Of a stretch of 31,750 nucleotides of DNA, positions 1-31,750 are shown in pieces; position 1 is the stretch's first letter, and the number at the start of each line of letters is the position of its first letter. The stretch covers positions 1-31,750 of the IMG/VR virus record IMGVR_UViG_3300025030_000321; one strand, given 5' to 3'. Origin of the DNA: a virus. The notes below the pieces were generated by a model. The model made no database searches. It saw only the letters and a program-made list of their open reading frames with translations, and was not told the DNA's origin. The position numbers and the translations under genes were made by a program.

Positions 1-10
1 AGGCGGAGAA

Positions 11-2626
11 GTGGCTACAGCAGGGACACAATTTGCTAAAAGGGGAACTGTACCTACTACAGTCGCTCAGAAAGCCAGCGCCATAAGTAAATTAGAAGGG
101 CAAACCAAGCCCCAAAAATTAGTCCAAGAGTCACTACAAAAAAAGGTATTGCCAGAAGAAAGTATTTTCCAAAAAACAGATAGGGTGCGGCAAGCAGGCA
201 TAGGATCAGGAAAACTGCCTCGTGACGTTCCATCTCTAGACGATAGTATAAGGCGGTCTGATATAGATGTCAAAAGTAAGGTAGGAATACTGGATAAATT
301 AAGGACTCCTGACAGGGTTCTTAAAAAGATAGGGCTTGAGAAAGAAGCTAATCTGCTTCGGACACAATACGACAAATATCTTAAAGAACTTCCGGTAGAG
401 ATAAACAAAATAACAGATTGGAGTAAGAAAGTATCACCACAGTCTAATCAGAGGATATTCCAATACCTAGACGGAAAACCAGTTCAACTTGACCAGAACG
501 AATTAAAAGTAGCTGGGGAGATTAAAGATTACCTGTCAGAGTGGGCTACTAAACTTAAACTCCCGGCTGATAAAAGAATATCACACTACATAACTCACAT
601 TTTCGAGAAGGACTTTATCAAAAAAGAGTTTGACCCTGATTTTGCAAAGTTAATCCAAAATAAAGTACCGGGATCGGTTTATGATCCCTTCTTGGAGCAA
701 AGATTGGGTAAGTTAGGTTTTGTAGAGGACACATGGAGAGCGTTAGACGCTTACGTTAAACGTGCAACTAGAAAATATAATATAGATGTAGCTCTTGAAC
801 CGATTAAAAAGAGAGCCGAGAGCTTGGAACTCTCCCAATATAATTATGTAAAATCCTATATAGACAGGATAAATTTAAGGCCGACTAATATTGATAATGA
901 TATCGACAACACGATTAAACAGCTTTTTGGATATAAGTATGGACAACGGCCTACGGCCTCTCTTACCCGTGCAGGACGGCAGATGGTCTATAGAGGAACA
1001 TTAGGACTTAACCCTGGTACTGCACTTAAAAACCTCACTCAGGGAGCCAATACTTACGCTAAATTAGGAGAAAAATACACCATAACCGGATATATTAAAA
1101 ACGCAATAAAAATGGCTTCCGGTGACGATGAACTTCAAAGGGTAGGAATACTGAAAGACGAGTTTATTCAGGATAGAACGATAAATGCCACTAAGAAATT
1201 CTGGGAGAAAATAGACAAAGGATTATTCGTATTCTTCGATACTGCCGAGAAGATAAACAGGGGAGCTGCCTACTTCGGAGCCAAATCCAAAGCACTTGCC
1301 GAAGGTCTGCCGGAGGATAGGGCTATAGAATACGCCAAAAAAGTAGTCAGGGATACACAATTCACTTTCGGATCAATAGATACCCCTCCTATACTTCAAA
1401 GTGACATTGGTAAACTTCTGGGCCAGTTTCAGTCCTTCTCGTTAAAACAAGGCGAGTTTCTGGGTGAGATGTTGCAAAAAGGTGAAGTGGCGGGATTAGC
1501 AAGATACGCTTTGGCAGCGACAGTTATGGCAACAACAGTCGGAAAACTGATTGGAATGGAATGGAAAGACTTTATACCTTCATTCAGGTTTGGATTGCCG
1601 CCAACACTTCAAGCTCCTATTGATATAACCAAGAATATTTTGGGCTACCCGGACAAATACGGAAATATACCTGATACTACAGAGAGGGTAGAGAATATAG
1701 GTAAGTCTTTAATTCCGTTTATTCCTGCCGGGACACAAATTAGAAAGACTATTGAAGGGTTAGGAACAGTCAATAAGGGTTATTCCGAAAGCAGGACAGG
1801 AAGGGTAAGGACTCCGGTAGATCAAAGCATGGGAAGTAAAATTAAAGGTGCTTTATTCGGACAACACAATCTTCCTGAACTTCAGGAATACTACGATAAG
1901 AAGTTAGACGTATTAGGCCCGGAACAAAGTGAAATATTCAAACAACTGACCCCTGAAGAACAGAGAGAATACTTTAATCTTATCCAGGAAGACAGGCAGT
2001 TAAACAAGGAAGAACAGTCAGCCTTAGACAGTGTAGAGGCTGCTGATAGACCGGGAAAATATATGGAACTTCAGGAAAAAGTATTCAAAAAGAAATTTGA
2101 ACTGTCTAATCAGACTGAAGCTGAATTTAACGGTAAGGTCTATATCAGGAATGAAGACGGAGATATAAAGACAATTAAACTTGCTGAATATGAACGCCAA
2201 AAGAGTGACGCCCAGTATTCTTATTATTCCGACCAATTCAAAGATAAAGGAGATATAACTAATTGGGCCTCAATTACAGAACAATATATCAACTACCTAA
2301 AAGAACAGAAACTTGACCTTACGGGTAAATATGATGAGGTTGATCGGATTAAACTGGACAAGAAAATAGGCGATCTGGAACAGTCATTATCCAAGTATAG
2401 GGGCCAGGGCGGCTTCAAGAAGAAAGCCAAAATCACAATCAAGAAAGTCTCAATGCGTAAAGTCATTCCTACTTCTGTTAAAAAAATATCTATTCCCGCT
2501 CCCCGTTATAGAAAGATAAAAGGATACACTATTACAGCCAAAATAGTAACCAAGCCTAAGATAACGGCAACTAAACTGGATAAATGGACTCCAAAAGCTG
2601 AGACTAAGTTTACAAAGATGAAGTAA
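11..2626 (+). CDS. Large internal-virion / polyvalent-type phage protein (possibly 5'-partial)
   Basis: 871 codons from GTG at 11. The frame is open to the window edge and no well-spaced SD precedes this GTG, so the true start may lie outside. The N-terminal half is charged and helical. Residues about 320-500 hold a more hydrophobic conserved-looking segment with short motifs such as GLNPGTALKNLTQ, FFDTAEKINRGA and LGQFQSFSLKQGEFL, which resemble segments I associate with large polyvalent proteins and internal virion proteins of podo-like phages. The last 70 residues are very rich in Lys and Thr and strongly basic, suggesting contact with DNA or membrane. It lies just before tail-fibre genes, consistent with a virion protein ejected with DNA. 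Family assignment is from memory of motifs; the virion role is inferred. Confidence 0.6.
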   Translation: MATAGTQFAKRGTVPTTVAQKASAISKLEGQTKPQKLVQESLQKKVLPEESIFQKTDRVRQAGIGSGKLPRDVPSLDDSIRRSDIDVKSKVGILDKLRTPDRVLKKIGLEKEANLLRTQYDKYLKELPVEINKITDWSKKVSPQSNQRIFQYLDGKPVQLDQNELKVAGEIKDYLSEWATKLKLPADKRISHYITHIFEKDFIKKEFDPDFAKLIQNKVPGSVYDPFLEQRLGKLGFVEDTWRALDAYVKRATRKYNIDVALEPIKKRAESLELSQYNYVKSYIDRINLRPTNIDNDIDNTIKQLFGYKYGQRPTASLTRAGRQMVYRGTLGLNPGTALKNLTQGANTYAKLGEKYTITGYIKNAIKMASGDDELQRVGILKDEFIQDRTINATKKFWEKIDKGLFVFFDTAEKINRGAAYFGAKSKALAEGLPEDRAIEYAKKVVRDTQFTFGSIDTPPILQSDIGKLLGQFQSFSLKQGEFLGEMLQKGEVAGLARYALAATVMATTVGKLIGMEWKDFIPSFRFGLPPTLQAPIDITKNILGYPDKYGNIPDTTERVENIGKSLIPFIPAGTQIRKTIEGLGTVNKGYSESRTGRVRTPVDQSMGSKIKGALFGQHNLPELQEYYDKKLDVLGPEQSEIFKQLTPEEQREYFNLIQEDRQLNKEEQSALDSVEAADRPGKYMELQEKVFKKKFELSNQTEAEFNGKVYIRNEDGDIKTIKLAEYERQKSDAQYSYYSDQFKDKGDITNWASITEQYINYLKEQKLDLTGKYDEVDRIKLDKKIGDLEQSLSKYRGQGGFKKKAKITIKKVSMRKVIPTSVKKISIPAPRYRKIKGYTITAKIVTKPKITATKLDKWTPKAETKFTKMK

Positions 2627-2627
2627 A

Positions 2628-2715
2628 TTGACTTGATTAGGCTTTCATAGTAAAAGTAGTTGTCTATCGTTAATACGCAGGACTCACAAGAGTTCTGTTT
2701 TTTTAAGGAGGATTT
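2628..2715 (+). promoter_or_regulatory. Promoter-like element with leader hairpin, U7 and SD
   Basis: TTGACTTGAT begins at 2628; a -10 candidate is TAAAAG at 2651 (17-bp spacer), or CATAGT at 2646. An 8-bp stem follows (2678-2685 with 2690-2697, ACAA loop, one G-U pair), then seven T (2698-2704), AAGGAGG (2705-2711) and ATG at 2716. The first 15 bases, from 2625, and the block TAGTTGTC reappear upstream of the portal gene. The hairpin plus U-tract looks like an intrinsic terminator or attenuator. Confidence 0.55.
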
Positions 2716-3519
2716 ATGGCCGCTGATTATTTAAAATATGCCTCGGGTAATGCTGCTAGTACAACTCTGAGCGTTGCGATGAGCAATAGTGATACTTCTT
2801 GTACGATTACTAGCGACACTAATTTCGCAGCTGCTGACGGAGAGGGAATGGTCATAATAGATGAAGATCAAGATACCGAAGAATACGCCTATGCCACAGG
2901 TAAAACCTCAAATACTCTTACAATTCCTTTAGTTAATCGAGGTTTGGAAGGGGGATCAGCCCAAGCCCACGCAATCAACGCTTCAATAAAAGGAATCTTC
3001 ACCGCCGGTATGTTAAATAATATGGTTGATGCTTTATGTAATGTAGTTCTTAAAACTACAGGCGCACTAGACACCACAAAAGTCGTTGACCTTACAACCG
3101 CCCAAACTTTAACTAATAAGAACCTGACAAGTGCTACAAATACCTTTCCAACCTCTGTAGTTACCCTTACAGGTACCCAAACCCTAACTAATAAGAGAGT
3201 TACAAGGCGTGTAGTTACTGTTACACAATCCGCTACTCCTACCATAAATACAGACAATACAGATGTCGCTTATATTACAGGTCTGGCTCAAGCTATCACA
3301 TCTTTTACAACTAATCTTTCAGGGACTCCAGTCAATGGGGACTCTTTAATTATAAGTATTACTGATGACGGTACAGGAAGGGCCATTACTTGGGGAGCTT
3401 CTTTTGAATCTTCTGGAAATGTGACTCTACCTACAACCACAGTTGCCTCTACCCGTCTCGATATAGGATTTTTATACAACACAGTTACAAGTAAATGGAG
3501 ATGTATCGCAAGTGCATGA
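2716..3519 (+). CDS. Tail-fibre / tail-spike-like virion protein
   Basis: 267 aa, started by ATG with AAGGAGG four bases upstream. The protein is rich in Thr, Ser, Asn and beta-formers. It has two copies of a Q-TLTNK motif (TAQTLTNKNLT and TGTQTLTNKRVT) separated by about 22 residues, a repeat style common in trimeric phage tail fibres. The C-terminal third (TPVNGDSLIISITDDG, then FLYNTVTSKWRCIA) resembles small beta-sandwich modules at the ends of such proteins. The stop overlaps the next start by ATGA, so the two proteins are probably co-translated. A role in adsorption is inferred from composition and neighbours; no receptor can be named. Confidence 0.7.
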   Translation: MAADYLKYASGNAASTTLSVAMSNSDTSCTITSDTNFAAADGEGMVIIDEDQDTEEYAYATGKTSNTLTIPLVNRGLEGGSAQAHAINASIKGIFTAGMLNNMVDALCNVVLKTTGALDTTKVVDLTTAQTLTNKNLTSATNTFPTSVVTLTGTQTLTNKRVTRRVVTVTQSATPTINTDNTDVAYITGLAQAITSFTTNLSGTPVNGDSLIISITDDGTGRAITWGASFESSGNVTLPTTTVASTRLDIGFLYNTVTSKWRCIASA

Positions 3520-4463
3520 TAAGACCTCTATTCAAAAAATACCAGAAAGAACTCCTAAAGTTCTGTAATACTGACAATGGCAGATCATTTCTACTTGATA
3601 ATTGGGGCGGTAAGGTTGATGGACAGATAATTAAAGTAACCCCTGATAGCTTTCACGAAGTCAAAGATTCATACGAAGATAAGTTAATCGTTCAAGCTAC
3701 CTTCTTTCCCCATTCACCCTACATTAAAAAGTTTGCCGATATGCTTACTTATCTCGATATCATGGGACAAACTGATATTCCACTAAATGAACTGGGAAGG
3801 TATATTTATCTAACTTCTCCTGAAACTTTTAACCCGGATGCTGACACAGAAACAACGAGTGTTGATGGTTTTACCAGACATCTATTAACAACGGATTGGG
3901 CGACTTTACGGGCTGCTGCCGGAAATGGCAGTACAGATACAGCGACTAATGATAATGCTTGCCGTATTTACATTGATGGAACCAACTTTAACTTTATTTC
4001 ACGGGGTATATGGTTGTTTGATACTTCAGCCCTTCCAGATTCAGCAACAATATCCTCAGCCGTTTTCAGCTTATATGGGACTGATAAAGGCGATGTTCTT
4101 TCCCAAAGCGTGGGCGTAGTTAGTTCTAGTCCAGCTATTAATACTGCTGTTGCTGCTTCTGATTATGCCATAGCGAATTTTGGAACTGCAACCCGGTATG
4201 CAACTGATAAGACGATAACCTCTCTCTCTACTTCAGGTTATAATGATTGGACTCTTAATGCTTCCGGAATAGCTATTGTTTCTAAAACCGGAATTACCAA
4301 GTTAGCCACTTTAATGTCTGGGGATATTGATAATTCAGCCCCTTCAACAACACCAAATTCCAACTGTTACTTTAATGTTTACCACTCCGATAACGGATCA
4401 AACAAACCGAAACTCGTAATTACTTATACATTACCAACCGGAGGCTTTATAGGAATTTTATAA
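3516..4463 (+). CDS. Adhesin-like phage protein with DNRLRE/CBM-type beta-sandwich
   Basis: 315 aa from ATG 3516, chosen because ATGA overlaps the upstream stop; an in-frame ATG at 3495 lies inside the fibre gene. Residues 1-90 form a charged N-terminal region. The rest matches the pattern of DNRLRE or CBM96-like carbohydrate-binding domains: an early RIYIDG strand, then WLFDTSALPDSATISSAVFS, and a final NKPKLVITYT strand. Known members are extracellular stalk or carbohydrate-binding modules. With the fibre gene just upstream, this is likely a receptor-binding or decoration protein. The fold is inferred from motif order, and the sugar ligand is unknown. Confidence 0.6.
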   Translation: MIRPLFKKYQKELLKFCNTDNGRSFLLDNWGGKVDGQIIKVTPDSFHEVKDSYEDKLIVQATFFPHSPYIKKFADMLTYLDIMGQTDIPLNELGRYIYLTSPETFNPDADTETTSVDGFTRHLLTTDWATLRAAAGNGSTDTATNDNACRIYIDGTNFNFISRGIWLFDTSALPDSATISSAVFSLYGTDKGDVLSQSVGVVSSSPAINTAVAASDYAIANFGTATRYATDKTITSLSTSGYNDWTLNASGIAIVSKTGITKLATLMSGDIDNSAPSTTPNSNCYFNVYHSDNGSNKPKLVITYTLPTGGFIGIL

Positions 4464-4471
4464 AAACCATT

Positions 4472-5539
4472 ATGGCATTATCAGGACTGGCAGGATCAGG
4501 AGGTTTTCTAAGCGCAGGAGACGTCAAGAGATATGACGATGCTCTCCAACAGGCTATACAAGGCGGTGGCCCTTTACCGGGAATAAGTGACTTTCAAAAC
4601 CAGGACCCTTTATGGAATTTTGACGGAAGCTCTGTCCCTCCAACTCCCCAGCCTACACCCACTCCTACACAGCCTTCTTACTCGAACACGCCTTCTTACA
4701 GTGTTAAATCGGTTTCTCCAACCTCAACAACCCCGCAACCGAGAATAGGTAATGAGGTCTATGTAAACGGAACGCTTCAGACTTCAGGAGGAGGATTTGC
4801 TCCTGATGGTTCGTATTCGGCAGGGTATAGAACCGGTGGGGGGCCGGCAAAAGGCGGGGGAGGACCGTTCGGAACCGGCCCTAATATGGGACCGATGGTA
4901 AATGGAACAATCCAAACCGGAGGGGGAGGATTCACACCAGAGGGTTACTACTCAACAGGATATCACGGATCAGGAGAACACCCCGAGATTACAGGAGAGA
5001 GTACACCCGGAGTTTATAAGTCTGGTTCTTTTGGTTCAGTTACTAAGCCTGATCTGTCAAATAGTGCAAAAGTGGGAGATTTTTTAAACTATGTAGGACA
5101 AATGGGATATGACATTTCTAAAGTTGATAAAAATGATTTAGTGCAGCAATACCATAAAAGCGGAGGGAATTTTGACGGAGTAGGTTATTTAAGAACCCTA
5201 CCTCAAGCAAATCAAAATAAGACTGATCTTCTTTCACAAATAGTAGGAAATCCCATGATGGCTACCGCCGCTATGTACCAACTTTTAGGCGGAAGGGGAT
5301 TCGGCAGCTTATTTGCCCAAAACCCCATGTTAAGCTCCGCTCAACCGGCTACTCAAGCCCAAGCAGTCCCTACATTAAGCACACCCAGGATAGGCGGGGC
5401 ACAACCCCAAGAAGAACAGGCCAATCCTTTAGGTATGTATAACTTCCAGCTATTAAGTTCAGGAGCAGCCCCATCCTCATACTATGACGATCCTCTAAGG
5501 AAGAAAAAAGAAGAAGAAGTAAGTAAGTTCATTACATAA
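4472..5539 (+). CDS. Gly/Pro-rich putative virion protein with internal repeat
   Basis: 355 aa. I do not recognise a family. Residues 50-75 are a Pro/Thr/Gln linker. Two imperfect copies of a unit of about 28 residues follow, reading NG-T-Q-T-GGGF-P-G-YS-GY (DNA near 4756-4830 and 4897-4965), with Gly-rich runs between them. The C-terminal half contains a short folded-looking segment (VGDFLNYVGQMGYDISKVDK) and a Gln/Ala-rich stretch. It ends in a Lys/Glu-rich tail. Its place between the adhesin and the lysis genes suggests a tail or appendage structural protein, which is inference only. Confidence 0.6.
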   Translation: MALSGLAGSGGFLSAGDVKRYDDALQQAIQGGGPLPGISDFQNQDPLWNFDGSSVPPTPQPTPTPTQPSYSNTPSYSVKSVSPTSTTPQPRIGNEVYVNGTLQTSGGGFAPDGSYSAGYRTGGGPAKGGGGPFGTGPNMGPMVNGTIQTGGGGFTPEGYYSTGYHGSGEHPEITGESTPGVYKSGSFGSVTKPDLSNSAKVGDFLNYVGQMGYDISKVDKNDLVQQYHKSGGNFDGVGYLRTLPQANQNKTDLLSQIVGNPMMATAAMYQLLGGRGFGSLFAQNPMLSSAQPATQAQAVPTLSTPRIGGAQPQEEQANPLGMYNFQLLSSGAAPSSYYDDPLRKKKEEEVSKFIT

Positions 5540-5550
5540 CATTATAAATT

Positions 5551-5754
5551 ATGAAATCTAACAACTTATCATACCGTGTCATACAGCTTGAGAAACAATA
5601 CGAAAAGATAGACAATAACTTGGAAAAACTGATGACCAATGACCTGCCGCATTTAAGGGAAGATATTATTACCCTGACAACAAGGGTGAATGTGCTTACT
5701 GCGGTTAATATCGGGGCGGTTATCCTCGGAATAATCGTCAGTAAGATTTTATGA
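5551..5754 (+). CDS. Small coiled-coil plus C-terminal TM protein (XhlA-like)
   Basis: 67 aa. Residues 5-48 are a charged heptad-like helix. Residues 49-67 form one hydrophobic segment (VNIGAVILGIIVSKIL). This layout matches XhlA/hemolysin-type lysis accessory proteins, where a cytoplasmic coiled coil precedes one membrane helix. It lies a few genes before the CHAP endolysin, which supports a lysis role. No clear SD is seen and its stop overlaps the next start by ATGA. The family is suggested by architecture only; it could instead be a small virion membrane protein. Confidence 0.55.
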   Translation: MKSNNLSYRVIQLEKQYEKIDNNLEKLMTNDLPHLREDIITLTTRVNVLTAVNIGAVILGIIVSKIL

Positions 5755-6203
5755 AGTGCTTGGCGATGATAAAAAACAATAACATAAGAAGAAATTACAG
5801 TCTTTCCAAGATAATATTAGGATTGGCTTTTTTAAGTTTTGGATTTATTCTCTACCTCTTGTTTTACCCTCTTAAACCAGTTGAGCTTTTTCCGCCTTTC
5901 CCAATAAAAACTAAAACAGTCAAAAGGGGAAATAACCTGATCTATACAGCCAGTTATTGCAGACATACGGAATTATCAGGTAGGGTAGCCAGGACTCTAA
6001 TCAATGATTTGGTCTGGGTTCTGCCTGAATTTGTTACGGTTAATGCCCCTAAAGGCTGTGGAAAGGTAGATATTGCCCTCAAAATTCCTGAAGAAATATC
6101 TGCGGGAAAATATTATATGCGTATCAAAGCAACTTATGTAATGAACGCTTTTAGAACTTATGCGGTGAATGCTTATACTGATTCCTTTGAAGTAATAGAA
6201 TGA
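5751..6203 (+). CDS. Membrane-anchored hypothetical protein
   Basis: 150 aa, translationally coupled to the coiled-coil gene by ATGA. Residues 10-20 are basic and a hydrophobic helix follows at about 20-40 (LGLAFLSFGFILYLLFYPL), acting as an uncleaved signal anchor or signal peptide. The remainder looks like a small beta-rich external domain with two Cys (in SYCRHTE and KGCGKV) that could pair outside the cytoplasm. No family is recognised. Among lysis genes it might be a spanin-like or superinfection protein, but there is no lipobox and no diagnostic motif. Confidence 0.6.
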   Translation: MKCLAMIKNNNIRRNYSLSKIILGLAFLSFGFILYLLFYPLKPVELFPPFPIKTKTVKRGNNLIYTASYCRHTELSGRVARTLINDLVWVLPEFVTVNAPKGCGKVDIALKIPEEISAGKYYMRIKATYVMNAFRTYAVNAYTDSFEVIE

Positions 6204-6406
6204 AAGAAGCTCTATTCCCAGACCCGACTCTTTATCCGCCACTTGATCCTTTTAATCCTGATGGAGAGATTTGGTCTAACCCTGCACCTTACAGAGTTCC
6301 TCAAGGCCCTATAGCCCCGCCCAGACCCGTTGAAAGACCCCAGTCTGTCCCTCCTATCAGGCAACCTGATGTGGCTAAAAAACACATACCAAAGACAGGA
6401 AAATGA
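6200..6406 (+). CDS. Short Pro-rich protein
   Basis: 68 aa with about 18 prolines (PDPTLYPPLDPFNPDG, PQGPIAPPRPVERPQ). It starts in an ATGA overlap with the previous gene and ends in an ATGA overlap with the endolysin gene. It has no hydrophobic segment and is probably disordered. It could be a linker-like virion peptide or a periplasm-spanning partner of the preceding membrane protein. The function is unknown. It is accepted as a gene because it is coupled at both ends. Confidence 0.55.
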   Translation: MKEALFPDPTLYPPLDPFNPDGEIWSNPAPYRVPQGPIAPPRPVERPQSVPPIRQPDVAKKHIPKTGK

Positions 6407-7302
6407 CGCTCTCAGAATTTTTAGAGAAATTTAATGGAGAATTTGTCGAGGTAGCCGGATCACCCGGAGCAATCAACCAATGTGTTGACCTTGCTAACGC
6501 TTATATCCGTGATGTACTGGGCCAACCTATTATAGAGTGGACAAACGCTATAGATTTCCCCTCAAAAGCAGGAGATAAATATGATTACTTTCTTAACACT
6601 CCAACCGGGATTCCAAAAGAAGGCGATCTCATTATATTTGGCGGGACTAAAGTAGGCCATATATCAATCTTTATTGAAGGAAATGCAGACACTTTTAGAT
6701 CACTCGACCAGAATTATCCTACAGGATCAAATACTCACGTTCAAAACCACAATTATCTAAAACCTCCCGTATTAGGCTGGTTACGTTTTAAAGGGCAAAT
6801 ACCCAACACTTCACTTGAAGAATGTAGAGTTCAACTCGAACAGGAAATTACCAAAAAGAATGAAACTTACAGTGAACTTCAGGAAGTTAAGAATGACTTG
6901 GATGGGGTAAAGAAACAGCAGGAGTTTCTGGATAACGTCATCAAACAGTATGCCAATATGTTAGGAATTGCTCCTGATACTGCTTTGATAGCAGGAGAAA
7001 TTCAGAAGTTTATCAACATTCAGGATGAATTAAGACAGAAAGACAAGAAGATTGATGAATTAGAAACAGCCGTCAGGGAGTGTAATAGGCTATTCGAGGA
7101 GAAGGAAGAGATGTACCAGGAGTCAATAAGACAGCATCAAGCCGATTTGAAGGTACTACACGGTCTCGAGGAGAAATATAAAGGGCTTGAGGGAATCTAC
7201 AACAAACTCCACAATGCTTATGAGGATTTGAAAGAAGATCAGAAGTTTAATTACAAGCATTTAATTTTCGGACTTTATATAAGGGAGGTGTTTAAAAAAT
7301 GA
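6403..7302 (+). CDS. CHAP-domain endolysin with long coiled-coil tail
   Basis: 299 aa. Residues 1-130 look like a CHAP amidase/endopeptidase: the nucleophile Cys27 lies in NQCVDL, the catalytic His86 in KVGHISIF, and a GWLRF strand closes the domain. CHAP enzymes cut peptidoglycan peptide or amide bonds. Residues 135-290 are almost entirely charged heptad-like helix, probably a coiled coil; no known cell-wall-binding repeat is visible. No signal peptide is seen, so release would depend on the holin encoded next (ATGA overlap). The long coiled coil is unusual for an endolysin and could mean a virion-associated or oligomeric lysin. Confidence 0.8.
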   Translation: MTLSEFLEKFNGEFVEVAGSPGAINQCVDLANAYIRDVLGQPIIEWTNAIDFPSKAGDKYDYFLNTPTGIPKEGDLIIFGGTKVGHISIFIEGNADTFRSLDQNYPTGSNTHVQNHNYLKPPVLGWLRFKGQIPNTSLEECRVQLEQEITKKNETYSELQEVKNDLDGVKKQQEFLDNVIKQYANMLGIAPDTALIAGEIQKFINIQDELRQKDKKIDELETAVRECNRLFEEKEEMYQESIRQHQADLKVLHGLEEKYKGLEGIYNKLHNAYEDLKEDQKFNYKHLIFGLYIREVFKK

Positions 7303-7520
7303 AAAAAGTAGATAGAACAGCAATTTTAGAAGGGTTGAAACAGGGAGCGAGAATATTTCTTATGGGTGCTGTGCCGTTGATTTTGGTTGATCTGAAAGGT
7401 GGCGAGTTTAATTTTCAGACTTGGTTGTTAGCCGGATTAGTAGCAGTTTTAGCAGCAGTTGATAGATGGCTTCATAAAAAAGATACAGGTGTTCTCGGAA
7501 ATGGTTTAACAGGATTCTGA
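7299..7520 (+). CDS. Holin-like small membrane protein
   Basis: 73 aa, ATGA-coupled to the CHAP endolysin; AAGGGAGG at 7279-7286 lies upstream. A short basic N-terminus precedes two hydrophobic segments at about 18-32 (GARIFLMGAVPLILVDL) and 42-56 (WLLAGLVAVLAAV), and the end is polar. Small size, two membrane helices and a place directly after an endolysin are the usual reasons to call a class II-type holin. Holins form membrane lesions that time lysis. There is no sequence signature beyond this. Confidence 0.65.
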   Translation: MKKVDRTAILEGLKQGARIFLMGAVPLILVDLKGGEFNFQTWLLAGLVAVLAAVDRWLHKKDTGVLGNGLTGF

Positions 7521-7524
7521 GTGA

Positions 7525-7761
7525 TTGAAAGAAATATATCAAACAGGACAAATTATCTTAGAAGAATGGAGACTTGACCTGAACATAGCTAGACAGATGG
7601 CTGATCTTTTTGTTCACGACCCCCAACTTTCCCAAATTTACAAATCCAGAGCAGGATACTTACAAGGACTTTTAACTCATGGAATCATCTTCCAAAGAAC
7701 CCTAAACGAAGCCGATATGATGCAATACTATGAGACGTTAGGCGACCCGGAAATCAAATAA
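7525..7761 (+). CDS. Hypothetical 78-aa protein
   Basis: The start is a TTG four bases after the holin stop, with AGGA nine bases upstream; the first in-frame ATG would remove about a third of the protein. It is predicted to be mostly helical (EEWRLDLNIARQMADLFVH, LSQIYKSRAGYLQGLL). No family is recognised and there is no membrane segment. It is the last gene of the lysis unit before a new promoter-like region, so it might be a late regulatory or lysis-timing protein. This role is a guess. Confidence 0.5.
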   Translation: MKEIYQTGQIILEEWRLDLNIARQMADLFVHDPQLSQIYKSRAGYLQGLLTHGIIFQRTLNEADMMQYYETLGDPEIK

Positions 7762-7776
7762 CTATAAGCTAAAAGG

Positions 7777-7836
7777 TTGATATAGTATGATATAATAATA
7801 AAACTTCTAATTCTGCCCAGGATTGGAGGTTTTTTT
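7777..7836 (+). promoter_or_regulatory. Extended -10 promoter with SD-sequestering leader hairpin
   Basis: TGATATAAT at 7788-7796 is an extended -10; no good -35 is seen. An 11-bp stem (7801-7811 with 7822-7832, two G-U pairs) contains the SD GGAGG (about 7825-7829) in its 3' arm. The T run covers 7830-7836 and ATG follows at once at 7837. As drawn, the SD is paired, so translation should depend on opening the stem. Confidence 0.5.
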
Positions 7837-7968
7837 ATGTTTAAATATTATCGTAAAATGGCGATGGTTTTTAAATACCGTGAAGATGACACCGGGAACT
7901 ATAAGAAGAAAGCAGTCTTTACTTTATTAAGAGGGTTGTTTGAGGCGTTAATGTATTTGAGTATATAA
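7837..7968 (+). CDS. Short basic protein (43 aa)
   Basis: ATG 7837 directly follows a hairpin/U-tract leader with GGAGG. The 43-residue product is basic and aromatic (MFKYYRKMAMVFKYRED at the start) with a hydrophobic C-terminal helix (LLRGLFEALMYLSI). No family is recognised. It is supported by promoter, SD and position as the first gene of an early-looking unit. It could be a small host-takeover peptide, but nothing in the sequence proves that. It has no overlap with another credible gene. Confidence 0.45.
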   Translation: MFKYYRKMAMVFKYREDDTGNYKKKAVFTLLRGLFEALMYLSI

Positions 7969-7975
7969 TTGGGGC

Positions 7976-8011
7976 TTGACAAGTCGTTCAGGAGTGTGAT
8001 ATAAGATGAGT
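7976..8011 (+). promoter_or_regulatory. Near-consensus sigma70 promoter abutting an ATG (leaderless start)
   Basis: TTGACA at 7976-7981, an 18-bp spacer and TATAAG at 8000-8005. Transcription should start near 8012, which is an in-frame ATG of the HTH gene. The ATG at 8006 touches the -10 box and would not be in the transcript. Confidence 0.6.
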
Positions 8012-8260
8012 ATGAAGCAGATGTCGCAAAAGAATTATTTAGAGAATACAGCCTTAGAACAATCCAAAACCTATACACTCCCAGAATTGGCTAAGAAATT
8101 CAACATTAACTACTGGAGAATTTATCGTTGGTTGGAAAGGGGACACATAGAGGGAGAACAGGATGAGAAAGGCCAATGGCATATTTTAGAGACAGAACTT
8201 CCCACTTTCGAAAGAAGGTTAAAAGGTTGGGAGCTTTTGTTTGGAGGTGATAAATCATGA
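8012..8260 (+). CDS. Small HTH (MerR/excisionase-like) DNA-binding protein
   Basis: 82 aa from ATG 8012; an ATG at 8006 is also in frame but lies upstream of the expected transcript start. Residues about 20-60 form a MerR/excisionase-type winged helix: TLPELAKKFNINYWRIYRWLERGHIEG, then a wing ending GQWHI and a short helix. Such proteins act as excisionases or small transcription regulators. Its strong promoter and early position suggest control of early transcription. No integrase is present in the window, so an Xis role is not supported. The mRNA may be leaderless. It ends in an ATGA overlap with the next gene. Confidence 0.7.
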   Translation: MKQMSQKNYLENTALEQSKTYTLPELAKKFNINYWRIYRWLERGHIEGEQDEKGQWHILETELPTFERRLKGWELLFGGDKS

Positions 8261-8436
8261 GGTTTAACATTTCAAACTTTACCAAAGAAGCAAGAATTTA
8301 TTTAAGAGTTTACTGGACTACGTTTATAGCAGTAGCAGTCTTTTTCTTTGCTTGGACATTGGTTTCTTATTTTACAGGCCATGAAGTTTTAATCGTTAAT
8401 AAGTTACAAAATCCGGTTGTTGAGGCAACCAAATAA
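8257..8436 (+). CDS. Small single-TM membrane protein (59 aa)
   Basis: The start overlaps the HTH gene stop (ATGA 8257-8260), with SD GGAGGTGA at 8243-8250. Residues 1-22 are basic; residues 23-42 form one clear membrane helix (TTFIAVAVFFFAWTLVSYF); a short tail follows. No family is recognised. Small early membrane proteins of phages often block superinfection or disturb the host envelope, but that role is only suggested by class. The gene is short but has a good SD, coupling and sensible hydrophobicity. Confidence 0.55.
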   Translation: MRFNISNFTKEARIYLRVYWTTFIAVAVFFFAWTLVSYFTGHEVLIVNKLQNPVVEATK

Positions 8437-8467
8437 AAAAGCCCCGATCTGAGCGAAAGAGGCTTTG
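8431..8467 (-). terminator. Hairpin with U-tract only on the minus strand
   Basis: AAAGCC (8438-8443) pairs with GGCTTT (8461-8466). Reading the + strand, no T run follows; reading the minus strand, the stem is followed by TTTTTTATTT. It would thus stop antisense transcripts better than the sense operon. It may have some activity on the + strand, since it sits just after a gene. Confidence 0.35.
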
Positions 8468-8477
8468 AAAGAATAAT

Positions 8478-8708
8478 ATGAAAAATTTAATAACAAGTCA
8501 AGACCTAACTCCTGGATTCGGGGATGTCTATAACTTAATCCAGAAATCCATAGGCTCTTCCAAGAGGATAGATACCAAGAGGGAGAGAATCCTTCAGGCA
8601 GCTGAGGAACAAATCAACTGGCTGTGTAAAGAAGGGTTTTTAGAACCGGGAGATATTGAGGATTGGGATGATTTTAAAAAGATTGATTTTTACAGGAGGG
8701 GAATATGA
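8478..8708 (+). CDS. Hypothetical 76-aa protein
   Basis: ATG 8478, 12 bases after a hairpin; no clear SD. The product is helical and acidic at its C-terminal half (AAEEQINWLCKEGFLEPGD, then DDFKKIDFYRRGI). It has no recognised family, no membrane segment and a single Cys. Its stop overlaps the next start by ATGA, which supports expression with the zinc-ribbon-like protein that follows. Function unknown. Confidence 0.55.
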   Translation: MKNLITSQDLTPGFGDVYNLIQKSIGSSKRIDTKRERILQAAEEQINWLCKEGFLEPGDIEDWDDFKKIDFYRRGI

Positions 8709-9061
8709 ACGGAGATTCTAAGAAGTTTCAGTGGACCGGACAGTGGACCAGACAGGAGAACGGAGTGGCTATTTCAGAGAACTTTACCTTCCGGTCCGAT
8801 AACTATGCGGAGGTTCTGGAGAAAAGGCTGGATGTGTTAGAAACCAAAGTCCCCAGCGGTAAGAGTTTTCCTGATGATGAAGGACCGGCTGCCAAACAGG
8901 CAACCCAACCTTCCCATCCGGTTTGCAAGGTACACGGCAATACCATGAGTCTGAGACCGGCGGGGACATCAAAGAAAACAGGTAAGCCTTATCCGGCTTT
9001 CTGGGCCTGTACTTTTAAAGACGTTAATGGAGCTTATTGTCGGGAGACAGTAAATAACTGA
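8705..9061 (+). CDS. Hypothetical protein with C-terminal zinc-ribbon-like motif
   Basis: 118 aa, ATGA-coupled, with SD AGGAGGGG at 8694-8701. Residues 1-70 include WTGQWTRQENGVAIS and an acidic helix. The C-terminal 45 residues hold CKVHG, then a basic GTSKKTGKPYPAFWAC strand and a final Cys (AYCRE), a Cys/His spacing like the zinc ribbons at the ends of topoisomerases and primases. This suggests binding of metal and nucleic acid. The protein is otherwise unrecognised. A role in replication or repair is inferred from the motif and the early-gene context. Confidence 0.55.
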   Translation: MNGDSKKFQWTGQWTRQENGVAISENFTFRSDNYAEVLEKRLDVLETKVPSGKSFPDDEGPAAKQATQPSHPVCKVHGNTMSLRPAGTSKKTGKPYPAFWACTFKDVNGAYCRETVNN

Positions 9062-9062
9062 T

Positions 9063-9230
9063 ATGAACCAAGAACAATATAACGAACAACAGGCAGACCA
9101 ATTTGAAGGTTGCTCATATTGTGGATGGACTGATAGGCATGAATGTGAATGTGGTCAAGAGTTGCCCCAAAAGGAATGTCAAGAAAATTCAGCATTATGT
9201 GAATCGTGTTTATTTTTAATTAAGAGATAA
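9063..9230 (+). CDS. Cys-rich mini-protein (55 aa), probable zinc finger
   Basis: ATG starts two bases after the previous stop. The product has seven Cys arranged as CSYC, CEC, then single C and CESC, plus His, consistent with one or two zinc sites. The N-terminus is Gln-rich. No family is recognised. Position and metal-binding pattern are the only evidence. Small zinc-finger proteins are frequent in phage early regions and often bind host proteins or nucleic acids. Confidence 0.45.
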   Translation: MNQEQYNEQQADQFEGCSYCGWTDRHECECGQELPQKECQENSALCESCLFLIKR

Positions 9231-9232
9231 CT

Positions 9233-9382
9233 ATGTGGGAAGATCGGCCTGAATACATGATAAGCGTACCTAAAAGAGATGACTATTACTCTGAAGGAGA
9301 GATATACGCCCCTTTCTGGAATCAAGAGGGGCATCCAAACAAAGAGCGGGCTAACGATACGGTTACAGAGGCGACAATTTAG
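9233..9382 (+). CDS. Hypothetical 49-aa protein
   Basis: ATG lies two bases after the preceding stop and no other gene overlaps it. The product is polar with several aromatic residues (MWEDRPEYMISVPKRDDYY, then APFWNQEGHPNKER). It has no Cys, no membrane segment and no recognised family. It is accepted with moderate doubt because it continues the tight head-to-tail spacing of this operon; a hairpin region follows it. Confidence 0.4.
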   Translation: MWEDRPEYMISVPKRDDYYSEGEIYAPFWNQEGHPNKERANDTVTEATI

Positions 9383-9383
9383 G

Positions 9384-9439
9384 TTGTCTCCCTCTGAGGC
9401 TGTCTAGGTTAACGCTTAGACAGCATCACAGGGAAACAA
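9384..9439 (+). promoter_or_regulatory. Long imperfect hairpin filling the gap before the next gene
   Basis: Nested pairing: TTGT 9384-9387 with ACAA 9436-9439, TCCCT 9389-9393 with AGGGA 9430-9434, and GCTGTCTA 9399-9406 with TAGACAGC 9417-9424, separated by one mismatch and a 5x5 internal loop; the terminal loop has 10 bases. It ends one base before ATG 9441 and holds the only SD-like bases (AGGGA). Likely translational control or mRNA stability. Confidence 0.55.
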
Positions 9440-9440
9440 T

Positions 9441-9824
9441 ATGACTGCCGACAAATATTGGGGAACACCAGTTAAAAGATATAAAGACCATTGGGAAGTT
9501 TTTATAAGAAAAGTTTTTATCCAGAAGGACCAGCCTTTAAGAGTAGGCGTGAACGAGAAACTTCTTTTGGCGGCCCAGGATAATGATCTTCATGTTAGGG
9601 TCGAAGATAAAGGGATTGAATTTGAAGCAACTCCCCAGGACTTTTTAAACTCCAAAGAAATCCACTATGAACCTTCAAGGATATATCCCTTGATGTTTTT
9701 CCGGGTGTTTCTTCTTCCGATTCCAAGTGATGCTAAAAGGAACTTTGAAGTCACTCCTCTCCCGGATTTAAATGATGAAGATAATCAGAATAGAGAAGAA
9801 CACTATAGGTTTCATCAAAGATAA
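9441..9824 (+). CDS. Hypothetical 127-aa protein
   Basis: ATG directly follows a long hairpin. The sequence begins MTADKYWGTPVKRYKDHWEVF and shows mixed alpha/beta character with an acidic, Asn-rich tail (PDLNDEDNQNREEHYRFHQ). No catalytic motif, Cys cluster or membrane helix is visible, and I do not recognise a family. It is two bases upstream of the replication initiator gene, so it may be produced with it. A DNA-metabolism role is only suggested by that context. Confidence 0.6.
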   Translation: MTADKYWGTPVKRYKDHWEVFIRKVFIQKDQPLRVGVNEKLLLAAQDNDLHVRVEDKGIEFEATPQDFLNSKEIHYEPSRIYPLMFFRVFLLPIPSDAKRNFEVTPLPDLNDEDNQNREEHYRFHQR

Positions 9825-9826
9825 CG

Positions 9827-10513
9827 ATGGAAGATTTAAGTTGGATCAAATTATATAGAAAAGCAAAACAGAACGATATTATGCGTGATCCGGTAGCATG
9901 GCTTTTATTCAGTTGGATTCTATTATCAGTTAATAAAGAAACAGGAGAATGGAAAATTGCCCGTAGCGTTCTTGCTGAACTTACAGGACTAAAACAATCT
10001 ACAATTTATGACGGATTAAAAAGGTTAGAGGAAAAGTTCAAGCTGACAACAGCTATACCGACAGCTAACTATACTAAGATTAGAGTGTCCAAATGGTCTG
10101 TTTACCAACCTAACAAAGATATAACCGACAGGTCAACCGACAGCAGACCGACATCTAACCGACAGCAGACCGACACATATCAAGATAAGAGAATAGAGAA
10201 TAAAGAAATAATATCTAAAGATATTACTGAAAGTACCTCTTTTGGAGATAAAAATATCAATGAATTGATAGTCTACTTCAAAGAAAAGTTTAATCTCCCC
10301 TTACTGGATGGGACCGAAAAACAGAATCGAAGGTATTGTTGGCTATGTCTTAAAAAGTTCGGGTCCGTTGACAAGATCAAGTTGTTAATAGATGCCGCCG
10401 TTTTAAATTCCTTCTGGGCTACCAGGATTACTTCCTTCCCACAGCTTTACTACAAGGGCGTGAATATCATTTCATCAAGCCGAGATTATAAGTTTTCCGT
10501 ATTACAGCTATGA
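9827..10513 (+). CDS. Phage replication initiator-like protein (winged helix)
   Basis: 228 aa. Residues 1-95 resemble the winged-helix N-terminal domain of phage replication initiators (DnaD-like or lambda O-like): SWIKLYRKAKQNDIM, a hydrophobic WLLFSWILLSV helix, then ARSVLAELTGLKQSTIYDGL as the HTH and a basic wing. Residues 98-135 are a Thr/Asp/Arg/Gln-rich linker; its DNA carries the ACCGACA repeats. The C-terminal 90 residues form a second helical domain (YFKEKFNLPLLDG, LCLKKFGSVDKIKLLID). Known relatives bind repeats at the origin and recruit the helicase. There is no helicase or primase motif in this protein. It ends with an ATGA overlap. Confidence 0.65.
   Translation: MEDLSWIKLYRKAKQNDIMRDPVAWLLFSWILLSVNKETGEWKIARSVLAELTGLKQSTIYDGLKRLEEKFKLTTAIPTANYTKIRVSKWSVYQPNKDITDRSTDSRPTSNRQQTDTYQDKRIENKEIISKDITESTSFGDKNINELIVYFKEKFNLPLLDGTEKQNRRYCWLCLKKFGSVDKIKLLIDAAVLNSFWATRITSFPQLYYKGVNIISSSRDYKFSVLQL
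10123..10175 (+). repeat. Iteron-like direct repeats inside the initiator gene (candidate origin)
   Basis: Five copies of ACCGACA start at 10124, 10136, 10147, 10158 and 10169; three extend to AACCGACAG. Spacing is 12, 11, 11 and 11 bases, close to one helix turn. The copies fall in all three reading frames of the host gene, so they are not a protein repeat. A strongly AT-rich stretch follows (10176-10235) with an inverted repeat AATATCT/AGATATT at 10210-10225. Lambda ori has the same plan inside gene O. Confidence 0.6.
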
Positions 10514-10722
10514 AAATATACAAACTAGAGTTATCTAATAAAGAGCAATTTCAAATAAACGAGGATGAAAAACAGGCTATTTTAAAGTCCAATAGCCAAT
10601 TCGTCCAACTAAAAACCGGAGAAGTCATAAATAAATCTTTCATCGTGAGTATGACCTTGAATTATGAAGAAATGAATTATATGGCTATGAAAGAGAGAGA
10701 TAAAAAGTTATTGGAGAACTAA
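10510..10722 (+). CDS. Hypothetical 70-aa protein
   Basis: ATGA-coupled to the initiator gene. It is highly charged with beta-strand and helix character (MKIYKLELSNKEQFQINEDE, then TGEVINKSFIVSMTLNYEE). It has no Cys and no membrane segment. The pattern of ligand-like strands resembles small proteins encoded next to phage replication genes, but no family is recognised. Function unknown. Confidence 0.55.
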   Translation: MKIYKLELSNKEQFQINEDEKQAILKSNSQFVQLKTGEVINKSFIVSMTLNYEEMNYMAMKERDKKLLEN

Positions 10723-10724
10723 CT

Positions 10725-10979
10725 ATGGAACCAAATGACGAAGAATACAAACTACTAGAGATAGCAAACCAGACAAAAAAATGGGGTCATCTTAGAAGTT
10801 GGAAAGAACTTTATCTTTTCCAAAGGTATATCGGGACCCCGGAACAGAATAAAGAGATCGGTAAGGTTGCCAAAAGGAATAGAGCCGGGGAGAAAATAAC
10901 CCTGCCCTTCATGGATCATAAAGGCACTCCGGTTGATACAAGTCACTTGCCGAGTTTGTTCAAAATGACGCTAATATGA
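10725..10979 (+). CDS. Hypothetical 84-aa protein
   Basis: ATG lies two bases after the previous stop. It starts acidic and becomes basic in the middle (EIGKVAKRNRAGEKITL), ending in SHLPSLFKMTLI. No family is recognised and no motif is visible. It overlaps the next gene by ATGA. Its position between replication and secreted lysozyme-like genes gives little clue to function. Confidence 0.55.
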   Translation: MEPNDEEYKLLEIANQTKKWGHLRSWKELYLFQRYIGTPEQNKEIGKVAKRNRAGEKITLPFMDHKGTPVDTSHLPSLFKMTLI

Positions 10980-11413
10980 AATACTTTCTAATTCTAATCT
11001 CAATCTTATTTGGAATTTATCTAGGTATAAACAACCCAAGAGAAGTATATCAAGATACGCCAGTAAAGGATGTTTCTAGTATATCGCAACCTACCAGTGC
11101 TCCAAGTCCGACACCGACACCGGACACAAAAGAAGTCATAGATGAAATTACGGAAGTCTGGAAGGATGAGAAGAAGTCTGACATTATAAGGGCCATAAAT
11201 TGCGGATATGGAGAATCGGGGCTTCGTATCAATGCAATTAACATAAATACCAACGGCACAAGAGATCATTCTGTCTTCCAGGTAAATGATGTCCACACAA
11301 AAAGATACGGCCAAGAGTTTAAAAACGACTGGAAAACTAATATTAGAGTCGCTTATCAAATATTCAAGAACCGGGGCTGGGATGCCTGGTATGCACGATC
11401 ATGTATCGAATAA
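10976..11413 (+). CDS. Secreted lysozyme / lytic transglycosylase-like protein
   Basis: 145 aa, ATGA-coupled. Residues 1-17 form a hydrophobic signal peptide or anchor (YFLILISILFGIYLGI). A Pro/Ser/Thr linker occupies about 38-50. The C-terminal domain has the SLT/lysozyme-like arrangement: catalytic Glu80 in GYGESGLRINA, then a Gly-Thr-Arg-Asp loop with SVFQVND, and a final YQIFKNRGWDAWYA. Such enzymes cleave peptidoglycan glycan strands. The export signal and its place far from the endolysin suggest a separate role, such as local wall opening or superinfection control. It is short for the family, and activity is inferred. Confidence 0.65.
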   Translation: MKYFLILISILFGIYLGINNPREVYQDTPVKDVSSISQPTSAPSPTPTPDTKEVIDEITEVWKDEKKSDIIRAINCGYGESGLRINAININTNGTRDHSVFQVNDVHTKRYGQEFKNDWKTNIRVAYQIFKNRGWDAWYARSCIE

Positions 11414-11742
11414 TTCGGGGTTCTAAATATGGGAATGTAAAAAAAATATTCGGTGGCCGTGCCTTTGCGTCAAAGAAGGAAGCACGATACGCTCAGGAGC
11501 TTGAACTCCGGCGAAAGGCCAAAGATATTAAGAGTTGGAAACCACAGGTAAGAATAGATTTACAGAGTAACGGACAGCATATTTGTAATTACTACATAGA
11601 CTTTGAAATAGAGCATAATGACGGCCTTATAGAATATGTGGAAGTCAAAGGATTTGCAACCGAAGTATGGCGGCTTAAATGGAAAATATTTGAAAGCATA
11701 TATGGAAGCAATCCAAATTATAAATTAACAATAGTCCGTTAG
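11401..11742 (+). CDS. DUF1064-like PD-(D/E)XK nuclease
   Basis: 113 aa, overlapping the lysozyme-like gene by 13 bases. It starts with KYGNVKKIFGGRAFASKKEARYAQEL, a pattern typical of DUF1064 phage proteins. It then has an Asp in YYIDFEIE and an EVK triad element in EYVEVKGFA, the expected D...ExK catalytic set of the PD-(D/E)XK nuclease fold. The C-terminus KLTIVR closes the fold. DUF1064 members are thought to be phage endonucleases or resolvase-like enzymes acting in recombination or packaging. Substrate is not determined here. Confidence 0.75.
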   Translation: MYRIIRGSKYGNVKKIFGGRAFASKKEARYAQELELRRKAKDIKSWKPQVRIDLQSNGQHICNYYIDFEIEHNDGLIEYVEVKGFATEVWRLKWKIFESIYGSNPNYKLTIVR

Positions 11743-11766
11743 CTTATCAGGTATAGAGAGGATTAT

Positions 11767-12051
11767 ATGAAAATGGAAATGCTAAAAATGAGTTGGGAAA
11801 GGCCGATTGAAATTGCCTTGTTGGAATTTGTAAGGCACATGAAGCGGTCAATGGAGGAACAAGTTGAAAAGAGGAATGATAAATTCTTATGGATTGACCT
11901 TGATAAAGACATTCGGGAAAAAGCTCGATGTTATGTAAATGCCTATGAAACTGTGGAAAAAGCTATTTTAAGAGAAATGGAAATAAGAAAGTCTAGTCCA
12001 GAGAAGTTAAATATTAATAAACATTCGGCAAAAAGAGGTTTAGAGAGATAG
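11767..12051 (+). CDS. Hypothetical 94-aa helical protein
   Basis: ATG with GAGAGGA about six bases upstream. The product is almost all helix and rich in Lys, Glu and Met (FVRHMKRSMEEQVEKRNDKF, then IREKARCYVNAYETVEKAIL). It has no recognised family, membrane segment or catalytic motif. The gap to the next gene is 12 bases, so they likely share a transcript. Function unknown. Confidence 0.55.
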   Translation: MKMEMLKMSWERPIEIALLEFVRHMKRSMEEQVEKRNDKFLWIDLDKDIREKARCYVNAYETVEKAILREMEIRKSSPEKLNINKHSAKRGLER

Positions 12052-12063
12052 AAAAGGAGAATT

Positions 12064-12279
12064 ATGGAAAAAATAAGTCACAGGGAAAAATTAAGAATAG
12101 CAAGAAGAAATATGTCTAAAGAGGAACGGAAGAAAAATAATCATGTTTCGCCTTTTCAAAGTAAGGCGTGGGAGTTTAGAAAACAGGGAATTAAGAATAG
12201 AGTTAATAAAACAATCAAGCGTCAACAGGAGGTCGCCAAAAAGAAAAGTCTAGCCTCCCTAAAAGATATAAAAAGGTAA
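12064..12279 (+). CDS. Small basic protein (71 aa)
   Basis: ATG with AAAAGGAGA upstream. The product is very basic, with Lys and Arg in over a third of positions (EKLRIARRNMSKEERKKNNH, KNRVNKTIKRQQEVAKKK). It is probably a disordered or helical nucleic-acid-binding protein. No family is recognised. It could compact or protect DNA or act on RNA; this follows only from its charge. Confidence 0.5.
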   Translation: MEKISHREKLRIARRNMSKEERKKNNHVSPFQSKAWEFRKQGIKNRVNKTIKRQQEVAKKKSLASLKDIKR

Positions 12280-12323
12280 ATAGAAGAATATGATTTATCA
12301 ACCCTTAACCCAAAAGGAGAAGA

Positions 12324-12953
12324 ATGAAGATACTTAACTTATATTCTGGCATAGGAGGCAACCGTAAATTGTGGGGAGATGAACACGAGATAGTGGCGGT
12401 TGAATGGGATAAGGATATTGCCGAAGTCTATAATCTGTTTTTCCCTAAAGACAAAGTTATAGTCACAGACGCCCATAAATTCCTGTTAGATCATCACAAA
12501 GAATTTGATCTTATATGGAGTTCCCCGCCTTGTCCTACTCATTCCGATATAAGGCGAGTAGGGGTCCAGAAGGGGCAATACAAGGCGCTTTACCCTGAAA
12601 TGAGTTTATACCAGGAAATAATCTTATTGGACAATTTCGCACCTTTAACTGCTAAGTTTGTAGTTGAGAATGTAAAGCCATATTATGAGCCTTTAATCCA
12701 GCCAACTGCTATGCTTCACAGGCATTACTTCTGGGCTAACTTCCCGATAAGACAATTTGAAGTCAAAGACGATAGGAAACACCAGGATATTACGGGATCG
12801 TCCATCGTATACGGGTTTGATTTAAAGGATATTGGAATAAAAGACAAACGGAAATTATTGAGAAACATAGTTGATCCGGAACTAGGACTTCACATCTTAA
12901 ACGAAGCCCTAAATAAAACAGAAATTATAGGAAATCAGTTAAATTTTGTCTAA
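12324..12953 (+). CDS. Short DNA cytosine-C5 methyltransferase (Dcm-like)
   Basis: 209 aa with SD AAAGGAGAAGA upstream. C5-MTase motifs are visible in order: motif I LNLYSGIGGN (residues 4-13, AdoMet binding), the Glu-containing AVEWD of motif II, motif IV PPCPTH with nucleophile Cys70, motif VI ENV at 115-117, and a motif VIII-like HRHYFWANF. The protein transfers methyl to cytosine C5. It is only about half the usual length; the target-recognition domain is very short. No cognate restriction gene is seen. It probably shields phage DNA from host restriction. The identical string TAACCCAAAAGGAGAA flanks the gene on both sides (near 12306 and 12953). Confidence 0.8.
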   Translation: MKILNLYSGIGGNRKLWGDEHEIVAVEWDKDIAEVYNLFFPKDKVIVTDAHKFLLDHHKEFDLIWSSPPCPTHSDIRRVGVQKGQYKALYPEMSLYQEIILLDNFAPLTAKFVVENVKPYYEPLIQPTAMLHRHYFWANFPIRQFEVKDDRKHQDITGSSIVYGFDLKDIGIKDKRKLLRNIVDPELGLHILNEALNKTEIIGNQLNFV

Positions 12954-12971
12954 CCCAAAAGGAGAAAGTAA

Positions 12972-13055
12972 ATGGAAAGTAAAGAGAAGAAAATAACGGG
13001 CGTGAATTTAATAAAACACGCTCTACGGAAGGAAAAAACATGGATAACTTTCTAA
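12972..13055 (+). CDS. Possible 27-aa leader-like peptide
   Basis: ATG 12972 with AAAGGAG eight bases upstream, the same SD block used by the methyltransferase gene. The peptide is basic (MESKEKKITGVNLIKHALRK) and its stop lies 16 bases inside the next gene. It may be a coupling peptide that opens the following start, or chance. The strong SD is the main support. Confidence 0.3.
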   Translation: MESKEKKITGVNLIKHALRKEKTWITF

Positions 13056-13285
13056 ACGATGAAGAATATAACGCTTTGCAAGCCTGTTGTATTAAGGGCG
13101 GGGCTGATAGTAGGGCTTTGCCACATTATATCAAAGCCCTTACTAAAAAAGCCTATTCAGAAGGCTATACCGAAGGCTTCTCAAAGGCCCAAGATTATTA
13201 TTTGAAGCCCATATCTAAAAAGAAGATGGATAAGGAAATTAAGAAGATAATAAATACTTCATCTTTTAGGGTTGGGCTGTGGTAG
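13040..13285 (+). CDS. Hypothetical 81-aa protein
   Basis: ATG with CGGAAGG seven bases before it. The product has a Cys pair (ACCIKGG), a helix with Tyr/Glu/Gly repeats (KAYSEGYTEGFSKAQDYY) and a Lys-rich C-terminus. No family is recognised. The last codons also form the 5' arm of the three-way RNA junction that follows. Function unknown. Confidence 0.55.
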   Translation: MDNFLNDEEYNALQACCIKGGADSRALPHYIKALTKKAYSEGYTEGFSKAQDYYLKPISKKKMDKEIKKIINTSSFRVGLW

Positions 13286-13328
13286 CCATACCAGACGTGT
13301 ATAGGCGAAAGTCTATTGCTGCCCAACC
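13270..13328 (+). ncRNA. Candidate structured RNA: three-way junction with GNRA loop
   Basis: A closing helix of 8 bp (GGTTGGGC 13270-13277 with GCCCAACC 13321-13328) encloses two hairpins: TGGTA/TACCA at 13280-13293 with loop GCCA, and ATAGGC/GTCTAT at 13301-13316 with a GAAA tetraloop and one G-U pair. Joining strands have 2, 7 and 4 bases. It starts inside the upstream gene's last codons and ends 15 bases before the next ATG. I do not match it to a known riboswitch or ribozyme class. Confidence 0.5.
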
Positions 13329-13343
13329 GTAAGGGATTAAGAA

Positions 13344-13514
13344 ATGAATATGAGTGCCTTTATTGATTCAAAACCAGTCTGTATGAAAAAGTATTACGAA
13401 ATGAATAAGGATAGATGGTTTATGTGGGATGATAAGGGAAAGAAAATAGAGGATAGACCCTGGTGGGAGTTCTATTGTCCGTTACATAGGAAGAAGCATG
13501 GAAAACAAAGATGA
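13344..13514 (+). CDS. Hypothetical 56-aa Trp-rich protein
   Basis: ATG 13344 with AAGGG ten bases upstream, just after the structured RNA. The product has four Trp and several Lys (KKYYEMNKDRWFMWDDKGKK, then RPWWEFYCPLHRKKHGKQR). The C-terminal C-P-L-H with basic flanks hints at half of a metal site. It overlaps the next gene by ATGA. It looks like a small phage protein of unknown role. Confidence 0.45.
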   Translation: MNMSAFIDSKPVCMKKYYEMNKDRWFMWDDKGKKIEDRPWWEFYCPLHRKKHGKQR

Positions 13515-13639
13515 AAAAAATATTTATCTGTCCTATATGCGGCCATAAAGAAAAATGGCACTCACATAAAAAATATTGTAAAGTATGCAGTGATATAAAA
13601 AGATCAGAAAATTTAAGAAAGTACGATAGGAATAAATGA
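13511..13639 (+). CDS. Mini zinc-finger protein (42 aa)
   Basis: The start and stop both lie in ATGA overlaps with neighbours (13511-13514 and 13636-13639), strong support for a real gene. The product has CPICGH, then a His-rich turn (WHSHKK) and CKVC, a classical two-knuckle zinc site, followed by a basic tail. It is immediately upstream of the terminase small subunit, a place where phages often encode small HNH or zinc proteins; no HNH residues are present. It may be a DNA-binding packaging accessory. Confidence 0.5.
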   Translation: MKKIFICPICGHKEKWHSHKKYCKVCSDIKRSENLRKYDRNK

Positions 13640-14103
13640 CAGACTTAACTATTAAACAAAGAAAATGGATTAGAGTCTATATTGATACCGGCAACGCAAC
13701 AGAAGCGGCTATGCAAGTCTATGATTGCAAGGATAGGGATGTAGCAAAGAGCATAGGTTCAGAAAACCTTTCTAAACTTGACTATACAGACTTTATGGAA
13801 GAAGCGGGTATTACTGATAAGCTATTACAGCAAAAGATAATGGAGGGGTTAGATGCAACCAGGACAGTTAGTGCGGTTAATACAAATAAGAACGCTACCG
13901 CAGATTCAACTGATTTTATAGATGTGCCTGATTTTATGGCACGGCATAAATACTTGGAAACAGCACTTAAACTAAAAAAGAGAATGGGAACAGAACTACA
14001 GGGAAATGTTTATGTTGATAAAGTTATTGCTATTTTAGGAGGGATAAGTGTTTCAGAAAGTCACAGCAACGGAGAAGCTCCTGAAGTTAAAAAAGAGGAT
14101 TAG
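13636..14103 (+). CDS. terS: Terminase small subunit
   Basis: 155 aa. The N-terminus (LTIKQRKWIRVYIDTGNATEAAMQVY) has the typical Terminase_2 pattern, with an HTH that recognises packaging sites on phage DNA. A middle helix (SKLDYTDFMEEAGITDKLL) and a later KYLETALKLKKRM segment suit the oligomerisation region. The gene is directly upstream of and overlaps the large subunit by 56 bases, the standard order. TerS rings bind concatemeric DNA and load TerL. The overlap suggests tuned translation of the pair. Confidence 0.8.
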   Translation: MTDLTIKQRKWIRVYIDTGNATEAAMQVYDCKDRDVAKSIGSENLSKLDYTDFMEEAGITDKLLQQKIMEGLDATRTVSAVNTNKNATADSTDFIDVPDFMARHKYLETALKLKKRMGTELQGNVYVDKVIAILGGISVSESHSNGEAPEVKKED

Positions 14104-15223
14104 AGGAGTAGCAGGGGGTACAAGCGCATCTAAAACTATCTCTATTCTTTTGTGGTTAATTGACTATGCCCAAACTTTAAAAGGGCAAACCATAAGCGTT
14201 GTATCAGAGACATTTCCCCATCTTAAAAGAGGTGCTATAAGGGATTTTCTGATGATAATGCAGGAACATAAATACTTTCAGGATAAGAGATGGAACAAGA
14301 CTGATTATATTTATGAATATGAAACTGGAAGTAAAATAGAGTTCTTTTCAGCAGACCAGCCGGGAAAAGTAAGAGGCCCAAGACGTAATGTTCTTTTTAT
14401 CAACGAAGCCAATAACATAAGCTATGAAGTCTATACGATGTTGGAAGTAAGGACTAAGGATATTATTTGGTTAGACTGGAATCCGGTATCAGAGTTTTGG
14501 TGGTATGAAGAAGTATTAGGAAAGCAGGATGTGGATTTTCTCACGCTTAATTATAAAGATAACGAAGCATTAGACCCAAAGATAATCCAAGCGATAGAAG
14601 TCAGAAAGAATAATAAGAACTGGTGGAAAGTATATGGGTTGGGTGAATTGGGAGAGGCGGAAGGCAGGATATTTACAGGTTGGCAGTTATTAGATGAGAT
14701 ACCCCATGAAGCAAGGCTTGAAAGATACGGATTAGACTTCGGATATTCTAACGATCCCAGTGCTATTATAGCGATTTACTATTACAACGGGGGTTATATC
14801 TTAGACGAGATTACTTACCAAAAAGGACTCTCAAATAAACAACTATCAGATATCCTGGTTAATTCTCCACGAGCTTTAGTAATGGCTGACAGCGCAGAGC
14901 CCAAGAGTATAGATGAGATTAAGAGTTATGGAGTAAACGTACTTCCGGCTCAAAAAGGACAAGGAAGCGTTTTACAGGGTATCCAGTACGTCCAGGACCA
15001 GCGTATATCAGTGACTAAGCAATCACTAAACCTTTTAAAAGAATACCGCAATTACCTATGGCAGACTGATAAGGATGGAAAGATAATCAACGAGCCGGAA
15101 GTTATTTTCAATCATTGTATGGATGCCATCAGGTATGGGATGGAAAGCCTGAAACCATCACAGCCGATTGACTGGGATAAGTTGCCGAAGTATAAGCCTT
15201 TAGATTCTGTAATCGGTATATGA
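14048..15223 (+). CDS. terL: Terminase large subunit (packaging ATPase/nuclease)
   Basis: 391 aa from GTG 14048, chosen because AGGAGG at 14037-14042 is well spaced; the start lies inside terS. Walker A is GGTSASKT at 23-30, Walker B is VLFINEA at 115-121. The C-terminal RNase H-like nuclease has Asp230 in GLDFGYSND and Asp281 in VMADSAEPKS, with a later DAIRYG. This is the PBSX-type TerL layout. The enzyme pumps DNA into the prohead and cuts it. Length is normal for the group. Its stop overlaps the next start by ATGA. Confidence 0.9.
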   Translation: MFQKVTATEKLLKLKKRIRGVAGGTSASKTISILLWLIDYAQTLKGQTISVVSETFPHLKRGAIRDFLMIMQEHKYFQDKRWNKTDYIYEYETGSKIEFFSADQPGKVRGPRRNVLFINEANNISYEVYTMLEVRTKDIIWLDWNPVSEFWWYEEVLGKQDVDFLTLNYKDNEALDPKIIQAIEVRKNNKNWWKVYGLGELGEAEGRIFTGWQLLDEIPHEARLERYGLDFGYSNDPSAIIAIYYYNGGYILDEITYQKGLSNKQLSDILVNSPRALVMADSAEPKSIDEIKSYGVNVLPAQKGQGSVLQGIQYVQDQRISVTKQSLNLLKEYRNYLWQTDKDGKIINEPEVIFNHCMDAIRYGMESLKPSQPIDWDKLPKYKPLDSVIGI

Positions 15224-15429
15224 ACAACACGCCTGCCACAACTGCTGAAGACTTTGTTAAATACATAGCAGAGAATAAGCCCCATTTAATTGAGATAGAG
15301 GAGGAGATACAGCAATACTGCCGGGGAACATCAGAAGGTAAACTTATCATTGAAGTCCATGTCAGAGGCCACAACCCCGTTAAAGTCCGCTTCCTTCCCC
15401 AAAGAGAATGGAGTCGTAAATTGACTTGA
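15220..15429 (+). CDS. Hypothetical 69-aa protein
   Basis: ATGA-coupled to terL. The product starts with an acidic helix (EDFVKYIAENKPHLIEIEEE) and ends with beta-like IIEVHVRGHNPVKVRFLP. No family is recognised. It sits between terminase and portal genes, so it may be a small packaging or head-completion factor; that is inference. The next promoter-like element overlaps its last codons. Confidence 0.55.
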   Translation: MNNTPATTAEDFVKYIAENKPHLIEIEEEIQQYCRGTSEGKLIIEVHVRGHNPVKVRFLPQREWSRKLT

Positions 15430-15498
15430 TTAACTTAATATAGTAAGTATTAGTTGTCCATCATTTCGATGCAGGACGCCTATAGGGCGTCTATTTTT
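15421..15498 (+). promoter_or_regulatory. TTGACTTGAT promoter-like element and leader hairpin before portal
   Basis: TTGACTTGAT at 15421 overlaps the preceding gene's end. The -10 is unclear: TATAGT at 15439 fits consensus best but sits only 12 bases away. Hairpin GACGCC 15475-15480 / GGCGTC 15486-15491, then TATTTTT and ATG 15499. No SD is present. It shares 15 identical bases at its start with the element at 2628, plus TAGTTGTC downstream. Confidence 0.5.
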
Positions 15499-17481
15499 AT
15501 GGCAAAATTAAAAGACCAAGACCTTCTGACAGAGATGAGCCAGCAGTATGACTTGTCTAAACGTTACCTCGACCCCGTACATGACAGAATGAACTCACAG
15601 GAGGAACTCTACCGGTGTTTCATAGACTCACAGAACTATCCCCACTCAGCTAAAGTATTTGATCCACGCATATTCAGAGTAATTGAAACCATAACCCCGA
15701 GAATGGTAGCCAACGAACCCACAGGGAGCTTCTATCCCACAGAGGAAGGGGATGTGGCTACCAACCAGATACTCAATGCGCTTATTAAATACGACTGGCG
15801 AAGGGCAGTGATGTTTCCCAAGCTAGTCATGTTCGTTAAAAGTATGCTTTTATTCGGGACGGCCTTCGGAAGAACCTATTGGGACTTTCGTGAGTGTGAG
15901 AAGACGAGAATGGAGCCCAAAACTATCAACGGTAAGACAGTCTGGACACCTAAATCTACTAAAAAGTTCACCTACACAGAGTATGACGGGCCTAACTTCG
16001 AGATATTAAACATCTACGACTGCTTCCCCGATCCCAATGCTACGAGTTTAGACAACATGAGGTGGTTTATATACAGGACTTTCAAGACTTTAGACGAGAT
16101 GGAGAAGGAAAATGATGCCAGAGGAGGAGAATATTGGAAGAACCTGTCAGAGTTAAGGGCTGCGGTTAAAGACAGTAAGGACAAAGATAAACAAAAGAGA
16201 GGCGCACAGCCCCAAGATATCAACTACAGAGAACACAGAAGGGTCATGTTATCCACTCAAGAGCTTCATGGAGAGGATATCAGTAACCCTGAGTTTGTTG
16301 TCCTTATAAGATATGAGAAAGACAGATGGGTTTTTAGTGTACCTGAATATGGAATAGTCATAAGAGATGTTGAGAACCCTTACTTTCACGGCCAACTGCC
16401 AATAGTGTACGGAGTTGACTATCCTTATCCCGGTGAACTCTATGGCATGGGTGAGATTGAACCGATTGACCGTATTCAAAGAGCCATCAACGCCGTATTG
16501 AACCAGAGATTGGATAACGTGCAATTGGTTTTAAGGAATATGTGGAAGGTCAAGAAGAACTCAGGGGTTGACCTTCATACTCTTGTCTCCGCTCCGGGAA
16601 ACATAGTCACAACTGACGATATGGAAGCGGTAGATACAATAAACGTTCCCGATGTCACTGGGGGGACTTTCGTCCAGACAATGAACTACCTTACCGCAGC
16701 CATGCAGAACGGCTCAGGGATAACAGACTATACGATGGGAATCAACACAGGAGCCAACACAGCTAATGAAACCGCAACCGGAACCAGACTTATTCAACAG
16801 GAAGCAAACGCACAATTCAAATTAAAGATACAGCTCTTTAACGCTATGGTTATTGAGAGAATAGCTAACCAGTGGAAAGACCTAAGGATTCAATACACCA
16901 CTGAAAAACAGAAAGTAAGGATTATCGGCAGAAACGAAGTCAAATACATGAGGGACAAAACAGAGCTGGGAAGAACAGATATGATGGGTGAGCCTATCAT
17001 GCCGGGAGACCTTGAGACACAGGCCAAGATGGTTGTAGGAGAGGATGATAACTTTGCCTTCCTCACTCTCTTGCCTGAAGACATCCAACCTTCTGTGGTA
17101 GGGGACTATGACTTTATCGCAGCTCCCTCTAGCGAACAGTTAAGCGACCCCATAGCCATGCAGGAGAACTTCTTTATAGCTCTTGAGAAAGTATCTAACC
17201 CCGCTTGGGTACAGGGATTGGCTTCATCAGGTAAGAAACTAAACTATGCCGAAATGACTGAAAAGGTATTCGAGAAACTCAACTTAGGTATTGAACTCAA
17301 TGACGTATTGGAAGATTTGCAACCCGCCCAACCCGGAATGGGTGTAGATATGGGCGGGGAAATGTTAGGAGGTGAAGTCGGTGGATTTGACGAAGGAGCA
17401 GCAGGAGGCATACCAGCAGTCCCTTCAGCGGGGATCGGACTACCAGGTAATGGTCAGGGGCCGGGGATGGGAATGGGTTAA
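15499..17481 (+). CDS. Portal protein
   Basis: 660 aa from ATG 15499, placed right after the hairpin and T run; in-frame TTG 15454 and ATG 15469 lie in the hairpin leader and are less likely. The sequence shows a typical portal order: an early SQQYDLSKRYLDPVHDRMNS helix, FVKSMLLFGTAFGRTYWD, then PYFHGQLPIVYGVDYPYPGE and the DRIQRAINAVLNQRLDN helix. The dodecameric portal forms the DNA gate of the head. The C-terminus is Gly/Met-rich and its last 100 bases also encode the start of the next gene in another frame. Confidence 0.85.
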   Translation: MAKLKDQDLLTEMSQQYDLSKRYLDPVHDRMNSQEELYRCFIDSQNYPHSAKVFDPRIFRVIETITPRMVANEPTGSFYPTEEGDVATNQILNALIKYDWRRAVMFPKLVMFVKSMLLFGTAFGRTYWDFRECEKTRMEPKTINGKTVWTPKSTKKFTYTEYDGPNFEILNIYDCFPDPNATSLDNMRWFIYRTFKTLDEMEKENDARGGEYWKNLSELRAAVKDSKDKDKQKRGAQPQDINYREHRRVMLSTQELHGEDISNPEFVVLIRYEKDRWVFSVPEYGIVIRDVENPYFHGQLPIVYGVDYPYPGELYGMGEIEPIDRIQRAINAVLNQRLDNVQLVLRNMWKVKKNSGVDLHTLVSAPGNIVTTDDMEAVDTINVPDVTGGTFVQTMNYLTAAMQNGSGITDYTMGINTGANTANETATGTRLIQQEANAQFKLKIQLFNAMVIERIANQWKDLRIQYTTEKQKVRIIGRNEVKYMRDKTELGRTDMMGEPIMPGDLETQAKMVVGEDDNFAFLTLLPEDIQPSVVGDYDFIAAPSSEQLSDPIAMQENFFIALEKVSNPAWVQGLASSGKKLNYAEMTEKVFEKLNLGIELNDVLEDLQPAQPGMGVDMGGEMLGGEVGGFDEGAAGGIPAVPSAGIGLPGNGQGPGMGMG

Positions 17482-17665
17482 GAAGTATTACCAGAGCAAG
17501 GTACAGGTATTCGCCTCAAACCTGCTTTTAAACGAAAAGAAAAAGATAGAGGAGTTTGAAGGTGAAAGGCACGAGTTAATAGGGATTAAAAAGTTATTAG
17601 GATCAATAGAGAACGATATCAAGGCAGTAGAAGATGAACAAAATAAGCCCGTTGCCAAAAAGTGA
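17381..17665 (+). CDS. Small helical head-region protein overlapping the portal C-terminus
   Basis: 94 aa from GTG 17381. The near-perfect SD AGGAGGTGA at 17367-17375 lies inside the portal gene, and GTG 17372 is within that SD, so 17381 is preferred. The protein reads MDLTKEQQEAYQQSLQ, then WEWVKKYYQSKVQVF and an acidic coiled-coil-like C-terminus. This resembles short helical proteins found after portal or terminase genes in other phages; no function is established. 101 bases are used in two frames. The next gene starts inside its end. Confidence 0.6.
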   Translation: MDLTKEQQEAYQQSLQRGSDYQVMVRGRGWEWVKKYYQSKVQVFASNLLLNEKKKIEEFEGERHELIGIKKLLGSIENDIKAVEDEQNKPVAKK

Positions 17666-17867
17666 TGATTACATATTCGAAGGTGGGGAACACTATACGA
17701 GTATCCCTATACCTTTACCGCTTTGTAATCATAAGGACTATATGAAAGGGACGTACATGGACAACAATGACGGGACGGCATCATGCACTAAGTGTTCTTG
17801 GGGGTTCAGAGTACCGGGATACATGAGGATACTCGATGGCAAGGTTTTTGATTTGAGACGGAAGTAG
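17634..17867 (+). CDS. Small Cys/His protein, probable zinc-binding
   Basis: 77 aa with an ATG 32 bases inside the previous gene. The middle holds CNHKDYMKGTYMDNNDGTAS followed by CTKC, a likely four-ligand zinc site, and then WGFRVPGYMRI. No family is recognised. It lies between portal-associated and scaffold genes, so it could be a head assembly or accessory factor. No clear SD is seen, consistent with coupled translation. Confidence 0.5.
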   Translation: MNKISPLPKSDDYIFEGGEHYTSIPIPLPLCNHKDYMKGTYMDNNDGTASCTKCSWGFRVPGYMRILDGKVFDLRRK

Positions 17868-17961
17868 GCCTGCCCCTATTTCCATCCCAGGCCAAAAGCC
17901 TGCTTAAAAAGCAAACGGGAAGTTCTTGGTCTTTATAAACCATGCGAAAGGGGGTGATTAT
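17867..17961 (+). promoter_or_regulatory. Leader with mutually exclusive hairpins before the scaffold gene
   Basis: GGCCTG (17867-17872) can pair with CAGGCC (17888-17893), or CAGGC (17888-17892) can pair with GCCTG (17898-17902, loop CAAAA); both cannot form at once. SD GGGGGTGA follows at 17950-17957. The SD also pairs as GGGTGA (17952-17957) with TCACCC (17965-17970), placing ATG 17962 in the 7-base loop. Confidence 0.45.
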
Positions 17962-18678
17962 ATGTCACCCGATGAATTAGATGCCCTTAACCGTCAGGTA
18001 ACTGACGGGGAAGGAAATATAGCAGAGGACACTGCTCCCGAGGAGTCATCAACTCAAGAACAAACCACTGTTGAAGAAGGTGCAACGGCAGAGAAGTCGG
18101 CGGAAACCAAAGAGTCTGTCCCAACAGACACTAAGGGGACCGAAAACGAACCAGAGATGGTCGAAACCGCATCCGATGAGACAGGAAAAAGGTATGTACC
18201 TGAGAGCCGATTTAAGGAAGTCTATGCTAAGTGGAAATCAGCTGAAAGGGAAAGAGCGCAGAAACCTAATTACGTTCCTACGCCTCCTCCCGCTCAAGCT
18301 CCTTTAAACAAGACAGAAGCTCTTGAAACCGAACTCTTAAAAGGTACATTGCCTCAGTTTAACCCGGATAGCCCGGACTACAGTTTAGAGATGGACGAAT
18401 TGGGTTATTCCATCTATGAGGGTTCAAAAGACCCCAAAGGGAATTACGCAATAACCCGTCTTGAAGCTGCACGAAAGGCTTTACAAATGGCTAAGAAGAT
18501 AACTTCAAAGCTGGCGGATGTGAAACTTGAGGCCCGGTCTGTGAAAGCCCAACAGTCCGACCAGGGGATTACTAATAGAGTTCTTAACAGGGAAGGCACA
18601 AAAGCCGATCCTGAAAAGATGACGATTGAAGAAAAAGAAGAGTGGCTGAAATCGCAAGGGTTGTGGGATACAACTTAA
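17962..18678 (+). CDS. Putative head scaffolding protein
   Basis: 238 aa from ATG 17962 with SD GGGGGTGA; an in-frame TTG at 17926 is upstream of the SD and rejected. Residues 1-85 are very acidic and disordered-looking (EEGATAEKSAETKESVP). Residues 85-238 are helical and charged, with a Pro-rich break (YVPTPPPAQAPLN) and a basic middle region (AARKALQMAKKITSK). Acidic, helical proteins directly upstream of a capsid gene are typically scaffolds that shape the prohead. Assignment is by position and composition, not by a motif. Confidence 0.6.
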   Translation: MSPDELDALNRQVTDGEGNIAEDTAPEESSTQEQTTVEEGATAEKSAETKESVPTDTKGTENEPEMVETASDETGKRYVPESRFKEVYAKWKSAERERAQKPNYVPTPPPAQAPLNKTEALETELLKGTLPQFNPDSPDYSLEMDELGYSIYEGSKDPKGNYAITRLEAARKALQMAKKITSKLADVKLEARSVKAQQSDQGITNRVLNREGTKADPEKMTIEEKEEWLKSQGLWDTT

Positions 18679-18684
18679 GGCTAT

Positions 18685-18717
18685 TAGTAATACTTTAAAG
18701 GGGGTGAAATTACTATG
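18685..18717 (+). promoter_or_regulatory. Capsid gene initiation hairpin presenting the SD
   Basis: TAGTAAT (18685-18691) pairs with ATTACTA (18709-18715), a perfect 7-bp stem whose 17-base loop holds AGGGGGTGA (18699-18707). The last paired base is the A of ATG 18715. This may display the SD in a loop while keeping the start partly closed. Confidence 0.4.
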
Positions 18718-18843
18718 GCTTTAACTACAGCATCAACATTAACCACCCATACAACGGGTGCGGGTTTAGCGATCAAAAACCGTTACTATGACGAACTGTT
18801 CTTAAGACAAGCTGATAAAAAGCTGGTTCTAGTGAGCCCATAT
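18715..18843 (+). CDS. Major capsid protein, exon 1 (N4-gp56 family)
   Basis: 43 codons: ATG with a strong SD, then ALTTASTLTTHTTGAGLAI and NRYYDELFLRQADKKLVLV, typical of the N-terminus of N4-gp56-type capsid proteins. The frame meets a TAA at 18850, a few codons inside the intron. Joining after the Tyr codon at 18841-18843 to 19561 restores a continuous protein with YGQ, which matches the family's usual FGQ/YGQ position. Splice position is inferred and may shift by a few bases. The mature protein would have 332 residues. Confidence 0.7.
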
Positions 18844-19560
18844 ATGGAGTAATTTATATATGAATCTCCTCTGAATAACGGGAAACTCCAGAACGGACAA
18901 CCCGATGGAAGAGGAACTTGCACATTAACATTTAGCATGATAGAATAGTTGCGTATGGAAGCAACTAGGATAGCTTATTTATCAGGATTATTTGACGGAG
19001 AAGGATATATTCGAGTGAATAAATCGCAATCGAAGAAATCACTTAAATCTATGCAACGTATTACTCCTGATTTTGATCTTACTGTTGGAATAACAAATTC
19101 TGTTTTAGAAGTAGTAGAACCATTCAAGGAAAATTGGGGCGGTTACATATACGCTAATAAAAGAGATAACAGAAAAATAATATTTCAATGGATTAGATAT
19201 GGTCAAAAGGCGGAAGAAATGATTAGATTATTCCAGCCATATTTAATTATAAAACAGAAAAAAGCTATTCTTGCTCTTGAATATCAAGAATACTATAACT
19301 CTACAAAGTCTCGTGGTAAGACAAAAGCACCAGAGATAGTTAAAAAATTAGATGAGTATTATTGGAAATTTAGAGAGCTAAATGCTAAAGGTAGTCAATG
19401 GCTTGTTTCTCACCAGCAGAGACTAAGTGAGGAGCTTCAATCTGTAGAAAGAAAATATAAAATCTACAAATTGAATGAAGCGATAGTCCGAACTACACGG
19501 GAACGTGTAGAGGCTAGCAGAAATGCCTAGCCCTAGTAACAAAATTGTCACAAACAGTTG
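18844..19560 (+). mobile_element. Group I intron in the capsid gene
   Basis: About 717 bases between two in-frame capsid exons; exon 1 ends in U and the intron in G as group I introns do. Core elements: P/Q-like region with CGGGAAAC (18879-18886) and GACAACCCG (18896-18904); P7 from GACTA (19421-19425) with TAGTC (19484-19488); a P8-like arm between them, GCTTCAAT against ATTGAA plus an inner TGTAGA/TCTACA; P9-like stems CTACAC/GTGTAG (19493-19510) and GGCTAG/CTAGCC (19512-19532). A P1 candidate pairs CATATAT (18839-18845) with ATATATG (18856-18862), though the usual U-G pair is not obvious. The exact boundaries are provisional. Confidence 0.75.
18955..19530 (+). CDS. LAGLIDADG homing endonuclease (intron-encoded)
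   Basis: 191 aa from ATG 18955. LSGLFDGEGYI at residues 9-19 is a LAGLIDADG-type motif with the acidic metal ligand. Then come basic DNA-contact strands (VNKSQSKKSLKSM) and YLIIKQKKAILALEYQEYY, typical of single-motif family members that act as dimers. Known enzymes cut intronless alleles and spread the intron. Base use is AT-richer than nearby capsid exons, suggesting separate ancestry. Its 3' part also encodes the intron's P7 to P9. The start codon lies in the loop of hairpin TAGTTGC/GCAACTA (18946-18967), which should limit translation from unspliced or precursor RNA. Confidence 0.8.
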   Translation: MEATRIAYLSGLFDGEGYIRVNKSQSKKSLKSMQRITPDFDLTVGITNSVLEVVEPFKENWGGYIYANKRDNRKIIFQWIRYGQKAEEMIRLFQPYLIIKQKKAILALEYQEYYNSTKSRGKTKAPEIVKKLDEYYWKFRELNAKGSQWLVSHQQRLSEELQSVERKYKIYKLNEAIVRTTRERVEASRNA

Positions 19561-20430
19561 GGTCAGTTGAACAGGAAAGTTGCATCAGGTGAAGGCGGAT
19601 ATGGCTCACAAGTCCTTTACTGGACGAAATGGGTCAATCTGGACAATATCACTTCAGGAACAGGAGAGGGAGTACCAACAACCACGGTAGCCTTTTCTGC
19701 AATGAATGTGACAGGTTCTACCGCACAGTATGACAACGCAGTCGGTATATCTGACATTCTGGCTTATGCCTCAATGGGAGATATCATGAAGGCAGCGATA
19801 GAGAGGCTTGCATACAATGCAGGCGTTTCTATTGATACACTCGTCAGGAATGTTATCGCAACAGCGATGACGCAACAGAGCGCTTCCGCCACAGCCTACT
19901 GGTCAGCCGTTCCAGCCGGAGCTAACTTAATAATTAGCGAGGTCAGGAAAGCTGCCAGAACGCTTCAGAGGAATGACGCCTTCCAACAGGAAGACGGTAA
20001 CTGGGTAGCGGTAGCACATCCTGATTCAATCTACGATTTGACGGGAGATGCCTCAACAGGAGGCTGGATAGATGCCAACAAATACACCGAGGGTAATGCT
20101 ACGAAACTTATGACCGGTGAAGTCGGGAAACTGTATGGAGTTCGCTTCTTACAGTCTTCCAACGGCTACACAAGGGGAAGTTCGTACGCAACTACGTCGG
20201 CGGTTGTTGCTTCAACCACGATCTATGTCACATCCGTGTTTGGTAAGGATGCGTTCGGCGTTTCCGAACTCCAGAATCTTAAGACTTATATCAAGCCTTT
20301 CGGTTCCGGTGGAGTCGGAGACCCGACAGACAAAATTGCAACGGCAGGATGGAAAACTTTGTTTGGCACTAACGTGCTGAATTCTGCTTTCGCCGTAAAC
20401 ATTAATCACACAGTCAGTTCAACTGCCTAA
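19561..20430 (+). CDS. Major capsid protein, exon 2 (N4-gp56 family)
   Basis: 289 codons to TAA at 20428. The segment NAVGISDILAYASMGDIMK, then LAYNAGVSIDTLVRNVIATA and WVAVAHPDSIYDLTGD, matches the HK97-fold capsid proteins called N4-gp56 family. A Gly/Thr-rich loop and VYVTSVFGKDAFGVSEL-like strand near the C-terminus fit the A-domain. Frame-open sequence also starts at TTG 19558 but has no SD, which supports splicing rather than an independent start. The complete capsid protein forms the icosahedral shell. Downstream is a terminator-like hairpin. Confidence 0.85.
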   Translation, partial: GQLNRKVASGEGGYGSQVLYWTKWVNLDNITSGTGEGVPTTTVAFSAMNVTGSTAQYDNAVGISDILAYASMGDIMKAAIERLAYNAGVSIDTLVRNVIATAMTQQSASATAYWSAVPAGANLIISEVRKAARTLQRNDAFQQEDGNWVAVAHPDSIYDLTGDASTGGWIDANKYTEGNATKLMTGEVGKLYGVRFLQSSNGYTRGSSYATTSAVVASTTIYVTSVFGKDAFGVSELQNLKTYIKPFGSGGVGDPTDKIATAGWKTLFGTNVLNSAFAVNINHTVSSTA

Positions 20431-20445
20431 GGTGATTAAGTTGTT

Positions 20446-20476
20446 CCAATAGCCCGGCGCAAGTCGGGCTTGTTGG
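20446..20476 (+). terminator. Hairpin after the capsid gene
   Basis: CCAATA (20446-20451) pairs with TGTTGG (20471-20476, one U-G pair) and GCCCG (20452-20456) with CGGGC (20465-20469), with one bulged base and an 8-base loop. The stem has 11 pairs but lacks a clean U-tract. It sits between the capsid stop and the next promoter, where a terminator or RNase barrier would be expected. Confidence 0.4.
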
Positions 20477-20478
20477 TA

Positions 20479-20544
20479 TTGACTTGATGTGATATATTGA
20501 TACAGTTAATCCCGCAAGGGCAGACCCCACAAGGGTCTTTTTTT
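20479..20544 (+). promoter_or_regulatory. TTGACTTGAT promoter and double-hairpin leader
   Basis: TTGACT at 20479-20484, 16-bp spacer, TACAGT at 20501-20506. The leader holds CCC-GCAA-GGG (20511-20520) and then AGACCC 20522-20527 / GGGTCT 20533-20538 followed by T at 20538-20544 and ATG 20545. There is no SD between hairpin and start codon. Confidence 0.6.
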
Positions 20545-20865
20545 ATGGGCAAATGGATTTATTATAGTCCTAACCAGTACAAATACGTCAGTGATGATGA
20601 CCCACGCCCCGAAATCAAACTCAAAACCCGTGAAATAGGAGATACTTATGTTAAGTTCGTTCCTTCATGGAAGAAATACGAGCCTGACATATTAAATGTT
20701 GACAGGAAAGAAGACTTCAAAAGAAATGATGCTTTCCTTGCAGAAAGGGAACACGAAATCAAGACCGACCCCAAAGCAAGACGGTGGGAGGAGTCACGTA
20801 AGCAGGAGTGGGCCAGAAACAAGCCAGCATGGAGAAAACAGATGATGAGGGAGGGCTTAATATGA
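20545..20865 (+). CDS. Hypothetical 106-aa protein after the capsid gene
   Basis: ATG 20545 directly follows the hairpin and T run; an in-frame upstream ATG at 20497 lies in the promoter. The product has an aromatic N-terminus (MGKWIYYSPNQYKYVSDDD) and a highly charged helical C-terminus rich in Arg, Glu and Trp (RRWEESRKQEWARNKPAWRK). No family is recognised. Position after the capsid and before glycan genes suggests a small virion or head protein. It is linked by ATGA to the glycosyltransferase gene. Confidence 0.55.
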   Translation: MGKWIYYSPNQYKYVSDDDPRPEIKLKTREIGDTYVKFVPSWKKYEPDILNVDRKEDFKRNDAFLAEREHEIKTDPKARRWEESRKQEWARNKPAWRKQMMREGLI

Positions 20866-22298
20866 TTTCGATAGTAATGTCGAGTTATAACAGGCCTAAA
20901 AAGCTGAAAAGGGCCATAGATTCTGTTATAAATCAGACTTTTACCGATTGGGAGCTTGTCATAGTGGATGATAACTCAAAAGAAGACACTCAAGCTGTTG
21001 CAGAGGCATTCAAAGACCCCAGAATACGCTACATAAAGCGCAAGAAGAACTTCGGTAATGATACAAGGCCTAAAAATGAGGGTATATTAGCCTCAAAGGG
21101 CGAATTTATATGTTTCTTAGACGATGATAACGAATATAGACCAGATCACCTTGCTATTTTACTCAAAGAGATTCAAAAAGACGATAAACTGGATGTAGTT
21201 TACGGCGATAGATGGATAATTTCAGATAAAGACAATCCTCACCCAATCAAAGACCAGCCGGGATTCATGTCAGACTTCGATCCGGCACTTCTGATGGAGA
21301 GAAACTTCATAGACTCATCAGACATCATAGTTAAACGTCAGGCTCTATTCGACATAGGAGGGTTCGATGAGAGGTACAAGAAGTATATTGATTGGAATGT
21401 ATATATCAGGTTGACCAAGTACGGCAAGAAGTTCAAGAGAGTGCCTATGTTCATAACCAACTACCATATACACGGGGACATGAAGTCCATAAGAGTCAAG
21501 ACTAAAGGCGACAGCCAGACAGCTTTCGTTCCTGAATGGGACCCTTACAACCTTGAGATTGAGCTTCCCTATTTAAACACGTCAGCCAGAACCCAGCCGA
21601 GAGTGGCGGTATTTAGTATAACTTATGATCGGCTGGGATATACAAAGAAATCCTTTAAAAGTCTGCATGATACTGCTGGATATCCTTATGATCATTTTAT
21701 TATTGATAATGGATCGACTGATGGAACTTTTGAATACTTACAGGAGAGAATGAAAAATATCCAATGGGGATATTTTAATAAAAAGAATGTAGGAATTTCT
21801 AAAGCCTCTAATCAGGCCATAGATTTAATTAAAAGCTCGATTCCTAAGTATGACATCATAATTAAATGGGATAATGACTGTTTTGGACTCACTCCAGGTT
21901 GGCTTGCTAAGATGGTTGAGATATGGAAATGTCACCACATGCTAGCCATGTCCTGTTACGTTCAGGGTTTAGTCGATAATCCCGGCGGTTCACCACGAAT
22001 GGGCTATGGAACTATAAAAGGTGAACTTATAGGCATGACCCAGCACTTAGGAGGGATATGTCACTTCGTAGACGCCCACGCTTACGACAAATTCAGGTGG
22101 GATGATAATTCATTCTTACACGGAGTACAGGATATGGAGATGTCCCAGTTCTTAAAGTTCAATGGGTATATGCTTTGCTACTTAGAAAATTACTTCGTAT
22201 CTCATGGCCCGGGTACTGACCAACAGAAAAAAGACTTTCCTTCTTACTTTGAAAGACGCAAGTTAGACAAGCAAACTCGCTATGCAGAGAACAAATAA
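20862..22298 (+). CDS. Bidomain GT2 glycosyltransferase
   Basis: 478 aa from ATG 20862 in an ATGA overlap; in-frame GTG 20808 lies inside the previous gene and is rejected. Domain 1 (1-240) has the GT-A start ISIVMSSYNRP, VDDNS at 35-39 and the metal-binding FLDDDN at 85-90. Domain 2 (from about 245) starts anew with VAVFSITYDRLGYTKKS, IIDNGSTDGT and a KWDNDC metal site. Two GT2 modules in one chain suggest a polymerising or two-step glycosyltransferase using nucleotide sugars, in the cytoplasm. No membrane helix is present. The glycan is unknown. Confidence 0.8.
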   Translation: MISIVMSSYNRPKKLKRAIDSVINQTFTDWELVIVDDNSKEDTQAVAEAFKDPRIRYIKRKKNFGNDTRPKNEGILASKGEFICFLDDDNEYRPDHLAILLKEIQKDDKLDVVYGDRWIISDKDNPHPIKDQPGFMSDFDPALLMERNFIDSSDIIVKRQALFDIGGFDERYKKYIDWNVYIRLTKYGKKFKRVPMFITNYHIHGDMKSIRVKTKGDSQTAFVPEWDPYNLEIELPYLNTSARTQPRVAVFSITYDRLGYTKKSFKSLHDTAGYPYDHFIIDNGSTDGTFEYLQERMKNIQWGYFNKKNVGISKASNQAIDLIKSSIPKYDIIIKWDNDCFGLTPGWLAKMVEIWKCHHMLAMSCYVQGLVDNPGGSPRMGYGTIKGELIGMTQHLGGICHFVDAHAYDKFRWDDNSFLHGVQDMEMSQFLKFNGYMLCYLENYFVSHGPGTDQQKKDFPSYFERRKLDKQTRYAENK

Positions 22299-22875
22299 TC
22301 CTCAGACGAATACTAGAATTTATTGGAACTATATCTATACTACTCCGGCTAAAGCTAAAGATTATTGGAGCAAGACACACCGCTTCCCCTTAGCTGTAAC
22401 TTACGTCAAAGACGGAGATAAGTTCATAGATTTAGGTTGCGGGGTGGGGATACCTGGACGGACGATAAAGAAAGAACGCAAGGGTTGTGAGATATGGGGA
22501 GTCGATATTTCAGATGAGGTAATTGAGAACAATAAGAAAGACGACCCGGATATCCATTATTTTCAGGGGTATATAGGTAATTTAGGTTTCCTTCCGATCA
22601 ATCACTTTGATGTAGTCTTTTGCGGTGAGACTATAGAGCATTTAGACACTCCTTCAGATTTATTTGAGGAAGCCTTTTCTATTCTTAAACCCGGAGGGAA
22701 ACTAATAATAACAACTCCTCTTAAAGACCATATAAATTCTCCCGAGCATATGTGGATTTATACAAAGGAAGACGTGGAGAAACTATACAGGGATGCAGGG
22801 TTTTCAAAAGTTGAGTTTAAGGACTTACCTGATACCGAGCATTTAGTAATTATTTTTGCAGTTGGTACAAAATGA
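22282..22875 (+). CDS. Class I SAM-dependent methyltransferase
   Basis: 197 aa, overlapping the GT2 gene by 17 bases. Motif I is FIDLGCGVGIPG (about residue 48-59), motif II has IWGVDIS, motif IV is DVVFCGETIEHL, and the post-motif strand is LKPGGKLIITTPL. This matches the Methyltransf_11 type, which often methylates sugars or small metabolites. The N-terminal 40 residues (IYWNYIYTTPAKAKDYW) resemble glycan-cluster methyltransferases. With its GT and deacetylase neighbours, a sugar O-methyltransferase is most likely, but the substrate cannot be proved. Confidence 0.8.
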   Translation: MQRTNNPQTNTRIYWNYIYTTPAKAKDYWSKTHRFPLAVTYVKDGDKFIDLGCGVGIPGRTIKKERKGCEIWGVDISDEVIENNKKDDPDIHYFQGYIGNLGFLPINHFDVVFCGETIEHLDTPSDLFEEAFSILKPGGKLIITTPLKDHINSPEHMWIYTKEDVEKLYRDAGFSKVEFKDLPDTEHLVIIFAVGTK

Positions 22876-23498
22876 AGACAATATCACTTGATCTGGATGA
22901 TTTCAGTATTTTGAACAACCGCATGGACTTGCTTATGCAATTAAAAGAGTCCTATCCCAAACTAAAAGTCTCACTCTTTACCATCCCCTATGACTTTGCT
23001 TATGAAACACTGCCGGAAGGACAAATACTAAGGGATAAGACCCTCGCCATGATTAAAACCCAACTGGACTGGATAGAACTCATACCTCATGGACTGGTTC
23101 ACTTTCCCAAAGAGTTCGAGAAGTGTGACTACAAGACCATGAAGCTAAAAGTATTCCCGGCCATAGAGGAAGCGTTTAAGAAGGACTGCCTGCCTTACGT
23201 TAAAGGTTTCAAAGCTCCTTACTGGTTGTGGAATGAGGAAGTAGTCAGAGCTTTAGACGAGGAGGGCTGGTGGGGAGCGATAGATAAAGGCGCACAACTT
23301 AAGACTAAGAAATACTTTGAATACACTCATGGAATAGATGAGATTTTTTGGGAGAGTACATTCGACACTCTTAAATTACACGGACATATAACCAACGATA
23401 ACAATAACGCTATTGCCAAATGTTTTACTAATTTATTCAAAATGCCTACAGATGCGGAGTTTCGCTTCGCTTCTGAACTTTTAAATGAGACCAATTAG
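22872..23498 (+). CDS. CE4-like polysaccharide deacetylase, paralog 1
   Basis: 208 aa, ATGA-coupled. CE4/NodB-like motifs are visible: LDLDDFS (Asp9-Asp10, motif 1), IPHGLVH with His73 and His77 (motif 2), a KAPYWLW strand as motif 3, GWWGAID, and LHGH at 169-172 (motif 5). These enzymes use a metal to remove N- or O-acetyl groups from glycans. No signal peptide is present, so it would act on a cytoplasmic intermediate. It is shorter than usual and somewhat divergent. It has a second copy at 28462. Confidence 0.65.
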   Translation: MKTISLDLDDFSILNNRMDLLMQLKESYPKLKVSLFTIPYDFAYETLPEGQILRDKTLAMIKTQLDWIELIPHGLVHFPKEFEKCDYKTMKLKVFPAIEEAFKKDCLPYVKGFKAPYWLWNEEVVRALDEEGWWGAIDKGAQLKTKKYFEYTHGIDEIFWESTFDTLKLHGHITNDNNNAIAKCFTNLFKMPTDAEFRFASELLNETN

Positions 23499-24543
23499 AA
23501 TATGCGCCTACGGAAATCCGTCCGGAAGTAAATTCTGGCGTCTCATTGATCCTTTAAAGTATCTTCGCAAGAAAGGCTTTGATGCGTATGTATCAGATAA
23601 CGGAATAAACGAGTTAGAAGCTGACTGGGCTGATATTATAATCGTCCAAAGCTGTACCGATAAGAAAGGATTAGCTCTTTTATACCAATTCCAGCAGGAG
23701 AAGGAAAAAAAGATCGTAGTTGAGGTTGATGATTTTCTGGAATTGAACGAGGACTCGCCTTTCAAACATGCACATAATGTCTTTGAGGCACAGTTTGTCA
23801 TCTCACGCACAATGCAGGTAGCTGATGCGGTAACAACGACTACCGACTTTTTAGCTTTACAACTGGCAAGGTACAACAAAAATGTAAAGGTGCTTCCTAA
23901 CTATATAGATGAGGACAGATGGAATCTTCCTAACCTTCCAAATACGACCGATAGAATTAGAATAGGCTGGGCGGGATCAATAACCCATGTAGAAGACGTA
24001 AGGATGATTGAGCGGCCTATACGTCTTATTTGTAAAGAGTTTCCCCAAGTCCAGTTAATTATCGTAGGTGATCCCAGAGTTGCGGAGATATTCAAAGGAC
24101 TTCCGGTAGACAACCAGCTAGGCGTTCCCTTTGAGGCTTGGCCTTCCAAGTTACGTTCTTTAAGGTTAGATATAGGTTTGGCTCCGCTTCGTAAAACTCT
24201 ATTCAACCAATGCAAATCTAATATTAAATGGATTGAGTATTCAATAGCAGGAATCCCCGGAGTTTATTCTCCTACGATTTACAACGATATTGGGACAAAG
24301 CATTTTGACGGCATTTACGGGATGATAGCGGAGAATCAGGAGCAGTGGTACAGGTGTATCAAGAATTACATAATATCCCCGGAGTTAAGAGAAGATATAG
24401 CAGGAAGGGCTTTATCTTGTGTAACTACAGGCTACACTCTCAAAACAGGGATCAAGAAGTGGGTAAAGTTTTATAGGCAGTTGATTTCAAAGGAAAATAG
24501 TGATATAAAAAGTGAGTTACCGGCGCAAGCCGCAAACACCTGA
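23485..24543 (+). CDS. GT-B fold glycosyltransferase (GT4-like)
   Basis: 352 aa; ATG overlaps the deacetylase end by 14 bases. The N-terminal Rossmann half includes CAYGNPSGSKFWRLIDPLKY and ends with VKVLPNYIDEDRW, a hallmark of GT4 linkers. The C-terminal half begins IRIGWAGSITHVEDV and has QLIIVGDP, the typical donor-site LRLDIGLAPLRKTLFNQ, and SNIKWIEYSIAGIPGV. It probably transfers a sugar from a nucleotide donor to a lipid or glycan acceptor in the cytoplasm. There is no membrane helix. Confidence 0.8.
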   Translation: MRPIRICAYGNPSGSKFWRLIDPLKYLRKKGFDAYVSDNGINELEADWADIIIVQSCTDKKGLALLYQFQQEKEKKIVVEVDDFLELNEDSPFKHAHNVFEAQFVISRTMQVADAVTTTTDFLALQLARYNKNVKVLPNYIDEDRWNLPNLPNTTDRIRIGWAGSITHVEDVRMIERPIRLICKEFPQVQLIIVGDPRVAEIFKGLPVDNQLGVPFEAWPSKLRSLRLDIGLAPLRKTLFNQCKSNIKWIEYSIAGIPGVYSPTIYNDIGTKHFDGIYGMIAENQEQWYRCIKNYIISPELREDIAGRALSCVTTGYTLKTGIKKWVKFYRQLISKENSDIKSELPAQAANT

Positions 24544-24557
24544 AAGGGTGTTTTTTT
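24481..24557 (+). promoter_or_regulatory. Promoter and double-hairpin leader without SD
   Basis: TTGATT 24481-24486, 17-bp spacer, TATAAA 24504-24509, extended by TG (24501-24502). The leader contains CGGC-GCAA-GCCG (24521-24532) then AACACC 24535-24540 / GGTGTT 24547-24552, T at 24551-24557 and ATG 24558. The layout repeats that of 20479-20544. Confidence 0.6.
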
Positions 24558-25079
24558 ATGGAAGATAACGTAACATTTAGAGAAGCCCCGGTTCCTACTA
24601 TAGAGCAACCAAAGGTTGATATTCCCGAACCTGTAAAAGACAACACTGCTACAGAAACAGGGGAAAGCGACAGGGAACCTATAGAACTTCGGGACACCAA
24701 CGGCAGAAGCGTGGTACTGGACGCTCTTGGTATATCAGAGAACACAAACTCCCTCCCCGCAGAGGATAAGGCCAACTTAAATGAAGTCAAAGACTATGTT
24801 TTAAGTATAGTCAAAGCCAAAGGTCTTTCACCAACAGTATCAGCTTTCACTAAAACACTTAATAGTTTAAAGGGTGAGATGGGGCTTAATGAGGAGTCGG
24901 AACCTTCAATCGTACTTGATAGGATAGCCGGAGTAGTCAAGGCATGGCGCAACCTCTCTTTTATCAAAGACCCAGCCGAAAAGAAAAAGATATTTTATAA
25001 GTTAGCACGCCTTAATTCTTCAATAGAGATGAACAAGGAAGTATTCAAGTTGATGGAGGATCACCAGATATGGCAGTAG
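24558..25079 (+). CDS. Hypothetical virion-associated protein (173 aa)
   Basis: ATG immediately follows the hairpin/T run. Residues 1-45 are Pro/Glu/Thr-rich and probably disordered; the rest is a compact helical domain (VVLDALGISENTNSLP, then VKDYVLSIVKAKGLSPTVSA and VLDRIAGVVKAWRNLSF). I do not know the family. It has its own promoter and a YD-like protein next to it, unlike the glycan enzymes around it, so it may be a head or tail structural component. It overlaps the next gene by 10 bases. Confidence 0.6.
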   Translation: MEDNVTFREAPVPTIEQPKVDIPEPVKDNTATETGESDREPIELRDTNGRSVVLDALGISENTNSLPAEDKANLNEVKDYVLSIVKAKGLSPTVSAFTKTLNSLKGEMGLNEESEPSIVLDRIAGVVKAWRNLSFIKDPAEKKKIFYKLARLNSSIEMNKEVFKLMEDHQIWQ

Positions 25080-25366
25080 CAAATCCAACTCACAGAAAAC
25101 TGACAAAAACACTCCAGTACATGGAGAATATGAGCTTTGATCCCGACCATGAGGTTCTAACCCGTATTCCTCTGACATTGAACCCGGTATCAGGAGCTTT
25201 AGAGCGTCCTACCGCTATTCAGGGTAACCAGTCAATGGCTTTGACTTATGACGGGAGTGGTAATTTAACCCAACTGGATAAGACGATAGGAGCTGTAACT
25301 TACAGGAAAACCTTTACATGGGATACGGGTAGATTAACTGCAATCTCAACTTGGTCTCAAGTATGA
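25070..25366 (+). CDS. Small protein with YD/RHS-like repeat
   Basis: 98 aa. The C-terminal half has YDGSGNLTQLDKTIGAV and FTWDTGRLTAIS, a pattern like one RHS/YD repeat and also like short phage virion proteins. The N-terminal half (LTKTLQYMENMSFDPDHEV) has no recognised domain. Its partner gene upstream is likely structural. A tail or baseplate accessory role is possible. It ends in an ATGA overlap with the UDP-sugar dehydrogenase gene. Confidence 0.55.
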   Translation: MAVANPTHRKLTKTLQYMENMSFDPDHEVLTRIPLTLNPVSGALERPTAIQGNQSMALTYDGSGNLTQLDKTIGAVTYRKTFTWDTGRLTAISTWSQV

Positions 25367-26124
25367 AAGTTGCTGTAATTGGTACAGGATGGGTGGGTAA
25401 AGCCATGCATCAGCTTTTTCCTGATGCCTACCTCTACTCATCGAGTACAGGCTACAAAGAGGATGTCAATAAATGTGATGTAGCTTTTGTTTGTGTACCG
25501 ACTCCCAGCATAGATGAGGGAAAACTTGATATCTCTATTGTTGAAGATGTAGTTTCCTGGTGTGAGTGTTCTCTTATTGTTATCCGCTCAACAGTCAATC
25601 CCAGTACAACAGACTATCTTAAAAAGAAATACAAGAAAAGAATAGTACATCAGCCGGAATATTTGGGTGAGACTCCCCAACATCCCATGCTTGATCCCAA
25701 GACTAGGCCATTCTTAATTATTGGCGGTGATCCTGACGACAGGAGACAGCTTATTGAGTTGTACCAGACAGTTTACAACGCCAACATTACGATCAGACAG
25801 GTCACGGCATATGAGTCAGAACTAATCAAACTGACTGAAAATAGAGCTATTGCGTTCAAAGTAGCTCAATGTCAGGAACTCTACGATGCCTGTAAAACGG
25901 CTGGAATTGACTATTACACTATTAGAGATGCCGTGTACGGAGATGACCCCCGGTTCAACCTTTGGTGGACTTTCGTGTTTGAAAGTAATCGAGGTTTTAA
26001 TTCTAAATGCTTACCAAAGGATGTTTATGCTTGGGCAGCTTGGTCAGAATCAGTTGGATATAATCCTAAGATTACAAAAGCTATTCTATCAAAAAATCAG
26101 GAGTGGATTAATGAAAAAGATTAA
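25363..26124 (+). CDS. Shortened UDP-glucose/GDP-mannose dehydrogenase-like enzyme
   Basis: 253 aa from ATG 25363 (ATGA overlap; TTG 25351 rejected). The NAD-binding domain has VIGTGWVGKAM at 5-15 and FVCVPTP. The region VIRSTVNPST and HQPEYLGE is typical of the family. Middle-domain helices include Lys156 in ELIKLTEN, and the catalytic Cys216 in GFNSKCLPKD. These are the active-site residues of nucleotide-sugar 6-dehydrogenases, which oxidise UDP-glucose to UDP-glucuronate. It stops just after the Cys region and lacks the usual C-terminal UDP-binding domain of about 150 residues. It could work with a changed sugar-nucleotide or be inactive. Confidence 0.7.
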   Translation: MKVAVIGTGWVGKAMHQLFPDAYLYSSSTGYKEDVNKCDVAFVCVPTPSIDEGKLDISIVEDVVSWCECSLIVIRSTVNPSTTDYLKKKYKKRIVHQPEYLGETPQHPMLDPKTRPFLIIGGDPDDRRQLIELYQTVYNANITIRQVTAYESELIKLTENRAIAFKVAQCQELYDACKTAGIDYYTIRDAVYGDDPRFNLWWTFVFESNRGFNSKCLPKDVYAWAAWSESVGYNPKITKAILSKNQEWINEKD

Positions 26125-26557
26125 ATTAACACAAGGAAAGTTTGCTTTGGTAGATGATGGAGATTATCAATGGTTGAATCAATGGAAGTGGCATTATTCG
26201 GGTGGTAGAGCAGTAAGAATAATCTGGATAGGTAAAGGTCATAAGAATAGAAAAGCTAATACGATATTAATGCATCGTTTAATAAATAAAACACCACATA
26301 ATTTTGATACAGATCATATAGACAGAAATCCTCTAAACAATCAGAAAAATAATTTAAGAACTTTAACGCATAGTCAAAATCTACATAATAGGCCAAAACA
26401 AAAAAACAATAGATCTGGATTCAAGGATATTTTTTTTGATAAACAAACTGGTAAATGGAGAGTGCAGATATGTATTAATGGTAAGAAAATTTCTTTTGGT
26501 AGATTTACTGATATTAAATTGGCAGTTATTCAAAGAAATAAAAAATGGTTAAGTTAA
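26111..26557 (+). CDS. HNH endonuclease with AP2-type DNA-binding domain
   Basis: 148 aa from ATG 26111, chosen because it precedes the family N-terminus (MKKIKLTQGKFALVDDGDY). HNH core: MHRLI then TDHIDRNPLNNQKNNLR (Asp68, His69, Asn81). The C-terminal AP2-like domain spans about 100-140 (SGFKDIFFDKQTGKWRVQI, then SFGRFT). Such enzymes are free-standing homing endonucleases. The AT-rich base use differs from neighbours. It overlaps the dehydrogenase stop by 14 bases and the next GT start by 13, so insertion did not obviously break either gene. Confidence 0.8.
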   Translation: MKKIKLTQGKFALVDDGDYQWLNQWKWHYSGGRAVRIIWIGKGHKNRKANTILMHRLINKTPHNFDTDHIDRNPLNNQKNNLRTLTHSQNLHNRPKQKNNRSGFKDIFFDKQTGKWRVQICINGKKISFGRFTDIKLAVIQRNKKWLS

Positions 26558-27339
26558 GTTGTATTCTCCCTTCTTACAAAGACCCTCTTTTAATAAAGAC
26601 AATAGATAACCTTCTACTTAACTCCGAGTTAGGAGATCAGCTAGAAATAATAGCTGTATTTGATGGGTACTGGCCCACATTCGAGTTAAGGGGCGATCCA
26701 AGAGTTGAATACATACACTTGGGAAAGAATGCAGGGATGAGGGGGGCGATCAATGCAGGAGTAAACGCTTCTCAAGGTGAGTTTATCTTGCGGACCGATG
26801 AGCATTGTATGTTCGGTAAGGGTTATGACCGGATTCTTACTTCTACCTGTCGTCCTGACTGGATTGTCACCGCTACAAGATACTTTCTGGACCCTGTTAA
26901 GTGGGAAAGAATGGATATCCCCCCGGTCAATTACGAAAAATTAGTCATTCAAGAGGGAAAGAAGTTTGCCGGAGTCAGGTGGAAGGAGAGAGACGAATCA
27001 AACAAACACAAGATAATAGACCAAACTATGGCTATGCAAGGCTCTATGTGGGTTATGAGTCGTAAGTGGTGGGATGAAGTTATAGGTGAGTTACAAACTG
27101 AAGGTTACGGCCCTTCCTATCAGGACAGCCACGAGATGATATTCAAGACCTGGAAAGCAGGAGGAAAGATGGTATTAAATAAGAATACATGGTTTGCGCA
27201 TAAGCATAGGTCATTCCCCAGAACCCATCAGGAAGGCTCACCTGAGAACCCCTCTAAACGTGAAGATAGTTGGGCTTATGCCTTGAAAGTGTGGAGGGAT
27301 TACTACGAAAAGGAAGTGAGGCCTAAGTGGGGAATATGA
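26545..27339 (+). CDS. GT2 glycosyltransferase
   Basis: 264 aa, starting 13 bases inside the HNH gene. GT-A motifs: LSCILPSYKDPLLI at the N-terminus, IAVFDGYW, then GKNAGMRGAINAGV and the metal-binding RTDEH in GEFILRTDEHCMF. Later, WFAHKHRSFP resembles the acceptor-side motif in GalNAc-transferase-like GT2 enzymes. It likely adds a sugar to a glycan or to a protein in the cytoplasm. Its stop overlaps the next start by ATGA. Confidence 0.75.
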   Translation: MVKLSCILPSYKDPLLIKTIDNLLLNSELGDQLEIIAVFDGYWPTFELRGDPRVEYIHLGKNAGMRGAINAGVNASQGEFILRTDEHCMFGKGYDRILTSTCRPDWIVTATRYFLDPVKWERMDIPPVNYEKLVIQEGKKFAGVRWKERDESNKHKIIDQTMAMQGSMWVMSRKWWDEVIGELQTEGYGPSYQDSHEMIFKTWKAGGKMVLNKNTWFAHKHRSFPRTHQEGSPENPSKREDSWAYALKVWRDYYEKEVRPKWGI

Positions 27340-27806
27340 TTTTACACGTTGGTTGTGCCAATCGTTACTATGAAGGGTTTGTAAACTCCGACAAGGTTGA
27401 AGTCTGGAAGGGAAAGAAAAGGAAACTGGATTTAGTCATGGATTTAGGCAAGTCCTGGCCTTATAAAGATGAAAGTGTGGATGGGATAGTAGGGATGCAC
27501 GTATTCCAGCAACTCACATGGAGGGAGCTAATCGTAGCTTTCAGCGAGGCTAAAAGGGTGCTTAAAAAGGGCGGAGTGTTAAGAATGGGTTGTCCTATGA
27601 TCGAGATAGATAAGCCTCTGGAATATTTATTGGGATGGAGAAATATCAATTTGTTCAGTTTAGACCTTCTTAAACAGGTTTTGGTTGACCGGATAGGTTT
27701 CAGACGGTTCAGGGAGAGGGGATATAAAAGATCATGGTTGCCTATTCTTACTATCGCAGATAACCGTCAGCATAGAGGAACATTATATATGGATGTAGTC
27801 AAATGA
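27336..27806 (+). CDS. Methyltransferase-like protein (short class I)
   Basis: 156 aa from ATG 27336 in an ATGA overlap; GTG 27327 rejected. The start LHVGCANRYYEGFVNSD, then DLGKSWPYKDESVDGIVG and LKKGGVLRMGCP, follows class I SAM-methyltransferase order, but motif I (HVGCA) lacks the usual second Gly. The family includes many small predicted SAM-binding proteins in glycan clusters. Activity is uncertain. It is coupled to both neighbours, so it likely shares the same pathway. Confidence 0.65.
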   Translation: MILHVGCANRYYEGFVNSDKVEVWKGKKRKLDLVMDLGKSWPYKDESVDGIVGMHVFQQLTWRELIVAFSEAKRVLKKGGVLRMGCPMIEIDKPLEYLLGWRNINLFSLDLLKQVLVDRIGFRRFRERGYKRSWLPILTIADNRQHRGTLYMDVVK

Positions 27807-28465
27807 CCGATATTACGATTATCTTTCTTACGGTCAACAGAGTCCCTGAGAAATGGGCCGAGTATCAAAAGGAAGTCCTACTTGAAGCTATTGGGGATAC
27901 TCCGGTCATTACCATCTCTAAAATACCTTTAGACTGGGGGACTAACCTGATTCAAGAAGAAGAACCCAGTATGCAGAATATCTACAGACAGATATTAAGG
28001 GGAGCTAAACTCGCCACTACTCCATATATAGCAATCGCTGAGGACGACTGCTTATACCAGAGGGAACACTTCGAGTTTAGGCCTCCTCTTGATACCTATG
28101 CCTACGATTACCACAGGTGGGGGCTTATGACTTGGCCCGTATCCGACAGACAGTCGTTTTATTATAACGACAGGTTTTCCAACTCAACTCTAATTGCTCC
28201 TAGAGAACTTGCTATTTCATCATTAGAAGAAAGATTCCTTAAGTATCCTGACAACAGAATAGGAGAATTAGGAAGGGAGATCGGTACGATACTCGATAGG
28301 AAGAATGTTATCCGTTATTGTCCACAGTCTTCCAACGTATTTTTAAGCCATGTAAATGCCATAGACCCTTACGAACAGAAGATGAAAAAAAGGAGGGGAT
28401 TTGTCCGGGCTTACGAGATACCCCACTGGGGAAGGCCGGAGGACATTCTTAAACATTTCATATGA
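27803..28465 (+). CDS. GT-like protein, paralog A
   Basis: 220 aa, ATGA-coupled both ends. It starts DITIIFLTVNRVPEKW, and the central IAEDDCLYQREHF looks like a GT-A metal site (AE-x-D-x-LY). The same signature is present in two other genes of the cluster (29959 and 31228), making a paralogous group. The C-terminal EIPHWGRPEDIL also recurs in paralog B as KLPYWGDVRELR. Likely a glycosyltransferase of a minor group; no donor or acceptor can be named. Confidence 0.6.
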   Translation: MTDITIIFLTVNRVPEKWAEYQKEVLLEAIGDTPVITISKIPLDWGTNLIQEEEPSMQNIYRQILRGAKLATTPYIAIAEDDCLYQREHFEFRPPLDTYAYDYHRWGLMTWPVSDRQSFYYNDRFSNSTLIAPRELAISSLEERFLKYPDNRIGELGREIGTILDRKNVIRYCPQSSNVFLSHVNAIDPYEQKMKKRRGFVRAYEIPHWGRPEDILKHFI

Positions 28466-29073
28466 GAGTAACACTTGATCTTCACGACTTTTCGGTGGTC
28501 AACAATAGATTACTCTGGCTGTTGGGACTAAAACAGCACTTCACTAATTTCAAAGTATCATTATTTACTGTTCCTTTCGACAAGAAAGAAGATTGGGGAC
28601 CATCACTTATTGGGGATGACTTTTTGATTGAAATTAAAAAAAACCTTGATTGGATTCAGTTAATACCTCATGGCTTATACCATAACGGATCAGAGATGAG
28701 TAATTGTGACTACCCGACTTTCAAAGAGAAGATCATGCCTGAAATTACAGACGCTTTTGATTCCAAAGGGCTTCCCTATGTTAAGGGATTCTGCGCTCCA
28801 CATTGGAGATGGACAGATGGAGTAGTGAAGGCTCTTGACGAAGCTGGGTGGTGGGGGGCTGTAGATCGGGACAAGCAAATGCCCTATACAAAAAGGTACT
28901 ACAGATACAACTTCCTCTTAAACGAACCGTTCTGGGAGTCTAAAGAGGATTTAAAACTTCACGGTCACATCTATGGGACTAAGAACGACATAGGGAGATG
29001 CTTTGACAACTTATTAAAATTACCTAAAGATACAGAGTGGGTGTTTGCATCAGACTGCCTTGAAAGCCTTTAA
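28462..29073 (+). CDS. CE4-like polysaccharide deacetylase, paralog 2
   Basis: 203 aa, ATGA-coupled to paralog A. It shares the whole plan of the deacetylase at 22872: LIPHGLYH (His70, His74), VKGFCAPHWRW, DEAGWWGAVD and LKLHGHI. Motif 1 is LDLHDFS: the Asp that usually acts as base is His8 here, while metal-ligand Asp9 remains. Deacetylation is likely but may be altered. No signal peptide. The repeat of GT2, methyltransferase and deacetylase order suggests a duplicated block. Confidence 0.65.
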   Translation: MRVTLDLHDFSVVNNRLLWLLGLKQHFTNFKVSLFTVPFDKKEDWGPSLIGDDFLIEIKKNLDWIQLIPHGLYHNGSEMSNCDYPTFKEKIMPEITDAFDSKGLPYVKGFCAPHWRWTDGVVKALDEAGWWGAVDRDKQMPYTKRYYRYNFLLNEPFWESKEDLKLHGHIYGTKNDIGRCFDNLLKLPKDTEWVFASDCLESL

Positions 29074-29101
29074 TATTTACCAGCATCTAGAAGGGACGGA
29101 A

Positions 29102-29971
29102 ATGACCGACAGGGACAAAAAGGAGATCGGCAGTAAGTTCTGGAACAAGGGGAAGTGGGATAACTTTGTCCTTCCGTTTCTAAAAGAGAGAGGGACGTTT
29201 GTAGATATGGGGTGTAATGCGGGGTTGTTTCTTTTGTTTGCCCAGCAGGAAGGATTCGATAGGATTATAGGTGTTGATTCAGATGAGGGAGCGGTTAAAC
29301 GTGGTTTAGAGTGGCGGGACAGTCATGGAGGCAAGTACGACATCGTCTTAAAGAGGATGGAGGAGTGTATAGACGACCTTCCCGTAGCAGACTACACTGT
29401 TTTTGCCAACGCACACTACTACTTCACTATAAACGACTGGCTGGACTATTTAGACAAGCTCCAATACAAAACCCGTTATTGCATTATAGTTACAGCCGAG
29501 AAAAGACACGGTAACAGATGCTGGGCACAGGCCCACGTCCCAGATATACGAAATTACTTTAAGACTTGGAAAGAAGAAGGTTTTATTGACGAGCTACCAT
29601 TAGAAGGCGACCCCATGCCCCGAAGGCTGTGGGGACTTCTCTTTAAAAGCCCACATCTTGAGAAAGTCCCTATCGGTAGTTTGGACTGTGGAAACCACGT
29701 ACAAGACCAGTTTTACGCAGAGATAGATAAAGGCGTCCCTTATCAAAAGACAAGATACTACAGAATACTCAAACCCTATCGCAAGAAGTGGAGTGAGGAC
29801 AGGCTGAACAAATGGGTTGAGGAACGTATCAGAGTATATCAGGATTTAAAGAAGAACGGATTAAAAAAGCCTTTAATTATCAATTCAAGTAATCTCATCC
29901 TTGACGGAAACCATAGATACTCAATGATGAAACATTTAGGTTATAAGGAGGTAATAGTACGCAGGACTTAA
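29102..29971 (+). CDS. Methyltransferase fused to ParB/Srx-like domain
   Basis: 289 aa from ATG 29102 with GGGACGGAA upstream; an in-frame TTG at 29045 overlaps the previous gene and is less likely. Residues 15-150 form a class I methyltransferase: FVDMGCNAGLFL at 33-44, IIGVDSD and ADYTVFANAHYYF. Residues 190-289 form a second part ending LIINSSNLILDGNHRYSMM; DGNHR at 268-272 is the signature of ParB/sulfiredoxin-like domains, known as CTPases, kinases or nucleases. The fusion is unusual. It may couple sugar methylation to a nucleotide-dependent step. The function of the C-terminal part is inferred. Confidence 0.7.
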   Translation: MTDRDKKEIGSKFWNKGKWDNFVLPFLKERGTFVDMGCNAGLFLLFAQQEGFDRIIGVDSDEGAVKRGLEWRDSHGGKYDIVLKRMEECIDDLPVADYTVFANAHYYFTINDWLDYLDKLQYKTRYCIIVTAEKRHGNRCWAQAHVPDIRNYFKTWKEEGFIDELPLEGDPMPRRLWGLLFKSPHLEKVPIGSLDCGNHVQDQFYAEIDKGVPYQKTRYYRILKPYRKKWSEDRLNKWVEERIRVYQDLKKNGLKKPLIINSSNLILDGNHRYSMMKHLGYKEVIVRRT

Positions 29972-30603
29972 CCGTCATCTATATTTCATCAAACAGGGAA
30001 AAGCCTGAATTTGAGGCTAAAATAACGGTTGATTTAGTTAAAAAGTCTCAAGGGCTTCCCATTATCAGCGTTACCCAGAAACCGATGGATTTAGGACAAA
30101 ATATCTGCGTGGGAGATGTGGGAGCTTCTGGGTATAACTTTTTACGCCAAGTCCAGATAGCTTGCCAGAACGCCTTGACTCCTTTTGTCATTCACGCTGA
30201 AAGTGACTGTCTTTATCCCCCGGACTACTTCACGTTTACCCCGCCCAAATTGGATATCCCTTACAGGAACACAAATATCTACGTCCAGAAGTATAGGAAG
30301 GACTATTTTTGCAAGAAGAACAATTCAACTTTCTCTCAAATAGTAGGGAAAGACTTTTATCTTAAAAGGTTACATGAGTTATTCGGATATCAGCCGATAT
30401 GGAATATACAATATAAGAACTTCCCCAAAGAAATCAAAAAGAACCTTTTTGACAAGTTTGAATACTTTAATACCAAAAACTCCTGTATCTCATTCAAGAC
30501 AGGACAGGGAATGAGAAAGCACAGTAATTGCGATGAAATCCCCGTTTATAAGTTGCCGTACTGGGGGGATGTGCGGGAGTTGAGGAGAAATTATGAAGAT
30601 TAG
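29959..30603 (+). CDS. GT-like protein, paralog B, with probable ACG start
   Basis: 214 aa from ACG at 29959. No ATG, GTG or TTG lies between the upstream in-frame stop and Met43, and AAGGAGG (29945-29951) sits exactly seven bases before the ACG. The product aligns from there with paralog A: (M)QDLTVIYISSNREKPEF against MTDITIIFLTVNRVPEKW. Starting at ATG 30085 would remove the first strands. The metal motif is HAESDCLYPPDYF. Translation from ACG should be weak, or this could be a point change or sequencing error. The coding region otherwise is intact. Confidence 0.65.
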   Translation, partial: TQDLTVIYISSNREKPEFEAKITVDLVKKSQGLPIISVTQKPMDLGQNICVGDVGASGYNFLRQVQIACQNALTPFVIHAESDCLYPPDYFTFTPPKLDIPYRNTNIYVQKYRKDYFCKKNNSTFSQIVGKDFYLKRLHELFGYQPIWNIQYKNFPKEIKKNLFDKFEYFNTKNSCISFKTGQGMRKHSNCDEIPVYKLPYWGDVRELRRNYED

Positions 30604-31231
30604 TGAAGGATTGAAACTAAAGGGGCGTCCGGCTGAAATCCCTGATTGCGGAAGGAATGACCTTCCCGGGTTTTTCAAGGAGATGGGCTTTAAGAGAGGT
30701 ATAGAGGTTGGTGTGTTTCAGGGTGAATATACCGAAGTCTTAGCAAAGTCAGAACTTGAGATATACGGAATAGACCCCTGGTTGCAATATGAAGGGTATG
30801 TCTATAGTACCGGAAAGACAAAGGTGTATTTTAACGAAATGTACGAAAAGGCTAAAGAAAGATTGTCTCCATATAATAACGTCAAGTTAATAAGGAAAAT
30901 GTCTATGGACGCCTTAAAGGACTTCAAAGATGAAAGCCTTGATTTTGTTTATATAGACGCAAACCATACTTTCAAGTATATAGCCGAGGATATGTATTAC
31001 TGGAGTTATAAGATAAAAGACGGAGGGATATTATGCGGCCACGACTACGCTTATTTCAGACACAGATATATAGGCGGTGGCTGTCAGGTCAAGGAGATTG
31101 TCAATGCTTTTTCCTTTTCTTATGATCTTGATTTCTGGGTATTGGGCAGGAACAAAAAGATAAAAGGAGAGATAAGGGATGACTACCGGAGCTGGATGTT
31201 TATTAAGGATAAGAATTGGATACCCAAGTGA
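30593..31231 (+). CDS. Class I SAM methyltransferase (Methyltransf_24-like)
   Basis: 212 aa, overlapping paralog B by 11 bases. GIEVGVFQGEYTEVLAKS is motif I, ELEIYGIDPW motif II, then DESLDFVYIDANHTFKY and a GGILCGHDY strand, as in TylF/CmcI-type or Methyltransf_24 enzymes that methylate sugars and other small molecules. No membrane segment. A role in decorating the glycan made by this cluster is inferred from context. GTGA couples it to the next gene. Confidence 0.75.
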   Translation: MKISEGLKLKGRPAEIPDCGRNDLPGFFKEMGFKRGIEVGVFQGEYTEVLAKSELEIYGIDPWLQYEGYVYSTGKTKVYFNEMYEKAKERLSPYNNVKLIRKMSMDALKDFKDESLDFVYIDANHTFKYIAEDMYYWSYKIKDGGILCGHDYAYFRHRYIGGGCQVKEIVNAFSFSYDLDFWVLGRNKKIKGEIRDDYRSWMFIKDKNWIPK

Positions 31232-31750
31232 CCAAAGGGATACTTTATTACACCAACAACAGATTAGACGACAGGATATTCAAGGTAGTCCAGAAGCAAC
31301 TATTGACGATTGGACTGCCCATAGTCAGCGTGTCTTTGAAGCCGATAGATTTCGGCCAGAATATAGTAATGGACCTTCCGACAGGACTCGTAACTTTGAC
31401 AAAGCAGATTCTAAAAGGTCTGGAAACTATTACGACTGATGTGGTGTTTTTTGCCGAGTGTGATGTTTTATACAACCAGTCACACTTTAAGATAGAACTC
31501 GGAAAGAAAGACGCCTTTTATTACAACAATAATATCCTGCGGTGGGACTATCCAAAAGACAGGTTTGTATCCTTTAAAGCCCAAGTTGCGTTATTGGGTA
31601 TGTGCGCCTACAGGACTTTATTGCTTAGCCATTACACCCAAAAACTTAAATACATAACTGATAAGGGATTTGATAATAGGGATGGGGATTCGGGATGGAT
31701 GAGGTATATAGGCCATGAGCCGGGAAAGAGTGTAAAAGCGGGCGGCTTAT
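31228..31750 (+). CDS. GT-like protein, paralog C (3'-partial)
   Basis: GTG at 31228 overlaps the previous stop (GTGA), and the frame is open to the window end (174 codons). It starts TKGILYYTNNRLDDRIF and carries FAECDVLYNQSHF, the same AE-x-D-x-LY signature as paralogs A and B. LPIVSVSLKPIDFGQNIV also matches LPIISVTQKPMDLGQNIC in paralog B. It is likely a glycosyltransferase-like member of the cluster. Its C-terminus is outside the window. Confidence 0.6.
   Translation, partial: MTKGILYYTNNRLDDRIFKVVQKQLLTIGLPIVSVSLKPIDFGQNIVMDLPTGLVTLTKQILKGLETITTDVVFFAECDVLYNQSHFKIELGKKDAFYYNNNILRWDYPKDRFVSFKAQVALLGMCAYRTLLLSHYTQKLKYITDKGFDNRDGDSGWMRYIGHEPGKSVKAGGL

Follow-up and report, generated by a model that had tools for sequence, protein, structure and literature searches.

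A phage glycan module, here designated module B, travels with proteins built of SPSx repeats, that is, S-P-S-x tetrapeptides that fill virion proteins or are inserted in them. Module B lies at the end of the 31,750-nt stretch of viral DNA analysed here (the window), which is the junction of two phage glycan modules, A and B, of different ancestry. The phage is uncultured and tailed, and its two adjacent sugar-handling gene sets are separately inherited.

A sequence-only reading of the window had described a glycan cluster next to head genes, and this cluster is real. Specifically, 13 glycan-type ORFs, all on the + strand like every feature given below, lie between 20862 and 31750, where the contig ends, and the first comes shortly after the major head gene (19558–20430; phrog_1357, E=9e-34), which anchors module A. 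Between them lies a small fast-evolving ORF (20497–20865), kept in syntenic position in most module-A phages. The first block of that reading (20862–23498) indeed comprises a GT2 with two GT2 domains, a methyltransferase and a CE4-like gene, and its second block (26545–29073) a GT2, a methyltransferase, a GT-like and a CE4-like gene; the added GT4-like, UDP-sugar dehydrogenase, further methyltransferase and two more GT-like genes are also present.

Module A consists of GT2A (20862–22298), a tandem two-domain GT2 glycosyltransferase that matches PF00535 over two stretches (E=7e-45) and is present in every A-phage tested; MT1 (22282–22875), a class-I SAM methyltransferase (PF13489, E=3e-19); CE4a (22872–23498), which has a CE4/DUF2334-like deacetylase fold by AlphaFold and Foldseek with conserved D10/H73/H77; and GT4 (23485–24543), a GT-B type glycosyltransferase (phrog_7162 glycosyltransferase, E=2e-39; PF13524 weak). 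The same GT2A-MT1-CE4a-GT4 set, adjoining the major head gene, occurs without module B in 14 podovirus-like contigs. Module A is a separate glycan module of this podovirus lineage, with perhaps a capsid protein as acceptor; no S/T/P-rich acceptor candidate common to the A-only phages was found.

Four ORFs separate the two modules. An ORF at 24558–25079 follows module A in most A-phages and has no match in Pfam or PHROG, and a small ORF (25070–25366) has a weak RHS/YD-like match (PF05593, E=0.008). The next ORF (25351–26124; phrog_9148, 8e-30) encodes a short UDP-glucose/GDP-mannose dehydrogenase-like protein of 257 aa, with only the N-terminal and central domains (PF03721, 3e-14; PF00984, 2.5e-13); a search for the UDP-binding C-terminal domain gave no match, leaving the three-domain architecture incomplete. 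An HNH endonuclease-like insertion (26123–26557; phrog_99, E=2e-30) lies within the cluster and was absent from the earlier description.

Module B has the order GT2B-MT2-GTL1-CE4b-MT3ParB-GTL2-MT4-GTL3. It opens with the GT2 glycosyltransferase GT2B (26545–27339; PF00535, E=2e-9, and synteny in module-B contigs), followed by the methyltransferase MT2 (27327–27806; PF08241, E=2e-7), GTL1 (27803–28465), which is GT-A-fold glycosyltransferase-like by AlphaFold and Foldseek and belongs to no Pfam or PHROG family, and CE4b (28462–29073), which has a CE4-like deacetylase fold. MT3ParB (29045–29971) is a methyltransferase (PF13489, E=8e-6) fused to a ParB/sulfiredoxin-like domain, another feature missing from the earlier description; the ParB PHROGs match covers residues 263–306, and DGNHR is conserved. 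A second GT-A-like paralogue, GTL2 (29959–30603), is supported by reading frame and alignment and probably starts at an ACG 7 nt past AAGGAGG (29945–29951). MT4 (30593–31231) is a methyltransferase of PF13578 type (E=4e-13), and GTL3 (31228–31750), the third paralogue by alignment, is cut at the contig end. The GT-like paralogue trio (27803, 29959 and 31228) had been overlooked. Searches of INPHARED (cultured phages) with CE4a, GTL1, GT2B, MT3ParB and the portal gave no match; thus, no characterised relative was identified.

As anticipated, the cluster extends beyond the edge of the window: in the 44.6-kb relative G001, GTL3 is followed by GT2B', SPSx proteins and tail genes. The last bases of the window, used as an exact-match query for the continuation, gave 0 matches. 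No SPSx array is present in the window, which stops before the predicted SPSx genes; by comparison with G001, where they directly follow module B, SPSx genes in the present phage are predicted to lie beyond 31750. Both modules occur together in the present phage and two relatives. Other phages also carry module B, as does one Patescibacteria chromosome (a Yanofskybacteria MAG), in which it is followed by an SPSx protein, near genes for TypA/BipA, L27 and L9.

The association of module B with SPSx holds in both directions of sampling. When module-B contigs were collected via MT3ParB, independently of SPSx, SPSx genes were found in 25/27 of them versus 0/14 A-only contigs (Fisher p = 3e-9, which overstates independence because contigs share ancestry), and they abut module B (within ~105 bp) in 18/25 contigs. 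When contigs were instead collected by the SPSx DNA pattern alone (n=19), the GTL family was present in 11/19, versus 0/31 comparison contigs with TP[ST]x repeats (n=31; p=2e-6, again overstated by shared ancestry). Many of the sampled contigs are fragments, and module-B relatives lacking SPSx are L301, L317, L033/L047 (fragments) and a Zambryskibacteria MAG. Across 448 SPSx units, Ser occupies all 896 repeat hydroxyl positions, with no Thr and with six of six Ser codons used. The nozzle-like protein of G001 is 774 aa long with a clean SPSx insertion of ~125 aa; that of eight A-only relatives is 637–655 aa long without the insert. We found no match to SPS-type repeats in phages in the literature; in the searched passages of a Patescibacteriota-phage paper, glycan AMGs are reported, and SPSx and virion glycosylation were not found.

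Because module B almost always travels with SPSx genes, and usually lies beside them, it probably sugar-coats SPSx on the virion. Glycosyltransferase genes and a virion acceptor co-occur in the module family, although not directly in the window. We consider it reasonably probable, from these gene associations, that module B is dedicated to glycosylation and would have as its acceptors serines in the SPSx arrays of virion proteins. The earlier suggestion of a virion coat glycan thus gains ground for the second block, through its association with SPSx-repeat virion proteins. The acceptor proteins would be fibres, the nozzle-like protein and head-adjacent proteins bearing S-P-S-x arrays. GT2B, GTL1–3 and GT2B' would act in the cytoplasm while virions assemble, starting a glycan on Ser and lengthening it to a short chain, in an order that we can only propose; the CE4-like protein would remove an acyl group from a sugar, the methyltransferases would cap the sugars, and the short dehydrogenase would oxidise a sugar or sugar nucleotide. 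The product would be stiff, protease-resistant glycosylated stalks on which adhesion domains are held. A wider proposal, which we hold more tentatively, is that various uncultured phages, together with at least one Patescibacteria chromosome, share a mobile, dedicated cassette for Ser glycosylation that reads SPSx as a transplantable glycomodule, that virion proteins gain SPSx inserts both as glycosylated stalks and as swap ports for adhesion domains, and that the phage coat may mimic an SPSx surface glycoprotein of the host.

Structure models and Foldseek searches confirm the CE4 and GT-A folds. The AlphaFold model of CE4a (pLDDT 96.8) has the deformed barrel fold of CE4 enzymes, and its Foldseek matches are ArnD (8t0j, E=3e-7, the best) and CE4 esterases, with E from 1e-4 to 3e-7. 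The Asp-His-His metal triad D10, H73 and H77 is present in all 31 CE4 members, bar one truncated at D10. CE4a and CE4b thus resemble CE4, DUF2334 and ArnD-type carbohydrate deacetylases in fold and metal-ligand pattern, but they have no Pfam or PHROGs family match, and their catalytic-base position (position 9) is Asp or His (Asp 10/15 and His 5/15 in the CE4a group; His 11/15 and Asp 4/15 in the remaining 15 members). Deacetylase activity, predicted from fold and metal triad, is uncertain because most CE4b and several CE4a proteins have His at this position. The model of GTL1 (pLDDT 88) has a GT-A fold, matching WrtF (E 4e-7), SpsA and PmHS2 (both E~1e-6) with a TM of only ~0.5. GTL1–3 share 21–26% identity, and E80-x-D82, invariant in 37 sequences of the family, is a DxD-like motif with a probable role in metal or nucleotide binding. 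Sequence searches of the PDB with CE4 and GTL profiles yielded nothing useful.

The arrays could instead be flexible stalks that stay unmodified and act as recombination sites for adhesion-domain swaps, with the glycan of module B placed on another part of the virion, e.g. a head protein. Consistent with this, the nozzle-like gene of L229 is split at its SPSx array, where a lectin-like domain and a beta-helix-like ORF are inserted, SPSx arrays join LamG and Gly-rich domains, and module B is placed after head genes in several B-phages. We regard it as unlikely, since it leaves the adjacency of the arrays to module B unexplained, as well as 896 positions without Thr while TP[ST]x arrays occur in phages without the GTL family. 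Equally unlikely is remodelling of the host surface, in which both modules would produce or alter a host glycan, either lipid-linked or of the cell wall, and so block superinfection or change the receptor, with SPSx proteins as mere nearby linkers. Sets of GT2, CE4, methyltransferase and sugar-dehydrogenase genes do look like surface-polysaccharide loci, the top fold match of CE4a, ArnD, is a lipid-linked sugar deformylase, and module B on the Patescibacteria chromosome adjoins TatC. However, the cluster of the window shows no recognisable flippase, polymerase, undecaprenyl-phosphate sugar transferase or membrane-anchored GT, the glycan genes sit amid late structural genes, and this reading explains neither the tight link to SPSx nor the strict conservation of Ser.

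Some members of the ParB/Srx superfamily are serine kinases that use nucleotides, and module B retains the methyltransferase-fused ParB-like domain with its conserved DGNHR. The SPSx serines might accordingly carry a different or mixed modification (phospho-sugar or phosphate), with this domain adding a kinase-type step; this is improbable, as module B also encodes several GT-A-type proteins and a search for a protein-kinase family found none.

A recent tandem duplication of the GT2-MT-CE4 block within the phage, as the sequence-only reading implied, would account for the recurring order of gene types and is highly improbable. Such an event should make the members of each of the three gene pairs paralogues of one another and sisters in trees, but only the CE4-like genes are clear paralogues (51% identity); GT2A and GT2B share about 25% identity over the GT2 core, and MT1 and MT2 show no significant similarity. 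In the CE4 tree, CE4a and CE4b lie on opposite sides of a branch with 99/95 support (16 and 14 members), and each side is common to other phages. Pairwise comparisons and tree thus contradict block duplication. Modules A and B are found apart from each other in different phages, and by the refutation criterion that the sequence-only reading itself had set, the two blocks were acquired independently. Glucosylation of DNA is not supported, as no supporting gene or modified-base pathway was recognised among the genes examined.

In SRRP systems, the GT genes cluster with the substrate gene. Module B resembles these and Ser-Asp repeat systems (SdgA/SdgB, PMC3794999) in pairing a dedicated GT set with surface proteins that serve adhesion and carry long Ser-rich repeats. 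It differs in its S-P-S-x tetrapeptide, its phage virion proteins and its unrelated GT families; neither GtfA/GtfB-type GTs nor SecA2/SecY2 of the accessory Sec system are among the glycan genes of the window. Chloroviruses synthesise hyaluronan with a viral processive GT2 and a UDP-glucose dehydrogenase. The present phage likewise encodes a GT2 and a sugar dehydrogenase, but GT2A looks cytosolic, the dehydrogenase lacks the C-terminal domain, and an exported polymer is not indicated. Mycobacteriophage virions are glycosylated (Freeman et al. 2023, Cell Host Microbe, as cited in PMC12619734, PMC10877033 and PMC11256854), at the C-termini of capsid and tail-tube subunits according to the summary in PMC12619734. 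Both cases involve phage-encoded glycosyltransferases, theirs acting on capsid and tail tube and ours known as genes; the present module is larger (GT-A-like paralogues, CE4-like proteins and methyltransferases), and its candidate acceptor is the SPSx array. Virus-encoded GTs also hypermodify DNA (Pyle et al. 2024, as cited in PMC12619734), likewise acting on a phage component, but here the association is with repeat proteins.

If the proposed glycosylation of SPSx arrays is true, phages own a genetically encoded system for protein O-glycosylation whose acceptor repeat is short and predictable, which would be of use in glycoengineering. It would also account for the long SPSx low-complexity proteins of environmental viromes and tie phages to the genome of a bacterium of the uncultured Patescibacteria. 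The role of virion glycans would also become testable, since some close relatives have the module and the insert and others lack them.

The glycan gene content proposed by the sequence-only reading is borne out. The linear, 31,750-base contig of the window carries 13 glycan-type ORFs from 20862 to its end, in the order GT2A, MT1, CE4a, GT4, UDP-sugar dehydrogenase, GT2B, MT2, GTL1, CE4b, MT3ParB, GTL2, MT4 and GTL3 (MT, methyltransferase; CE4, deacetylase-like; GTL, GT-A-like glycosyltransferase-like; MT3ParB, methyltransferase with a ParB-like domain). All strong genes of the window are on the + strand. Just upstream of the cluster are an SU10-like portal gene and the gene for the major head protein (19558-20430). 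Two small unassigned ORFs and one HNH gene are interspersed; the latter, a homing-type endonuclease (26123-26557), is inserted within the cluster, and a LAGLIDADG homing-type endonuclease (18949-19530) is inserted beside the capsid gene. The UDP-sugar dehydrogenase (25351-26124) is short, with N-terminal and central domains and without the C-terminal nucleotide-sugar domain; short forms (239-270 aa) also occur in several relatives. GTL2 has no ATG, GTG or TTG start. The ACG at 29959, spaced 7 nt from an upstream AAGGAGG (29945-29961), could be a non-canonical start or reflect an error in sequencing; the near-identical sister contig L003 has two Ns directly 3' of this ACG.

The apparent repetition of a GT2-methyltransferase-deacetylase set, read earlier as a duplicated block, is not a block duplication. 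Specifically, CE4a and CE4b share 51% identity, GT2A (two GT2 domains) and GT2B (one) share only ~25% across the GT2 core, and the similarity of MT1 and MT2 is not significant. A tree of 31 CE4-like proteins contains a branch with 99/95 support that separates all 16 A-type members from 14 B-type members. The GT-like genes at 27803, 29959 and 31228 are three distant paralogues (21-26% identity).

Instead, A and B are two separately inherited modules. CE4-guided searches gathered 41 viral and two bacterial loci, which split cleanly by gene order into module A (portal-scaffold-major head protein-ORF-GT2A-MT1-CE4a-GT4-24558-like) and module B (GT2B-MT2-GTL1-CE4b-MT3ParB-GTL2-MT4-GTL3, then a further GT2 gene, GT2B', with the dehydrogenase and HNH gene sometimes present). 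In whole-contig searches, MT3ParB was not found in A-phages with this portal, and neither full-strength GT2A-type matches nor the portal was found in B-phages. Both modules are present in the window and in the related contigs G001 (44.6 kb) and G004. The lineage is uncultured, as CE4a, GTL1, GT2B, MT3ParB and the portal have no match in 50,697 phage records.

The predicted CE4 model (pLDDT 96.8) matches ArnD and CE4 esterases. D10, H73 and H77 are conserved, the catalytic-base position is Asp or His, and 13/31 members match DUF2334 and 2/31, weakly, Polysacc_deac_1. The matches of the predicted GTL model (pLDDT 88) are to GT-A enzymes (TM ~0.5), and its E-x-D motif is invariant. The ParB-like domain of MT3ParB is C-terminal and carries a DGNHR motif.

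Module B is associated with long Ser-Pro-Ser-x (SPSx) arrays, which are encoded on module-B contigs and absent from complete A-only contigs. Three partly independent tests were used. SPSx genes occur in 25/27 distinct contigs retrieved through MT3ParB alone versus 0/14 A-only contigs (p=3e-9), and among contigs retrieved by an SPSx-type DNA pattern, several already known from MT3ParB retrieval, the GTL family occurs anywhere on 11/19 SPSx contigs versus 0/31 TP[ST]x-array contigs (p=2e-6), both p-values being optimistic because samples overlap and contigs that are related do not count as separate events. An SPSx gene lies within ~105 bp of module B in 18 of these 25 contigs. The repeat is conserved: across 448 units in module-B contigs, the two hydroxyl positions per unit comprise 896 Ser and 0 Thr. 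These serines draw on all six Ser codons; in TPx arrays, by contrast, Thr predominates. Many other viral contigs (L098-L177), some >100 kb, have long T-P-T-x or T-P-S-x arrays and lack the GTL family.

The nozzle-like virion protein of G001 (phrog_3287; 774 aa), whose gene adjoins an SU10-type adaptor, contains a clean SPSx insertion of ~125 residues. In eight A-only relatives this protein is 637-655 aa without the insertion, and most of 62 further nozzle loci lack SPSx. In L229 (35-5034), supported by the 98% identical L236, the nozzle-like gene is split at the array into two ORFs, with a lectin-like domain and a beta-helix-like ORF between, which suggests that SPSx arrays serve as ports for swapping adhesion domains. 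Other arrays are fused to LamG-like and Gly-rich domains.

No SPSx array lies within the 31,750-base window. Because the window and L003 both end inside GTL3, and GTL3 in G001 is followed by GT2B' and then SPSx proteins, SPSx genes are predicted directly past 31750; a search for a contig with the exact continuation found none. The protein at 4472-5539 has a 40-aa stretch of 70% S/T/P, not SPSx, the only one of its kind seen in the window.

Module B also occurs in cellular bins. In a Yanofskybacteria MAG (L050) it lies downstream of TatC and a phage cement-like protein (PF09956, E=4e-4), and the contig terminates within an SPSx gene. The next contig (L290) begins in SPSx and runs on into TypA/BipA and ribosomal L27 and L9 genes, so this copy looks chromosomal. 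In a Zambryskibacteria MAG (L049) a module-B variant adjoins TatC, and SPSx was not found by pattern; two fusions occur here, one of MT3ParB with a second methyltransferase-like domain (11411-12871) and one of GT2B' with GTL3 (15699-17387). As module B is common to phages and Patescibacteria MAGs, Patescibacteria may be the phage host.

Systems of a similar kind are already known: virion glycosylation in mycobacteriophages, as cited in PMC12619734 and PMC10877033, and the Ser-repeat glycoprotein systems of bacteria (PMC3794999). Unlike both, the present case has other gene families and a candidate repeat acceptor in phage structural proteins. The gene families, folds, SPSx association and conservation are demonstrated here, and for module B we infer glycosylation, the sugar identity and the step order. 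Module A probably forms a virion glycan module of its own. On balance, the likeliest role of module B would be to attach and trim a short glycan on the SPSx serines of virion proteins.
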